Assembly: GCA_020847975.1 (NCBI GenBank)
Contig: JADLBD010000042.1
Coordinates: 124,001-188,000, forward strand
Source: Bryobacterales bacterium
GTDB taxonomy: Bacteria > Acidobacteriota > Terriglobia > Bryobacterales > Bryobacteraceae
Reading direction: 5' to 3'
DNA: 64,000 bases
The number at the start of each line of letters is the position of its first letter. Within the stretch, counting starts at the first letter, position 1. The notes below the pieces were generated by a model, which saw nothing but the letters and a program-made list of their open reading frames with translations, was not told the DNA's origin and ran no database searches. The position numbers and the translations under genes were made by a program. Positions 1-64,000 of the stretch are shown here, piece by piece.

Positions 1-38
1 AGCCGCTGACCACGCCGACTTGAGACAGATACGAGAAT

Positions 39-1193
39 TCAGTTGAGGACACCAAGTTCACGCAAAGATTGCATGAAAGCCACAAAGCTGCGTAGACTCG
101 CCAGATCCTCTTTGCCAAGTGGGTCTGGATCGAAGTGCATAATGTCGTTTCGTATTCGACGAATCGTCTGAAGTTGCTCGACGAAGGCGGCACGGTCGAT
201 CCGAATGCTCAGTTTCTCCCAATATTTTGGATTTTCAAGCAAGCGAATGTACTCGCCCATGCTGAGATCCGCCACTGTCTCAATCTCGCGATCGGTGTCA
301 ACCGGATCACGCGCACATTCCAGTTCTTGAGGAGTGAACTTTCCATCGATTAGCCTCCGGACGTGCTGTTCAATCTCTCCCAGCAAGAGGAATGGCTCAG
401 TAAGCTGCTGGAATTGCCGACTCAGATCGGCCGACGTGACGATCCCTGAGATCTTGCGGTCGAGTGCCTGGACAAGCACGTATTGGTGCTGGGCAATTAG
501 TTCGATTGCTGCAAACAGTGATTTGTCTGATCCGATTATTTGCGCTGGCGATAGGCATTCCCTAACTTCATCGCAAGATTGTCCAAGGGCAAGTCGGGCG
601 CCGATACTCTCCCAACTCACGACACCTTTGACGTCTCGCTCCCCTTGCATTACGGGGAGTTGTGAAAATCCGCTGGCGAGCATCAATGTGACTGCGACAC
701 TGATCTTCTCGTTGGGAGTGACGGAGACAACCTTCTTGTTTGCAGCTTCCAGCTTGCCGATCCTATATGTAGGGTCCTCAAGAGAGCCACCGACAAAATT
801 GGGCGGCACTTGCGTCACTTCCATGCCAGCCAAGCCTGTGCCCGGATCTATTACATCCACCGCTTCAGAACCCGGCTCATTCGCCGCTGCTTCTTTAGCA
901 AGTGGTACGAAAGAAACATTAGAGTCGATCCAAACAGAATTGAATTCAGGATCTGTTTGAATCCCAAGGGACTGTAAGCATGAACGAATCGTCTCAACGA
1001 CGTAGTAACCTCGACGCTGAGCCCTGAACCAGCGAAGGAGGGTTCGAACAGAGACAGGCGCTGGCGTTTCACCCTTCATGATCACGTCCCTGATTTGGAT
1101 CAGTTCCGACGGCACAGCGGGTACAATCTCGGCTTCAGGCTTGATTGCTTCGTTCTGCATCTCCCCAAGGATACCGAAGATCGCGACGGACAA
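39..1193 (-). CDS. CBS-domain protein with C-terminal HEPN-like RNxxxH motif
   Basis: CBS-like segments (SVTPNEKISVAVTLMLASGFSQLPVMQGERDVKGVVSWESIG; SLFAAIELIAQHQYVLVQALDRKISGIVTSADLS); C-terminal IRRIRNDIMHF = Rx4H motif typical of HEPN domains. Confidence 0.7.
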   Translation of the reverse strand: MSVAIFGILGEMQNEAIKPEAEIVPAVPSELIQIRDVIMKGETPAPVSVRTLLRWFRAQRRGYYVVETIRSCLQSLGIQTDPEFNSVWIDSNVSFVPLAKEAAANEPGSEAVDVIDPGTGLAGMEVTQVPPNFVGGSLEDPTYRIGKLEAANKKVVSVTPNEKISVAVTLMLASGFSQLPVMQGERDVKGVVSWESIGARLALGQSCDEVRECLSPAQIIGSDKSLFAAIELIAQHQYVLVQALDRKISGIVTSADLSRQFQQLTEPFLLLGEIEQHVRRLIDGKFTPQELECARDPVDTDREIETVADLSMGEYIRLLENPKYWEKLSIRIDRAAFVEQLQTIRRIRNDIMHFDPDPLGKEDLASLRSFVAFMQSLRELGVLN

Positions 1194-1246
1194 ATCAAAG
1201 TAGTGACCACCCCGGAAAGCCCCAATCGCTCTTGATTTCCCGAGAC

Positions 1247-1648
1247 ATGCCAGGCAATGTCGAGAACGCTACCGTTTTGAGTCTAATGCCCCCGGATCTC
1301 TGCAACTCCTTCAGGGAGGAGCGCGTGTTCCATGTGCGTCAAAGCGAGTACGTGGATGGATCAGGCCAGTGCTTGGCGGAGACAACCATCTGCCGGAAGA
1401 GCTTCACCGTTACAAGGAGGCTGACCGCTGAGCAACTCGCTATGCTGCGGGACTTTTTCTATGCGCAAGGTGGCGCAGCTAAGCCATTTCACTTCTACTT
1501 TGGGCCGGAGACCCTACCACTATTCAGTCACGACCCGACCGGACAAAACCCGACAGGCCGATACACCGTGCGATTTGAAGGCGAACTCGTGCTCGAACTC
1601 GGATTGGGCCGCGCTCCAGTTAACATTTCGCTCGTGGAGGTTGCCTGA
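1247..1648 (+). CDS. phage minor tail protein (DUF2460/GTA tail-like)
   Basis: ATG 1247 in frame with the 1145 ORF; FRVERxFHVRQSEYVDG-like tail protein with FHFYFG motif; directly precedes a large tail-tip gene. Confidence 0.5.
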   Translation: MPGNVENATVLSLMPPDLCNSFREERVFHVRQSEYVDGSGQCLAETTICRKSFTVTRRLTAEQLAMLRDFFYAQGGAAKPFHFYFGPETLPLFSHDPTGQNPTGRYTVRFEGELVLELGLGRAPVNISLVEVA

Positions 1649-1651
1649 TTA

Positions 1652-4600
1652 ATGTCAGAAACGATCGGCGGCATCGACATTCCCGTCCCGCCCGACGCCG
1701 GAGTCTTCCCCATCAAGCCCGATTACGGCAGCGGAATGGTCATCAGGCCGCAGATTGTTGTCCACCGCTTCGCCAGCGCGAACGCGAAGATCGAGCAGCG
1801 GTTTTACCTCGGCGACGGCACGATCCGATTTCACGTGCGGCGGGAGCGCATGCGCAAGCAAGAGTACGAAGCACTGGTGGACTTCTGGGAATTGGCGCGG
1901 GGCGCTTACGCGACATTCACGTACCGTGCTCCTAATCCCGACGGCACCACGACGGATTACAAGTGCCACTTCGAAAATCAGCCCCTCTCGATCGAGCACT
2001 TCGCCGGTTGCCTCGCCAGTGTGAACGGCGTCGGATTGATCGAGGTTCCAAACCGCAACCCTGGCTACGCCACCTCTGCAACGCTGAACCAATTTCCAGA
2101 TGCCGCGCTGACACCGGCACTGCTCGATCAGGTCCAGGAAGTCTTCCCGCTCATCCGCATCCGCGTGACAGACCCAGCCATTGAGGACATCTTTCTCTCG
2201 GACCGACGCGTCACCATCGACGGCACTCTCTACCAGCCGCGCTTGCTGGACTGGCAGGGTATCGGTCAAAGCCTCGGCGAGGCAAGCGACGCTGCCACTT
2301 TCATCCTGGGAAACGCCGACCGCGTTTTCACCCGCCTCACCAGCAGCGTCAGCCTAGACAAGGCCGTCATCGAGTTCTCCCTGTTCCACGTCGCAACGCG
2401 GATCAAGATCGATCTGTGGTCCGGCTACATCCGGCGGTGGGCAACCGACGCCGGTAAACCCGAGTTCCGCATTGATGCCTCGGACGACGCATACGAACTG
2501 ACTCTCGCCTATCCAACCTTTAAGATTACCCGCGAATGTTGGAAGATCCACAACGACGGTAAGCACTGTCCGTGGGCATCCGCGAGCGGCCAAACCTTCC
2601 CGAATCGCAGCATCCGGTGGACCAACGAAGAGGGCAAGCTCATCGATCGGCCACTGACCTTCACACCGGCGGTGGGCTCCTGCGATCAAGGCTACGACAC
2701 CCCCAACGGCTGCCTCGCGCACGGGATGGACCGATACTTCGGCGGTCTGCTGGTCCGTCCACAAGGCGTCAACGTGAAGGACAACTCGACCGGCGTGTGG
2801 GGCTTTGGGCGCTCGCGAATCACCAGCGTCTCCCTGATTGCCGATTCCGTCTACGATCAAGTGCTGCCGGAAGTCTACACTGACGGCATCGACCTGCCAG
2901 TGAAGTGCAAGATCGCTGCGGGACGGGACGAAGGTGATTTCTACACCGCGCTCGGCATCGTCAGCGCTGGCCCTATCACCAGTTTCTCCTCCGACCTGAC
3001 GAAGCATCTGCTCGACGGCTCGCCGCCACACGACCCGCAGCGCAACGGCGGGTGGCGCTATGCCGCCGGAGTCACGCCAGCCAATCCGCAGGACAAGTTT
3101 GGGATCACCCAGGCACCTTGGGGTGTTCTCTCGAACCTGCCGGATGTGTGGTCGGCGGGAATCGCGTTCGCCGAGATCCGCAAGTCCGACCCGAAAGGGC
3201 TCCAGTTGTCCCGCCTCACCGAGCACGACATGCAGGTTGCGGTCACAGTGGGCATGGGTGGCTGGGTCTGGACTGCTCCTGGCCAGCGCATTTGGGCGCC
3301 TGGCCTCAACAACCCCGTTTGGATTGGCGTGAACGCCTATCTCAAAGCTATCGGCTACTTCATCCATGAGAGCCAGGCAGCGCTGCTATCCGCCGCAGAC
3401 ATGGAGGAGCGTTTCGATGTGAACGCCGCGCTTGCGGCAGCCGCACTCTGCGACATCGAAGTTCCCAAGCTCATCGGTACTGGCACGGAACGGCAGTACA
3501 GCTTTCGAGGCGTGATCCAGGAAGAAAAGCCTCTCCGGGAATGGCTCCAGGAGATCCTCAACACCTGCGCCGGCTACTTCACCTTCGCTTTCGGCAAGCT
3601 GCGTATCGGGCTCCGCTTCCATTCCGGCGCAACGGAGCCGTTCACGGAGGGAAATATCGTGCTGGACACCCTGCACGTGGAGCCGGTGATTCCATCGTTC
3701 AACCACATCACCGGGCAGTTCGGCGATCAGGAGTACGGCTGGGCGCTCAACTCCGTCTCGCTTCGCGACCGTGACCATGCACTGATGATTGGCGGGCCTG
3801 GGACGCCAAAGTATCTGAAGACGAACATGACCTTCGTCGGGGTGTCCTCGAAATCGCAGGCCGCCCGACTGATCACAATGCGGCTGCGCGAGGAGTTGGG
3901 CGGCATCACTCCCGCGGAGTGGACGAAGGCTCGTGAGCTGAGCTTCAAGACGACGGTGCTGGCGCTGAACACGGAGCCTGGAATGATCTGCTCGCTCACC
4001 CATCCGGATCTCCCCGATGCGGCCAATGAATTCCGCGTCACCGAGTGGAAGCTGAATCGCGATTACTCAATCGACATCCATGGGCGCACGACAACTGATT
4101 CAATGTATGACCTGACCGTCGGCCCCAAACCTGCGGATGTTCCAGCCGATCCCCTGCCGACCGATCCGACGGATACACCATCCGATTGGCGCTTCGATGT
4201 GGACACGCCGGGCGACGGCACGCTGCGCATCACGAACCTCGAATGCAAGCGCAATGCGATCGGCGTGACCAAGGCGCACTTCGAGATCTGGTCCATCGAC
4301 GAGGCGACGACCGGCTACTGCCGCGCAAACGGTGGCTTGGCTGAGGGTGCCACCCAGCTTGGTTGGGACGGATTCGCGCTCGAACCGAGTCAGTATCTGC
4401 TGGTGAACGACGAGATTATCCTCGTCACCAAAGCCATGCAGACGGACCCTGGATTCGGTACTGCGAATGTGGCGCGCGCCCAACTCGGCACGACGGAGAA
4501 AGCGCACCTTCGGGCAGAGGGCACAGTCACCCACCAGGATGGCAAAGTTGTCATCACCGCAGCTTTGACGCAAGGCGCATTCCGCGCCGGTGACCGGTTC

Positions 4601-5899
4601 TTCCTTGAACTCAGTCCATCGGAAGCCGAGCAACTTCCGATCGGCGAGGTGAACGGCAAGACCGTGACACTGATCCGGCCACTGGAGAACACGCCTGCTA
4701 TCGGACAGATCTGCTACTCCGATCCGCGTGTCTACCCGCTGCGGAAGATCGAGCGAATCGTGCATCTCCAGCCGCGATTCTTCACCTCGCCCAACCGTGC
4801 CGGATGGGAGGAGATATTCGATCTGCCTGACTATGGCTTGGTGCTCATCCGTGCGCAGTTGGAATCGGTGTCCGGCAAACGTTCCGCACCGATCACGATG
4901 GACTGGACCGCAGGCCGGAAGCACACGGGCGGGAACCAATCGTACTGCTTCAGCATGATGGACGTTCCAGATGGTGCAACAATCGATGCATTCGAGCCGC
5001 TCTATACGACTGAGGCTGGCGCCTTCGGCTCCGCGTATGCAGAGATCCGCGGCACTGAGCGGCTGCATCCGCCAGCGGGCGTCAACAACATCGCGTTCGG
5101 GAGTTTCATCCCTACGGGAACGATTGCCCTGTCAGGCGAGGTGGTGACGGACAACCGTCTGTCGGTCACGATTGGCGATGTCGAGATTACTGTATTCCGT
5201 GTCACCACAGAGACGACGCTAGCTGAGGTTGCAGATTCGCTGGCCGCCTGGCTAAACGCGGATGAGCGCTTCGTCCAGTTCTATTTGGCAGAACATTCGG
5301 ACTCGACGGTCCTCATCACCGACAAGACCGGGCGCGGCGGTACCCTCACGGTCCAAACGGATGGGACGCTGCTGGCAACCGCCACGGGGTTGACCTCCGC
5401 GATGGGCATCCTCTCCGGCCGCCGCTATGCCGTGAGTTTCGCAGGGGCTGGAATCGAATCTGATTTGTCTCCACTGTCGTCATCGACTGGCCCCACGGGC
5501 GGCGCGCAGCAGATCGAGTTGAAGGATCTGCCGGTGAGCACACAGACTGAGATGACGTCCGTGTGCATCTGGGCGGCTCCGGATGGGGCAGATTGGCCGC
5601 TGTATCTGGTGGCCACTGTTCCGAATGGATCGACGGAAGCGCTGGACACGGTAGTGGAAGCAGACCTGGCGAACCAGCAGCAATGGTCAGGCCCGAGTCA
5701 GCCCGCAGGCTCAGGATCGCTCACCATCGATATGTCGCTCAACGGCACTCCTTGGCTGCAATTGCGCATTCCCGATGGCGGCGTGAGATCGAACGTGCTC
5801 GATGGCCGGGCGGTCGGCAACGTCCCCGAGGGTGCGCTGCTCAACGCGAACATCACTGCCGAGAACCCCGGAAAGAACCTTCGCATTTTGCTCTCATGA
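1652..5899 (+). CDS. large phage tail tip / hub protein (DUF2163/phage BR0599-like region)
   Basis: 1415 aa; CWKIHNDGKHCPWASASGQTFPN...CDQGYDTPNGCLAHGMDRYFGG Cys-rich signature like phage_BR0599/DUF2163; overlaps the fibre gene start by ATGA. Confidence 0.65.
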   Translation: MSETIGGIDIPVPPDAGVFPIKPDYGSGMVIRPQIVVHRFASANAKIEQRFYLGDGTIRFHVRRERMRKQEYEALVDFWELARGAYATFTYRAPNPDGTTTDYKCHFENQPLSIEHFAGCLASVNGVGLIEVPNRNPGYATSATLNQFPDAALTPALLDQVQEVFPLIRIRVTDPAIEDIFLSDRRVTIDGTLYQPRLLDWQGIGQSLGEASDAATFILGNADRVFTRLTSSVSLDKAVIEFSLFHVATRIKIDLWSGYIRRWATDAGKPEFRIDASDDAYELTLAYPTFKITRECWKIHNDGKHCPWASASGQTFPNRSIRWTNEEGKLIDRPLTFTPAVGSCDQGYDTPNGCLAHGMDRYFGGLLVRPQGVNVKDNSTGVWGFGRSRITSVSLIADSVYDQVLPEVYTDGIDLPVKCKIAAGRDEGDFYTALGIVSAGPITSFSSDLTKHLLDGSPPHDPQRNGGWRYAAGVTPANPQDKFGITQAPWGVLSNLPDVWSAGIAFAEIRKSDPKGLQLSRLTEHDMQVAVTVGMGGWVWTAPGQRIWAPGLNNPVWIGVNAYLKAIGYFIHESQAALLSAADMEERFDVNAALAAAALCDIEVPKLIGTGTERQYSFRGVIQEEKPLREWLQEILNTCAGYFTFAFGKLRIGLRFHSGATEPFTEGNIVLDTLHVEPVIPSFNHITGQFGDQEYGWALNSVSLRDRDHALMIGGPGTPKYLKTNMTFVGVSSKSQAARLITMRLREELGGITPAEWTKARELSFKTTVLALNTEPGMICSLTHPDLPDAANEFRVTEWKLNRDYSIDIHGRTTTDSMYDLTVGPKPADVPADPLPTDPTDTPSDWRFDVDTPGDGTLRITNLECKRNAIGVTKAHFEIWSIDEATTGYCRANGGLAEGATQLGWDGFALEPSQYLLVNDEIILVTKAMQTDPGFGTANVARAQLGTTEKAHLRAEGTVTHQDGKVVITAALTQGAFRAGDRFFLELSPSEAEQLPIGEVNGKTVTLIRPLENTPAIGQICYSDPRVYPLRKIERIVHLQPRFFTSPNRAGWEEIFDLPDYGLVLIRAQLESVSGKRSAPITMDWTAGRKHTGGNQSYCFSMMDVPDGATIDAFEPLYTTEAGAFGSAYAEIRGTERLHPPAGVNNIAFGSFIPTGTIALSGEVVTDNRLSVTIGDVEITVFRVTTETTLAEVADSLAAWLNADERFVQFYLAEHSDSTVLITDKTGRGGTLTVQTDGTLLATATGLTSAMGILSGRRYAVSFAGAGIESDLSPLSSSTGPTGGAQQIELKDLPVSTQTEMTSVCIWAAPDGADWPLYLVATVPNGSTEALDTVVEADLANQQQWSGPSQPAGSGSLTIDMSLNGTPWLQLRIPDGGVRSNVLDGRAVGNVPEGALLNANITAENPGKNLRILLS

Positions 5900-8800
5900 A
5901 GCGTCTGATTCAGACTGGCCCGCGTGCCACCTTTACTGTGCCGGCTGCCGGCGGCTCTGTGCCCGGCGGCTGGGTCGATGTGAAGAAGATGGGTGCACGC
6001 GGAGATGCCAAACGGCTTCGCGTTGGCATCATCGAGGGTACGACAACCCTCACCTCTTCCACGGGCGGGTTGAAGGGGCTCGAAGGTAAGCTGATCGCCA
6101 TCACCTTCGAGGGTGGCAGGTTCAAGACGCGCGTTACCTCCGTCCTGAGCCAGAACCAAGCCACAATTGAAGACGCTTCCCCCGCAACATTCGCGGAGCC
6201 CGGCTGGGCCAATGCCGTCGCGGGCTCCAATGATTCCGCAGCCATCCAAGCATGTATCGCCGCTGGGCGCACCGTTTACTTCCCCAGCGGGGTGTACCTC
6301 CTGTGGAACGACGGCATTCAAATCAACTCCGAGTTGATGGGAGTGAAGCTCACCGGCGTCTCCACATCAGGAGCGGTGATCGAGTTCTGCGGAGACGGGC
6401 CGGCGATCCGCTTAGGCAGTGGTTCCGCCAATACATCTCACCACCACATCGAAAACCTGTACATCTCGATCACCTGCGCGGGGCCCAACGCGGCGGGTGT
6501 CTACGTGACGCCATCGCACTATTGCCGCCTCACGCACAGCTACATCAACAGCCAGGCGCTGTATTCCTTCGAGGAGATGGAGCAGGTCGGGCTTGTGCTG
6601 GACGGAGCAGGCTACGAGAAGTCATTCGGTGCCAACTTCTATTGGGAGTCGAACGTCATCAAAGGGCGATTCAAGCGCGGCGTCTGGATGACCGCTGCGA
6701 AGAGCGGCTGGGGCTTCAATGCCTGCGTGTTCCAGCACGGCACAATCATTTGGGAATCGCTGGACCCGCCAAGCGAGACAGCACCTTCCGGCTACGGCTT
6801 CTACGGATTTCACCAGGAACAAGGGAACCAGAACCTCGTGACGTTGGTGGACTGCGAGCACTGGGACGTCGGCTACTTGATCGGATCCTACGACAACATT
6901 TTCCTCGGCTCGCGTTCGGAGTTCTGCCGCACGAAAGGTGCCGTCTTCGAAGAGGGCGTGCTTGCGGAGGACGGCGTCACCTTCATCAAGACCGGTGGAA
7001 CGTACTGCCGCGTACTGGGTGGCTTTCACGGGGAAGGGATCGAGGATCGCACGGGCACCACGCAGGTCTGGGGTTCGCAAAGTGCCGGGCGGGTGGAAAA
7101 CCACATCACTGGCTATGCGTATCTCGACACCGGTATGTTTCTGCAACCGTCGTCCTACCTGACGTGGAACGGCACCAGCGGTGCGAGCGGTATCTTCTGG
7201 CGTGCCGACGCGGACTCTCCCACCAAGTTCGCCATCGGCGACATCGGCGGAGTGCCGCAGATCTGGGCCGGACACTCCACGTGCCGCGTGACGGCAGGGT
7301 CCATCGAGAGCGGTTCGGACATCCTCACCATCTCACCGTATCCGGGCAAGACGATCGACGTGGAGTTCGCTCCCGAAGACGTGGGCAAACGCGTCCTCGT
7401 CGAAAAGGGCATCAACGAGAAGGACGCACTGGACACGACGATTGCGGAATACCTCTCGCCGACGCAGGTGCGTTTGGCGGCGCTCGCACAGAACAACGTG
7501 GGCGAACGGTTTGTGAAGTTCGGCACCGCCGCGGAGTGGAATGCCGAGATTGAGCGCACGCTGCTGATGCACTCCCAGGGGAACTCCGGGAGCATTCATC
7601 TGCGTATCGGGACAGTCAACAAGGCGATCGTCGATTCGTCTGGCTTGCAGTTGCTCAATTCGATGCGGCTCACGGGGAACATCGGCATCACGTGGGAAAC
7701 GCTGGGTGGTTCGGCCGGACTGAGTTGGAAGACGCCGAACCCGGACCCGGAGGAGCCGGACATCCATCAAGGGCATCTGCTGAACACCGATGATGCCTTC
7801 GAGATTCAGTCCGGCACCGCGGACACAGATCGCGATCTCATCCTGAACGCTGAGCATGTTGATGCTGCTATTCAGATGCGTCACGCTGGCGTGGCCAAAG
7901 CATATGTGGATGCCAACGGCTTGCATGCGGAGAATCTGAGCGTTGCCGATGTTGCGAATATCAAGACACTACAACTGACCGATCCACTCGCAGCCACGGA
8001 GGGCGGCACAGGGTTAGGTTCGTACAGCAAGGGCGATCTGATCGTCGCGGCCGGCCCGATGGAATTGACCCGCCAGGGTGTGGGCACGAACGGCCAGTTT
8101 CTGATGGTGGATAGCTCACAGGAAACCGGCCTCAAGTGGGGCGCGCTCTACGACGTCACCAACCCGAAGTTCAAAGGAATTGTAGCGATCGAGGACCAAT
8201 CCGCACCGGGCCTGGCGCTGCGGAACATGGGCACGAACTACGCGGGCTTCGTGAGCTTCGAACATGGCTTCGAACGTGAGTGGTACTTCGGGCCCGGTCT
8301 GCCGGGAGCGGCGAATCGGAACCTGAGCATTGCCGAGTACGATGCGAACGTTTATGTGGGACCACCGCGATTGGTGCTGTTCCGTGGCGGCAACGTCGCT
8401 GTTGGATCGGAGACGGACAGCGGACACAAACTGCAGGTGGCGGGCACGCTCAAAGTGACGGGCGCGCTTTCACTCAATGTTGCATTGGGAGTCGCCGAGG
8501 GTGGGACGGGGATGGCGAGCTATCTCAAGGGCGACCTGTTGGTGGCATCTGCGCCAGCCGTTCTGGACCGATTGCCTCTTGGTGCAAATGGCCGTTTCCT
8601 GATTGCGGATTCAGCACAATCGGTCGGCATGAAGTGGGGGACATTTGCTGACGTGGTCAACCCGGCATTCAGCGGGTTTCTGTTCGTGCGCGATGCCAGC
8701 AGCGCGGGTGTGGCTATCGACAACACCGGAAGCACTTACGCTGTCGGATTGCGACTCCAGCATTCCGGCCTGGACGAGTGGGTTGTAGGCCAGGGGATGC

Positions 8801-10722
8801 CCGGCAACACAAACCGGAACTGGAGCATCGCAGAATACGATGCAGGCGCATACCAAGGCGTGCGCCTTGTAGTCGCTCGCGGTGGTGCGATTCTGGTCAA
8901 CCAGACGGCCGATGATGGAGAGAACAAGCTGCAGGTGACCGGCGACGGGAAGTTCAGTGGTGGCCTGTCGCTTGGGACACCGCTGTCGTCTTCAAATGGT
9001 GGCACCGGCGTTGCATCGTACACCAAGGGTGACTTGTTGGTGGCCACCGGGGCCTCAGCACTGGTGAAACTCGGCGTAGGCACCAATGGGCATGTGCTCC
9101 TTGCGGACTCCGCCGAAACAGCTGGCTTGAAGTGGAGGCAACTCGCATTCTCGGACTTGATCGGCTCTATCGCTCAGGCACAGTTGCCGGCGACGGCCAG
9201 TTTTGAAGCACTCACTATGGCTTCCTCCTCTCCGCTCCTCTTGATCCGCAACACCGGCGCAACGATGCTCGGTGGATTCGATATGGGATGGGGCGGCCAC
9301 CGGCAGTGGCTGTTCAGCGCGGGCGTTCCGAACAACACCAACGCGGCGCTCGCGTTCACTGAGTTCACAGACGACGTCTACCAGGGCGTTCGGATGATGA
9401 TCTTCAAGGGCGGCCGTGTGGCGATCGGAGCAACAACCGATGACGGTGCCAACATCCTGCAGGTGGCTGGCAATGTGAAGGTTACTGGTGCCTTGCACCT
9501 AACGACAGCGCTGGCCGCGGATCAGGGTGGCACTGGGCAATCCGCCTATACCAAAGGCGACATTCTGGTGGCCACCGGCGCGGCCTCGCTGGCAAAGCTA
9601 TCAGTGGGCGCCAATGGGGATGCACTTATTGCTGACTCCTCCCAGACTGGCGGAGTGAAGTGGGGCAAGCAGGCAATGGCGTTCAGCGATGTCGCGGGAT
9701 CAATTGCCAACAGCCAATTCCCCACGAATCCTGAGTTCGTGGGAGTACTCCGCGTAAACGACGCGGGCGCGCCCGAAATCATCGTCAACAACACCGGAAC
9801 GGCAAAGACGGCAACGTTCTCGATCTATGACGATGGCAACCGCGAATGGCTTTTCGGTACCGGACTTCCAACCAACACAAACCTCAATCTAAGCTTTGCC
9901 GAGTACAACGCGGGGACATATGCTGGCACGCGTATGGTGATCGCCCGTGGCGGGAACGTGCTGATTGGTTCGACCACCGACGATGGAGCGAACCGCCTGC
10001 AGGTCACCGGGAACCTGATGGTCCACGATGCGGATTTGTTCATCGATGCCAACAATACCGGCGACAACTGCCAGGCAATCTACTTCCGCAAGAAGGGCAA
10101 CGCCGGCGGCGGAACTGCGGTCCGCCAGTACGGCTATATGGCGAACATGTATTTCCAGGGCTGGGACGGCGCGCAGTACGCTATCGGTGCTCTCATTGAC
10201 GTCATGGGCGAAGAACTCTGGGACGGTTCGCATCGTGGCTGCACAATGCGCTTCTACAACGCCGCAGTTGGCGAATCGAGCGCCGCCGTGAGAATGGCGC
10301 TGTCGAAGTATGGCAACGTGCTCGTCGGCACGCTCGCTGACAGCGGCAGCGGAGAGAAACTGCAGGTTGCCGGCGACGGGCTGATCACAGGTGACATTGC
10401 CGTCAATGGCACCGCGACAATCCACACGTTGGTGCTGACGAACGCTCTCGGGGTCCTTTATGGAGGCACCGGCGCAAGCAGCGCCGCAGGTGCGCGAAGC
10501 AATCTGGGGGTCGATGCCGCAGGGGCAGTGTCAGAAGGCACGGTGGCACTCCCCCGTCGTACCTGGAACACCATCACGCTGAACGTTGTGACGAGCGTCT
10601 CTGGACCGGGAATCAGTTCTTCCAGCGGTCAATACACCTTTCTGATCCCGTCCGGCGGTGCAGAAGGCTCTATCGGCGTCGGTCCTACTGGCCGAATCAC
10701 AAGCTGGTCCAATCCAACTTGA
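5896..10722 (+). CDS. phage tail fibre / tailspike with pectate-lyase-like beta-helix and repeated distal modules
   Basis: ATG 5896 overlapping previous stop; NDSAAIQACIAAGRTVYFPSGVYLL pectate-lyase-superfamily start; repeated GGTGxxSYxKGDLLVAxG...NGxxLxADSxxTxGxKW modules. Confidence 0.8.
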   Translation: MKRLIQTGPRATFTVPAAGGSVPGGWVDVKKMGARGDAKRLRVGIIEGTTTLTSSTGGLKGLEGKLIAITFEGGRFKTRVTSVLSQNQATIEDASPATFAEPGWANAVAGSNDSAAIQACIAAGRTVYFPSGVYLLWNDGIQINSELMGVKLTGVSTSGAVIEFCGDGPAIRLGSGSANTSHHHIENLYISITCAGPNAAGVYVTPSHYCRLTHSYINSQALYSFEEMEQVGLVLDGAGYEKSFGANFYWESNVIKGRFKRGVWMTAAKSGWGFNACVFQHGTIIWESLDPPSETAPSGYGFYGFHQEQGNQNLVTLVDCEHWDVGYLIGSYDNIFLGSRSEFCRTKGAVFEEGVLAEDGVTFIKTGGTYCRVLGGFHGEGIEDRTGTTQVWGSQSAGRVENHITGYAYLDTGMFLQPSSYLTWNGTSGASGIFWRADADSPTKFAIGDIGGVPQIWAGHSTCRVTAGSIESGSDILTISPYPGKTIDVEFAPEDVGKRVLVEKGINEKDALDTTIAEYLSPTQVRLAALAQNNVGERFVKFGTAAEWNAEIERTLLMHSQGNSGSIHLRIGTVNKAIVDSSGLQLLNSMRLTGNIGITWETLGGSAGLSWKTPNPDPEEPDIHQGHLLNTDDAFEIQSGTADTDRDLILNAEHVDAAIQMRHAGVAKAYVDANGLHAENLSVADVANIKTLQLTDPLAATEGGTGLGSYSKGDLIVAAGPMELTRQGVGTNGQFLMVDSSQETGLKWGALYDVTNPKFKGIVAIEDQSAPGLALRNMGTNYAGFVSFEHGFEREWYFGPGLPGAANRNLSIAEYDANVYVGPPRLVLFRGGNVAVGSETDSGHKLQVAGTLKVTGALSLNVALGVAEGGTGMASYLKGDLLVASAPAVLDRLPLGANGRFLIADSAQSVGMKWGTFADVVNPAFSGFLFVRDASSAGVAIDNTGSTYAVGLRLQHSGLDEWVVGQGMPGNTNRNWSIAEYDAGAYQGVRLVVARGGAILVNQTADDGENKLQVTGDGKFSGGLSLGTPLSSSNGGTGVASYTKGDLLVATGASALVKLGVGTNGHVLLADSAETAGLKWRQLAFSDLIGSIAQAQLPATASFEALTMASSSPLLLIRNTGATMLGGFDMGWGGHRQWLFSAGVPNNTNAALAFTEFTDDVYQGVRMMIFKGGRVAIGATTDDGANILQVAGNVKVTGALHLTTALAADQGGTGQSAYTKGDILVATGAASLAKLSVGANGDALIADSSQTGGVKWGKQAMAFSDVAGSIANSQFPTNPEFVGVLRVNDAGAPEIIVNNTGTAKTATFSIYDDGNREWLFGTGLPTNTNLNLSFAEYNAGTYAGTRMVIARGGNVLIGSTTDDGANRLQVTGNLMVHDADLFIDANNTGDNCQAIYFRKKGNAGGGTAVRQYGYMANMYFQGWDGAQYAIGALIDVMGEELWDGSHRGCTMRFYNAAVGESSAAVRMALSKYGNVLVGTLADSGSGEKLQVAGDGLITGDIAVNGTATIHTLVLTNALGVLYGGTGASSAAGARSNLGVDAAGAVSEGTVALPRRTWNTITLNVVTSVSGPGISSSSGQYTFLIPSGGAEGSIGVGPTGRITSWSNPT
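7980..10510 (+). repeat. ~0.5-kb degenerate in-gene repeats of the tail fibre (about 4 units plus a partial)
   Basis: GGTG...KGDLxVA..ADSxxTxGxKW followed by NxNLSxAEY...GxRMVIxRGGxVxIGxxTDDGxNxLQVxGxxKVTGALxLxxxLA at ~7.99, 8.49, 8.99, 9.51 and 10.45 kb. Confidence 0.85.
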
Positions 10723-10733
10723 GGAGGAGAATC

Positions 10734-11084
10734 ATGGAACCTGTAACAATCACGCTGGGCTTTGAAGCCCGCATCAACCTCGTGTCCGTTCTGGACGCCC
10801 AACAAGGCAACCTGGGGCAACTGCGCCTTCTCACCCGGATCGCCCACAAGATCGAGTTGTCGGAGGACCAGAAGACAGCGATTGGCTACGTTGTTGTTCC
10901 CCATCCGAGCGGAGCACAGCTACCGGCATGGAACCGAAATGCCGATTTGCCAGCGAAGGCTGTGAATTTATCCTGGGAAGAAGCACAGAAGCTGGCGGAA
11001 GTATTGGAGAACTGCCCATACTTTAAGAGAGCTGATTTGTCTTGGATTGAGCCAATCCTCACCGGATTCAATCGAGTGAAATGA
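10734..11084 (+). CDS. hypothetical protein, probably last gene of tail operon
   Basis: ATG 10734 preceded by GAGGAGG RBS, 9 bp after the fibre stop. Confidence 0.6.
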   Translation: MEPVTITLGFEARINLVSVLDAQQGNLGQLRLLTRIAHKIELSEDQKTAIGYVVVPHPSGAQLPAWNRNADLPAKAVNLSWEEAQKLAEVLENCPYFKRADLSWIEPILTGFNRVK

Positions 11085-11565
11085 CTACTCTACGAGAATA
11101 ATGAGACCTGCATGTCGACCCGCCTACTCCTGACGATGGCATCCCTTCCCTCCCGCGGGTGCAATCCTCCGTTCCACCGACTCCCTCGGCTAACCTAACT
11201 AAGCTCCAAGGAGGTCCGTTGCGGACGACCAAAACACCGGCCCAGTCGTCGACTGCGGCCCGTACCAGACAATTGGCGGCCCGCTGGAGAACATGGCGAA
11301 CTTCCAGCACTTCAGGGACTGGGACAAGAACGGCAGTTGCCTTCGACCCGTTGGTCGAACAGATTCTCCTCGATCGAGCTGACAGTACAGTGATCAATCC
11401 ATGACACAGCGCAAACTTTCCCAAAGTGAGCCAGCGTGTGGCGTGTGGCAGCGCTCATTGGTCCAGCAAAGTCTCCCTCGGTGTGTCAGGATTCGTGCTG
11501 CTGTCCCAAAAGCAGATCCCTAATTCGCCGCCCGCTCTCAACGTGCACCATGTGCCAATGTGCAC

Positions 11566-14500
11566 CTAGTTCGGTGAGGCCATCTCAGCCTTTTTCGTGG
11601 TCCAGGTCTGAGAACTCACTTGGTGCCATCCGGACAGTTTCGTAAAACCGGCCTGTGGACGCCATAGCACAACACCACCTGATACGTTTATTGCAACTGC
11701 GGAAGCATCCGGCGCCCAGTCCGTGTAGGATGTAAACTCATCTGGTGTTGCGTTATTCGGAAGACTGCCCGCACTTGTGGCTCTCCCACTTCTGGTATCG
11801 AGGAGCATCAAAGTACCATCGACCCTTAAAGCTGCAATCGTCTTTCCATCGGGCGAAATAGATGGCGCACGGTATTTCCCGGGCGGGCTGAGTCTCAGTA
11901 TGAACTGTGTCAAGTCAGGTACCCTGATGAGCAATAGCGACTCAAGAGTGTCGTCCTGGACGAGTACGAGATTGCCAAACCACTGGAACCATTCTGCGCA
12001 GCGCATATGGCTTTCAGTTGAAAAAAGAAAGCCGGCCTGTTGATTCTTCCAGTTCGGCGCGATGAGAGGAGTACGTTGACACTCGCCTTTCTCCATGGCG
12101 TAGTAACGTCGCTGAAACACTACGCCCTGTCCGTTCGGAGAAACCAATGATATCCAATTACCTCCCCAACGGTCCGGACGGGCTCCCGGACCAGGAAGCC
12201 ACGCATCGTCTAGTGTGGGGAACGGATAATCCACTTGGCCAACAGCTGTTCGTTCCGTTCGATCAACCAGGTCGATCACTTGGATTTGAAATCGACGGAT
12301 GCTTCTCGGGCCAAACTCACCGGCGACGGGAAATCGCGACATGCCGTCAGACCTTAAAAAGAAGACACTCCGCCCATCCAGGGTCAGATACACAAAAGGA
12401 AGAGCGATGTTTGTGGCTATCGGTTGATCCGAATTAAGAAGATAGAGGTCTCCCGATGCACCATACTCAAAGTTGTCTCTTCGCCCAACCGTATAAGCAA
12501 CAATCCCTGCAGGCGAGGCAGAGAACCAGTGCACCCGCGAGGAACTGTCTGATGTAAAGGTCAACTGAGTCTCAGCAAGTGACGTCGGGTCGAGTGACCA
12601 TAGGTCTCCGTCACGCATTCCCATCAGAACCGATCTGGCGGCTGGCGGCGCCCAGCCCAGGCCCTGGTCACGGATAATTCGTAGAGAGGTCATCGTATCC
12701 CTTATTCGTATTGGCGTTCGAGCCGCATCCGTAGAGACCGTCGGCTTAGGTGTCGGAACGGTAAGAGGAGGTCCATCGTCGGCGCGAAAGAGACGGCCCG
12801 CCATGAACAAACCCAATGGAGTCAACAACAGCAGAAGGACCACTTCTGCTAACTGAGAACGAATCATCGACCAAGGTTCGGTCTCGACCGTAAACTCAGA
12901 AGAAGTCACGCATTGGAGATTCGCAATCTCCCTGTTCCTTGCCGAGACGGCATCATGGAGTTCACGTGCGGATGCGTGCTCCATTTCGGGAGAGACTTGC
13001 CTGAGGTACTCTGCGGCGCATGTGGATGCGATCTGACTGGCAGTCTGCGGAGCAGGCACAGCATGGTCGGGCGGTAGCTGCCGCTTTGCCCATCTCTCGA
13101 TGTCGCCCCACAGCCACGATCTCCACGCAAGCGCAAGGCCGCCGGCTCCGAGTGCGACCAGTCCGGAGCAGAAGAGTGTCTTCAGGCTACTTGCCACTGT
13201 CGACAGGTCGCCCTGCCCTTTCTGCAGGGCGAAGCTGCCGAGTACGAATACCGCGAGCGCCCAAGCCCAGAAAACGAACTTCTCGCTTCCAAGCCATGGC
13301 ATATACACTGGCTCCACTAGGTCTCGAACCCGTCTCCATAGCAGTCCGCACTTGATGTGTCGCGCTTGATTGTGCAGGGCTTCCGCTTGACTACGATAGG
13401 TTACGAAACCGTTCTCACTGTAGTGGAAAAGCGCGAAACGCAAAGCCTGTACGGCGGTTACTGGAAGACCCGACAAGTCCTCCCTGCCATAGACGCGCTG
13501 CAACTCTGCTTTGGTCGTGTGAGAAAACTCCGTCCGGCGAAAGCCTGCTATTTCCGCCTCAAGGTCATGCCGAGGAGCGAGAATGAATTTGAGCGGAATG
13601 GAGGGATCCGAAGTGAACTCCTTGGCAGAATAGGGCACGCCAAGCGCAGCCAGTTCACGCGTGAACTGGCTGATTTCCCCGGCAAGCCGGCCGACTGAAT
13701 CTAGAGCGTCGCGTGAGGCAACTTGTGGCAAAGATGCTAATCGACCGGCCAGAGAGGGAGACGTCAAAGCACGAAGATGCTTGCCTCGATCCCACAGCAC
13801 TGCACACAATGCCGACGACGAATCAACAACATGCTTGACGTACTCGCGATCGAGACGAAAGCCCGCGATCGAAGGGTTCAGGCCGCCTTCACCGAGACGA
13901 GTGAGGACCAACGCTGTTGCGATGTCTCGATCATCCAAAGCCACATCCCGATCGATCTGCTCGTCGAGATCTGCGATCTTAAGTTCGTTCCGAATGTGAT
14001 GGCGCAACAACCCTTTGTAGAGAAGATCACGTGCCTCCGGCCACCGCTCGGCGCAACTCAAGTGAGAAGCCAAGCTCACCAAATCCCACTTCACGCCTCG
14101 ATATTCAAAGCCTTCATCGCGAGCTTTTGTTCCGTAGAAGTACCTCGGTGCCCTGCCTGCAAGGAAAGCGACAATTTCCTCGTGGCCCCATCGAAGCTGC
14201 CTGGAACTAGTGAGGAGCCCCTTCAAGAGGGGAATCCATACCGCTCTACCTGGGTTCTCCTCGCTTAACTCCACCATGCCCGCCCATATCCGATTCCTCG
14301 CGTAATCGAACTCAATCATGATGCTGTCGAACTTCTCTTGTACGGCAGCAGCATGGTCGGCGCGGCGAGCAATCTCTTCCGCAAAAACACCAGCGATTCG
14401 ATCGTAGGCATGGACGCCGTCAACCATCTCCTGTATGATTCGGCCCAAACTGAACCAGTCCCATTTCTCGAGCAAAGCATCGTTTCGAATATAGCGTCCA

Positions 14501-15171
14501 TAGGATTCCGGGGGGCTGTACAACTTTGTGCCGACGACTAGCGTGACGCCTCCTGTCTCAAGAGCCGAGACCGTACCATAATCGAGCAGTTTGAGGCGAA
14601 GTCCTCCTTCCTTTGTAGAGACGTGGATATTGTCCGGCTTAATATCGCGATGAGCGAGGCCTAGACTAGCGTGGAGGAAGTGAATTGCATTGCTCAGTTG
14701 TTCCAGCGCCGTGCGCACTTCGCCGTCGGAGGCGGGATGGTGAGAGTGATTCCATTCAGTTAACGTCTGTCCCTCAGCGAACTCATAGACCTCGATCCAC
14801 GCCTCTCCGTCGCCTTCGAAGTCATAGCACCGCAATAGGCTCGGGTGGTCGACGGCGAGGATTCTCTCGCGCAGCGTGGACAATTTGGCAAAGTAGTCCG
14901 GTCGTACGGTCGGATTGTGGAGGATCTTGACGAACACGGCCGCGGAGTCCGCCACGCGAACGCCCCGAAAGGCTCGGGCCTGGTTGCCGCTTCGCAGTTC
15001 TTCTACCAGCCGATACTGCCCATCTAGGATGAGCGCATCCGGAAGATAGTATCGACTCGGTCGCGCGAACCGCGAAGTGCCTTCCACGAAGACGGTACCC
15101 CGGTCGTCATCCAACCTGGTCTGGCGGTCATCGTTGGGCGTAGAATTTGTACTCATGCTCGCCTGTCTCAA
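11566..15171 (-). CDS. Ser/Thr protein kinase with TM segments and C-terminal TolB/WD40-like propeller
   Basis: AVFVKIL Lys, HRDIKPDNIHV catalytic loop, LLDYGT (DFG equivalent), hydrophobic segments FVFWAWALAVFVLGSFAL and AEVVLLLLLTPLGLFMAG, C-terminal propeller-like repeats (SPDGKTIAALRVDGTLMLLD). Confidence 0.85.
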   Translation of the reverse strand: MRQASMSTNSTPNDDRQTRLDDDRGTVFVEGTSRFARPSRYYLPDALILDGQYRLVEELRSGNQARAFRGVRVADSAAVFVKILHNPTVRPDYFAKLSTLRERILAVDHPSLLRCYDFEGDGEAWIEVYEFAEGQTLTEWNHSHHPASDGEVRTALEQLSNAIHFLHASLGLAHRDIKPDNIHVSTKEGGLRLKLLDYGTVSALETGGVTLVVGTKLYSPPESYGRYIRNDALLEKWDWFSLGRIIQEMVDGVHAYDRIAGVFAEEIARRADHAAAVQEKFDSIMIEFDYARNRIWAGMVELSEENPGRAVWIPLLKGLLTSSRQLRWGHEEIVAFLAGRAPRYFYGTKARDEGFEYRGVKWDLVSLASHLSCAERWPEARDLLYKGLLRHHIRNELKIADLDEQIDRDVALDDRDIATALVLTRLGEGGLNPSIAGFRLDREYVKHVVDSSSALCAVLWDRGKHLRALTSPSLAGRLASLPQVASRDALDSVGRLAGEISQFTRELAALGVPYSAKEFTSDPSIPLKFILAPRHDLEAEIAGFRRTEFSHTTKAELQRVYGREDLSGLPVTAVQALRFALFHYSENGFVTYRSQAEALHNQARHIKCGLLWRRVRDLVEPVYMPWLGSEKFVFWAWALAVFVLGSFALQKGQGDLSTVASSLKTLFCSGLVALGAGGLALAWRSWLWGDIERWAKRQLPPDHAVPAPQTASQIASTCAAEYLRQVSPEMEHASARELHDAVSARNREIANLQCVTSSEFTVETEPWSMIRSQLAEVVLLLLLTPLGLFMAGRLFRADDGPPLTVPTPKPTVSTDAARTPIRIRDTMTSLRIIRDQGLGWAPPAARSVLMGMRDGDLWSLDPTSLAETQLTFTSDSSSRVHWFSASPAGIVAYTVGRRDNFEYGASGDLYLLNSDQPIATNIALPFVYLTLDGRSVFFLRSDGMSRFPVAGEFGPRSIRRFQIQVIDLVDRTERTAVGQVDYPFPTLDDAWLPGPGARPDRWGGNWISLVSPNGQGVVFQRRYYAMEKGECQRTPLIAPNWKNQQAGFLFSTESHMRCAEWFQWFGNLVLVQDDTLESLLLIRVPDLTQFILRLSPPGKYRAPSISPDGKTIAALRVDGTLMLLDTRSGRATSAGSLPNNATPDEFTSYTDWAPDASAVAINVSGGVVLWRPQAGFTKLSGWHQVSSQTWTTKKAEMASPN

Positions 15172-15725
15172 TTCGCTGAGTTCTCGCCGTGAAAGTACTC
15201 CTCAAGTGCACCACGGGCGCCGCCCGTCGATTTCGGTGGGTCCAGGTACACCGTCAACCCCCTGGTCCCTAGAATGAGAAGGCCGGGTGTGTCGATGGCT
15301 GCGGACTGGCCTGGGCCCATCTCACGTCCGTTCAGCACACAAGGACTTCCGCTCTTGCACAAATTGCGGACCCACCAGCGGCCACCTTCGCGATAGAGTT
15401 CCGCATGTTCACGCGCGGTGCTGAGATCCTCCCGGAACCGGTCCGTCGCGATATCACCATTTCGGCCGAGAATCCGCCGCTCAAATATCTCGTCTCGCCA
15501 CTGATCGATGGTTATGCCCAACCGTGCCTCAGCGAGATCTCCGTCCGGTCCAACATGGCACTCTATCTGATCCTTGTCGGCCGCATCCTCCGGCAGTACC
15601 TTTTGCTCGGACTCGGAGCCCACAGGAACGAGATTGCAGCAGTCGCGAGGACACTGTGGAGGACGTCGGAGACGCTTCGTAGCGGTTATGCCACAGCCTG
15701 GCACTGTGCATCTATAGAGGGTCAT
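15168..15725 (-). CDS. Zn-ribbon + FHA domain protein
   Basis: N-term CTVPGC...CPRDC; FHA core RRILGRNGDIATDRFREDLSTAREHAELYREGGRWWVRNLCKSGSPCVLNG; 4-bp overlap with kinase gene. Confidence 0.8.
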   Translation of the reverse strand: MTLYRCTVPGCGITATKRLRRPPQCPRDCCNLVPVGSESEQKVLPEDAADKDQIECHVGPDGDLAEARLGITIDQWRDEIFERRILGRNGDIATDRFREDLSTAREHAELYREGGRWWVRNLCKSGSPCVLNGREMGPGQSAAIDTPGLLILGTRGLTVYLDPPKSTGGARGALEEYFHGENSAN

Positions 15726-16341
15726 GTGTAAGACTCCCAGTAAACCCTGCTGTGCGAAGGGTCTGCTGAATGGTCACCAGAGCCTTTCCAGGCAGAACAC
15801 CAGCTAGCCGAACCGAGGTGCCATCAATCGCGACATTGACGGACCGAGCCCACAAGACTTCGGCGGTATATCGACGCTCCGCCAACGGGGACAGAATACG
15901 GATCTCCTGGTTCGAACTCCCAAATAGACAACCCTCCGTCCTTAGCCTGGCAATGTATGGGCCAGCGACAAGAACATCAATGTTGGCAATAATCGGGCCG
16001 AATCGTCGTCGAAGTTGCGACCATGTAAAACCGGAGTACACGAGCAGATCTCCAGGACAAACAGATCGAACGCCTTCGATCAGAGACATCAGCGGGGCAG
16101 GCTGCTCGAAAGGTTCGCCCCCCGAAATCGTAACGCCGTCGGCACACTGAAGCCAAGGCTTGATGGCCGCCAGCAGTGCCTCGACTGAAACCACGTGCTT
16201 CGGCTCGATATCCCACGTCTCAGGGACAATACAACCATCACATTTGATCGAACAGCCCTGAAGCCAGATCCCGACGCGATTTCCGTACCCGAGACTAGTG
16301 ACCGGGAAGTGGCAACGGTTAAGGCAGATCTTCTTGTTCAT
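15712..16341 (-). CDS. radical SAM activating enzyme, NrdG/PflA-like
   Basis: QGCSIKCDGCIVPETW = CxxxCxxC; DGVTISGGEPFEQP GGEP motif; 14-bp overlap with FHA gene. Confidence 0.85.
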   Translation of the reverse strand: MNKKICLNRCHFPVTSLGYGNRVGIWLQGCSIKCDGCIVPETWDIEPKHVVSVEALLAAIKPWLQCADGVTISGGEPFEQPAPLMSLIEGVRSVCPGDLLVYSGFTWSQLRRRFGPIIANIDVLVAGPYIARLRTEGCLFGSSNQEIRILSPLAERRYTAEVLWARSVNVAIDGTSVRLAGVLPGKALVTIQQTLRTAGFTGSLTHDPL

Positions 16342-16347
16342 GGCTCC

Positions 16348-18264
16348 TTACATTCGAGAGACCTGTACGATCGGGACATTTCCATCCAGGTAAATCCTCT
16401 CAATGACGCCTCTCTCTCCATGCTGGAGGTCAACACGCCAAAGGGCGCGAGACAACGGGTTAATCAGATAAGTCTCTAGAAGGCTACCGATACCCCGCCC
16501 TCCCATTTCCCGTAAATTTGCTGTGCACTTCTCCACCAAGAAGCTATATGGAGTGCCCTGCTGTGCTTGGCCCGAACCGTCAAAGCCCAGCATGGTCAAG
16601 CGCACACCCCGCACATCCGCAACGCGGTCGAAAATGAGTCGGACGTTCTTTGCGAGAATGTCGAGAGCATCCTGCAGGCTTATGAAATTGAAGATTACGA
16701 TGTTGTCGCCGAAGCGATTCAACAGCTCGGGCCGCTTCAGCTCTTCCTTAAAATGTTGAGAAATCGCATGACGCAAGCGACTGTCGAGCTTCTCGAACGT
16801 ATCGTCCTCCGGAGTAACGTCGTGCATTCCCAGATTCGATGTGAAGATAATCAACGACTCACTGAAGTAGACCCGTTCACCCTTCCCGCTAGTGATGTGG
16901 CCGTCGTCCAATATCTGCAAGAACTTGTCCAGAATACGGGGATGCGCCTTATCGATCTCATCAAACAGCAGTACCGAAAACGGACGTTGGCGGATAGCAT
17001 CAGTCAGTTCGCCCCCTGCTTCGTAGCCTGTATAGCCAGGCGGAGCGCCTATCAGACGCTGGTCGGCATGTTCGTGATTGAACTCCGACATATCGAATCG
17101 TATGTAGGACGTCTCATCTCCGAACAGCCCTTCGGCGATAGCCTTGGCAAGCTCAGTTTTCCCAACGCCTGTAGGGCCGGCGAAAAACAGGACGCCTTTG
17201 GGCCGGTTGGAGTGGCGCGACGTTTGCGAACCGGACAAGCCCAGGACCGAACGGTGAAGAATATCCAGTGCCTTTTGGAGGGCCGCTTCCTGGCCCTTGA
17301 CGCGTCGACGCATCACTGATTCCGTCTGCGAAAGGCGCTCTCTTCCTATCTGCCGCCAGGGGTCCTCTGTAACGCCGAGCTTATACCGCCGCGACGCTTC
17401 CGCGATATCAGTCGCCACTAGTTTCTGCGTCGGACAAAAGCGGGCGATCGCCTGCAGATCGTTGATTAGAAGGCCATCAGTAGAGAGGGCAAATTCAGAG
17501 GCGGCCATACTCCTGGACTCCGGGGACAAATCGCTGAAGCCGGGAACGGCAGCCAGTAGAGCTGTGCCGACAAGTGAGCGGGTGCGGAAATCCGGGCGAG
17601 ATACAGACACTTGTCGAACGCGGGGATTATTCAGGGTAAACCAGGCCGGCAAGTCATTATCACGATCGCAGAGCCAGAATACCGTATTGTAGGTGTCTCC
17701 TGAGGGACCGACCTCGTAACTGAGAATCAAAGAACGAACAAAGGACTCAATCTCTCGCGTCTGGCCTTGCTCGGTCTGTCCCATGAGGTAATCGAACAGG
17801 ATGGCGCACTTTGAAGAATGATCGCTGACGAGGCGTTCCACGAGTTCGACTGCTGCGGCAAAGCTGCAGTGGGAATAGCATCGACTTGCCATACCGTCGG
17901 TTTTGAATTCCGGAAGGCGTGCTTTGTCAGGCTCGGTTGCGTTCAGCCAGTCGAGCGTAGACTTAACATGCGCGCGGCGGTCTTCGTCTGTGGGAACAAG
18001 GACTACAAGCCCGTAAAGCGGATAGACTCCGAGGAAGTGCTGATATCCCCGAAACGAAAGGTAGTCGACGATGCATTCAGCGGTCGTCCGCAAATCGTAG
18101 TCGCCGTCGCCCAAGGGAAAGGGATGCTTGTCGCGGATATTGCCGTGCAATGAAAACTGGGGCTTCACGGGAAGAAACCTGTCAATCTCGCGGAGCCAGC
18201 GTGGACAGGCATCGTCGGCGAAGAGCGCATGCAGCTTGGCGTCGGTGGTTCCAGGAGGATTCAT
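16348..18264 (-). CDS. Clp-type (ClpA/B-like) AAA+ ATPase
   Basis: Walker A FFAGPTGVGKTELAKAIAEGLFG, Walker B SVLLFDEIDKAH, FDMSEFNHEHADQRLIGAPPGYTGYEAGG pore-loop region, sensor IIFTSNLG. Confidence 0.88.
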   Translation of the reverse strand: MNPPGTTDAKLHALFADDACPRWLREIDRFLPVKPQFSLHGNIRDKHPFPLGDGDYDLRTTAECIVDYLSFRGYQHFLGVYPLYGLVVLVPTDEDRRAHVKSTLDWLNATEPDKARLPEFKTDGMASRCYSHCSFAAAVELVERLVSDHSSKCAILFDYLMGQTEQGQTREIESFVRSLILSYEVGPSGDTYNTVFWLCDRDNDLPAWFTLNNPRVRQVSVSRPDFRTRSLVGTALLAAVPGFSDLSPESRSMAASEFALSTDGLLINDLQAIARFCPTQKLVATDIAEASRRYKLGVTEDPWRQIGRERLSQTESVMRRRVKGQEAALQKALDILHRSVLGLSGSQTSRHSNRPKGVLFFAGPTGVGKTELAKAIAEGLFGDETSYIRFDMSEFNHEHADQRLIGAPPGYTGYEAGGELTDAIRQRPFSVLLFDEIDKAHPRILDKFLQILDDGHITSGKGERVYFSESLIIFTSNLGMHDVTPEDDTFEKLDSRLRHAISQHFKEELKRPELLNRFGDNIVIFNFISLQDALDILAKNVRLIFDRVADVRGVRLTMLGFDGSGQAQQGTPYSFLVEKCTANLREMGGRGIGSLLETYLINPLSRALWRVDLQHGERGVIERIYLDGNVPIVQVSRM

Positions 18265-19559
18265 GGCTTGGCGCTCTTACTGCGATCTGAGATCGCTGCG
18301 CGTCGCCCAGTTCGGCGGGCTGCCGCAGCGGCAGGGTGGAGTTTCACAGGCTTTCCGGGTGGAGTTCGGGAACGCACTTTCACGGAGAATGTCGTCGCCA
18401 GGGTATCATTTGCAGACCGCATGGCGGCACAGAGCCGCTCCTGGCTCTCAAGATCGAGTTGCCGTTCCCGTTGCGTACCGTTTGAGTCCTGGCACCGCAC
18501 TACTTCGGCAGAAACTAGCCCGCGGTCGCCCGAACACTGCACTTCCACCATGCGGTCGGGATCTCGACTGTCCCTGAGGAGCATGCTCTGGATGTCTTCA
18601 GATGTGAGAGTATTCATTCCATCTGCTGCTTCGAATCCGTGGATGCGGAGAGCATGGACCACGGCTCCAAGGATTCTTTGCCGTCGTTGGGCTGCCTCGA
18701 CTTGCCGACGTAGGTCATTTACACGAGACAAGAACGTGCTCTCATCCAAGTCGGGTGTCTCTTTCCGGAGAGCAGATAACGCGCTACGGAGTGTAGTCTT
18801 ATCGCCGCCATCGGTTGCGGCAATCGCAGCATCTAGATCAGCAAATTCCTTAGCGGCAAGCTGACCAACAGCTGAGGCCCTGCGGCCGCGTTCAATCTGC
18901 GCAGCTCTGGCCAATAACCTCCTTTTCGTTTGAAGTTCGAGCGCCGATCGAAGAGTGTCAAATTGGATCAGCCGCTCACGTGCCGGCAGTCGTGCAAGGC
19001 CCTCCAGTCGATCGATCAGTGCTCGGCGCTCTTCGTCTGACTTGACAGATGCGAGAATGGCAGCAAGTGCGTCCTCGATGTCTGCCGCAGTCCGATGCGG
19101 CGTTCCAGGCCCACCTCCACCCGCTTCGCGTGTCAGTTCACGGAGCTTCAGTTCTGATGGTGCGAATTTACTAGAGAGGTTCGCCAGCCGCTCAGATTCG
19201 CGATGGGCAATCGCTTGGAGTTCACGAAGGTATGAGGTTTCGGCTTCGAGTCGGGCGCGTCGCTTTCTCAAAACCACTTCGGCAGCCTGCACGTGGCGAA
19301 GATACTCCTCAGCGCGGGCTACTGCGATGCTCCCGTCCCCCTGGTTTGAGAGGGCCTCGATTGCAGATTCGACTTCGTCGATCGAGCGGAGATCCTCGGC
19401 TGGGTTTCCGCCGCACCGCAAGATGGCATCCACTTCTTCTTTTAGACGGCCAATTGTGCCTCGTGCCTGGTCAAGGTGATGACGGGCCAGCTGCCTGTGC
19501 CGGGATCTCGTCGATTCGTCCGGGAGAGGGTGGACCTCCAGAATTTCCGGAGAACTCAT
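18261..19559 (-). CDS. coiled-coil protein of unknown function
   Basis: Start chosen at MSSPEILEV (CAT at 19557-19559) with AGGAGTG RBS; heptad-rich helices; 4-bp overlap with AAA+ gene; annotated ORF extends to 19874 but would overlap the divergent gene. Confidence 0.65.
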   Translation of the reverse strand: MSSPEILEVHPLPDESTRSRHRQLARHHLDQARGTIGRLKEEVDAILRCGGNPAEDLRSIDEVESAIEALSNQGDGSIAVARAEEYLRHVQAAEVVLRKRRARLEAETSYLRELQAIAHRESERLANLSSKFAPSELKLRELTREAGGGGPGTPHRTAADIEDALAAILASVKSDEERRALIDRLEGLARLPARERLIQFDTLRSALELQTKRRLLARAAQIERGRRASAVGQLAAKEFADLDAAIAATDGGDKTTLRSALSALRKETPDLDESTFLSRVNDLRRQVEAAQRRQRILGAVVHALRIHGFEAADGMNTLTSEDIQSMLLRDSRDPDRMVEVQCSGDRGLVSAEVVRCQDSNGTQRERQLDLESQERLCAAMRSANDTLATTFSVKVRSRTPPGKPVKLHPAAAAARRTGRRAAISDRSKSAKP

Positions 19560-19846
19560 CTTCGGCACTCCTTTTAGCGTGGACGCAGGACGTACTGGCC
19601 GCCAAACGTCATGCGATGCGCGGCCACGAGCGTTCAACTCTAGAGTATAGTCCCAATTGGAGTTGCACGACAGCCCGGAACCCTGTGCCCGCAAGTGGAT
19701 GCAACGTCCCCCAATGGCGTGATCCCCCCGAGGTGCTCTCGTTTTCTGCGAAAGGATCATGCCTGCCGGTGGCGGCTGAGGCAAATGTGGTCGTACAACC
19801 ACACTTTGGGTAATTGTGCTACGATCGCCACCGAAGAAGCGCCGCG

Positions 19847-22800
19847 ATGACTCCTCCGCCACAACCAATACCAAACCACCTGGACGCTCGGATATGGGCG
19901 CTCACGGCCCGGATGCGAACGCTCGTTCGGCGAGTCCAGCACGAGGTTATCGAGCCAGCCCGCAAGAAGCTGACGGAAGTCACGGCGCAACTCGCCCAGT
20001 CGCGGGCCGCCGCACAGTCCGCCATCACGAGCGCGCAAAGCCAAGTGGAGAAGCCACGCCAAGAAATTGGCCGCCTGCTCAATGCAGCCCGCGAGCATCT
20101 TGCCGCTCAAAATGTCTTCGTCTCGCACTCTGCTGGGACGTCAGAGCCCCTTCTAGGGGAACCAGTCGATGCGCATAAGAAACTTCAGCCCTTGGCGGAA
20201 GCGACATCGCGAATGGAGTACCTCAAGTCCCTCGTCGAAGGGGACATCCTGAAGACTGCGAAACCGAAGGCCGCGTGGCGCCCAGATAGCGACGGGGGTG
20301 GGTGCGCAATGTTGATCGCTGGTTTCGTACTGGGTGCCATCCTTGCGAGTGCCTTCAAGAGCTTCTTCGGATTCGTTATCGGCTTCCTCGGCGTTTACGT
20401 CGCAGTGATGTGGTTCCTGCATAAAGAGCCGGTCTCCAGGCTCGAACAGGCATCCCGCCAGGCGAATGAGCTCGGACAGCACTTGCTCGGTTTGCTGGAG
20501 AAACACGTCGGGCTCGTCAGTAACGAAGCTCAACAGGCGATCAGCGCTGCTGAGAAGTGGTTTAAGTCGGAGACCGCTACGCTTGAAAAGACACTACATC
20601 CGCAAGTCGCCGCCCTCCAGCAGGATGTCACTTCGTTCGTGGCTGATTGCGGCTATTCGGGCGCCGAATGGACCGCGCACAGCTGGCGAAATTGGTCACC
20701 CGCTGGTTCGTCCGCGTTCGCCGCTCGCTTCGGTCTAGTCATCGCCGACCCAACAGATCTCAGGCAGCATCTGCCAACCCTGAATTTGAAGTTCACACTA
20801 CCTGCCTTGGTTCCGTTTCCGGAAGGTCGCTGTCTCCTGTTTAAGGCTTCGGGCACTGAGAAGGACCACGCGGTCAATGCTGTCCAGTCTCTGCTTACCC
20901 GTCTCCTCGCCACAATCCCTCCTGGCAAGCTGCGATTCACGTTCATCGATCCAATCGCTCTTGGTAATAGCGTCGCGCCCTTCATGGCATTGTCTGACCA
21001 CGAGGAGTCCCTCGTGAATAGTCGAGCCTGGAGCGAGCCGCAGCACATTGAACAACGATTGGGCGATCTGACCGAACACATGGAGACGGTCATACAGAAG
21101 TACCTGCGCACGGAGTTCAAGACCATTCATGATTACAACGAAGCTGCGCAGGAAGTAGCCGAGCCCTACCGCTTCGTTGTCATTTTTGACTTCCCAGTGA
21201 ACTTTACCGACAATTCCTTGCGCAGGTTGGTTAGTATCGCCCGCAATGGCTCGCGATGTGGCGTATACGCCATTGTCGTGAATGATGCTGCGAAATCCCT
21301 GCCCTACGGCTTCAGCCTCAGCGAACTTGAGCAGACGGCGACCGTTCTTGCCCATTCCGCGGCTCCGCCGCCTGGTGGGTTTCGATGGCAAGACCCCGAC
21401 TTCCAATCTTTGACGATTCAGTTCGATGCCCCTGCCCCCCGGCAGATTGTCGAGCGGATCGTCAGCTCAGTCGGTGGACTCGCTAAGGATGCCATGCGCG
21501 TCGAGGTTCCGTATGACAGACTTCTTGCTCAGGCGCAGCTTGGTGCGGATTCGTGGTGGAAAGCCGAGTCGACGAAATCCATTCGGATACCACTTGGACC
21601 TACCGGTGCTCGAAAGCTACAGTACCTAGTCCTTGGTGAAGGAATGGGCCATCACGCGCTCATTGTAGGAAGACCGGGTTCAGGTAAGAGTAACCTGATG
21701 CATGTCATTATCACGACGCTCGCCCTGACCTACCCGCCGGACGAAATGCGGGTCTATTTGATCGATTTCAAGAAAGGGGTCGAATTCAAGAGCTACGCAG
21801 ATCACAAATTGCCTCATGCAGAGGCGATTGCAGTCGAGAGCGAGCGCGAATTCGGCCTCAGCGTCGTAGAGCGGCTGGACTTGGAGTTGAAAAGTCGCGG
21901 CGACCGCTTCCGGGCTGCTGGAGTCGCTAACATCGCTGAGTACCGCGAGAAGACCCATACTCAGCTGTCCCGAGTGCTTCTCTTGGTCGACGAGTTTCAG
22001 GAATTCTTCACGCAAGATGATTTCATTGCACGCCAAACTGCTCTCATCCTCGATCGACTGGTGCGACAGGGGCGTGCCTTTGGCATTCATGTGATGCTAG
22101 GCTCGCAGACATTAGCAGGGAGCTACAATCTGTCCAGGAGCACCCTCGATCAAATGGCCGTCCGCATCGCCATGCAATGCAGCGAAGCTGATTCGCGTTT
22201 GATTCTCTCCGATGACAACCCTGCGGCGCGCCTCCTGTCCAGACCAGGGGAAGCGATTTACAACGCGGCGAGTGGACTCGTAGAGGGGAACAACCTGTTT
22301 CAAGTCGCGCGGTTCAGCGATGAGGATCGCGAGGAACGGCTAAAGCTTGTCTCGACTATCGCGCGCAATGCAGGGAAACCTGTTCCGGTTCCTATTGTTT
22401 TCGAAGGGAATGAGCTTGCCCACCTGACAGATTGTCGGCCACTGCAAAGGATGCTCGCGGCTGACGATTGGCCGTCTAAAAAGAGCGTGGACCTGCTGCT
22501 CGGCGATCCGATAGCCATTCGCGACCCCATTTCTGCTCAGGTCCGCCGGCAGAGCGGCCGTCACCTCCTGATCATTTCTCGCGATGAAGCAGAAGGCGTT
22601 GGCATGTGCGTAGCTTCGATTCTCAGTATCCTAGCGCAGCATCGACCTGGCACGACAAAGGTGTTCATAGCGGACTTCACGCTTGCAGATAGCGAATGGG
22701 CCGAACGCGCCGAAGAGGTCGAAGAGTTCTTTCCCCATGAAGTGAAAGTACTCAGTCGTCAGCGCGAGGTCGCCGAAGCTGTGAGAACTTTAAGCAATGA

Positions 22801-23263
22801 AGTCAGCCGCCGCACAGAAGCTGATCCTGATCCTTGCGCGATCTTCTTGGTATTGCAGGGCATGCAGCGAATGAAAGTTCTGCGGTCTGAGGACGAGAGT
22901 TTTAGCTACAGCGATGATAGCGCCACTCCGTCGGAGAAGTTTGCACATATTCTCAGAGAGGGTCCTGATGTTGGTATACATGTAATCGCTTGGTGCGATA
23001 CTGTCCCTAATGCTTCGCGTGTGGCCGACCGTCGAACAATGAACGAATTCGGGCTTCGTGCTGGAGGCGTAATGAGTGCGGACGATTCGCACGCGTTCTT
23101 TGATGACGCAGTTGCCTCGCGCATCGATAAGCCGCACCGCATCATCTTTTTTGACGAAGAACGGCCAGGACATCTTGACAAGTTTCGGCCGTATTCCATG
23201 CCACCACGCCAGTGGTTGGAAATGACCGGGCGCGCGCTAAAAGGGCGAACTAACCACAAGTAG
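19847..23263 (+). CDS. membrane-anchored FtsK/SpoIIIE-family ATPase, EccC/EssC-like
   Basis: TM pair GCAMLIAGFVLGAILASAFKSFFGFVIGFLGVYVAVMWF; Walker A LIVGRPGSGKSN, FtsK-type YLIDFKKGVEFKSYA, Walker B VLLLVDEFQEFF, GSQTLAGSYNLS; flanking Walker-deficient homologous-looking modules. Confidence 0.88.
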   Translation: MTPPPQPIPNHLDARIWALTARMRTLVRRVQHEVIEPARKKLTEVTAQLAQSRAAAQSAITSAQSQVEKPRQEIGRLLNAAREHLAAQNVFVSHSAGTSEPLLGEPVDAHKKLQPLAEATSRMEYLKSLVEGDILKTAKPKAAWRPDSDGGGCAMLIAGFVLGAILASAFKSFFGFVIGFLGVYVAVMWFLHKEPVSRLEQASRQANELGQHLLGLLEKHVGLVSNEAQQAISAAEKWFKSETATLEKTLHPQVAALQQDVTSFVADCGYSGAEWTAHSWRNWSPAGSSAFAARFGLVIADPTDLRQHLPTLNLKFTLPALVPFPEGRCLLFKASGTEKDHAVNAVQSLLTRLLATIPPGKLRFTFIDPIALGNSVAPFMALSDHEESLVNSRAWSEPQHIEQRLGDLTEHMETVIQKYLRTEFKTIHDYNEAAQEVAEPYRFVVIFDFPVNFTDNSLRRLVSIARNGSRCGVYAIVVNDAAKSLPYGFSLSELEQTATVLAHSAAPPPGGFRWQDPDFQSLTIQFDAPAPRQIVERIVSSVGGLAKDAMRVEVPYDRLLAQAQLGADSWWKAESTKSIRIPLGPTGARKLQYLVLGEGMGHHALIVGRPGSGKSNLMHVIITTLALTYPPDEMRVYLIDFKKGVEFKSYADHKLPHAEAIAVESEREFGLSVVERLDLELKSRGDRFRAAGVANIAEYREKTHTQLSRVLLLVDEFQEFFTQDDFIARQTALILDRLVRQGRAFGIHVMLGSQTLAGSYNLSRSTLDQMAVRIAMQCSEADSRLILSDDNPAARLLSRPGEAIYNAASGLVEGNNLFQVARFSDEDREERLKLVSTIARNAGKPVPVPIVFEGNELAHLTDCRPLQRMLAADDWPSKKSVDLLLGDPIAIRDPISAQVRRQSGRHLLIISRDEAEGVGMCVASILSILAQHRPGTTKVFIADFTLADSEWAERAEEVEEFFPHEVKVLSRQREVAEAVRTLSNEVSRRTEADPDPCAIFLVLQGMQRMKVLRSEDESFSYSDDSATPSEKFAHILREGPDVGIHVIAWCDTVPNASRVADRRTMNEFGLRAGGVMSADDSHAFFDDAVASRIDKPHRIIFFDEERPGHLDKFRPYSMPPRQWLEMTGRALKGRTNHK

Positions 23264-23277
23264 GAGGTTCCAAAACG

Positions 23278-23562
23278 ATGTCCACTCCAGATGTTCACGT
23301 TGATCCTGATCGCCTGCGAGCGATCGCCGAAGAACTCAGCATGTTTGCCAATGACGTGAATGCCGAGTTGACTGTGCTCAATACCGAACTTGCGAAGCTC
23401 GGCCGTTCTTGGCAGGATGACGAGTACAAGAAGTTTAGGAGCGCCGTCCAGCCACTCCAGCGAATCCTCGAACTGTTCCGCGAAGAAATCGAGCGGAGCA
23501 AGCCGGCTATGCTGGCTGATGCCGAGGCTATTCGCGCTTATCAGAGACTGCAAACACCGTAA
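23278..23562 (+). CDS. WXG100-like small helical protein (W-x-D variant)
   Basis: 94 aa, central LGRSWQDDEYKKFRSAVQPL between two helices; immediately downstream of FtsK ATPase gene. Confidence 0.7.
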   Translation: MSTPDVHVDPDRLRAIAEELSMFANDVNAELTVLNTELAKLGRSWQDDEYKKFRSAVQPLQRILELFREEIERSKPAMLADAEAIRAYQRLQTP

Positions 23563-23566
23563 GACC

Positions 23567-23839
23567 ATGCCAACAGCAATAGTCTCACCCGCTGAACTTG
23601 TTGCCTTTGCTCGGCAACTTGAAAAGACGGCAGAAGCCATTCAAAAAAGGAGGAACAAGACCACTCGCTTCATCTCAGATTCGCGGCATGTATGGAAGGA
23701 TGCGAAGTACGATCAGTTCTACAGGGTCTTCGATCAAACGATCAAGGAGCTAGACCACTTTGCACGGATGGCGAAGGAGTACTCGCAATTCTTGGAACGA
23801 AAAGCCGGGCTAGCGAAGAAATACCTCGGGCACAGGTAA
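23567..23839 (+). CDS. second WXG100-like small helical protein
   Basis: ATG 23567, 4 bp after previous stop; SRHVWKDAKYDQFYRVFDQTIKEL. Confidence 0.68.
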   Translation: MPTAIVSPAELVAFARQLEKTAEAIQKRRNKTTRFISDSRHVWKDAKYDQFYRVFDQTIKELDHFARMAKEYSQFLERKAGLAKKYLGHR

Positions 23840-23843
23840 TCTC

Positions 23844-24764
23844 GTGACACGAAGCGATGTGCACGCCTCCTACGAGGCGATCGAAGATTTTGCGAAGGCG
23901 CTGCACCGCTTTGCTGACGTTGCCCAGGAGAAGCTTAGGCACTCAGACTCCGCGATCCGCCTGGCTGTCGCGGAGCTTGAGGAGCGCCGGAGCGCACTTC
24001 GGCGTGAGATAGCTCAGCTTCGAAATGACATCGAGAGTGCCGAGGATGACCATGATGTTCGAGAGGCAGAACGACGCATGGAGGAGGCCGAGGACGCTCT
24101 CGCTCGTGTACGGAGGGCGCAGCGCAATTTGGAGGCGTCGATCAGGACCTACAAGCGCGAGGCGCAACGGCTCGACGAACTCACCACAACCACGACGCGG
24201 GACGCAATGGTTTATCTGCGCAGCGTCATCAGCGATTTGCGTGCCTACTTTGCTGCTGAGCATGGCGGTTGGCAGCCTGCAGCAGGGGGATTCGGTTCCG
24301 CGGTTGGAGAAGCGTATGCTAGCGGTGTCGCCGTCGCTGCTGGCACCGTCGATCCGACGTCATTCGCGCTGCCTGCCGGGTTTCGGTGGATTCCGCTGAG
24401 TGCAATCGACCTGGCAGGCGAGTTGGCCGATGTGAAGACTGAAGAAGATTTTAAGAAAGTGTCCTATGCCGATGTCCGCAAAGGGCTTGACTTGCTCCAC
24501 ACCGAGATATTGCCGGCTCTAGACGGAATCACGGATGCGTCAGGCACCTTTGCGCGGCTCGATGCGTTGAACGGAGTACCCTACGCGAAGGGGTTACAAA
24601 GGGTGTACGACGCTTTTTTTGGGACCGACTCTATCTACCTCTCCCGTGGCCCAGAGGGTTCCTTGTTTTCAATAACCAACGGTCGGCATCGAATACGAGC
24701 TGCTGCGGACGCTGGGTGGACGGCCGTGCCTGCGAGAACCAGCGATGGGATCAGAAATGGCTAG
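23844..24764 (+). CDS. putative T7-type substrate: coiled-coil N-terminus with ParB-like C-terminal domain
   Basis: GTG start 4 bp after previous stop; long coiled coil (LEERRSALRREIAQLRNDIESAEDDHDVREAERRMEEAEDAL); C-terminus IYLSRGPEGSLFSITNGRHRIRAAADAGWTAVPAR resembles the ParB/Srx GxHR core. Confidence 0.6.
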   Translation: MTRSDVHASYEAIEDFAKALHRFADVAQEKLRHSDSAIRLAVAELEERRSALRREIAQLRNDIESAEDDHDVREAERRMEEAEDALARVRRAQRNLEASIRTYKREAQRLDELTTTTTRDAMVYLRSVISDLRAYFAAEHGGWQPAAGGFGSAVGEAYASGVAVAAGTVDPTSFALPAGFRWIPLSAIDLAGELADVKTEEDFKKVSYADVRKGLDLLHTEILPALDGITDASGTFARLDALNGVPYAKGLQRVYDAFFGTDSIYLSRGPEGSLFSITNGRHRIRAAADAGWTAVPARTSDGIRNG

Positions 24765-24972
24765 ACATGATCGCACTCTTGACGAACTTCAGTCCGAGTG
24801 GCATAGGCTGCGAGATTGCTGGCTAACGACGCGCGGGCAATGGCGCGACGAAGTTGCGGTCAGCTTCGAGCGCGGGCGCTGGCAGGAGTGGGAGGATCGA
24901 GTCCCGGCCTTTCTTCGCGCACTAGAAGACCTTGACGCGATGTCTGCCAGATTACTGGAGGAGACCGACTAA
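24757..24972 (+). CDS. third small W-rich helical protein
   Basis: MARHDRTLDELQSEWHRLRDCWLTTRGQWRDEVAVSFERGRWQEWEDRV; W-R-D-E-V-A-xx-F pattern; overlaps previous gene. Confidence 0.55.
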   Translation: MARHDRTLDELQSEWHRLRDCWLTTRGQWRDEVAVSFERGRWQEWEDRVPAFLRALEDLDAMSARLLEETD

Positions 24973-25596
24973 CGTCGGTGAACCGGGTCCGTTGCGATCG
25001 GCGTGGTGGTGCGCAGCAGTCCCGGCGAAGTCGCGAAAGGCCAGGGAGCTATTGGCGCACAGTAACGAAGCACGCAAGGGAGGTGTGTTGACAGGGAGGG
25101 AGCAGCGCGATGGGCGAAAAGCGGGCGACTACAGCCTCCACAGCTTCGGCCGCGCCCAAGAAGTGAAGCTCAGGGTGCCGTCGGCGGCTCCGCTTCCGAT
25201 GGGTGGGCGATCGGAACCGAGTAATCCAACTAACCAATTGACAATAGAGGGAGAGAGAAGGTTGGAAACGAGTATTCCTGGGGCCGGTGTTTGCGTATTC
25301 CGAAAATTCCTGCGTATGTTTATACCTTGATCGCCCTCCCAATCCACCAGACAGCGGGACGGCCGTAAGGCGCAATGAACTCGGAGGGTCGCCGGTCAAG
25401 AGCGCGTTGTCTGGAATCAGGTTTGCTCGCTTCGGTCCGAAGGACTTGTCTGAGATCAGTCGCGTGCGCGCGACCGTTGAGACGTCGGCGTCGTGTGCTG
25501 CCGGAGTGGACCGACACTGGTTGGAAGCTGGAACAAAGGCTCCACATTCTGGACCGCACCGGGTGCGTCAGTAGTCCGCGAGAATCGCTTCAAGCA

Positions 25597-27768
25597 CTAT
25601 CGGACAACGTAGTCGAAGGCAAAGATTTGATCCGTGCTGACATCGTGGACGGCGAGAACCGAGCCGTCCGGATGCAATCCAATCCATCGGCCAAACGAGG
25701 AATTGGGCGGGCGCACCTCCGTCAAATCGGCAAGTTTCGTGACGAGCCCTGTGCTGATCTCGGCGCTGTAGACCGACGGATATGGCGTACTCGGGTCGAG
25801 GAAAACCACCGCGCGGCTGTCTTGAGTCCAGGTTGGAAAGCCGGCGCGGGACCGTGTGACCTCGCGCCAGGAATTCTTTCGCGTGTCAAACACGTGCAGA
25901 TTAAAAGTCTCCGAGTGGATCGCGGCAATGTACTGACCGTCCGGAGACCAAGCGGGAGAGAACAGTCGAAGAGAGCCGGGAATCGCTGTTACCTGCTTTG
26001 AACGCAAATCGGCCACATGTAGCAGAATCTTCTCCGGGTCTTCTACGGAGAAGATCCTTCCGAACACGATCCGCGTGCCATCCGGTGACCAATCTGGCGT
26101 CGCCTCTTTGGAGCCACCTGGGACCAACTCTTCAATCCCTCCATCTTCAGCCGAGACCAAGTGGATCTTCCACGATTCGCCTGGCCGTCTGAGCATGACG
26201 GCGATCCGACTGCCGTCCGGCGACCAGCGGGGCTGCGCCGCCTGTAAAGGCGGTGCGAGTAACCTCTTCCGCTCGGTTCCATCCGACTTGCATCGCCACA
26301 ATCCCATGCCTGGCATCGCCGTGTAGGCGATTTGGCTGTGGTCGCGGGAGAACGAGACCGTTTCTGCTGAGAGCCCAGACAGAAAACGATGGTATCTCCC
26401 GCCCGCTGGCGTATAGCTGAGCACCTCGAACTTCGTCAACTGCCCCCTCAGGTATAATTGGCGCCCAACCGGGGTGAATGCGGGCCCGCGCCAGCTCATC
26501 GGCCCGCGAGTAAGCAGTACCGGGTTGTTGCCGCGGGCCGATGCCGGCTCCGCTATGCCCCACACGCTGTAAACCCCGTCGAATAAGGACTGGAACACGA
26601 AATAGCGACCGTCTGGCGTCCAACTCCCGGCCGAAATGTTCACGAGGTCCGGTCCTGCAATAGCAAGCCTCCAGAGCCTTCCACTCCGGACGTCCAACTC
26701 CCAAATCGAGTTCGCGAGCGTCTTGGAGTCCATCACGGTCAGCCTCAGCCTCCGACCGTCACGCGACCATCGTGGCCACCACCCATAGCCCGGCAGATCA
26801 ATCGTCCGATCCACGGTTAGACGGTTGCTCGAAATAAGGTACACCTGAAATCCCCGCGCAGCGGCAATCTGCGTGCCGTCAGGGGACCAGTTGCCGTCGA
26901 ATGCCGTTAAATCTCCTACCTTCCTCGGCATCGCCGGTCCTCCAACCGGCACAATCCACAGCGGTCCGTACTCGTCAAACGCGCCCGTTACATCCCGAAC
27001 CAGCAAGAACTTTCGATCCGGTGAAATGTCGCATGCGTAAGGGTTCGCAAACGGGACTGAGATCTCCTTCGTTTCTCCGCCATCCACCGGAACCTGGGAC
27101 AAGCGGTAGCGGCCGCCCTCGATTTCGGTGAAGAAAAGATGTTGCCCATCCGTGAGCACTGGCGACACTTTTGATCTGACCGAGTGGGTGATTTGGCTTG
27201 AGGGGCTGGCGAATTCGAGCCTCTTTGCCGGATCTCGAACCGCCCAAATGCCCAATCCTCCCGCTGCTAGCAGCGCCGGTGTGCCAATCACCAGCACTGC
27301 GCGCGTTAGACGGCGACGGCTCCAAGACGTGTCCTCTCGGACGAGCTGGGTGCCCGGCGACGGAGTTTGCTGCCCGTCAACGGCCGACGCCGCCGGAACA
27401 GGCAAATTGACTCGAGTCGACTGGTCTACGCTTTCTGTCACGTCCCCAATGAACCGGTAGCCCTCTCCATACACCGTTCTGATCCACATGGTTCCCGCGT
27501 CGTGTCTATTCAAGGCCGCGCGCAGTTCGGTCAGAACTCGGTCTATGGCGTTGTCGGAAACGTGGGTCCGCTTCCAAACCCGTTGTATCAGGTCCTCCCT
27601 GGTAACGATTCGATCCCGGTTCTCCAACAAGCAGACCAGAGTGTCAAACGGTTTTCCCGTCAAAGCGACCAGGTCTGTCTGCCACCTCAACTCCCGTCGG
27701 CGAACGCTCAGCTCGAACGCACCGAACGAGAAGCGGTGTTCGCAGTCGGATTGGGCGCTAACATTCAT
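25597..27768 (-). CDS. OmpR/CadC-type winged-helix regulator fused via TM to TolB-like propeller
   Basis: FSFGAFELSVRRRELRWQTDLVALTGKPFDTLVCLLENRDRIVTREDLIQRVW...YGEGYRF; TM RAVLVIGTPALLAAGGLGIWAV; repeated WSPDGxxI motifs. Confidence 0.88.
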   Translation of the reverse strand: MNVSAQSDCEHRFSFGAFELSVRRRELRWQTDLVALTGKPFDTLVCLLENRDRIVTREDLIQRVWKRTHVSDNAIDRVLTELRAALNRHDAGTMWIRTVYGEGYRFIGDVTESVDQSTRVNLPVPAASAVDGQQTPSPGTQLVREDTSWSRRRLTRAVLVIGTPALLAAGGLGIWAVRDPAKRLEFASPSSQITHSVRSKVSPVLTDGQHLFFTEIEGGRYRLSQVPVDGGETKEISVPFANPYACDISPDRKFLLVRDVTGAFDEYGPLWIVPVGGPAMPRKVGDLTAFDGNWSPDGTQIAAARGFQVYLISSNRLTVDRTIDLPGYGWWPRWSRDGRRLRLTVMDSKTLANSIWELDVRSGRLWRLAIAGPDLVNISAGSWTPDGRYFVFQSLFDGVYSVWGIAEPASARGNNPVLLTRGPMSWRGPAFTPVGRQLYLRGQLTKFEVLSYTPAGGRYHRFLSGLSAETVSFSRDHSQIAYTAMPGMGLWRCKSDGTERKRLLAPPLQAAQPRWSPDGSRIAVMLRRPGESWKIHLVSAEDGGIEELVPGGSKEATPDWSPDGTRIVFGRIFSVEDPEKILLHVADLRSKQVTAIPGSLRLFSPAWSPDGQYIAAIHSETFNLHVFDTRKNSWREVTRSRAGFPTWTQDSRAVVFLDPSTPYPSVYSAEISTGLVTKLADLTEVRPPNSSFGRWIGLHPDGSVLAVHDVSTDQIFAFDYVVR

Positions 27769-28083
27769 GCAATCAATCTGATTCCGCGATCCTCAGGATC
27801 GCCTCAGAATCACATCAGGATTTCTCAGCTAATTTGATCGATGGCGAATAGTATACTTTATTCCCGTCATGGGTGACTGGCGTACCCGATCCGCACGGAG
27901 CGAATCGCGGTACCCGCTTGAATTGCATCTGGTCTGGTAAGGAGCTTAGTCCGAAGTATGCGCGAGGTTGGTCCTCCCGTTGGACTCGCCGCCATAGCGC
28001 GGTTTGAACATGCCCGGACTGTCGGCGTTGGCAGTCGGTTGCTCGACGAAAACAAAGGCTACCTACTGCGACAGGTGAGGAGC

Positions 28084-31000
28084 ATGATGCCGCTTGCCCT
28101 ACTGATCCTGTTCACCTTCGCGATTCAGGCACAGACGTTCAGCACGAATCCCAGTTCCGGACAGCAACTAACGACGGTATTCAGTTACAGCGGGAGTGGC
28201 CTCACACCAAACGGACAGATCCAACAGTGGTTTCAAGCACCTAATGGGAGTCTGCAAAGCTTTCTGGTCAATGCGAATAGTAGCGGCCAACTCAGTTGGA
28301 CCTACGTCTACAAATGTACCGACGCGATAGGCACTTGGCAGAACTGGATCGTGGATGTATCCAAGAATTGGACTAGTCCTCACCTGCCGAACACGGTGAC
28401 CGCGCACCCGAATTGCACGACACCAGCATTCACCGGAAGCCCGACCAGCGGCCAGCAATTGACCACGACTTTCACCTACAGCGGAACCGGGCTAACTCCG
28501 AACGGAACCATCCAGCAGAAGTTCCAGGCGCCGAACGGGGGTGTGCAAACGTTCACGGCCACAGCCGACGTGAACGGCAATCTGAATTGGACTTATGTGT
28601 ATAAGTGCACGGACGCTGTGGGAACGTGGCAGAACTGGATTGTAGATCTTGGGAGGAACTGGACCAGCCCACAGGTGCCGAACACCGTGACAGCGCATCC
28701 GAGTTGTTCCACGCCGACCATCAGTTCCATTACCCCAACGACGCCAGTAGCCAGTGCCGACGATCAAACGGTTACTGTGTCCGGAACCGGGTTCCAATCC
28801 GGCTTGACCGTCACCGCTTATCTTCCCGGCGGTGGAACGGGGCTGCTACAGGGCAGCCAGATTCAGAATGTCACGTCCAACAGCTTCCAGCTAATAATCA
28901 AACTCGGGAATCCCGGTAGTTGGGGCATTCAAGTAAACCAGAGCAGCCAAACTTCCAACCGATGGAACTTTACTGTCGCCTCATCCCCCCACATCAATAA
29001 CATCACGCCAACGAGTGTTTCGCCGAGCACCTTCAACCTAACCATTAATGGGACGGGATTCGACTTGGGAGCGATTGATCGAATCTATTTTGGCAGCAAT
29101 CTGGTTGGCAGTGGCGCGATCCAAAGTCGGACAGGCACCCAGATCGTGGTGCAGGAAAATCTGTCGACGGCGACGCCAGGCACCTACACGGTCAAAGTGA
29201 GGAACTCGGACGGCACAGAATCCAACGGTGTAAGCCTCACCATCACATCGGCCGGACCGTCAATTTCAGGGATCTCTCCGGGAACCCCAACGGCCAGCGC
29301 AGATGACCAGACCGTAACCGTTTCTGGGAGTGGATTCCAGTCCGGGCTGACGGTGACGGCGTTCCTCCCTGGGGGTGGAACAAGCCTGCTACAGGGCAGT
29401 GGGCAAATTCAGAACGTCACCGCGACCAGTTTTCAGATGGTCATCAAACTGGGCGGTCCTGGCAGTTGGGGCATTCAAGTAAACCAGAGTGGCCAAACTT
29501 CCAACCGATGGAACTTTACCGTCGCCTCATCCCCTCACATCAACAACATCACGCCAACGAGCGTTTCGCCGAGCACGTTCAACCTAACCATTAATGGGAC
29601 CGGATTCGACCTCGGGTCGATTGATCGAGTCTATTTCGGCAGCAATCTGGTTGGCAGTGGCGCGATCCAAAGTCGGACGGGCACCCAAATCGTCGTGCAG
29701 GAGAATCTGTCGACGGCTACTCCGGGAACGTACACGGTCAAAGTGCGCAACTCGGACGGCACAGAATCCAACGGTGTAAGCCTTACCGTCACATCGCCTG
29801 GCCCCTCAATTTCAGGGATTTCTCCGGGAACGCCCAACGCCAGTGCAGACGACCAGACGGTGACTGTTTCCGGGGGTGGCTTCCAATCGGGGCTGACCGT
29901 GACCGCGTTCCTCCCTGGGGGCGGGACGAGCCTGCTACAGGGCAGCGGCCAGATTCAGAACGTCACCCCTAACAGCTTTCAGATGGTAATCAAACTGGGC
30001 GGCCCTGGCAGTTGGGGCATTCAAGTTAACCAGAGCGGCCAGACGTCCAATCGGTGGAATTTCACCGTCGCTTCGTCACCGAACATTAGCAACATCACAC
30101 CGACCAGTGCCTCCCCGAGCACGTTCAACCTAACCATCAACGGGACGGGATTCGACGTTGGGGCGATTGATCGAATCTACTTTGGCAACAATCTGGTTGG
30201 CAGTGGCACGATCCAGAGTCGGACGGGCACTCAGATCGTTGTGCAGGAGAATCTGTCGACGGCTACTCCCGGAACGTACACGGTCAAAGTGCGCAACTCG
30301 GACGGCACAGAATCCAACGGTGTAAGCCTCACGGTCGCATCTCCCGGACCCTCAATCTCCGGGATTTCTCCGGGGACGCCGATGGCGAGTGCAGATGACC
30401 AGACAGTAACTGTTTCGGGTAGTGGATTCCAATCCGGACTGACCGTGACAGCATTCCTCCCCGGCGGCGGAACGAGCTTGCTGCAGGGCAGTGGGCAAAT
30501 TCAGAACGTCACGGCGAGCAGTTTTCAGACGGTGATCAAGCTGGGCGGCCCAGGCAGTTGGGGCATTCAGGTGAACCAGAGTGGGCAAACGTCCAACCGG
30601 TGGAACTTCACCGTTGCGTCGTCACCGAACATTAGCAACGCCACACCGACCAGTGTTTCCCCGAGCACGTTCAATCTCACGATCAACGGAACGGGATTCG
30701 ACCTTGGAGCGATTGATCGAGTCTACTTTGGCAACAATCTGGTTGGAAGTGGAGCGATTCAGAGTCGGACGGGCACCCAGATCGTGGTGCAGGAGAACCT
30801 GTCGACCGCAACGCCAGGTACGTATACGGTCAAGGTGCGGAACTCGGACGGCACAGAATCTAACGGCGTAAGCCTTACCGTTACATCGACACCTTCACTC
30901 AACATCGAGGTTTCGCCTTCGTCCGCTCAGACCTACAATCTCGGCGATACCCTGACATTCACCATCACGGTGCGGGATTCGAATAGCAACCCGGTAGCCG

Positions 31001-34000
31001 GCGCGAATGTCGCGATCCAGGATGGCTTGCAAGGTGGTGCGTTGCAGAATTTCGCCACGAACGGAAGCGGCATGGTTGCATATAGCTACGTCATTCCTAC
31101 GAACCTCGCTTCTCCAGGCACGTACACCCTTACTTTCGGGCCAGCAACCAAGTCTGGGTACACGCAGAGTGGCACTGTCACGCGTCAAGTGACCGTCAAC
31201 TCTAATTCGAATCAGCTTAGCCTGGATGTTCAGCCTTCAACAACGCAGACGGCAACGCCCGGAAGCATTGTCACGTACTCGATCACTGTCCGAGATAGCA
31301 GCAACAATGGAATCAGCGGCGCGACTGTTCCAGTGACCAATCCATTAGCTGGAAATGCAACGCTGACCACCGTCTCAGGCGGAACGGCGAGTTACAGCTT
31401 CACAGTGCCATCGGGCACAAGCTCGGGTCAACATACAATCTCCTTCGGGACCGCTCACAAAACTGGCTACGTAGACAGCGCCATCGTTCAGCGGACGGTT
31501 GCGGTAAACGGACCGCAGCCATTCCTCACGCTGGATGTGACACCGGCAGCGATTCAGTCCGTGAACGCCGGACAGACGGTCAACTATTCACTGAGCGTCA
31601 GGGATGGCAATGGTGCAGGTGTCGGCTCTGCGACCGTGACAGTAACGAATCCGTTCACTGGCACCAACAGCACGGTCATGTCTGATGGGAGCGGAAACGC
31701 TAACTACAGCCTGTCCGTGCCGTCGAATCAGGGGTCAGGAACGTTCACAGTCTTCTTCTCCGGGGCTAGCAAGAGCGGCTACACCAGCAGCAACGGCATG
31801 TCTCGACAGGTGACTGTGCTCCCTGGCAGTGGCGGTACGCACTCCGGAACCTTGACGTCCAATCCGACGACGTGCCAGGTGCAAACGGTCGGCGGCCGCT
31901 GCACCATTACGCTGACATGGACCACTCAAAACGTCTCCGCAGCTCAAATCTGGGTGCTGCCGGCAGTCGGCCCGGATACCCCGGTGGCGACAGGCCTGCA
32001 GGGGTCACAGAGCATTCCGTGGATTGAAGCATCGCCGCAAACGTACACCTTCCGCCTCTGGGATTACTCCTCCGGCAGCCGGGGGGCCAAGTTGGCCGAG
32101 GTCTTGGTGATCGCAAGCCCGCCTTCGGGTACTCAAACCACACCCAGCGTCCGCGTCGACCCAGCGACCGGTCCCAAAGGGACAACCTTCTCCATTCTCG
32201 GAAGCAATCTGGCCTCGGGTGCGGCCACGCTTTTCGTCAAACTTCCAAGTGGCACAACCACGACTGCCGCGCAACTGACCATCCCCGGTTCGGGATCGTT
32301 CACTTTCAATTACGCGAGTTCACAATCGTCGGCGGTTGGGGTTTACGAAGCGTGGACCGTCGACAGCGCCAGCAAGCGTTCCACGTCCGGATACTTCACA
32401 ATCAACACGCCGACGACAAGCTCCGTCAACGGGCCGTGCGGCGGCAACTCGGGGTGCAGCGGAGATCCGATCAACACGGCTACCGGGAACTACGGCTACC
32501 AGCACGCCGATCTGACTATCGCAGGGCGCGGGATACCTTTCGTCTTCGGGCGGTCCTACAACTCCCTTGACACAACACCAGGCCCAATGGGCAATGGATG
32601 GACGCACTCCTTCCAGGGCTCACTCGTAAAAAACAGCGACAGCTCCGTCACAATCCGGCTGCCCGACGGAAGAGTGATCATCTTCGACTCAGTTGGCGGC
32701 GCATACCGGCCGCGATTCAGCAATGTCTACAGCACTCTCACGGCATATTCCAGTGACTCGTTTCTTCTAACAAACAAGGCGGCAATCTCGTACCAGTTCT
32801 TCATGGGGAAGCTCAGTGCCATTGATGATCGGAACGGCCACCTTATCAATCTCTCTTATGACAGCAACAATCGCTTGACCACTATCGTGGATACGGTGGG
32901 ACGTGCTATCTCGCTCGCCTACGACGCTGCAGGCCACCTCACATCGGTGACGGACCCCCTAGGTCGCACTCTTCGATATGAATATGATTCCGCAGGCAAT
33001 CAGACCGCCTTCACCGACGCCCGTGGTGGCCGCTTCCGGTATTCGTATGACAGCTCAAACCGAATGCTCACGGCCATCGATCCGGAAAACAACACATTCC
33101 TCACGAATGAGTACGATGGATCCGGCCGCGTCACAGCCCAGTCTGACGGCGCGGCCAACCGCTGGACTTATAGCTACAACGACACCAATTTCACCACGAC
33201 CATTACTGACCCCAACGCGAAGATCACGACGCACCAGCACAATTCCAACTTTGAACTGCTCTCGGTGACCGACACCTTTGGCAAGAGCGAAACATACCAG
33301 TACAGCAATGGCAACCGGACCTCCCTCACCAATCGAAACAACAACACGACCCGCTACAGCTACGACGGTTCCGGCAACGTTATCTCGGTCGTGGATCCCC
33401 AATCGAAGGTCCAGACAGCTTCCTACAACGCCATGAATGATCCGGTCACGCGAACTGATGTCTTAGGCAATACCTCGGTTTTTTCCTACGACACGATGGG
33501 CAATCTCACCACCGCTCGGGATGCGGCTGGCAACAGCGCCACCTACACTTACGACTCCCTCGCGCAACCGGTCACGAAAACTGATGCGGAGGGGCGAATC
33601 ACCCGCTACAGGTACGATTCCAGCGGAAACATGATCGAGGAAACCGATCCGCTCGGCAACAAGACGACCCACACATATGACGGCGTTGGCCGTAGGATTT
33701 CCACAACCGATGCCAACCAGTTCGCCACCACTTTCGCTTATGATTCCAACGACAATCTCACATCTGTAACTGATCCGCTGGGCAACAAGATCCAGTACGC
33801 CTATGACGGGAACAATAACCGGATTCGTGTGACGGATCAACGAGGCAAGATTACGACGACCACTTATAATGCCAACTACCAGGTGGCGTCGGTCACTGAT
33901 GCGCTTGGCAACCGGACTACCAACACCTACGATCGGCTTCGCAATTTGGCCAGCACAACCGATGCTCTGGGGAAGGTGACCCGCTACGCGTACGATTCGG

Positions 34001-36366
34001 AGAATCGCCTCACAAGCATCACCGACCCATTGAGCAATGTTACTCGCTACGAATATGATGCCAATGGCAACCGCACGAAGGTCACTGATCCGCTCGGGAA
34101 CGCCACTACCCACGCGTACGATTCGCTTAATCGCCTGATCTCCGTCACGGATGCCTTGGGCAACACGACAAGCAACGCCTACGATGATGCGGGGCGCCTG
34201 ACTCGGAAGACCGATCCGGCGGGGAACTCGACGAGCTACAGCTATGACTCGCTCGGCCGTCAGACGGGCATCACTGACGCCGCCGGCGGTACCGTAACTT
34301 TCGCTTATGATCGAGCGGGCAACCGCACGTCAATCACGGATACGCGCGGCAAGACCACAAGATTCACATATGACAATCTGAATCGCCTGCTGACCACAAG
34401 CGATCCTCTGGGCAACACGACATCGAATCGCTACGATAGCGTCGGCAACTTGCAGCAAGTAACCGACGGCAACGGAAATTCGAAGACGTTCGAGTACGAT
34501 GCCAACCGGCGGCAGACGAAGGTGATCTACTCCACTGGGGGCAATATCCAATTCCAGTACGACGCAGCCGGCAACCGAACGAAGATGATCGACCTGATCG
34601 GAACTTCGACATACACCCACGACGACTTGAACCGCCTTCAAACCTACGCCAGCCCGTTTGGTGCGGGCCTGAGCTTCGCTTACGATTCCGTCTCCAACCG
34701 GACTGGCCTCACTTACCCAGGCAGCAAGACTGTCCAGTACACCTTCGATGCGAACAGCCGGATCACGAAAGTGCGAGCCTGGAACGGGTTTGAAGCCAAT
34801 TATACATACGACGGGGCAGGGCGCACTACCGCTGTCACTTACTCCAACGGACTCAGCACCGCGTTTACGTATGATACAGTCGGTCAGAATACTCGGATCG
34901 AGCACAAGAAGGGCTCGACGGTTCTGTATTCTGAAGCAACGAGTTGGTCGGCCAATGGGAATCCGACTTCCAGCGATATTTCCGGTCTGAACTCGACTGG
35001 GTTCATAGCGGAGAATTCCAGCTTCACATTCGACGACGCAAACCGCTTGGCGACAACTCCGGCCGGCAGCCCGGCGCACGACAGGAATGGGAACCTGGTT
35101 TCGATGCCGGGTGCCGCCGGCACAACGAGTTTCACCTACGATCTCAACAATCGCGCCACGAGGATCATAGGTGCATCTACAAACGCGACGTTAAGCTACC
35201 TAGGAGATGGAAAACTGGCTACGCTGAATTCCTCGCGTTTTCTTCTTGACCCGACGGTCCCCGGAAACCGCATCCTGGCGGAGCTAGATACTGCCGGTGC
35301 TGTGCAGACTGCGTACGTACATGGTCCACGAGGAATGTTGTTCCAGATCATGACCGCCGAGTCGTATACGTATCATCACAATCTCCAGATGTCCACAGCA
35401 CTCATGACCGATTCTTCGGGTGTCGCGCGTAACACCTACCGCTATGATCCGTTTGGGAAGAAGTTGGGCGCCTCCACTGAGCAGATCTCCAATATGTTCA
35501 GTTTTCTCGGGAGTTTTTCGGTTCCTAGTATCGGCCAATTCGTCTTAACGCATCACCGCCTTTACGATTCGCGTGAAGCGCGGTTCACGAGTTCAGATCC
35601 GCTAGCGATGAAGTTTCCGCAATGGGCTGCGTACGTCTATGCTAACCAGTCCCCTTTGGCGCTGCTCGATGCTTCAGGTCTTAATGCAGTTCCTGCACCG
35701 ACCAGCACTGCGGGAGGGATAATATCTCCGCTCTTCATATCTGGTTCGACACCTGGGACCGCCGGAAGCACTCCGGCTTCATTGTTGAACGCAACAATAT
35801 TATCGACCTCGTCAGCGAGTGGCAGCTTCCCTCTAGACAAGACGGACCTTGCTGGCATGATTACGGGCGTGCTTACGGAATGGGGCAAGAAACTCGCGCC
35901 AGCTGGTTATGAACTGATCCCTGATGGCGCAGGAGCATGGCGATTTGTCAGACACGATGTCTTCGGGAAGCTTGAGACCGCTGGTCAGATAGTGGACATT
36001 GTCGATCTGGTGGGGACATTGGCCACAGATATTAAGAATGGCACGGCGACTCTCGGATCGATCTGGAAAGCCACAGGTAAAGCGGCCGGTTGTGCTGTCT
36101 TGAACGCCGAGACGCTTGGTCTCGGATGTCCAGTCTTTCAGGTTAGCAAATGGGGTGGCGACCAATTGTTCGCGCCAGGTAAACCGCTTTCTCCAGTTAT
36201 TGAAGGAGGAAGCGTGGGTGGTGTTTACGTGCCGGGTCTCGGCGATTTTACGAAGGATGTCGTTCTGGATTTTCCGCAGAATACCAAAACTGTGTGGAAT
36301 CTGACTAAATCCGGGGCTACCGCCGCCGGCAACTGGATAGGCCAGAAGTGGAGTTCCCTATGGTGA
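28084..36366 (+). CDS. giant secreted IPT/TIG + Ig-like + RHS/YD-repeat protein
   Basis: Signal peptide MMPLALLILFTFAIQAQ; four IPT/TIG blocks; YD repeats (YDSLNRLTSVTDPLGNTT); RHS core YDPFGKKLG...RLYDSREARFTSSDPLA...YANQSPLALLDASG. Confidence 0.9.
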   Translation: MMPLALLILFTFAIQAQTFSTNPSSGQQLTTVFSYSGSGLTPNGQIQQWFQAPNGSLQSFLVNANSSGQLSWTYVYKCTDAIGTWQNWIVDVSKNWTSPHLPNTVTAHPNCTTPAFTGSPTSGQQLTTTFTYSGTGLTPNGTIQQKFQAPNGGVQTFTATADVNGNLNWTYVYKCTDAVGTWQNWIVDLGRNWTSPQVPNTVTAHPSCSTPTISSITPTTPVASADDQTVTVSGTGFQSGLTVTAYLPGGGTGLLQGSQIQNVTSNSFQLIIKLGNPGSWGIQVNQSSQTSNRWNFTVASSPHINNITPTSVSPSTFNLTINGTGFDLGAIDRIYFGSNLVGSGAIQSRTGTQIVVQENLSTATPGTYTVKVRNSDGTESNGVSLTITSAGPSISGISPGTPTASADDQTVTVSGSGFQSGLTVTAFLPGGGTSLLQGSGQIQNVTATSFQMVIKLGGPGSWGIQVNQSGQTSNRWNFTVASSPHINNITPTSVSPSTFNLTINGTGFDLGSIDRVYFGSNLVGSGAIQSRTGTQIVVQENLSTATPGTYTVKVRNSDGTESNGVSLTVTSPGPSISGISPGTPNASADDQTVTVSGGGFQSGLTVTAFLPGGGTSLLQGSGQIQNVTPNSFQMVIKLGGPGSWGIQVNQSGQTSNRWNFTVASSPNISNITPTSASPSTFNLTINGTGFDVGAIDRIYFGNNLVGSGTIQSRTGTQIVVQENLSTATPGTYTVKVRNSDGTESNGVSLTVASPGPSISGISPGTPMASADDQTVTVSGSGFQSGLTVTAFLPGGGTSLLQGSGQIQNVTASSFQTVIKLGGPGSWGIQVNQSGQTSNRWNFTVASSPNISNATPTSVSPSTFNLTINGTGFDLGAIDRVYFGNNLVGSGAIQSRTGTQIVVQENLSTATPGTYTVKVRNSDGTESNGVSLTVTSTPSLNIEVSPSSAQTYNLGDTLTFTITVRDSNSNPVAGANVAIQDGLQGGALQNFATNGSGMVAYSYVIPTNLASPGTYTLTFGPATKSGYTQSGTVTRQVTVNSNSNQLSLDVQPSTTQTATPGSIVTYSITVRDSSNNGISGATVPVTNPLAGNATLTTVSGGTASYSFTVPSGTSSGQHTISFGTAHKTGYVDSAIVQRTVAVNGPQPFLTLDVTPAAIQSVNAGQTVNYSLSVRDGNGAGVGSATVTVTNPFTGTNSTVMSDGSGNANYSLSVPSNQGSGTFTVFFSGASKSGYTSSNGMSRQVTVLPGSGGTHSGTLTSNPTTCQVQTVGGRCTITLTWTTQNVSAAQIWVLPAVGPDTPVATGLQGSQSIPWIEASPQTYTFRLWDYSSGSRGAKLAEVLVIASPPSGTQTTPSVRVDPATGPKGTTFSILGSNLASGAATLFVKLPSGTTTTAAQLTIPGSGSFTFNYASSQSSAVGVYEAWTVDSASKRSTSGYFTINTPTTSSVNGPCGGNSGCSGDPINTATGNYGYQHADLTIAGRGIPFVFGRSYNSLDTTPGPMGNGWTHSFQGSLVKNSDSSVTIRLPDGRVIIFDSVGGAYRPRFSNVYSTLTAYSSDSFLLTNKAAISYQFFMGKLSAIDDRNGHLINLSYDSNNRLTTIVDTVGRAISLAYDAAGHLTSVTDPLGRTLRYEYDSAGNQTAFTDARGGRFRYSYDSSNRMLTAIDPENNTFLTNEYDGSGRVTAQSDGAANRWTYSYNDTNFTTTITDPNAKITTHQHNSNFELLSVTDTFGKSETYQYSNGNRTSLTNRNNNTTRYSYDGSGNVISVVDPQSKVQTASYNAMNDPVTRTDVLGNTSVFSYDTMGNLTTARDAAGNSATYTYDSLAQPVTKTDAEGRITRYRYDSSGNMIEETDPLGNKTTHTYDGVGRRISTTDANQFATTFAYDSNDNLTSVTDPLGNKIQYAYDGNNNRIRVTDQRGKITTTTYNANYQVASVTDALGNRTTNTYDRLRNLASTTDALGKVTRYAYDSENRLTSITDPLSNVTRYEYDANGNRTKVTDPLGNATTHAYDSLNRLISVTDALGNTTSNAYDDAGRLTRKTDPAGNSTSYSYDSLGRQTGITDAAGGTVTFAYDRAGNRTSITDTRGKTTRFTYDNLNRLLTTSDPLGNTTSNRYDSVGNLQQVTDGNGNSKTFEYDANRRQTKVIYSTGGNIQFQYDAAGNRTKMIDLIGTSTYTHDDLNRLQTYASPFGAGLSFAYDSVSNRTGLTYPGSKTVQYTFDANSRITKVRAWNGFEANYTYDGAGRTTAVTYSNGLSTAFTYDTVGQNTRIEHKKGSTVLYSEATSWSANGNPTSSDISGLNSTGFIAENSSFTFDDANRLATTPAGSPAHDRNGNLVSMPGAAGTTSFTYDLNNRATRIIGASTNATLSYLGDGKLATLNSSRFLLDPTVPGNRILAELDTAGAVQTAYVHGPRGMLFQIMTAESYTYHHNLQMSTALMTDSSGVARNTYRYDPFGKKLGASTEQISNMFSFLGSFSVPSIGQFVLTHHRLYDSREARFTSSDPLAMKFPQWAAYVYANQSPLALLDASGLNAVPAPTSTAGGIISPLFISGSTPGTAGSTPASLLNATILSTSSASGSFPLDKTDLAGMITGVLTEWGKKLAPAGYELIPDGAGAWRFVRHDVFGKLETAGQIVDIVDLVGTLATDIKNGTATLGSIWKATGKAAGCAVLNAETLGLGCPVFQVSKWGGDQLFAPGKPLSPVIEGGSVGGVYVPGLGDFTKDVVLDFPQNTKTVWNLTKSGATAAGNWIGQKWSSLW
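28717..30888 (+). repeat. four tandem ~543-bp near-identical IPT/TIG repeat units
   Basis: Repeats of ISxISPGTPxASADDQTVTVSGxGFQSGLTVTAFLPGGGTSLLQGSGQIQNVT...VKVRNSDGTESNGVSLT beginning ~28717, 29257, 29803, 30349. Confidence 0.92.
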
Positions 36367-38279
36367 CTCGGATTCCGATCTGGGCTCTACTGTTGCTTGC
36401 GCCCTTTGTTCTGATGTGCGCCGGATCCATTCAATACACGTACGATTCGCTAAATCGGCTCACGCGGGTTTCATACGGAGATGGTACTTCAATCGTCTAC
36501 ACCTATGACTCGGCGGGCAACCGTACTTCTCTTGCGATATCAACGACGGGAGGAGGGACGCAGCCTACGATCTCGCTGAACAGGTCCTCCCTTTCCTTTA
36601 ACGCAACATTCGGCCAAGGCAATCCACCATTGCAAACCGTGCAAATCAATAACAGCGGCACTGGCACGCTCTCCTGGAATGCAGGGTCGTCTGCAAACTG
36701 GCTCATTGCCTCTCCGTCCTCTGGGATGAACGCTGCCACAATCACGGTCTCGGTTTCGATTCAAGGGCTAGCTGCGACCACCTACAACGGCTCTTTAACA
36801 TTCACCGCAAACGGCGCCTCCAATAGTCCGCTTGTCGTCCCGGTCACCTTGAATGTGGCGCAGCCAGGATGCGGAGCGACTCTGTCCACGAACAGCATCT
36901 CTATGAATGCGGCGGGTGGTTCTGGAACGGTCACTGTTACTGCACCCCCCACTTGCACCTGGACCGCGTCGAGTGACCAGTCATGGCTCACGATAACGGG
37001 GGGTTCTACTGGAACCGGGAACGGCGTCGTGAGCTTTCAAGTGACCGGCAACTCGGGATTCTCCAGGACTGCGATCCTCTCAATCGGCGGCCAGACATTC
37101 ACTGTTAACCAGGACGGCGCTTCGGGATTCACCGGCGTGCGGTTCGTGCCCGTTCCGCCCTGCCGAGTCGCGGATACCCGTGGCGAAACGGGGCAGTCCG
37201 GCGCTTTCGGCCCTCCCGTTGTGGCTGGAGGCTCGACGCGCACGTTCCCAATCCCGTCGAGCCCTTGCGGCATTCCGGCCACTGCGAAAGCTTACTCGCT
37301 GAACGTTACGGTTGTGCCCTCAGGTCCCCTCGCCTATCTGACCACATGGCCGACAGGGCAGCTGATTCCCTTAGTATCCACTTTGAATTCCTTCGAGGGA
37401 AGAATCGTGGCGAATGCAGCAGTAGTGCCGGCTGGAACGAATGGATCGATTGATGTCTTTGTGACGAACGCCACCCACGTCATTCTCGATATCAACGGCT
37501 ATTTCGATTCGCAGACTCTTACGGCGCTGTCATTTTATCCTGCGACTCCTTGCCGCATCGCGGACACCCGTAATGCTCCCGGACCATTTGGTGCACCATC
37601 AATGGGCACTGGAGCCCGACGTGATTTCCTGGTTCCCGCCAGCGCCTGTGGTTTACCAGGGGCGGCGGGAGCGTATTCCCTGAATGCAACTGTCGTTCCT
37701 CCCGGTCCCCTCGGCTATCTAACTCTCTGGCCGACTGGCCAAACGCAGCCGTACGTCTCGACCCTGAACTCATTCGACGGTTCAGTGGTCGCCAATGCGG
37801 CCATAGTGCCGTCGGGAACAAACGGTTCGGTGAGTGCCTACGTTACCAATAACACCGAACTGATCTTGGACAGCAACGGCTACTTCGCTACCCAAGGTGG
37901 ATCTGGGGCACTAGCTTTCTATCCCGTTCGTCCCTGCCGCGTCGCTGACACCCGGAACGACCCTGGGGCATTCGGCGGGCCCAGCATGAGCGGCGGCGAA
38001 ACTCGCGGGTTTCCGATCCCATCGAGTTCGTGCGGCATTCCGTCCAACGCAAAAGCGTATTCGCTCAATGTGACCGTAGTACCGAAAGGTCCGCTCGCAT
38101 ATCTGACGCTTTGGCCCACCGGACAGAGCCAACCGCTGGTATCCACGCTCAATTCCTTCCTCGGCAGGATTGTTGCGAATGCGGCGATTGTTCCCGCGGG
38201 AACGAACGGGTCGGTGAGTGTGTTTGTGACGAATCCGACGGATGTCATTCTCGACATTAACGGCTACTTCGCACCCTAG
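36360..38279 (+). CDS. secreted protein: short YD repeat, BACON-like domains, three ~130-aa repeats
   Basis: Signal peptide MVTRIPIWALLLLAPFVLMCAGS, IQYTYDSLNRLTRVSYGDGTSIVYTYDSAGNRTSL, BACON-like TWTASSDQSWLTI, triplicated PCRVADTR...AYSLNVTVVPxGPLAYLTLWPTGQ...ILDINGYF. Confidence 0.85.
   Translation: MVTRIPIWALLLLAPFVLMCAGSIQYTYDSLNRLTRVSYGDGTSIVYTYDSAGNRTSLAISTTGGGTQPTISLNRSSLSFNATFGQGNPPLQTVQINNSGTGTLSWNAGSSANWLIASPSSGMNAATITVSVSIQGLAATTYNGSLTFTANGASNSPLVVPVTLNVAQPGCGATLSTNSISMNAAGGSGTVTVTAPPTCTWTASSDQSWLTITGGSTGTGNGVVSFQVTGNSGFSRTAILSIGGQTFTVNQDGASGFTGVRFVPVPPCRVADTRGETGQSGAFGPPVVAGGSTRTFPIPSSPCGIPATAKAYSLNVTVVPSGPLAYLTTWPTGQLIPLVSTLNSFEGRIVANAAVVPAGTNGSIDVFVTNATHVILDINGYFDSQTLTALSFYPATPCRIADTRNAPGPFGAPSMGTGARRDFLVPASACGLPGAAGAYSLNATVVPPGPLGYLTLWPTGQTQPYVSTLNSFDGSVVANAAIVPSGTNGSVSAYVTNNTELILDSNGYFATQGGSGALAFYPVRPCRVADTRNDPGAFGGPSMSGGETRGFPIPSSSCGIPSNAKAYSLNVTVVPKGPLAYLTLWPTGQSQPLVSTLNSFLGRIVANAAIVPAGTNGSVSVFVTNPTDVILDINGYFAP
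37137..38276 (+). repeat. three in-gene ~380-bp repeats
   Basis: FYPVxPCRxADTR...LILDxNGYF blocks at ~37137, ~37516, ~37912. Confidence 0.85.
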
Positions 38280-38584
38280 CTGGCAGGCACAAATTCTCCG
38301 TTTTCGTTATGAAGAGGGTTCCTCTCGGGGAGCCAATCCATTTTTACCTGGATTTGTTTCCCCCTGTGGTTAGCGTGAGCGCTCTCTGTGCACATGCGCG
38401 AACGCCTTGCCCTTTCCTCAACATATGCAAGTAGTTGCCGCGCGGAGCCGTCTGACGTGCCCGGACGCGGAGAGTCGCGGTGAGCGGTGTGACTGCGTTT
38501 CCGGCGGCATTCCGGGCGGTTTTTCTCCTGACTCGGCCGGAGAAACGCGCGGCGGTTAACGCCGCCGATCGGATTGCCTTGCAA

Positions 38585-38628
38585 CCGGACGGTTTTCGAA
38601 CTTCTCGCGTATATTTCCATTGAGGGCG
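38585..38628 (+). promoter_or_regulatory. promoter-like element, copy 1 of 44-bp conserved sequence
   Basis: ccggacggttttcgaacttctcgcgtatatttccattgagggcg; 35/44 identical to 60699-60742; upstream of recombinase module. Confidence 0.45.
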
Positions 38629-38680
38629 GCGCATCGCCGTTCCTGACTTCACCAGACAGCGGGATTACCGCCAGGCGGAC

Positions 38681-38728
38681 AACGCTGTGGGTGCCGGATC
38701 GCCGCCGGGACACCACAGCGTTTTTTTT
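38681..38728 (+). terminator. rho-independent terminator-like hairpin in leader of recombinase module
   Basis: AACGCTGTGG (38681-38690) pairs perfectly with CCACAGCGTT (38713-38722), T8 run at 38721-38728. Confidence 0.75.
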
Positions 38729-38787
38729 GTCCCGTTCGTCCGTCGCCCCCAGCAGCACCTGGCGCGGCCCCGCGAAGGAGCCGATCA

Positions 38788-38976
38788 ATGGACGACCGCG
38801 ACGACGGTTTCCTCGAAGACCTCGACAGCATCGCATCAATCCTCGCCTCGGGCTATCTGCGTTTGCGTCAGAAACGCCGCGAAGATCTACTTGCCACCTC
38901 GCCGGAAGCGAGCCCTCATGGACACGAGGTTAACGCCTCCGAGAAAGGAGAAGGATTTGGAAATCCAGATTCGTAG
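38788..38976 (+). CDS. small conserved-looking protein of recombinase module
   Basis: MDDRDDGFLEDLDSIASILASGYLRLRQKRREDLL, RBS-like GAAGGAG upstream; small ORF before DUF2924 gene. Confidence 0.55.
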   Translation: MDDRDDGFLEDLDSIASILASGYLRLRQKRREDLLATSPEASPHGHEVNASEKGEGFGNPDS

Positions 38977-39466
38977 GCAGATTGAAGCGTTGAAGCGGAT
39001 GACCGTGCGCCAGCTCCGCGAGCGGTACCAGGAGGTCTTCGGCGAGGAATCGCGGTCCAATCACAAGCAGTTTCTGTTCCGGCGCATCGCCTGGCGGCTG
39101 CAGGCGCAGGCGGAGGGTGGTCTTTCCGAGCGTGCCCGGCGACGAGCACTGGAGATCGCCAACGACAACGATCTCCGCATCCGCGCTCCGAAGGGATTCG
39201 ACTTCGAAGCTGCGTGTGACCGGTCGGTGTCACAGACGGTCCCACCAGATGCCGATCCGCGGCGGCCGCTGCCGGGAATGGTGTTGGAGCGCGAGTACAA
39301 AGGGCGCACGATCAAGGTCAAAGTCCACGCTGAGAGCTTCGACTACGAAGGCAGGCGCTACCGGTCGCTGAGTGCAATCGCGAAGGAGGTCACGGGCACG
39401 AAGTGGAATGGCTATCTCTTCTTCCACTTGCCCACAGGAAACGGCAATGGCAATAAGGAAGGGTAA
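38918..39466 (+). CDS. DUF2924 family protein
   Basis: LFRRIAWRLQAQAEGGLSERARRRALEIA...PGMVLEREYKGRTIKVKVHAESFDYEGRRYRSLSAIAKEVTGTKWNGYLFF matches DUF2924 pattern; next to serine recombinase. Confidence 0.85.
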   Translation: MDTRLTPPRKEKDLEIQIRRQIEALKRMTVRQLRERYQEVFGEESRSNHKQFLFRRIAWRLQAQAEGGLSERARRRALEIANDNDLRIRAPKGFDFEAACDRSVSQTVPPDADPRRPLPGMVLEREYKGRTIKVKVHAESFDYEGRRYRSLSAIAKEVTGTKWNGYLFFHLPTGNGNGNKEG

Positions 39467-41036
39467 CTGCAAGGCGAAGGACACCGGAGTCACGCCGGCG
39501 GCGAAGACAGTCCGTTGTGCCATATACACGAGGAAATCCACGGAGGAGGGCTTGCAACAGGAGTTCAACTCGCTCGACGCGCAGCGTGAGGCAGGCGAGG
39601 CCTTCGTCCTAAGCCAGCGCCATGAGGGCTGGCAGTTGCTTCCGGCCCATTACGACGATGGTGGGTACACCGGCGGCAATATGGAGCGCCCAGCCCTCAA
39701 ACGGTTGCTGATGGATATCAACGCGGGCAAGGTCGACTGCGTGGTCGTTTACAAGGTTGACCGGCTCAGCCGCTCGCTTCTGGACTTCGCGCGCATCATG
39801 GAATCCTTCGATAAGCGCGGCGTCAGCTTCGTGTCGGTCACACAGCAGTTCAACACGACGACCTCACTGGGCCGGCTCACGTTGAACATCCTTCTATCCT
39901 TCGCGCAGTTCGAACGCGAGATCATTTCTGAGCGCACCCGCGACAAGCAGTCGGCCGCGCGGAAGAAGGGCAAATGGATCGGTGGCCACCCGGTGCTGGG
40001 GTACGACATCGACCCTCGTGGCGGACGGCTGATCGTAAACGCGGATGAAGCTCCTCGGGTGCGGACCATTTTTGATCTGTACATCGAGCACCAGGCCGCC
40101 CTGCCCGTCATCGAAGAACTGCGGCAGCGCGATTGGCGCACGAAGAAGTGGCAGTCCGCCGAGGGTCGCGAACATGGTGACAAGCCTTTCACGAAGAACC
40201 GCCTCTACGGCGTCTTAACGAACGTGATCTACACGGGTCGCGTGGATCACAAGGGCAGTATCTACGAGGGCGAACACGAAGCCATCGTTGAGCGGAGAAC
40301 GTGGGAACGAGTGCAGCGTCTCCTTGGCAGAAACAGCGCGGTAAACCGCGAACACGTGAGGAACAAATACGGTGCGTTGCTGCATGGCCTGGTGTACTGC
40401 GTACCATGCGATGCGCCGATGTTCCACACCTACACGATGCGTGGCTCGAAGCGCTACCGCTACTACGTGTGCTACCACGCCCAGCAGCACGGCTGGAACA
40501 AGTGCGAGACCAAGTCCGTCGCGGCGCAGAATCTGGAGATGGCCGTGATCCAGGCGATCCGGAAGCTCGGCAGCGATCCCGTTCTCGCGCAAAGGACGGT
40601 GGAGCATGCCAGGGCGCAGGTGGCCAAGCGAGTCGAGCAGTTGCGCGAGGAGGAGGCAGCCGCCAAGGAACGGCTCCGCCGTCTGCACTCCGAAATGGTG
40701 TGTGCGGCAACCGTCTCCGGCGAAGAAGATGTGGCTGGCTCTCGCTTCGACCGAATGATGGAGGTGCACAAGGAGGTTCAGGAGATCGAGGAGCGGATGT
40801 CTGTCATCCGCGAAGAGCTCACGGCGTTGCAGAACGACCCGCTGAACGTTGATGACGTTCTCGCCGAGTTGCGCAGGTTCGACGACGTTTGGGATTCGAT
40901 GCGGTCGCATCAGCAGGCGCGTCTGGTGAACTTGGTCGTGCAGCGGGTCGGCTACGATGGCCGAACTCAGAAGGTAACGGTTGCGTTCCGTTCGCAGGGC
41001 ATGCGGGAGTTGTGCTCAGGGAGGAAGATCGAATGA
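39447..41036 (+). CDS. large serine recombinase
   Basis: CAIYTRKSTEEGLQQEFNSLDAQREA; YKVDRLSRSLLDFARIM; FAQFEREIISERTRDK; Zn ribbon CVPC...YYVCYHAQQHGWNKC; C-terminal coiled coil. Confidence 0.93.
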   Translation: MAIRKGNCKAKDTGVTPAAKTVRCAIYTRKSTEEGLQQEFNSLDAQREAGEAFVLSQRHEGWQLLPAHYDDGGYTGGNMERPALKRLLMDINAGKVDCVVVYKVDRLSRSLLDFARIMESFDKRGVSFVSVTQQFNTTTSLGRLTLNILLSFAQFEREIISERTRDKQSAARKKGKWIGGHPVLGYDIDPRGGRLIVNADEAPRVRTIFDLYIEHQAALPVIEELRQRDWRTKKWQSAEGREHGDKPFTKNRLYGVLTNVIYTGRVDHKGSIYEGEHEAIVERRTWERVQRLLGRNSAVNREHVRNKYGALLHGLVYCVPCDAPMFHTYTMRGSKRYRYYVCYHAQQHGWNKCETKSVAAQNLEMAVIQAIRKLGSDPVLAQRTVEHARAQVAKRVEQLREEEAAAKERLRRLHSEMVCAATVSGEEDVAGSRFDRMMEVHKEVQEIEERMSVIREELTALQNDPLNVDDVLAELRRFDDVWDSMRSHQQARLVNLVVQRVGYDGRTQKVTVAFRSQGMRELCSGRKIE

Positions 41037-41464
41037 GGCGCAGGAACAGAAGCATTGCTCCATGTATCGAATTGGAGGTCACCCTCGAGTTGCCGCGACA
41101 CGCGGCACCAGTGCCGACCGAAGTTGTCCGGCCGCCGGCCCGCGAACGCATTCCGCGGGTCACTCGTCTGATGGCACTGGCGGTGAAGTATCAGGGAATG
41201 GTTGATAGCTGTGAGTTTCGCGACTATGCGGACATCTCCCGCCTAGGTTACGTGAGCCGGGCCCGGATGACACAGATCATGAACCTCTCGAACTTGGCCC
41301 CGGATATCCAGGAGCAAGTGCTGTTCCCGGCGGGGCCTCTGCCGCCGGAGCGACGACTACGACGTTTAACGGCTTTGGTCGACTGGTCCGAACAACGCCG
41401 TTCGTGGCGTGAGCTGGTTATGGGGACTGTAAGTTGTTGTTTTCTAAGCAAATCCATGTCATAA
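41033..41464 (+). CDS. small HTH-like protein downstream of recombinase
   Basis: ATGA overlap with recombinase; RDYADISRLGYVSRARMTQIMNLSNLAPDIQEQVLF. Confidence 0.65.
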   Translation: MRRRNRSIAPCIELEVTLELPRHAAPVPTEVVRPPARERIPRVTRLMALAVKYQGMVDSCEFRDYADISRLGYVSRARMTQIMNLSNLAPDIQEQVLFPAGPLPPERRLRRLTALVDWSEQRRSWRELVMGTVSCCFLSKSMS

Positions 41465-41611
41465 GGTCTTTGCCGGATGCGATCTGAAGCACTAGGTGGC
41501 GAACAAAATCTATCCCGTTTTGAGAAGGATAGATGTGGCGAGTCGGCACCCAACCTCTTCGCTACTTCTTCGCCATGGTAGAATCATAATTCACACTTTG
41601 AGAGGGTATGT

Positions 41612-42439
41612 ATGGAGCGAGGTGGATTTCTTAGCTTCTTCAACAATCCTCGGGAAGCGGCGGAGGCCCGGATGCGGTCTCTGGCGGCGACGGCTACGGT
41701 GCGCAAGGCACGAGCAAAGGCCGAGGTGGAATTCCGATCGAGAGAGGTGGCAGCCAACTGGCGTGACTGGAAGAAACACTTGGGCGAACTCGCTGAGTTC
41801 GATCCGATGCGGCTGGAAAACCACATTCCTCCGCACTGGCAAGCCGGTGTGCGATATGCCGAAGTGATAATTCCCGCACACGGCACCGCTGCCTTGGCTG
41901 TGATTGAGTTGCCGAATGAATTCGAGAAATTTCTGCGCGAGTGCGTCTGCATCGTGTCCGAGCGTACGTACGAGGCGAAACTGCGGCCTTATGACTCGCT
42001 GCTTCTGCGGAAGGGAGATGTTGCCGTGGCCTGCTTCCATCAATTGGTACGCGCCGCCGTCGCAGGCGAAAGCGCGCGGCTTGGGCTTGAGGCATGGCGG
42101 CGCCATAACGAGCGCCTTGAACAGGAACTGGCGTCACCGGCGGACGAGATCACGTGTTCCATGAATGGCTCCGGTGCAGTCCACGTGGTTCCGGCCGAAT
42201 CCGCACTTCCCGATCCTGAGGTGCTAGCCCAGGATCGTGAGAAACGGCTACAGGGGCTCGTGGCCGCCAACCACACCACCATCGCGGCCGTGGCCGATGC
42301 CGCCGACGTACACAAGCCCGACATGCAGCGCTGGCGGCGGGGCGAGTTGAGCGGCGACTCCGTCATGTCGCAGAGGATTGAGAATGTGCTGGCCGGAAAA
42401 ACCCCGTTGAAGGCTGGCGCGGCCAAAACTGCCGCATAG
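41612..42439 (+). CDS. unknown protein with C-terminal HTH-like region
   Basis: 275 aa; C-terminus NHTTIAAVADAADVHKPDMQRWRRGELSGDSVMSQRIENVLAG. Confidence 0.55.
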   Translation: MERGGFLSFFNNPREAAEARMRSLAATATVRKARAKAEVEFRSREVAANWRDWKKHLGELAEFDPMRLENHIPPHWQAGVRYAEVIIPAHGTAALAVIELPNEFEKFLRECVCIVSERTYEAKLRPYDSLLLRKGDVAVACFHQLVRAAVAGESARLGLEAWRRHNERLEQELASPADEITCSMNGSGAVHVVPAESALPDPEVLAQDREKRLQGLVAANHTTIAAVADAADVHKPDMQRWRRGELSGDSVMSQRIENVLAGKTPLKAGAAKTAA

Positions 42440-42977
42440 AATAGTAAACCGTTTCGGAAGTCGATAACGGGATCTCTGAGTCACCGCAGCACGCTCGGAT
42501 TCCGGAACACGACGGCTCGGACAGGCCATCGCGCTGAGATGCCAGCACGAGTAGCGCGTGACGGTTTCTATTCTGGCAGATAGCGTAATTCGAGCCCTCC
42601 GAGGCTAGCAACTTCTCGCTCATCTCTGTTGTTTCCGAGTGAACAATTCGGTTATTGCAGAGATCAGCGAGGAGGCGACTGGTCGATAGCGACTGGTCGA
42701 CCGCTGGCGAAGGGGCTGGAACTAAGTTATCCTGCCCGTTGATGACTGAAGGTCAGAGGAGGTCGGCCAAAGTGAACGCAATGGCATCGGGTCGTCGGTC
42801 GCCATTGAGATTACTCCGTGCTCAACTAACGCCGAGGCTTTACGACTGCGTGGTAGATGCCTGCCCAGCCGACATTTCCACCGGACTCGACGCTCCGTTG
42901 TGTTTCATAGCACTCATGGCCCAGAGTAATCTCAACCGTTTCCACAGCCATCTTGCGGTCGACGGAAAGGTCCTTGG

Positions 42978-44843
42978 ATGAGAGTCCTGGCTCTCGACAT
43001 CCAGGGTTTCAGAGGTATCCCCAGCGGCCGCCTCGTTTTGCCTGATCAGGTGGCCCTCGTCGGCCCGAACGGCTCCGGTAAGAGCACCATCATAGATGCA
43101 CTCAGCCTTGTGTTCGGTCGCCAGAAGCTCGTCCACAACCTCACTGAGCACGATTTTACTGGAAGCTGCCCGCAGCCAGCGGATCGTATTCGCATCGTGG
43201 CAACAGTGGGCGGCTTTCCGTCGAATGACCCGGACCGGAACACGAACTGGTTCCGAAGCGGCCGCTCCATAGAGAAGTGGTGGGATCCGGCGACGAAGAC
43301 GGTGCTTCCCGAGGAGCAACCTGGAACCTTGTTATGCGCTCAGATCGGTTACGCTGCCCGCTTCGACCACGAAGATCTCACGGTCAAGCAGATTCGCTAC
43401 TTCCAGCAACACGATGATCAGGTGGACCCATTCGACGAGGAGGCCATCGACCGGTTCCCCGATAGGCTCCTCAGCGATGTCGGGTTCTTTGTCCTCCCTG
43501 CTCGTAGAACATGGGCAGCTACTATCTCGTTCGGATCGGAACTGTTCCGCAAGGCGGTGGCCACTCTCGGCGGTGTACCCGCCACGACCGTGATTCACCA
43601 CCGGGACGCCCTGCGAAACCCATCCTCGCCCCTTGAGGAGGACCGTGCGCTCCAGCCGCTTATACAGAGCATCAACACTAGGATGGCCCAGCTTGTTCCC
43701 GGTAACCCCCGACTCCATCTTCGGGTCACCTCGACGGATTCGGAATCGTTACTCCAAGCCCTCGTACCGCACTACCAGCGGGATGAGGGTGGATCGCTGC
43801 CCGCGGGGCGACACGGCACCGGCCTGATTTCTCTTCAGACACTGGTACTCCTGCTGGAGATCGGACGGGCCAGGAAAACGGCAGGGCAGTCCTTCATCCT
43901 CGCCCTAGAGGAGCCCGAATTACATGTCCCTCCCGGATTGCAACGCCGTCTGATCGGCGACGCTGCTGCCGTGTCGGATCAGGTGATCTGCACTACACAT
44001 GCTCCGAGAGCGGCTGCCTTCTTCGACGCCGCGAGCATCCAAATCCTCAGCCGCACCTCCATTCCTGGAGATGACGGCGGATCCAGAGTTGAAAAACTCG
44101 AAGGGCGGCCTCTGTCTCCGGCCTCTATGGTCAACGAGCCAAACTCTGTTGTTCAACTCTATACTGATCACCGTGCCCGGCTGGTCGAGGCACTCATGTT
44201 CCCTCGAGTATTGATTCCTGAGGGCCGCATCGACTTCGAGTGGCTGCGCCTGCTACTGGACGTTGCAGAAACCGGAGAGCGAATGTTGCATGGCCATCAG
44301 AGCCCTGTGCCGCCGTTTGGTTCGGTGGTGGGGGTGGTGCCGACTCGGGATTCGGCCTTGCGAGCGACATTCGAGCGGCTTCGCAGCCTTCACGATCATG
44401 TTGGAGTGCTCGTTGATGGGGATCCGGCGGGGGACCGGTACGTAGCAGACCTGATCTCTTGCAGCCCGACACCCTGCTGTGTGATGCAATGGCCGACCGG
44501 GTGGGCCATCGAGGACGCCGTTCGTTGGACGCTGGATGCGGACGACCCAGTTCTCCTAGCCGAGATCAACACTCGATTGGATCGGCAGTTTCAGTCCCTC
44601 GACGAACTCGTGGCGGCGCTCAAGAACACCAGCGGACAGACGGGCGGCCTGAAGGCCCACTACATGGCGCACGAGGACATCGCCGGGGCGATGCGGAAGT
44701 CTCCGTTGTGTGTTCAGCGCGTCGAGCGGCTATTAGAAGCAGTGACTAGGGCTGTGCTCCGGAGGCTCGACGGCTTCGAGAATCTGGAGTCTGATGAGGT
44801 GCGGTCCCGGAACCGTATCGCCGTGTGTCGGTTCCGCGCATGA
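42978..44843 (+). CDS. gajA-like: OLD-family ATPase-TOPRIM nuclease, GajA-like
   Basis: Walker A ALVGPNGSGKSTIIDALSLVFG; ABC-type FILALEEPELHVPPGLQRRLI; CTTHAPRAAAFF; TOPRIM-like PRVLIPEGRIDFEWL and VGVLVDGDPAGDRYV. Confidence 0.75.
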   Translation: MRVLALDIQGFRGIPSGRLVLPDQVALVGPNGSGKSTIIDALSLVFGRQKLVHNLTEHDFTGSCPQPADRIRIVATVGGFPSNDPDRNTNWFRSGRSIEKWWDPATKTVLPEEQPGTLLCAQIGYAARFDHEDLTVKQIRYFQQHDDQVDPFDEEAIDRFPDRLLSDVGFFVLPARRTWAATISFGSELFRKAVATLGGVPATTVIHHRDALRNPSSPLEEDRALQPLIQSINTRMAQLVPGNPRLHLRVTSTDSESLLQALVPHYQRDEGGSLPAGRHGTGLISLQTLVLLLEIGRARKTAGQSFILALEEPELHVPPGLQRRLIGDAAAVSDQVICTTHAPRAAAFFDAASIQILSRTSIPGDDGGSRVEKLEGRPLSPASMVNEPNSVVQLYTDHRARLVEALMFPRVLIPEGRIDFEWLRLLLDVAETGERMLHGHQSPVPPFGSVVGVVPTRDSALRATFERLRSLHDHVGVLVDGDPAGDRYVADLISCSPTPCCVMQWPTGWAIEDAVRWTLDADDPVLLAEINTRLDRQFQSLDELVAALKNTSGQTGGLKAHYMAHEDIAGAMRKSPLCVQRVERLLEAVTRAVLRRLDGFENLESDEVRSRNRIAVCRFRA

Positions 44844-46141
44844 GCCTCCTGATGTTCGAAGGTCCCGCCGGGACCGGCAAGACGACCAGGCTGCTTGCAG
44901 CTGCCCGGGAATACCTCGAACAACGTCCCCTTGATGTCGAGCAACGGGTGCTTGCCTTGACGAAGTATCACGGGTCTCGGCGCCGGATGGATATCAAGCT
45001 TCGTGACCGGGACGAGGGCGTGGGTAACGCCTTGGACTGCGTCACCGTCGACAGCTTCGCCAGGAGCTTGGTCGTCCGCTGGCGTTCGCTTGTGAACGAC
45101 ATAGGCTTTCATCCAATCGAGGGAGACTTCGCATCTATCACTTTGGCCGCTGGCGTTCTGCTTCAGCGACACAATGTGGCCAGGTGGGTTGCTCGACGCT
45201 ATCCGCTCGTCGTCGTGGATGAGATGCAGGACTGCAAGGGCGGTGAGGTCGCGCTACTTAAGGGCCTCGAACCGCATGTCCGCCTGCTATGCGGTGCGGA
45301 TGCCTTCCAAGACCTCTCAGGGGACAAAGACAATGAGGCCATCTTCTGGGCCTCTAAGGTCGGTGAGGTGGTGGCGTTGACGCAGGTATTCCGAACGCAG
45401 ACCATTGGTCTTCTGGCCGCCGCCCAAGCCATCCGCAACGGAAGCGCGGTTAGCTCCGATTCGAAGCCCGGCTTCGAGGTCGTGCCCGCCGCCGCTGCTG
45501 CCCAAGGGGGAGCAGTTGTGTGCTGGCGAGTCCGCTCGTGGGCTCCTCGCGGACCGATCGCGCTAATCTCTGCCACGGCTAGGGGCACGTCACCGTTCTC
45601 GGACCAGGTAATCGACTGGGCGTGTACAAATGCCTCTACAGCAAAGAATGGTGCGACGGCGGGTCCATACCCCATGGAGTGGGAGAGCAGTGACGATGAG
45701 GCTCAACAAGACATACTTGAGGTTCTCGACCTCCGAAATGATCCTACGACCGAAATCTGCTGTACCGACCTCGCGGCTCAGGCCGATAAACATGGCGTCC
45801 ACGACCTTCGGGACTGGGCGCTTCGACAACAGTTTGTTCGAGGTCTATCCGCGGTCACCGTTTCGGACGTGGTGAGAGAGGTGGGCGACATCGTTCGCCG
45901 CCGACGTGCATTTGGCCCACATCGAGCTTGGCGGCAGCGGGCGATGACTATCCACCAGGCAAAGAATCGCGAGTTCGAATCAGTCGTCGTCCTGTGGCCG
46001 CTGAAGATTGCCGGCAACCTCGAGCTGAAACGGCGGCTACTCTACAACGCCGTGACTCGTGCACGTGGACGAGCGGTTGTGATCGTGCAGGACCCGAAGC
46101 GCTCGGCAATGACCGAGAAGCTCTTTGCGGGAGGCACATGA
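44840..46141 (+). CDS. gajB-like: UvrD/PcrA-like helicase, GajB-like
   Basis: ATGA overlap with OLD gene; MFEGPAGTGKTTRLLAAA; YPLVVVDEMQDC; TIHQAKNREFESVVVL; RRLLYNAVTRARGRAVVI. Confidence 0.8.
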   Translation: MSLLMFEGPAGTGKTTRLLAAAREYLEQRPLDVEQRVLALTKYHGSRRRMDIKLRDRDEGVGNALDCVTVDSFARSLVVRWRSLVNDIGFHPIEGDFASITLAAGVLLQRHNVARWVARRYPLVVVDEMQDCKGGEVALLKGLEPHVRLLCGADAFQDLSGDKDNEAIFWASKVGEVVALTQVFRTQTIGLLAAAQAIRNGSAVSSDSKPGFEVVPAAAAAQGGAVVCWRVRSWAPRGPIALISATARGTSPFSDQVIDWACTNASTAKNGATAGPYPMEWESSDDEAQQDILEVLDLRNDPTTEICCTDLAAQADKHGVHDLRDWALRQQFVRGLSAVTVSDVVREVGDIVRRRRAFGPHRAWRQRAMTIHQAKNREFESVVVLWPLKIAGNLELKRRLLYNAVTRARGRAVVIVQDPKRSAMTEKLFAGGT

Positions 46142-46327
46142 GAGGAGAGTGGGCTCGTCTCGCGAGTCCTTTCTTTCGACTGTGGCAAGGTGCAGACTGC
46201 GACAAACCGGCTTGCTTGCATAACGCCCGACACTGATGCGTGCACTCAAGCGTCTGTCAGTTGGCGGAACGGGACTTCTCGCCCAAGTGGATCACTTCGT
46301 TTACGCTTCATCTAGAATGACGGTTGG

Positions 46328-46888
46328 ATGCACCCCAGAAGATCACGGATATTGAATGAGTTTAGTCTGTGGGTGGCCATGTCAGCCGCCCGGCAAGGCT
46401 GCCCTGTGCGAGGAAGGAAGCTCTATCCGTTCCTGCAATCGGTCGACCTCACCGCGATCCTGGACGGAGAGCATGAATGGACGGCGGACGAATTCCAAAG
46501 CTGGCATGAAGCCCAGGCCGTTGCGCTGGCCCGAGCTGCCGAAATTCCCCTCGGATGGAGTGCCAAGCTGATCGCGATGCTTTTGAAAACGCGAGTGTAC
46601 CTGGGACGAGAGGGACATTGTTCGCTTGCTCCCTTGATCCACCCGCCTATCGATAACGCGTTGATTGCCGAAATCCGCCGCCGCTATCCCTTGCATGATT
46701 CCCGGAATACAAGGCTCAGGAACCTGTGCGACTGCGGTGTGCCGATATCCAGGATCGCCACTTACCACCAGTATCGCGATGTGATCAGAGGATTGCTGGA
46801 GGTCGCGACGCGGGAGAACTGTACGCTATTTGAGATTGAAAGTCTTTGGCGTGCGCGAGATGCGGAAGACCCCGTCGGGAACACGTAG
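46328..46888 (+). CDS. hypothetical protein downstream of Gabija-like pair
   Basis: 186 aa ORF on same strand; no recognised family. Confidence 0.5.
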   Translation: MHPRRSRILNEFSLWVAMSAARQGCPVRGRKLYPFLQSVDLTAILDGEHEWTADEFQSWHEAQAVALARAAEIPLGWSAKLIAMLLKTRVYLGREGHCSLAPLIHPPIDNALIAEIRRRYPLHDSRNTRLRNLCDCGVPISRIATYHQYRDVIRGLLEVATRENCTLFEIESLWRARDAEDPVGNT

Positions 46889-46977
46889 CGACCTGCAAAA
46901 CGCCCATCCCGCCCCTGGTGCGCAAGCCATCAAGACCCCCGGTTCGTCGGGTTTTGGTAGATCGGTTGTTCGTGAAG

Positions 46978-47862
46978 CTAACGCTTATTCTTTCTGGTCA
47001 CCCGGTAGGTGTCGCCTGATTGCGTGTTCGTAGCAGCGAACCCATTGACGACGAATGGCTCCCACGCAACTGCACCAATGCGCTGCATATCGCTTCGCAG
47101 GTGGCTCTCATGCATGAACGGTCCAGTCTGGTATACCACCGCGTAGAATCGAGTCCAATCCTTCGATCCTTTGTATGCCGCGGAGTCCTCTGCCAAGCCG
47201 CCAAATGCTACCGCCGCCTTTTCGGGCGTATCAATGAACTTGAACTCAATTGCAGCACGGACGCTTCTTACGCCGCAATCCGGCTTGAATGCCTTCAGGG
47301 TCCCAGAAATACTCGGTTTTGGGTCATAATCAGCAAAACATGCGCTCAAGTAGTCGTGCATCACTCGCTGCAGATCGATCTCTCTAGTCGGGCTCGGCCG
47401 GCCCAAGCGATGAACCAGTACCGGCGTATCTCGAAGCATCGATTCCAGCCTTGCCAGGGTCCATGCCTGTTCGCTGGTGATCTGCCGACTGACGGTCATG
47501 CGCAGAGCTTTGATAAGCCGCTCGACGAACGTGACTGCAGGGCTGGTGCAGTCCTGGTATTCGTGGTCCTCATCCGTGTGGCGCAGGCCGTCGCTAGATG
47601 ACATGAATTCGGCCCATGCCTTCACGAGGGAGGCGCTGGCCTCCGGCATTTGAGCCGCCTCCAGGACGACTAGCAGAATGTCATGGAGTTCCTCAAGATT
47701 TGCGCCAAGCGCTCCGCGCGGGTCGGCGTACCCACCTTGGCTTTCGGCGTCTTCGTTGTACCCGACGTAGATCTCTCGCCCAATTTCCCACAGCGCGCGT
47801 TTGGCTTGGCTGAGAATTTTGTCGAGCTCACCAATCGCATTCTGTATGATCAGGCTGTCCAT
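46978..47862 (-). CDS. PD-(D/E)XK nuclease-like protein
   Basis: C-terminal half: KAFKPDCGVRSVRAAIEFKFI (D...ExK) after REIDLQRVMHDYLSACF. Confidence 0.65.
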   Translation of the reverse strand: MDSLIIQNAIGELDKILSQAKRALWEIGREIYVGYNEDAESQGGYADPRGALGANLEELHDILLVVLEAAQMPEASASLVKAWAEFMSSSDGLRHTDEDHEYQDCTSPAVTFVERLIKALRMTVSRQITSEQAWTLARLESMLRDTPVLVHRLGRPSPTREIDLQRVMHDYLSACFADYDPKPSISGTLKAFKPDCGVRSVRAAIEFKFIDTPEKAAVAFGGLAEDSAAYKGSKDWTRFYAVVYQTGPFMHESHLRSDMQRIGAVAWEPFVVNGFAATNTQSGDTYRVTRKNKR

Positions 47863-48225
47863 ATCATCTCGCCAGAAAAAATTAGAGATCCTTTACTATC
47901 TCGCTCGGAACGTAGTCGCGCACTCCGCTGTTCTTTTTGGATCGGCGATGGAAAGCACTGGCGCTCCTGAGGCCCAGCAGCAATCCAAGGAGTCGGCGTC
48001 ACGTTAAGTTGACAAATAACGCCCAAAGCACCTCGGTGCGGCGACCGATTGCGAGCGGGTTTCGGCTATCCGGAAGTGGAGTTGCCAGAGAATGACGTCC
48101 GCCGGTCGTCGCCTACCATCGACCGAGTATGGCATGCGCGCGGCGATCGATCCTCTGGTGACGGTGCTGCCAACATAGAGCCCCTTCAAACAAAGACCGC
48201 AGCGAGTTTGTGAATCGTGGACTGA

Positions 48226-48797
48226 GGGTAGGACGACTTCCTACCCGATTCCTACCCTCGCACATCGAGCCAATCGACATCACAACTTCTTGCGCTTCCG
48301 TGTGATAGTGGTGGATCCTGGAGGCCTCATGAGCGCCAACGAAGCAGCCCGCGCATTCGTCACCGACCCAGTACTTCAGAAACGCCTTGCGAAGTACATC
48401 GTGCACCAGTGCTTCCGCAATTCGCGGCTGGAGGATCTCCATGCCGGCATATCGCCGAGTTCCGCCGTCGGTGACTATTCCGATGTGGAGGTTCGCAGCC
48501 CGTACGGCCCCATCCCCTGGCCCGAGGTCTCACGATTCAACGATGACGAAATGAAGGATCTCATGATCGATGTGGTTAACCGGACCTATCGCTTGATCCA
48601 CAGGCTCTTCGATGAAACCGGTGGCGCCGCGCTCCTCCTCCAACTCGCTGAACGGGACCCGCTCCCGCGGTGGAACGAACCTACCCTCGCGGATGACAAA
48701 GACTTGAAGTGATGCAACAACGAGACATATCCCGCCATCTGTTGCGGTAGGTTTGCGCTCCTACCCCAACGCTGATTTCAGGCCGAATTTTCCTACC
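48226..48797. repeat. clustered TCCTACC(C) motif repeats (both orientations)
   Basis: gggtagga 48226-48233, tcctaccc 48239-48246, tcctaccc 48250-48257, cctaccctcgc 48680-48690, ggtagg 48746-48751, cctacccc 48760-48767, tcctacc 48791-48797. Confidence 0.6.
48329..48712 (+). CDS. small element-associated hypothetical protein
   Basis: ATG 48329 with GGAGG; MSANEAARAFVTDPVLQKRLAKYIVHQCFRNSRLEDLHAG. Confidence 0.6.
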   Translation: MSANEAARAFVTDPVLQKRLAKYIVHQCFRNSRLEDLHAGISPSSAVGDYSDVEVRSPYGPIPWPEVSRFNDDEMKDLMIDVVNRTYRLIHRLFDETGGAALLLQLAERDPLPRWNEPTLADDKDLK

Positions 48798-48844
48798 TTC
48801 TCCAACCTTGACCTCTCACCGCAGGCATCGGGCAATCTCATCTC

Positions 48845-49087
48845 GTGGCTGCGATTCAAAACAACACACAACAAATTGCCGGGGGTGGCCAGCGGATTGA
48901 GCCGCTGCTGAGCGAGCACGATGTAGCCAAGATCTGCGGGCTCAGCGAAGCTGCAGTCCGCCGCTGGCGTCTCCTCCGCAAAGGACCTCGCTACATCAAG
49001 ATCGGCTCGGCGGTCCGCTATCGGCTCGAAGACGTCCAGGCATGGCTGGAAACGCGGCCCAGTGGTGGGGAGGGGGCGCGGTCATGA
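48845..49087 (+). CDS. excisionase/MerR-like HTH protein
   Basis: LLSEHDVAKICGLSEAAVRRWRLLRKGPRYIKIGSAVRYRLEDVQAWL. Confidence 0.8.
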   Translation: MAAIQNNTQQIAGGGQRIEPLLSEHDVAKICGLSEAAVRRWRLLRKGPRYIKIGSAVRYRLEDVQAWLETRPSGGEGARS

Positions 49088-49434
49088 CTGTCGTCTCCAA
49101 GCCGGGCTTCTGGGGCGACCTGACGCCGTCCGAACAGCGGTTCCTCGCCGCCATGAAGGCGGTGGGCTTCGGCCGCTTTGAATACATCCAGATCCGTGAT
49201 GGACAGATCGTTCTTGACCCTTGGCCAACCGCCGTTCGCGATGTGAAGTTTGGGGTCGAACCCGTCGCGGAGCGCCCGCAATCCGAACATCAACTGAAGC
49301 GGCAGGTAGCCGAGTTCTTCGAGTACACCCGCGATGTCGATGCCGGCGAGATTCGCGCGCTCGAGATCCGCCACGGGCTTCCCTTCTCGATGGAAGTTGA
49401 GTTGGCCGCCAGTCGACGAGGTGGCCGGTCATGA
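49084..49434 (+). CDS. hypothetical protein
   Basis: ATG 49084 overlapping previous stop; compact collinear operon. Confidence 0.55.
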   Translation: MTVVSKPGFWGDLTPSEQRFLAAMKAVGFGRFEYIQIRDGQIVLDPWPTAVRDVKFGVEPVAERPQSEHQLKRQVAEFFEYTRDVDAGEIRALEIRHGLPFSMEVELAASRRGGRS

Positions 49435-49979
49435 CCAAGGTGAACCTCGAACTTCATGTAGCCACGGTACGTGGTTTGGCCCGCATGAAGGCCAACGCTG
49501 CCATCGGTCAATGCGGTCTAACCACGGATGACAGGGAAGACATTGAAGCCCAGCTTCTGTTGGCCCTTTGTTCACGCGCACGAAGATTCGATAGCAAGCG
49601 GTCCTCGCTCAACACTTTCACCTGCCGCGTGATGGACAAGGAGGTCGCCTCCATTCAACGGTACCGTCTGGCGCGGCGGCGACTTCACCTTGGCCGTCCG
49701 GATCTTGTCGATGGCACCGCACTTGACGATCTTTGCATCGCGTCTCCCTCCGCAGTTGAGCGCCAGGAGTTTTGGCTGGATGTGCACAAGGTTGTGAACA
49801 CGTTGCCAGCCCAACTTCGTGAGACAGTAATCGCTCTTCGCTGTGGATCAGCGACGGAAGCCAGCCGAATGCTAGGTACTGCCAAATCGGTAGTGTACGA
49901 GCGCATCGCCCTGATCCGCCAAGCGTTCCTGGCCGTGGGAATCGGGCCAACCTACTTCACCACGGGAGGTGCACGGTGA
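49431..49979 (+). CDS. sigma-70/ECF-like RNA polymerase sigma factor, element-encoded
   Basis: RFDSKRSSLNTFTCRVMDKEVASIQRYRLARRR (region 2-like) and VNTLPAQLRETVIALRCGSATEASRMLGTAKSVVYERIALIRQAF (region 4-like). Confidence 0.65.
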   Translation: MTKVNLELHVATVRGLARMKANAAIGQCGLTTDDREDIEAQLLLALCSRARRFDSKRSSLNTFTCRVMDKEVASIQRYRLARRRLHLGRPDLVDGTALDDLCIASPSAVERQEFWLDVHKVVNTLPAQLRETVIALRCGSATEASRMLGTAKSVVYERIALIRQAFLAVGIGPTYFTTGGAR

Positions 49980-50794
49980 ACCTGGTGAACATCCCCATCA
50001 ACGACATTCACCGGGACGGTGGCACTCAACCCCGAGCGGCTCTGGATTGGGACGCGGTTCACGACTATACGGACGCAATGAGTACCGGCGCGAAGTTCCC
50101 AGCGGTAACCGTGTTCTACGATGGCGAACGCTACTGGTTGGCGGATGGATTCCATCGCGTTCAGGCCGCCTACGCTGCGGAATTCGAAACGATTGAGTGC
50201 GATCTCCGGCAGGGCACACTCGAAGATGCCCAATGGTTCTCCTTCAGCGCTAATCGAACAAACGGACTGCGGCGCACCAATGATGACAAGCAAAGGGCGG
50301 TGAGGGCGGCGATCACGCACCCGAAAGGCGCAGAGCTCAGCAACCGCCAGATCGCAGTCCATGTCGGAGTAGATGAGGGCACAGTTCGCAACTGGCGCGA
50401 AAAGTTGACTGCGGAAATTCCGCAGTCGACGAAACGCAAGGGGCGCGACGGCCGCACCATCAACACCTCGAAGATCGGCAGCAAGACCACGCGGTCCGCG
50501 CCCGCGAAGGCCCCAGCCAGCGCCATTGCTGAGCCCGGCGATGACAACCCTTCACAAACAGACCGGTCCGTAGATGGAACCCCAGAGTCCGATGACGGCA
50601 CAACCGCCCGTGCGGCCTGGACATGGTGCAAGCGGATCCATCTCACGACGTTCGAAATCACTCAATGTCTCATGAAGCCGAACGACCTTGCGGCAGCGAT
50701 TCGCAACAGCGACAGCCGCGAACGTTTAATCCATCAACTGGAGAAAACACGTGACTACCTTTCAGCAATTCTCGCCGAAACAGTCGCCGACTGA
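49976..50794 (+). CDS. ParB-like nuclease-fold protein with HTH
   Basis: INDIHRDGGTQPRAALDWDAVHDYTDAM...YWLADGFHRVQAA, HTH LSNRQIAVHVGVDEGTVRNWREKL. Confidence 0.82.
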   Translation: MNLVNIPINDIHRDGGTQPRAALDWDAVHDYTDAMSTGAKFPAVTVFYDGERYWLADGFHRVQAAYAAEFETIECDLRQGTLEDAQWFSFSANRTNGLRRTNDDKQRAVRAAITHPKGAELSNRQIAVHVGVDEGTVRNWREKLTAEIPQSTKRKGRDGRTINTSKIGSKTTRSAPAKAPASAIAEPGDDNPSQTDRSVDGTPESDDGTTARAAWTWCKRIHLTTFEITQCLMKPNDLAAAIRNSDSRERLIHQLEKTRDYLSAILAETVAD

Positions 50795-51665
50795 TCTGAC
50801 GGCGCCCGCGATGTTCAGCGGCGGCACGAACAACAATTTCGCCTCTCTCCTGCGCGCCACCAAGCCGGTTCGCATCAGGATTCAGGTAACACCCGAGATG
50901 GCGAAGCAGTGGCTTGAAACGACGAACATCAAGAACCGTCCGATCTCGGAGATGCACTGGATGAAGATCTGGCTCGACATTGTTGAGGCGCGTTGGAGGT
51001 ACAACGGCGAGCCCATCAGCTTCGGCTCGAACGGCGCACTTCTGAATGGGCAACATCGCCTTCGCGCCTGCGCTGAAAGCGAAACGGCCATCGATACCGA
51101 CGTGATCTTCGGGTTGGACCCCGACGTAATGAACACGATCGACATCGGCAAGGTCAGGACCGCCGCGAATATTGCCCACCTGGAAGGCGTTGAGAACGCG
51201 ACCGGCGCGTGCGCCGCGGCGCATTTGATTCTGCTCCATGAGAACGGTGGCATCCAGCAACTGGGCAATAAACAGGCCGAGCCGAGCAAGACGAAAATCA
51301 ATGAGCGCGTCAGGACGGACCCCAGGATCTCGGAGGTCGCCGGCCGCATCTCCAACATGGGCCGCGGACTCGCCTCCCCGCGCGTGCTGACGTTCTGCTA
51401 CTACCTCTTCAGTGCGCAGAACCAGGACCTGACCGACCGGTTCTTCGGACAATTCGAGAGCGGCACTCGCCTCAACCAGGACAACCCCGTGTACATCCTT
51501 CGGGAGCGGTTGCGTACGAACAGCATCAGCAAGGCGAAACTGCCGTTACTTGAGATCGTTGCGCTGTTCTTCAAGGCATGGATCGCGTATCGCGCCGGCA
51601 AGACCATGAAAAGTCTTCGCTGGAACAACGGCGGCAACAATCCCGAGAAGTTTCCGGAGATCTGA
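50751..51665 (+). CDS. second ParB/DGQHR-like protein
   Basis: ISFGSNGALLNGQHRLRACAESETAIDTDVIFGLD. Confidence 0.6.
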   Translation: MTTFQQFSPKQSPTDLTAPAMFSGGTNNNFASLLRATKPVRIRIQVTPEMAKQWLETTNIKNRPISEMHWMKIWLDIVEARWRYNGEPISFGSNGALLNGQHRLRACAESETAIDTDVIFGLDPDVMNTIDIGKVRTAANIAHLEGVENATGACAAAHLILLHENGGIQQLGNKQAEPSKTKINERVRTDPRISEVAGRISNMGRGLASPRVLTFCYYLFSAQNQDLTDRFFGQFESGTRLNQDNPVYILRERLRTNSISKAKLPLLEIVALFFKAWIAYRAGKTMKSLRWNNGGNNPEKFPEI

Positions 51666-51666
51666 C

Positions 51667-52686
51667 ATGAGCGGCGTGCCCATGATCACGACCTACACGA
51701 TGTGGAGTCAGTTCCGGAACTGCCGCAAGGCCGCCGAGCTGCGCTACCTGCAGCATCTGGTGCCGTTGGAGCGCGACCGGAATCTCCACTTCGGCTCGAT
51801 TATCCACGAATGCCTGCAGAGCTGGTACCAACGGCGCGACCTGGCCGAGGTGCTCGCCCTTATCGACCGGCTCTGCCCCAATCGGCTCCAGGATGAGAAT
51901 CAGCTTCGGGACTGGCACCTCGCGACGGCCATGATGAAGGCCTACGCCGCGCGATACGCGACCGAGAACTTCGAAGTGATGGCGCTCGAGAAAAACTTCG
52001 AGGGCCCAATTGTTAACCCGATGACCAGCGCGGCGTCGCGCAGCTTCACACTCGCCGGCAAGGTGGACGGCATCGTTCGCATCGATGGTGAACACTTCAT
52101 CCTCGAGCATAAGACGGCGGCGCAGGTCGACGGTGATTACCTGGAGAAACTCTGGACCGACTTCCAGATCACCATCTATGCCTACTACGTCGAGCAAACG
52201 ATGGGCATCCCCATCACGGGCATCCTCTACAACGTGCTGGTGAAGGCAAAACTCCAGCAGGGCAAGGGAGAGACGGAGGAGCAATTCCAGGAACGCCGCG
52301 CGGAGCTGCTGTCCAAATCTAAGACCGGCAAGACCACCGCGAAACGGAAGCAACCGGAGTCGGATCAGGAATTCCAGGCCCGCCTCACTGAGAAGTACAC
52401 CGACCCTGGGATGTTTCACCGCGAGATGCTCTATCTCTCGCGGGACCGCTTTGACGTATTGCGGAGCGAGCTGTGGGAGTTGACGCAGGCCTTCCTCGAT
52501 GCTCGCCGCCGCGGCGTCTTCTACCAGAACACCGCCTTCTGCTTCAACTACCAGCGGCCTTGTCCCTACTTCGCCATTTGCCGCTCGAACGGCAATCCGA
52601 ATGTGATCGAGAACTTCTACCAGCGCGTGGCGCCCAACGAAGAGTTGCGGGTGATGCCCAGCGACGCGCCCGAAACAGCTTTCTGA
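51667..52686 (+). CDS. PD-(D/E)XK exonuclease, RecB/Cas4-like
   Basis: RNCRKAAELRYLQHL...FGSIIHECLQSWY...KVDGIVRIDGEHFILEHKTAAQ...QITIYAYYVEQ...RPCPYFAICRS. Confidence 0.82.
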   Translation: MSGVPMITTYTMWSQFRNCRKAAELRYLQHLVPLERDRNLHFGSIIHECLQSWYQRRDLAEVLALIDRLCPNRLQDENQLRDWHLATAMMKAYAARYATENFEVMALEKNFEGPIVNPMTSAASRSFTLAGKVDGIVRIDGEHFILEHKTAAQVDGDYLEKLWTDFQITIYAYYVEQTMGIPITGILYNVLVKAKLQQGKGETEEQFQERRAELLSKSKTGKTTAKRKQPESDQEFQARLTEKYTDPGMFHREMLYLSRDRFDVLRSELWELTQAFLDARRRGVFYQNTAFCFNYQRPCPYFAICRSNGNPNVIENFYQRVAPNEELRVMPSDAPETAF

Positions 52687-52699
52687 AGAAGGAGAACCT

Positions 52700-53443
52700 A
52701 TGCTTCCAACTGCCAAGACTCAACCAAAGCCCAACCTCGCCGACCTTACCGTGTTGGTGTACGGGCAAACAAAGATCGGAAAGTCCACGTTCTGTTCGAA
52801 CTCCGACGGCGCGCTCTTCCTTGCCACGGAGCCCGGGCTGAACTCCCTCGATGTTTATCAGATGCCGCTTCAGTCCTGGGAGGACTTGCTCAATGCGTGC
52901 GCGGAAATCACGGAGGGAAAGCACCCGTTCAAGACGGTCATCATCGACACGATCGACAACGCCTACAAGTTCTGCACGGACTACATCGTCAAGAAGTACA
53001 AGATCGAGCACGAATCGGATCTCGGCTACGGCAAGGGTTATGCTCTCGTCAACAACGAATTCCAGAGGGTACTGACGAAGCTGGCGTTTCTGCCCTACGG
53101 CCTGTTTCTCATCTCACACGCCAAGGAGATCGAGGTCGAGACGCGCACCGGCAAGTACACGCGCATTGTGCCGACCTTGCCCGATAAGGCCCGCAAGATC
53201 GTCTTGGGCATGGTGGACCAGGTGCTGTTTTGCGACTTGGAACTCGACACGTCCGAGGACGGCACGAAGAGTGTCCACCGCGTCATTCGCACCAAGCCCA
53301 GTTTGTATTACGAGGCCGGCGACCGGACGGGGCGTCTGCCGGAGACCATCGATCTGGACTTCCGGAAATTTCTGGACGCCTTCAACAGCGCTGCAACTCC
53401 GATGAAACCCGTGCAGGTTGCCAAAGCGCAGGAAGCAAAGTGA
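52700..53443 (+). CDS. phage RecA-like AAA ATPase (Sak4-like)
   Basis: TVLVYGQTKIGKSTFCSNSDGALFLATEPGL; TVIIDTIDNAYKFC; LFLISHAKEIEV. Confidence 0.82.
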   Translation: MLPTAKTQPKPNLADLTVLVYGQTKIGKSTFCSNSDGALFLATEPGLNSLDVYQMPLQSWEDLLNACAEITEGKHPFKTVIIDTIDNAYKFCTDYIVKKYKIEHESDLGYGKGYALVNNEFQRVLTKLAFLPYGLFLISHAKEIEVETRTGKYTRIVPTLPDKARKIVLGMVDQVLFCDLELDTSEDGTKSVHRVIRTKPSLYYEAGDRTGRLPETIDLDFRKFLDAFNSAATPMKPVQVAKAQEAK

Positions 53444-53466
53444 AATCCCAAACAGGAGAAATCAAC

Positions 53467-53925
53467 ATGAGCAAACGTGGAATTGATCTGACCCAGTTCG
53501 ACGACGACTACAGCTCTGAGCAGCCGGAGGAGCGCGGCGACTTTGAAAGTGTTCCGGACGGGAAGTACCAGGTGACTGTCGAGAAGGTGGAATTGACTGA
53601 AGCCCAGAGCACCGGCAATCCGATGTTGAAGTGGAAGCTTCGTGTCATCGCTCCGAAGTTCGTCAACCGGGTGATATGGCGTAACAGCGTCATCACCCAT
53701 AACACGCTGAAGTACCTGAAGACCGACCTGCACGCCTGCGGTCTCGATATCGACAAGCTCTCCGATTTACCGAAGCACTTGAAGAAGCTTCTGGACGTGA
53801 AGCTCGAGGTCACCAAGAAGACCAAGGGGGACAACGAGAACGTCTTCTTCAACAGCCGCATCCAGAACGATCGGGCGCCGGGGAAGTTCCGCAAGGACGC
53901 GGACGATGCCCTCGTCCCGTTTTAG
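53467..53925 (+). CDS. DUF669-like phage ssDNA-binding protein
   Basis: FESVPDGKYQVTVEKVELTEAQSTGNPMLKWKLRVI typical DUF669; sits after Sak4-like gene. Confidence 0.75.
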   Translation: MSKRGIDLTQFDDDYSSEQPEERGDFESVPDGKYQVTVEKVELTEAQSTGNPMLKWKLRVIAPKFVNRVIWRNSVITHNTLKYLKTDLHACGLDIDKLSDLPKHLKKLLDVKLEVTKKTKGDNENVFFNSRIQNDRAPGKFRKDADDALVPF

Positions 53926-54361
53926 CGCTGGGCCGGCCACAATCATCATCGACACGCGGGAACAGGAGCCGTATTCGTTCGATCCCCGCCTGGCGGCCGC
54001 TGTGCGGCGAGCGCTGCCAGCCGGGGATTACTCCATCGACGGGCTCGAAGGCATCGTCGCAGTGGAGCGGAAGACGCTCGACGATTTCGTCTCGACGGTG
54101 ATTCACAGCCGGAGAAGGTTCCGCGAGGAACTTCGGAAGCTGGGCGAGTATCGCGCTGCCTGCGTGGTTGTCGAGGCTGGTCTCGCAGACGTTTTGCAGC
54201 AGCGGTATCGCGGCGAGGCGCACGCGAACGCAGTGCTCGGGAGCGCGCTGTCGATCATCCTCGACTTCCGCCTTCCGGTGTTCTTCTGCGGCAATCGACA
54301 GGCGGGCTGTCATTTCACACAGGCGTATCTGCTGGCCGCACACGCGAGGTGGAGCGTATGA
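53906..54361 (+). CDS. ERCC4-type nuclease
   Basis: IIIDTREQEPYSFDP...AGDYSIDGLEGIVAVERKTLDDFVSTV. Confidence 0.85.
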   Translation: MPSSRFSAGPATIIIDTREQEPYSFDPRLAAAVRRALPAGDYSIDGLEGIVAVERKTLDDFVSTVIHSRRRFREELRKLGEYRAACVVVEAGLADVLQQRYRGEAHANAVLGSALSIILDFRLPVFFCGNRQAGCHFTQAYLLAAHARWSV

Positions 54362-56535
54362 CTCAGGAACGCGCGAGCATCCGCGGCGTCGTCGAGACGG
54401 TCTTCTACTCCGGGCCGTCTTTCAGCGCCGGTCGCCTTCGCACCGCGAACGGCGCCGTCGTGAAATTCGCGGGCAAGGTGTTCGTCAAGGAGAGCGATCC
54501 GGTCAAGCTGGAAGGGCGCTGGGTGGACCACCCCAAGTACGGGCGGCAGTTCGAGGCCGAGTTCATGGGCCACGATCTGGAGATGAGTCCGGATGGCCTG
54601 GCTAATTTCCTCGCCAATCACCCGGACGTGAAAGGGATCGGCCCGGCGAAGGCGCGGTTGATTGCGGATCACTTCGGCGTCGGTTTCGATGCCGCCATAC
54701 GGTCCGACCCTGAGGCGGTGGCGAACGTCGCCAAAGTGCCCATTGAGAACATCCTGGACTTGCAGCGTATCTGGATCGCCAACAGCGACTTCAACACCGC
54801 GATGGCGTACCTGGCGGCTTTCGGACTGACGCATCACCAGGTGACCACGCTGGTCGGTAAGTTCGGCAGCCAGGTGGTGCCGATCCTCGAGCGCGACCCG
54901 TACGTGCTCATGCGCGAGATCCCCGGCTTTGGCTTCAAACGCGTGGACAAGATCGCGCGCAAGTTGGGCACACCCAAGGATCTGCCCTCGCGGATTCGTG
55001 CCGGGCTTCATTACTGTGTGCTCGCCGCGCTCGACGATGGCGATTGCTGGGTTGAGTACGAGGACCTGCTGGATCGGGCCAACACGTTGCTCGTTATGGA
55101 CACGCTCGACAGCCGCGAGGTGATCGAAGGCCACCTGGAGACCATGATCGCCGAGGGCGTTCTCGTGTCCCAACCCTTTGAACGGCTGGTGGTGGCCGAT
55201 CCGGAGATCCACCGGATGGAGCGGGAACTGGCCGCCCTGTTGCGGACGGCGCAGGCGCGAAATCCCCACGCCATCGGCGATCTGGAAGGCCTGCTCGATG
55301 CCGAAGGATCGCTGTTGAACCCGGAACAGCGTGAAGCTGTCAAGAACGCCTTCACGTATTCGATTTCCCTGATGACCGGTGGCGCGGGCAGCGGGAAGAC
55401 CTATGCGGTATCGACGATCACGACCATCGCCGAGCGGCTGGAGAAAAGCGTGGTTCTGGCCGCACCCACCGGCAAAGCGGCGAAACGGCTCGATCAGGTC
55501 GTTGGCCACGAGGCCAGCACCATCCATCGGCTGCTGGGGTTCAACGGACGCACATATTCCCGCGATGCACTGAATCCGATCGAGGCGGACACCCTCGTCG
55601 TGGATGAAGCCTCTATGGTGGATGTGGCGCTCGCCTGGCGGCTCTTTCAGGCGGTGGATCTCAAACGCACCGCCGTTGTCCTCGTCGGCGACCACAATCA
55701 GTTGCCGCCGGTCGGCCCGGGCAATCTTCTTCGGGATCTGACGCGATCACGTGCCATCCCGACAGTCCTGCTCACCCGGATCATCCGCCAAGCCGGCGTG
55801 TTGAAAGAGAATTCGACCGCCGTCCTGTCCGGTGAGGTGCGGCCGACTTCCGAGACGCAGATCGGCGTGCGGCGGCCCTGGTACGTCATCGACAAGTTCA
55901 CTGACCGCGACGATGTGCGGCGCATGCTGCTGCTTCTGTTCGAGGAAGTCCTGCACGAACGGCTTGGCTACGATCTGATCCGTGATGTGCAGGTGCTGAC
56001 GCCAACACACAAAGGCCCAATCGGCACAGTCGAGTTGAATATCGAGTTGCAGCGCCTGCTTCAAAAGAAGCTCTATGGCTTCGAACCACCAGATGTGGAG
56101 CCAGGACACCGGCCACGTTTTTACGCCGGCGACAAGGTGATCCAGACGAAAAACGACTATGAGTTGGGCGTCATGAATGGCGCGATGGGCGTGGTCATGG
56201 AAGCCGACAGTGGCGGCCGACTCACGGTCAACTTCGACGGGATGGCTGTGGAGATCGGAAAGGACTCCGATGCCTTGGGAAATTTGCAACTCGGGTACGC
56301 AACATCGATCCACAAGATGCAGGGCTCCGAGTTCCCTTGTGCCGTTGTCGTCGCGCACAAGTCGCACTCCTTCATGCACCACCGGAACCTGCTCTACACT
56401 GCGGTGACGCGTGCGAAGGAGTCGGTGATCATTCTCGGCGACCGCTGGGGCATCGACAACTGCGCCAGCAAACGCCAGGTGGACCGTCGCAACACCTTCC
56501 TCTCCTTCCTTCTCACTCCTGAGGCACGTCCGTGA
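54358..56535 (+). CDS. RecD2-like SF1 helicase
   Basis: GIGPAKARLIADHFG HhH; Walker A GGAGSGKTYAVSTI; VVDEASMVDVAL; QLPPVGPGNLLRDL; TSIHKMQGSEFPCAVVV; LYTAVTRAKESVII. Confidence 0.88.
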   Translation: MTQERASIRGVVETVFYSGPSFSAGRLRTANGAVVKFAGKVFVKESDPVKLEGRWVDHPKYGRQFEAEFMGHDLEMSPDGLANFLANHPDVKGIGPAKARLIADHFGVGFDAAIRSDPEAVANVAKVPIENILDLQRIWIANSDFNTAMAYLAAFGLTHHQVTTLVGKFGSQVVPILERDPYVLMREIPGFGFKRVDKIARKLGTPKDLPSRIRAGLHYCVLAALDDGDCWVEYEDLLDRANTLLVMDTLDSREVIEGHLETMIAEGVLVSQPFERLVVADPEIHRMERELAALLRTAQARNPHAIGDLEGLLDAEGSLLNPEQREAVKNAFTYSISLMTGGAGSGKTYAVSTITTIAERLEKSVVLAAPTGKAAKRLDQVVGHEASTIHRLLGFNGRTYSRDALNPIEADTLVVDEASMVDVALAWRLFQAVDLKRTAVVLVGDHNQLPPVGPGNLLRDLTRSRAIPTVLLTRIIRQAGVLKENSTAVLSGEVRPTSETQIGVRRPWYVIDKFTDRDDVRRMLLLLFEEVLHERLGYDLIRDVQVLTPTHKGPIGTVELNIELQRLLQKKLYGFEPPDVEPGHRPRFYAGDKVIQTKNDYELGVMNGAMGVVMEADSGGRLTVNFDGMAVEIGKDSDALGNLQLGYATSIHKMQGSEFPCAVVVAHKSHSFMHHRNLLYTAVTRAKESVIILGDRWGIDNCASKRQVDRRNTFLSFLLTPEARP

Positions 56536-59500
56536 ATGGCCCGCCCCTGGATGTTCACGCTTATTACCGGCAGGTCACCGATCTCGATATCGGCGAGATC
56601 ACGCGCGAACTGTTGGGCAACCGCGTCACCCAGGAATCGCGGCAGAAGCTCTTCTGCGACTGCCCGAACCATGCCAGCCAATCGCATCGATCACTCCACG
56701 TGTCGCTCGACGAGCAGTGCTGGTATTGCTGGGGCTGCGGCATCGGCGGCGATGTCCTTCACTTTGTAGAGTTCTTGCAGCATGGCGTCGTAACGCGCGG
56801 TCAGACCGGCAGCATGCCCGAGTCCCACCGCCGGGCGCGGGATTTCCTAGCCGCGAAAGTCGGACTGCCGCCGCTGTCGAAGCTGGCGTCCGGAAATCCG
56901 GAGACGGCTGAGGAAGCCTATCAGGTCACTCTCCGCGTGCGTGAGACGTTGACCGCCGTGGCGGGCGCGTATCACGAGCGGCTTATCGCGAATGCCGAAG
57001 TCCTCGCCTGGTTCAAAACGAAGTATGGAATCGCCGACGAGACGATCGCGCGTCTGAAGATCGGCTTTGCTGACAACAGCGAACCCAGTGTGGCCCGAGT
57101 GCTGATGGATGGACCGGGCGCATTCACTATGCGCGATCTGACGGCCACATCAGCCTTTCGGCCAACTCCGCAGGATGGCATCGTGCCGTTCTTCGATCGC
57201 CGAATCGTGTTCCCTTACTGGAGCCGCGGGCAAGTCGTGTTCATGATTGGCCGGCGCACGCCCTGGACGCCGGATCACGACTGGGAGAAATCGAAGTACA
57301 AGAAACTCGCCGTGCGGAACGAGCGCGATCACAGTCACGTCGGCGCCTGCATTCGGAATGACATTCTCTACAACGAGGACGTCCTTGTCACCCGACCCGA
57401 GCGGGTCATCATCACCGAGGGCGTGACGGATTGCATTTCTCTGATGGAGCGTGGATTCCCTGTAGTGTCGCCAGTGACCGTGCAGATCCGCGACGCCGAC
57501 TGGGAACGTCTGCTGCCGAAACTCCGAGGCGTAAAGACTGTCTACATCTGCCAGGACAACGAAGTTTCCGAGGCCGGAACGCAGGGCGCTTTGAAGACGG
57601 CGCGAGTCCTGGCGGAGCACGGCATCGCTACCCGAGTGGCCGTTTTGCCCCTTGGCGAGAAGCAGCGAGCTGCGCGGGAGAAACTTGCCGGGTTACAAGA
57701 AGGCAGTGCCGAAGCGGAAACCGCGATGGCGGACGCGAAGATCGATGTCAACGAGTTCTTCGCCTCCGGCAAGACGGCGGCCGATTTCGAAGCGATCTTG
57801 GCCGCAGCGGAAACCCCATTGGAGATGGCCATTGCCAAACTCGACTCCAGCACGCCTGAGGAGAAGCTCGAGCCGACTCTGAAGCCAATTCTCCAGGAAG
57901 TTGGCCGAATGGGTCCGTTCGAACGGGAACGCCACCTTCGGCTGATACAGGCCCGTTGCGGAAGGTCCAAGACGCCGGTCAGCATTCTGCGGCAGCAGTT
58001 GAAGGTTGTTGTCCTCGATGACAACACGCGCCGGAAACATCGCAGTGGAAAGAATCGCAACCGCGGCTCACAGACGGAGAGCGCCGGCGGCCAGCCAACA
58101 CTTCCGAAAATTCAAATCAACGACCGCCAGTTGCGAGAGATCGTGTCTGACGGTTGGGCTGCGGTCCATCAAGCCAACGAGCATGGCGCCGACATTTGTC
58201 CGCATACGCCTTTCCTGTTCCATCGTGCAGGAAGACTCGTTCGGCTCGTCGTGGGCGAGGCGGGACCCGAGATCGACGAGATGGACGAGGACGCGGTCTT
58301 CGGCCTCTTGGCGCGCACAGCCGACTGGCACAGGGCCGGTGAAGATTCCATCGTCGAGACATCGCCGCCACGAGACGCCGCACGCGACATGCTGGCGTAC
58401 CCCGATTTACACCTGCCGAACCTGGAGGGCGTTATCAGTACTCCCGTGTTCGGCCACAAAGGAGAGTTGATTATGAGCGAAGGCTATCACAAGGAAGACC
58501 GGGTCTGGCTGTCTCCGGACCTTGGTCTCGAACTGTCGACCATTCCAGACAAGCCTGCGACAGAGGAGGTTACCGCCGCGCGCGAGCTCCTTTTCGATGA
58601 ACTGCTGGTGGACTTTCCGTTTGTGGATACGTCGGATCGAGCCCACGCAGCCACCGCGATGATCCTGCCGTTTATTAGGCGCTTGATCGATGGGCCCACT
58701 CCGATGCACTTGATCGAGGCACCCACCATGGGCTCCGGCAAAGGACTGCTGGCCAACCTCATCTCCATCGTTGCCACGGGCGCGGTTTGCGAAGCTCGCA
58801 CGTTGCCGGAAAGCGAGGATGAAGTCCGCAAAATGGTGACGGCGGAACTGATGAAGGGCCGGCCAATCATACTGCTCGACAACGCCAATGATCGCCGCCA
58901 ACTGTATTCATCGGCGCTCGCCTCCGTGCTGACCTCGATCCGCTGGACCGATCGCAAGCTTGGCCAGTCCGCAATGGCATCGGTTCCGAACAGCGCCCTG
59001 TGGATGATGACGGCGAATAACCCCAACCTTCACCTCGAGCTCACCCGGCGATGCATTCGCCTGCGCATCGATCCACGCGTGGACCGCCCGTGGAAGCGCA
59101 CGTCCTTCAAACATCCCGAGATCGCGACGTGGGCGAAGGAGAATCGGTCGGCGCTGGTTGCGGCGATTCTGACGCTAATCCGTGCATGGATGATCGCCGG
59201 CAAGCCTCTCGATCGCGCGCGCCTCGGCTCGTTCGAGCGCTGGTCGGCCGTCATGGGCGGCATTCTCTCGGTTGCGGGCATCCCAGGTTTCCTCGCCAAC
59301 CTCGAGCAGCTCTATGAAGCTGCGGACGTCGAAGGCCAAGCATGGCGAGAGTTCACAGCGGCATGGTGGGAGGCCTTTCGCGACGGACCGAAGAAGGTGA
59401 GCGAACTAAACCAATTCTGTGAAGACCGCGAACTGATGCTTCGGTTGCGCGGGGACGGGTCCGCACGATCGCAACAGACGAGGCTGGGCAGCGCCCTCGG

Positions 59501-60005
59501 CAGTGTTCGCGATCGCTCCTTCGATGGCCTGCGCGTCGTGCGCACTGGCGGCGCAACGAAGCACAAAGGCGTCGCGATGTACGCGTTGGAGCGCGTAGGC
59601 GATTCCGGGAATTGGGGACATGGGGGACCTCTTGGGGACGTACCCAGTGAAGGTCCCCAAGATTCAAGTACTGATAACTCAGACGATTACAACCTCTTTG
59701 GGGACCTTGGGGACGTTGAAGGGGTTACTCCGCGTGTAGAGGGAGATTTCTCTCTATGTGCCGATGGACAAGAAAGAGACATACGCGCGCACGCGCGTAT
59801 TGAAGGTAGCAACAAGGTCCCCAACGTCCCCAAGGTCCCCAACACGTCCGCAAGTACTTGCACTCAAAGTGCGGATCACTTGGGGATGTTGGCGAGTGAC
59901 GTCCCCACAACTGCATCGGAGGTCCCCAAGACACGCAACCGGGCACGCGTGGATCTCGCCGATCTTCCGGATGGCAGCGTGCCGCCGAACGGAAAGCAGT
60001 CATGA
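56532..60005 (+). CDS. DNA primase-helicase (CHC2 zinc finger, TOPRIM, C-terminal ATPase-like)
   Basis: LFCDCPNH...QCWYCWGCGIGGDVLHFVEF; VIITEGVTDCISL, VYICQDNE; EAPTMGSGKGLLANLI...GRPIILLDNAND; GTG start overlapping helicase stop. Confidence 0.85.
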   Translation: MNGPPLDVHAYYRQVTDLDIGEITRELLGNRVTQESRQKLFCDCPNHASQSHRSLHVSLDEQCWYCWGCGIGGDVLHFVEFLQHGVVTRGQTGSMPESHRRARDFLAAKVGLPPLSKLASGNPETAEEAYQVTLRVRETLTAVAGAYHERLIANAEVLAWFKTKYGIADETIARLKIGFADNSEPSVARVLMDGPGAFTMRDLTATSAFRPTPQDGIVPFFDRRIVFPYWSRGQVVFMIGRRTPWTPDHDWEKSKYKKLAVRNERDHSHVGACIRNDILYNEDVLVTRPERVIITEGVTDCISLMERGFPVVSPVTVQIRDADWERLLPKLRGVKTVYICQDNEVSEAGTQGALKTARVLAEHGIATRVAVLPLGEKQRAAREKLAGLQEGSAEAETAMADAKIDVNEFFASGKTAADFEAILAAAETPLEMAIAKLDSSTPEEKLEPTLKPILQEVGRMGPFERERHLRLIQARCGRSKTPVSILRQQLKVVVLDDNTRRKHRSGKNRNRGSQTESAGGQPTLPKIQINDRQLREIVSDGWAAVHQANEHGADICPHTPFLFHRAGRLVRLVVGEAGPEIDEMDEDAVFGLLARTADWHRAGEDSIVETSPPRDAARDMLAYPDLHLPNLEGVISTPVFGHKGELIMSEGYHKEDRVWLSPDLGLELSTIPDKPATEEVTAARELLFDELLVDFPFVDTSDRAHAATAMILPFIRRLIDGPTPMHLIEAPTMGSGKGLLANLISIVATGAVCEARTLPESEDEVRKMVTAELMKGRPIILLDNANDRRQLYSSALASVLTSIRWTDRKLGQSAMASVPNSALWMMTANNPNLHLELTRRCIRLRIDPRVDRPWKRTSFKHPEIATWAKENRSALVAAILTLIRAWMIAGKPLDRARLGSFERWSAVMGGILSVAGIPGFLANLEQLYEAADVEGQAWREFTAAWWEAFRDGPKKVSELNQFCEDRELMLRLRGDGSARSQQTRLGSALGSVRDRSFDGLRVVRTGGATKHKGVAMYALERVGDSGNWGHGGPLGDVPSEGPQDSSTDNSDDYNLFGDLGDVEGVTPRVEGDFSLCADGQERDIRAHARIEGSNKVPNVPKVPNTSASTCTQSADHLGMLASDVPTTASEVPKTRNRARVDLADLPDGSVPPNGKQS
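59608..59935. repeat. iteron-like TTGGGGAC/GTCCCCAA repeats with nested palindromes (candidate origin)
   Basis: About 10 or more TTGGGGAC(C) units in both orientations; perfect 20-bp inverted repeat 59698-59717 / 59823-59842; ATACGCGCG-CA-CGCGCGTAT at 59781-59800. Confidence 0.75.
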
Positions 60006-60691
60006 GCGCGCAGCCTGCCGTCGTTTCCACCAGCACGCCGGCGCAGGGCCACCTGTTCGTCTCAACAGCTCTGGACACGTGGCTCACTGAAGACTCTGCG
60101 GCGTTCGCTCGCGACGTGCAGATCAATGACACTGTTTACCGGCGCCTTGATCCCGAGTATTACGCTTGGCTTCGATCCAGAATGATGTTGGCGAAAACAG
60201 CTGCCTGCGCCGGCCACATCGGAATCGATGCCTTTCACGGTTTGCGTCGCGGGTTCAATGCAGTCCACCACTGGGCTGTCGACCGCTTCGACGAACAAGC
60301 CTTGGTTGCCGCGACAAACGCCCTCGATGTGCGCGAGTACAAGCCGCCGGCCGCAGAGCAAGAGCCACAACCGCGTGCCGTCATGCCGGCGAGCCTGGAT
60401 CGAAACGCGGTCGTAGTGTCGCCTGAATCCGCCGCGCTCGTCGATGCGATTCGCGACGGTGCCATTGCTCTGGGCTGGACGTACGAGAGCCTCTATCAGA
60501 CTCGGGGTGCGACGCGCTTTCCGTTAGGAGACGACTACGGGCTGGTCTGCTACCTCAAGCCGGGCGATCGCATTGGAGAGGTGACCACGTATTCCATCGA
60601 GATCATCCGGCCGAACAACGTCTGCCAGCGATTCTATAGCCCGAACGTGGACCAGCCGTGGATCAAACACGTCGCCTGCAAAGAATCTTAA
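60002..60691 (+). CDS. hypothetical element protein
   Basis: 229 aa, ATGA-type overlap with primase stop. Confidence 0.6.
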   Translation: MSAQPAVVSTSTPAQGHLFVSTALDTWLTEDSAAFARDVQINDTVYRRLDPEYYAWLRSRMMLAKTAACAGHIGIDAFHGLRRGFNAVHHWAVDRFDEQALVAATNALDVREYKPPAAEQEPQPRAVMPASLDRNAVVVSPESAALVDAIRDGAIALGWTYESLYQTRGATRFPLGDDYGLVCYLKPGDRIGEVTTYSIEIIRPNNVCQRFYSPNVDQPWIKHVACKES

Positions 60692-60698
60692 TTTCCGA

Positions 60699-60742
60699 CC
60701 GGACGTTTTTCTGGCGTTTCGCGTATATTTCCAGTAAAGGCG
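60699..60742 (+). promoter_or_regulatory. promoter-like element, copy 2 of 44-bp conserved sequence
   Basis: ccggacgtttttctggcgtttcgcgtatatttccagtaaaggcg, intergenic, 35/44 match to 38585-38628. Confidence 0.45.
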
Positions 60743-60847
60743 CTGTTCGACAGGCGAGCGCAAGGCGCACCCTCCGATAGATTCCTCCCAAGCTGACCGA
60801 GAGACGGGACTCTCGCAAAACTCTCTCCCTTCCGTGTCGTACTCGAA

Positions 60848-61192
60848 GTGTCCCAAATGAACCAGGAGAAGCTGATCCCTTATTACGGGCCTGATGGCAG
60901 GTCGCTCGGCTTTCGCACTGTGGAAGCAGCGAAGCGCCTTCTTGCAGGCGGCTACGTGAGGCCCTCGTATGGGCGCAAGGGGCATTTGAAGGCAATCTGG
61001 TTGATTTGCGAAGACGGAAGCAACCCAGTGCAGGGGCACGCAAACACCGGCACTCACTACAGCTTCATCGAGGCACTTGAGCACGGTCGCTGCTGGAAGC
61101 TTCGGCGGTTGGATCGCAGCGATGAGGACGGCGTACCGTTCACGACTCGCGGCGTCTTTCTGCAAGTTGTGACGGATTGCCTGGTGAAGTGA
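60848..61192 (+). CDS. small hypothetical protein
   Basis: 114 aa, downstream of promoter-like element; alternative start at MNQEK (60857). Confidence 0.5.
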   Translation: MSQMNQEKLIPYYGPDGRSLGFRTVEAAKRLLAGGYVRPSYGRKGHLKAIWLICEDGSNPVQGHANTGTHYSFIEALEHGRCWKLRRLDRSDEDGVPFTTRGVFLQVVTDCLVK

Positions 61193-61207
61193 AGCAGCCG
61201 AGAAGCG

Positions 61208-61226
61208 ACTGCGGAAATTCCGCAGT
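61208..61226. repeat. ACTGCGGAAATTCCGCAGT palindrome, copy 2 (copy 1 at 50409-50427)
   Basis: Perfect 9-bp arms; GACTGCGGAAATTCCGCAGT is shared exactly by both loci. Confidence 0.75.
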
Positions 61227-61569
61227 GGTGATTGGGTGAGCGAAGCCACTGCCATCACACCCAGATGACTCGCCACATTGAGACTGGGCCAGTTGATCAG
61301 TTCATGCAAGAGCCACGGCGCAGAAGACTGCCCGGATCATCGCAGCAGGCATGCGGAGTCGACACGGGAGGCGTAAGTCGTAGCAATTGTGGGTCCTAGG
61401 TGGGGCCTCCAAGGCTCGGGTTAAAGGATGGCACAACCTCGGTAGCGTTTCAGGAATGAAACGGTTGTCGGTTGTCACCCGCGACGCGAGGGACGCCTTC
61501 TTTCAAGGGTTTGCGGGCGTCGCACGTTAGCGCCGTTGACCACCTGGTGGTCACAAGTGACATTTCATC

Positions 61570-61932
61570 GTGGCCAATGCTCCACATCTTGAAGCACGGT
61601 CGTTCGGCAAGATTGCCGTGCCGACGCCCGGCACGCCGGCCAGGCTGACATCGGATGCCAGTCTCCGCGTCGGGAGGCTCCGTTTCGCCGCCATGATCGG
61701 CGAGGTCGGACGGGTATTCCTCGGCGTGGCCGGGATGAACAAAGCAAATGGCGTTGGCGTGATCAAAGAGTTCTGGCCGACCGGCGCGGGCGGCGGAGTG
61801 GCAGATAAGTTCGTTGTCGAATCCTCGAACGGCGATCTGCTGCGGCCAGCGGACTACTACATCGACGCCAACACTGCCGGTGAGAGGTTGATCGTTTCCT
61901 ACTGGATCTGGGTCCCGAACTGGGCCAACTGA
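61570..61932 (+). CDS. hypothetical phage protein
   Basis: 120 aa, Gly/Val-rich, NGDLLRPADYYIDANTAGERLIVSYWIW; in collinear block. Confidence 0.5.
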   Translation: MANAPHLEARSFGKIAVPTPGTPARLTSDASLRVGRLRFAAMIGEVGRVFLGVAGMNKANGVGVIKEFWPTGAGGGVADKFVVESSNGDLLRPADYYIDANTAGERLIVSYWIWVPNWAN

Positions 61933-61948
61933 TCGCACGTGCCGGTGC

Positions 61949-62929
61949 ATGCGAGTGCTTCTGATTCAACTCGATGGGAAACTGCCCAACCTCGCACTCA
62001 TGCGGATCGCCTCCCACCACCGGCAACGTTGCGACACCTGCGAGCTTCGGTTCGGCGCTCAATTCGAGGTTGGGTTGTGGGATGACTTCGGAGCCATCTA
62101 CGGCTCAGCGATTTTCGTGAAGACCAGGCCGCTCGTGGCGAGGCTCTTCTCTGTCTATCCGAGGGCGATCGTTGGCGGTACCGGGTACGATGTTCGGTCC
62201 ACCGTGGAAAGCCACGGGATCACCACTCAGGATCTCGATTACTCGCTCTACCCGGCTTTCCGTCAGTCGATCGGATTCACGCAGCGCGGATGTCGGTTGC
62301 GTTGTCCTTTCTGTGTTGTCCCGGAGAAGGAAGGCCGAGTGAGGGCAGAGCGTACGGTTCACGAAATCTGGCGAGGCGATCCGTGGCCCCGAGAGCTGTT
62401 GCTCCTCGACAATGATTTCTTCGGTCAGCCTCACTGGCGGGACCGCATGCGTGAGCTCCGCGAAGGGCGCTTCAAGGTCTCGCTTAACCAAGGCATCAAT
62501 TGCCGCTGTTTGACCGAAGAAGCGGCGGAAGCCATCGCGTCCGTGGATTACCGCGACGATTCGATGCAGGTGAAGCGGATCTACACCGCGCGGGACAGCA
62601 AGGCCGATGAGACGCAGGTCTTCGCTGGGTTGGACCGATTGGTGAAGCACGGCGTGAAGCCGGACCACATCATGGTCTACATGCTCATCGGTTACTGGCC
62701 CGGTGAGACGCACGAGGATCGCGATTACCGGCGCAAGCGATTACGCGACTTTGGAGCGCGGCCGTATCCGATGCCGTATGTCCGAACTCTGGAGCTCGTG
62801 GGATTTCAGCGCTGGGTAGTGGGCGCGTATGACAAGCGGGTGCCCTGGCGGGATTGGTCAGCGAGTGCGTTCGAGCCTCGCAAACTGGGCAGCCCACAGC
62901 AAACTGAACTGCTTCCTCTCCTTCAGTGA
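61949..62929 (+). CDS. radical SAM protein, element-encoded
   Basis: FTQRGCRLRCPFCVVPEKEG (CxxxCxxC); N-terminal region resembling cobalamin-binding-type radical SAM proteins. Confidence 0.8.
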   Translation: MRVLLIQLDGKLPNLALMRIASHHRQRCDTCELRFGAQFEVGLWDDFGAIYGSAIFVKTRPLVARLFSVYPRAIVGGTGYDVRSTVESHGITTQDLDYSLYPAFRQSIGFTQRGCRLRCPFCVVPEKEGRVRAERTVHEIWRGDPWPRELLLLDNDFFGQPHWRDRMRELREGRFKVSLNQGINCRCLTEEAAEAIASVDYRDDSMQVKRIYTARDSKADETQVFAGLDRLVKHGVKPDHIMVYMLIGYWPGETHEDRDYRRKRLRDFGARPYPMPYVRTLELVGFQRWVVGAYDKRVPWRDWSASAFEPRKLGSPQQTELLPLLQ

Positions 62930-64000
62930 CGGACGTGCAAATCAAACCCGCGATGGCGAAGCGGATCGAACTATGGGCGGTTGATCGCCTGGTCCCGTAC
63001 ACGAAAAACGCGCGGACGCACTCGGACGCGCAGGTCGCACAAATCGCGGCGTCGATTGTGGAGTTCGGCTTCAATTCGCCGATCCTGATCGATTCCAACG
63101 CCGGCATCGTTGCTGGGCACGGGCGTTTGCTCGCGGCGAAGAAGCTCGGGCTGACTGAAGTGCCGGTGATCGTCCTCGATCACTTGACTGAGATCCAGCG
63201 CCGAGCCTACGTGCTTGCCGATAACAGGCTCGCAGAGTCCGCGGGCTGGAATGAAGATCTACTGACCGCGGAGTTGGCGGCACTCGAGGCCGAAGGATTC
63301 GAACTCGGCGTCATCGGCTTCACCGACGCTGAACTCGAAGGCATGCTGGCCGAAGCGGCGCCGGCACAGGAGGAGCCGGAAGCCCCAGAAGAGATCCCGG
63401 ATGCTCCGGCGGTCGCGGTCACCCAGCCTGGCGACCTGTGGGTGATCGGGCCTCACCGATTGCTGTGCGGCGACTGCCGCGACTCGTCCACAGTCGAGCG
63501 CCTTCTGGCAGGAGCGAAGGCGAACGTGGTGGTGACGTCGCCGCCGTATGCGACGCAGCGCGAGTACGACCCATCGAGTGGTTTTGAGCCGATCCCGCCG
63601 GAGAAGTATGCCGACTGGTACCGGGATGTGGCCGCCAACCTCCGAGCCGCGCTGGCCGAGGATGGATCGTACTTCCTCAACATCAAAGAGCACGCAGCCG
63701 AGGGCGAGCGCCACCTGTATGTGAAGGATCTCGTCATCGCCCACAAGCGGCAATGGGGCTGGCGATTCGTCGATGAATTCTGCTGGCGGAAAACAGACAA
63801 TGGCGTGCCGGGTGGTTGGAACAACCGTTTCAAGAATGCATTTGAGCCGGTCTTTCACTTCTGCGTGCAACCGACGATCAAGTTCCGGCCCAAGGCAGTC
63901 GGTCATGTTTCTGATGATTGCTTCGATTACTCGCCCGACAATCCGAAATCCACGTCGGGAAGCGGGCTGCTCGGCACCGGCCCGCGAGGCGCTGCGGCCG
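62926..64000 (+). CDS. ParB-like nuclease domain fused to DNA methyltransferase (runs off window)
   Basis: Open frame from GTG 62926 (overlaps previous TGA) to window end; LVPYTKNARTHSDAQVAQIAASIVEFGFNSPILID...GHGRLLAAKKLGL; DNA MTase PHRLLCGDCRDSSTVERLL...VVVTSPPYATQREYD. Missing from the ORF track because no stop lies in the window. Confidence 0.85.
   Translation, partial: MTDVQIKPAMAKRIELWAVDRLVPYTKNARTHSDAQVAQIAASIVEFGFNSPILIDSNAGIVAGHGRLLAAKKLGLTEVPVIVLDHLTEIQRRAYVLADNRLAESAGWNEDLLTAELAALEAEGFELGVIGFTDAELEGMLAEAAPAQEEPEAPEEIPDAPAVAVTQPGDLWVIGPHRLLCGDCRDSSTVERLLAGAKANVVVTSPPYATQREYDPSSGFEPIPPEKYADWYRDVAANLRAALAEDGSYFLNIKEHAAEGERHLYVKDLVIAHKRQWGWRFVDEFCWRKTDNGVPGGWNNRFKNAFEPVFHFCVQPTIKFRPKAVGHVSDDCFDYSPDNPKSTSGSGLLGTGPRGAAA

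What the first reader, a model, noticed from the sequence alone, without database searches (positions are those of the whole stretch)
11566..24972. Candidate undescribed secretion/conflict system: T7/ESX-like FtsK-WxD module divergent from a kinase-FHA-radical SAM-Clp operon
Seen: five minus-strand genes with overlaps or <10-bp gaps (coiled coil 19559-18261, Clp AAA+, NrdG-like radical SAM, Zn-ribbon/FHA, Ser/Thr kinase-propeller) face four to five plus-strand genes with similarly tight spacing (TM-anchored FtsK/EssC-like ATPase, two ~90-aa W-x-D helical proteins, coiled coil with ParB-like tail, small W-rich protein). Established: FtsK-type ATPase plus WXG100 proteins define type VII/ESX secretion; Firmicutes T7SSb additionally has EssB (pseudokinase fold) and FHA domains on EssC. 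Inference: here kinase and FHA are separate soluble/TM proteins, joined by an unfoldase and a radical SAM activase not part of any T7SS I know; no EccB/D/E, EsaA or EssA-like gene is evident. This could be a minimal, phospho-regulated T7-like machine.
Basis: partly seen in the sequence, partly recalled or inferred. Interest (0 to 1): 0.88.

Follow-up and report, generated by a model that had tools for sequence, protein, structure and literature searches.

The report
Two neighbouring conflict operons, not one
Two gene sets, each found separately in other bacteria (a small secretion-type motor with its helper proteins, and a kinase-unfoldase-radical enzyme set related to an operon of unknown function in Pseudomonas), sit back to back here, and the data do not show that they form one machine.

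Summary
Module A (19847-24972, +): a membrane-anchored EccC/EssC-like FtsK ATPase, two WxD proteins of the WXG100 superfamily (profile match to H. pylori HP0062, E 7e-17), a coiled-coil/ParB-like-tail candidate cargo and a small WxD-like protein. It fits the already described stand-alone ("mobile") T7SS-like WXG/FtsK operons. Module B (11566-19559, -): a coiled-coil / Clp-like AAA+ / NrdG-like radical-SAM / zinc-ribbon-FHA / kinase operon. Its core is conserved in most of 80 loci; the Proteobacterial form, kinase fused to a DUF4011 helicase-nuclease, matches the operon of the DLHK pseudokinase. The window belongs to a helicase-less branch whose kinase keeps its catalytic residues and in which FHA (sometimes PP2C) is present. 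No B locus contains A; the closest relative of A lacks B and that of B lacks A; of 26 other A-bearing genomes checked, two carry B, on other contigs. Both modules are absent from 199 class-mates and share base composition, so joint acquisition is plausible, but one integrated phospho-regulated secretion machine is not supported.

The parts
11566..15153 (-). Module B: Ser/Thr kinase (K / HRDIKPDN / DYG intact), middle region with three predicted TM segments, C-terminal likely TolB-type propeller (start may be TTG 15171)
   Evidence: Pkinase E 1.3e-27; motifs; TM; PD40 only E 0.06; 35% identical over 731 aa to L049
15168..15725 (-). Module B: zinc-ribbon-like + FHA protein; the Ser of the S-x-x-H motif is Ala here (AREH), Ser in L049 and others
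   Evidence: FHA E 8.5e-5; alignment
15712..16341 (-). Module B: NrdG/PFL-AE-like radical SAM activase, CxxxCxxC present
   Evidence: Fer4_12 E 5.9e-26; found by a leave-out profile at E 1e-57
16348..18264 (-). Module B: AAA+ protein, family-specific N-terminal ~310 aa plus ClpB-D2-like AAA_2 domain
   Evidence: AAA_2 E 3.5e-48; relatives at 177 places in genome contigs; leave-out profile E 4e-190
18261..19559 (-). Module B: coiled-coil protein with a conserved alpha/beta C-terminal domain (residues ~305-430)
   Evidence: 31% to L049; hhalign to MSGPK family prob 93.8, E 1.7e-7; model mean pLDDT 83; no PDB fold match at E<=0.001
19560..19846 (.). 287-bp divergent intergenic region between the two operons
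   Evidence: sequence
19847..23263 (+). Module A: FtsK/EccC-like ATPase; N-terminal coiled coil, two TM helices (~148-190), single Walker A (608 GRPGSGKS) in the middle ATPase region
   Evidence: PF01580 E 3.3e-31; TIGR03924 EccCa E 4.6e-36; PDB 4nh0 E 5e-35; TM/Walker scan
23278..23562 (+). Module A: WxD protein 1 (WXG100 superfamily)
23567..23839 (+). Module A: WxD protein 2 (WXG100 superfamily)
23844..24764 (+). Module A: coiled-coil hairpin + ParB-like tail (NGRHRIxxA); candidate cargo
   Evidence: coiled coil confident, tail low confidence; ParB_N/Noc weak matches; tail proteins of G254/G286 begin with a WXG100-type hairpin
24745..24972 (+). Module A: small WxD-like protein
   Evidence: 41% to G075 counterpart; weak WxD-profile match

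Best explanation
Two accessory conflict modules lie back to back. Module A is a stand-alone, membrane-anchored T7SS-like exporter: the FtsK/EccC-like motor (only the middle ATPase region has a Walker A motif) recruits the WxD (WXG100) proteins and drives export or delivery of the coiled-coil/ParB-like-tail protein, a Tox-ParB-like cargo; homology is shown, transport and cargo role are inferred. Module B is the helicase-less, catalytically competent branch of the operon that in Proteobacteria contains the DLHK pseudokinase-helicase: a kinase senses a trigger and phosphorylates partners that the zinc-ribbon/FHA protein reads, and this regulates a ClpB-like unfoldase with a coiled-coil adaptor, with a radical-SAM activase modifying an unknown component; gene set and motif covariation are shown, the order of events is inferred. 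Both were probably gained horizontally, perhaps on one island. There is no evidence that B controls A.
For: WxD profile matches HP0062 (3fx7, 2gts; E 7e-17) and EsxA/EsxB, all helical hairpins (PMC3397514). FtsK best NCBIfam EccCa, best PDB EccC/YukB. A alone, with the same five genes in order, in G075; partly in G254/G286; WXG - coiled coil - FtsK in Verrucomicrobia. ParB-like-tail proteins of G254 and G286 start with a WXG100 hairpin; a Helicobacter plasmid locus has WXG, a WHH/colicin-DNase protein, an SMI1/KNR4 gene and FtsK together. B: L049 has the same five genes in the same order and no FtsK relative in its genome; among 80 loci 69 rSAM, 68 kinase, 69 CC, 62 helicase. Helicase-fused kinases mostly have AVLT/HRD/GFG as in the P. 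aeruginosa DLHK member, helicase-less ones K/HRD/D(F/Y)G (PMC12599244); FHA hits occur only in loci where kinase and helicase are not fused. 0 of 80 B loci have FtsK or WxD genes.
Against: The two modules are divergent neighbours with near-identical GC (0.563 and 0.567 against 0.586 for the window), both absent from 199 class-mates, and 9 of 12 Verrucomicrobia-like B genomes also hold A against 22 of 340 in a phylum draw, so a functional link is not excluded. No secretion, phosphorylation or defence has been measured for any part. The window's FHA has lost one phosphate-contact Ser.
Confidence: 0.75

Rival explanations
1. One integrated, phospho-regulated T7-like secretion machine: kinase and FHA gate the FtsK motor, the AAA+ protein unfolds cargo, the radical SAM enzyme activates it.
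For: Divergent adjacency with a shared 287-bp region; matched composition; joint absence from class-mates; A enriched in Verrucomicrobial B genomes; an FHA-TPR gene lies in the A operon of G254.
Against: 0 of 80 B loci have A nearby; closest relatives of each lack the other; B in 38 non-Verrucomicrobial genomes occurs with no A at E<=1e-20; in Verrucomicrobia the two lie on different contigs.
Confidence: 0.12
2. Module A is not an exporter but an intracellular conflict device, as may be the case for the FtsK/WXG part of CoCoNuT operons: the motor acts on nucleic acid or protein inside the cell and the ParB-like tail is a DNA/CTP-binding effector.
For: CoCoNuT-type homologue L039 has no TM and sits with CARF-Card1, vWA, PP2C and kinase genes; the tail resembles ParB/Noc weakly; no T7SS membrane partners.
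Against: The window, G075 and Verrucomicrobial motors have two TM helices; WXG100 fusions to the tail; toxin-immunity-like neighbours in Helicobacter.
Confidence: 0.3
3. Module B is a host stress/proteostasis operon rather than defence.
For: ClpB-like unfoldase; DUF4011 and radical-SAM genes are core genes in every P. aeruginosa isolate (PMC10250203); no phage match.
Against: Patchy distribution (1 of 396 genomes in its own phylum; 2 of 340 Verrucomicrobia), plasmid carriage, helicase-nuclease matching PADLOC candidate PDC-S37, position beside a defence hotspot (PMC10250203).
Confidence: 0.35

Closest known systems
Stand-alone ('mobile') WXG/FtsK T7SS-like modules (Zhang et al. 2012 PMC3482391; Anantharaman et al. 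2012 as cited in PMC11090510; H. pylori HP0062/HP0066, PMC4978471)
   Same: WXG100 proteins, FtsK/HerA ATPase with only the middle domain active, coiled-coil partner, no other T7SS membrane genes
   Different: Two TM helices in the motor and a ParB-like tail protein; the phyla listed in the 2012 footnote do not include Acidobacteria
Type VII secretion (ESX/T7SSa, T7SSb)
   Same: EccC/EssC-like motor, WXG100 pair
   Different: No EccB/D/E, MycP, EssA/EssB/EsaA/YukD among the ten genes; the kinase looks catalytically competent, unlike EssB
Operon of the DLHK pseudokinase (P. aeruginosa Q9I0B5, PMC12599244)
   Same: AAA+ ATPase, organic radical activating enzyme and unannotated gene around a kinase-fold protein; Clp protein 42-44% identical to the Proteobacterial ones
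   Different: No helicase-nuclease fusion; kinase retains K/HRD/DYG; separate zinc-ribbon/FHA gene; TM segments and probable propeller
TerY-P triad and CoCoNuT III-A operons
   Same: Kinase-based signalling beside a WXG/FtsK unit in some loci (L039)
   Different: No vWA, PP2C, McrB/McrC or HEPN gene in the window locus

Membership tests
Stand-alone WXG/FtsK (mobile T7SS-like) module | WXG100-superfamily small proteins | tested here: met
   Pfam WXG100 E 4.8e-6 / 1.9e-5; profile to HP0062 E 7e-17
Stand-alone WXG/FtsK (mobile T7SS-like) module | Multi-domain FtsK/HerA ATPase with only the middle domain active | tested here: met
   Single Walker A at residue 608; EccC/EssC models align across 522-1051; the flanking inactive domains were not modelled
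Stand-alone WXG/FtsK (mobile T7SS-like) module | Occurs as a unit in other genomes | tested here: met
Canonical T7SS (ESX / T7SSb) | EccB/EccD/EccE/MycP or EssA/EssB/EsaA/YukD present | tested here: not met
   None of the ten proteins matches such a model; flanking genes scanned only in part
Canonical T7SS (ESX / T7SSb) | Export of WXG100 proteins | not testable with these tools
   needs secretome work
DLHK pseudokinase operon | AAA+ / radical SAM / coiled-coil gene set | tested here: met
DLHK pseudokinase operon | Pseudokinase motifs (AVLT, GFG) | tested here: not met
   window VFVK / HRDIKPDN / DYG
DLHK pseudokinase operon | Kinase fold fused to helicase-nuclease | tested here: not met
   No helicase domain in the kinase protein; helicase HMM negative in the window
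TerY-P triad | TerY-like vWA + PP2C + kinase | tested here: not met
   No vWA or PP2C in the ten genes
CoCoNuT | McrB/McrC-type core with coiled coils | tested here: not met
   No such domain in the ten genes
PADLOC defence systems (MADS, Mokosh, PD-T4-6) | Full-length match to system proteins | tested here: not met
   Matches confined to kinase or ATPase domains

The most novel reading that the evidence does not exclude
The two operons were brought together and now work as one phospho-regulated, membrane-anchored T7-like delivery system with its own unfoldase and radical-SAM activation step.
Probability: 0.1. Interest if true: 0.85.

Novelty: new variant of a known kind. Interest (0 to 1): 0.5.

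Why it matters
It dissolves an apparent new machine into two modules whose distribution can be stated. It also links an operon of unknown function found in Pseudomonas and other Proteobacteria, which appears to match the conserved flank of a P. aeruginosa defence hotspot, to a branch in which the kinase still looks active and sits with an FHA reader and sometimes a PP2C phosphatase. That gives a testable route to the function of the DLHK pseudokinase-helicase operons.

Tried and rejected
Reading A+B as one system: rejected as main reading on co-occurrence. Filing under TerY-P or CoCoNuT: key genes absent. Phage origin: no phage match for the Clp N-terminus, one partial FtsK match. AlphaFold of the ParB-tail protein: tail at low confidence, Foldseek uninformative. 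Coiled-coil protein: good model but no fold match. A leave-out sequence HMM of the Proteobacterial coiled-coil protein did not find the window's protein; only profile-profile comparison did. Anantharaman 2012 itself is not held, so it is cited through PMC11090510. No paper was found that treats the AAA+/rSAM/FHA/kinase set as a system.
Full report
Observation. The ten ORFs are present as described. The minus-strand set runs from the coiled-coil gene (start 19559) to the kinase (end 11566); the plus-strand set runs from FtsK (19847) to 24972; a 287-bp gap separates them. Pfam confirms kinase, FHA, Fer4_12/radical SAM, AAA_2, FtsK and, just under the cut-off, WXG100 for both small proteins. The second WxD protein most likely starts at ATG 23567.

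Module A is T7-like. A profile of 19 WxD proteins, in which W and D are invariant, finds H. pylori HP0062 (3fx7, 2gts) at E 7e-17 and 2e-16 and EsxB and EsxA at E 9e-11 and 4e-9. HP0062 is a helical hairpin with a WRD turn, clustered with an FtsK/SpoIIIE gene (PMC3397514). The ATPase scores best against EccCa and against EccC and YukB chains. In the window, G075 and Verrucomicrobial versions a coiled coil and two TM helices precede the ATPase; one Walker A motif is present; the CoCoNuT-type homologue L039 has no TM.

Module A is already a described kind. [quoted passage not shown] PMC11090510 describes an EssC-like ATPase plus two WXG100 proteins plus a coiled-coil nuclease and cites Anantharaman 2012 for stand-alone versions. 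PMC4978471 calls HP0062/HP0066 a WXG100 secretion system. G075, in the same phylum, has the same five genes in the same order, with FtsK 42-51% identical. Verrucomicrobial genomes have WXG - coiled coil - FtsK, some with a small WxD-like protein.

Cargo of module A. The ParB-like tail is conserved in acidobacterial loci and a Rhodococcus plasmid; its only database relatives are ParB/Noc at non-significant E. In G254 and G286 the proteins in this slot begin with a WXG100-type hairpin (20.7 and 27.7 bits; the best of 650 shuffled sequences reached 7.2 bits). Polymorphic toxins with Tox-ParB domains exported by WXG-type T7SS are described (PMC3482391). A Helicobacter plasmid carries WXG, a WHH/colicin-DNase protein, an SMI1/KNR4-family gene and FtsK in a row. 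Cargo status in the window remains inference; the tail model is low confidence.

Module B is a separate conserved operon. The Clp N-terminal region has relatives at 177 places in genome contigs; 80 loci were kept. Of these, 69 carry the radical-SAM gene, 68 the kinase, 69 the coiled-coil gene and 62 a DUF4011/SF1 helicase-nuclease fused to the kinase; 64 have rSAM, kinase and coiled coil together, and contig ends explain many gaps. L049, an uncultured Acidobacteria contig, has the window's five genes in the same order (Clp 56%, rSAM 47%, FHA 37%, kinase 35%, coiled coil 31%). Leave-out profiles confirm Clp and rSAM (E 4e-190, 1e-57); the coiled-coil protein is linked only by profile-profile comparison (prob 93.8, E 1.7e-7) and by operon membership.

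Two branches of B. In helicase-fused proteins the commonest motifs are AVLT / HRD / GFG (40 AVLT, 56 HRD, 55 GFG), the motifs listed for the P. [quoted passage not shown] In loci without the fusion (window, L049, L050, L053, L055, L058, L059, and the Aristaeella plasmid L043, which has a separate DUF4011 helicase gene) the kinase keeps Lys, HRD or HKD, and DFG or DYG. FHA matches occur only in loci without the fusion; L043 by annotation and L050 and L052 by reading the sequence also have a PP2C phosphatase in the operon. So FHA goes with an apparently active kinase and is missing where the kinase is degraded. This covariation is the best evidence that the FHA protein reads the kinase's products. 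Caveat: the window's FHA has Ala for the usual Ser of S-x-x-H. [quoted passage not shown] aeruginosa defence hotspot cDHS1; that this is the same operon is inferred from the descriptions, not from a sequence match made here.

Are A and B one system? Against: no FtsK or WxD gene in any of 80 B loci, 52 of which have at least 8 kb on both sides. G075, the closest relative of A, has no Clp-type relative; the L049 genome, closest relative of B, has no FtsK relative at E<=1e-20. Of 50 B genomes, 9 have A; all come from a Verrucomicrobia-like set of 12 (one labelled Proteobacteria, one Akkermansia in its title), and A and B lie on different contigs. In a Verrucomicrobia draw of 340, 22 have A and 2 have B, both with A, one of them being the centre of the draw. 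The enrichment is real in number but confounded by lineage and genome size. For: both modules are absent from 199 class-mates including two of the same genus, share GC and are adjacent, so joint acquisition is plausible. The assembly has about 7% estimated contamination, so this contig's origin is not beyond doubt.

Mechanism. A: membrane-anchored motor, WxD substrates/chaperones, ParB-tail cargo; delivery inferred. B: kinase-to-FHA signalling controlling a ClpB-like unfoldase with a coiled-coil adaptor and a radical-SAM activase of unknown target; inferred. B's Proteobacterial relatives carry helicase-nucleases that match PADLOC candidate PDC-S37, which favours a conflict role, but core-gene status in P. 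aeruginosa leaves a house-keeping role open.

Verdict. Real, conserved and interesting, but two modules of known or partly known kind rather than a new secretion system. The new elements are the TM-anchored acidobacterial/Verrucomicrobial WXG/FtsK variant with a WXG-fused ParB-like tail in relatives, and the FHA-bearing, kinase-competent branch of the DLHK-type operon.

Noticed in passing
L050 1104-7423; L052 7671-11875: Verrucomicrobial loci carry radical SAM, zinc-ribbon/FHA, a PP2C-like phosphatase (read from sequence) and AAA+ in a row, followed in L050 by a kinase with HRD/DFG: a writer-reader-eraser set.
   Followed up: partly
L042:13489-17457: Rhodococcus plasmid FtsK of the module A kind is fused to an N-terminal TerD domain, with more TerD genes nearby.
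   Followed up: partly
window 27958-36366 and 36348-38279: Large RHS-repeat protein with repeated Ig-like segments and an apparent Sec-type leader, followed by a second, shorter RHS-like ORF; possible polymorphic toxin locus close to module A.
   Followed up: partly
window 25597-27768, minus strand: OmpR/PhoB-type DNA-binding domain fused to a PD40 beta-propeller.
   Followed up: partly
window 39372-60691: Serine recombinase, OLD/AAA_15-like ATPase with UvrD_C-like partner, RecD2-like helicase and DnaG-like primase: looks like a mobile element.
   Followed up: partly
window 1652-10722: Two large proteins, the second with repeated GGTG..YTKGD(I/L)LVA segments like phage tail fibres; the first has no Pfam match.
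   Followed up: partly
window 18261-19559, residues ~305-430: Confidently predicted alpha/beta domain (pLDDT about 90) with no PDB fold match at E<=0.001.
   Followed up: yes
L044 4719-16691: Acinetobacter plasmid pNDM1_010055 carries a distant Clp-like/4Fe-4S pair beside a Mokosh-like helicase and a PIN-domain gene.
   Followed up: no
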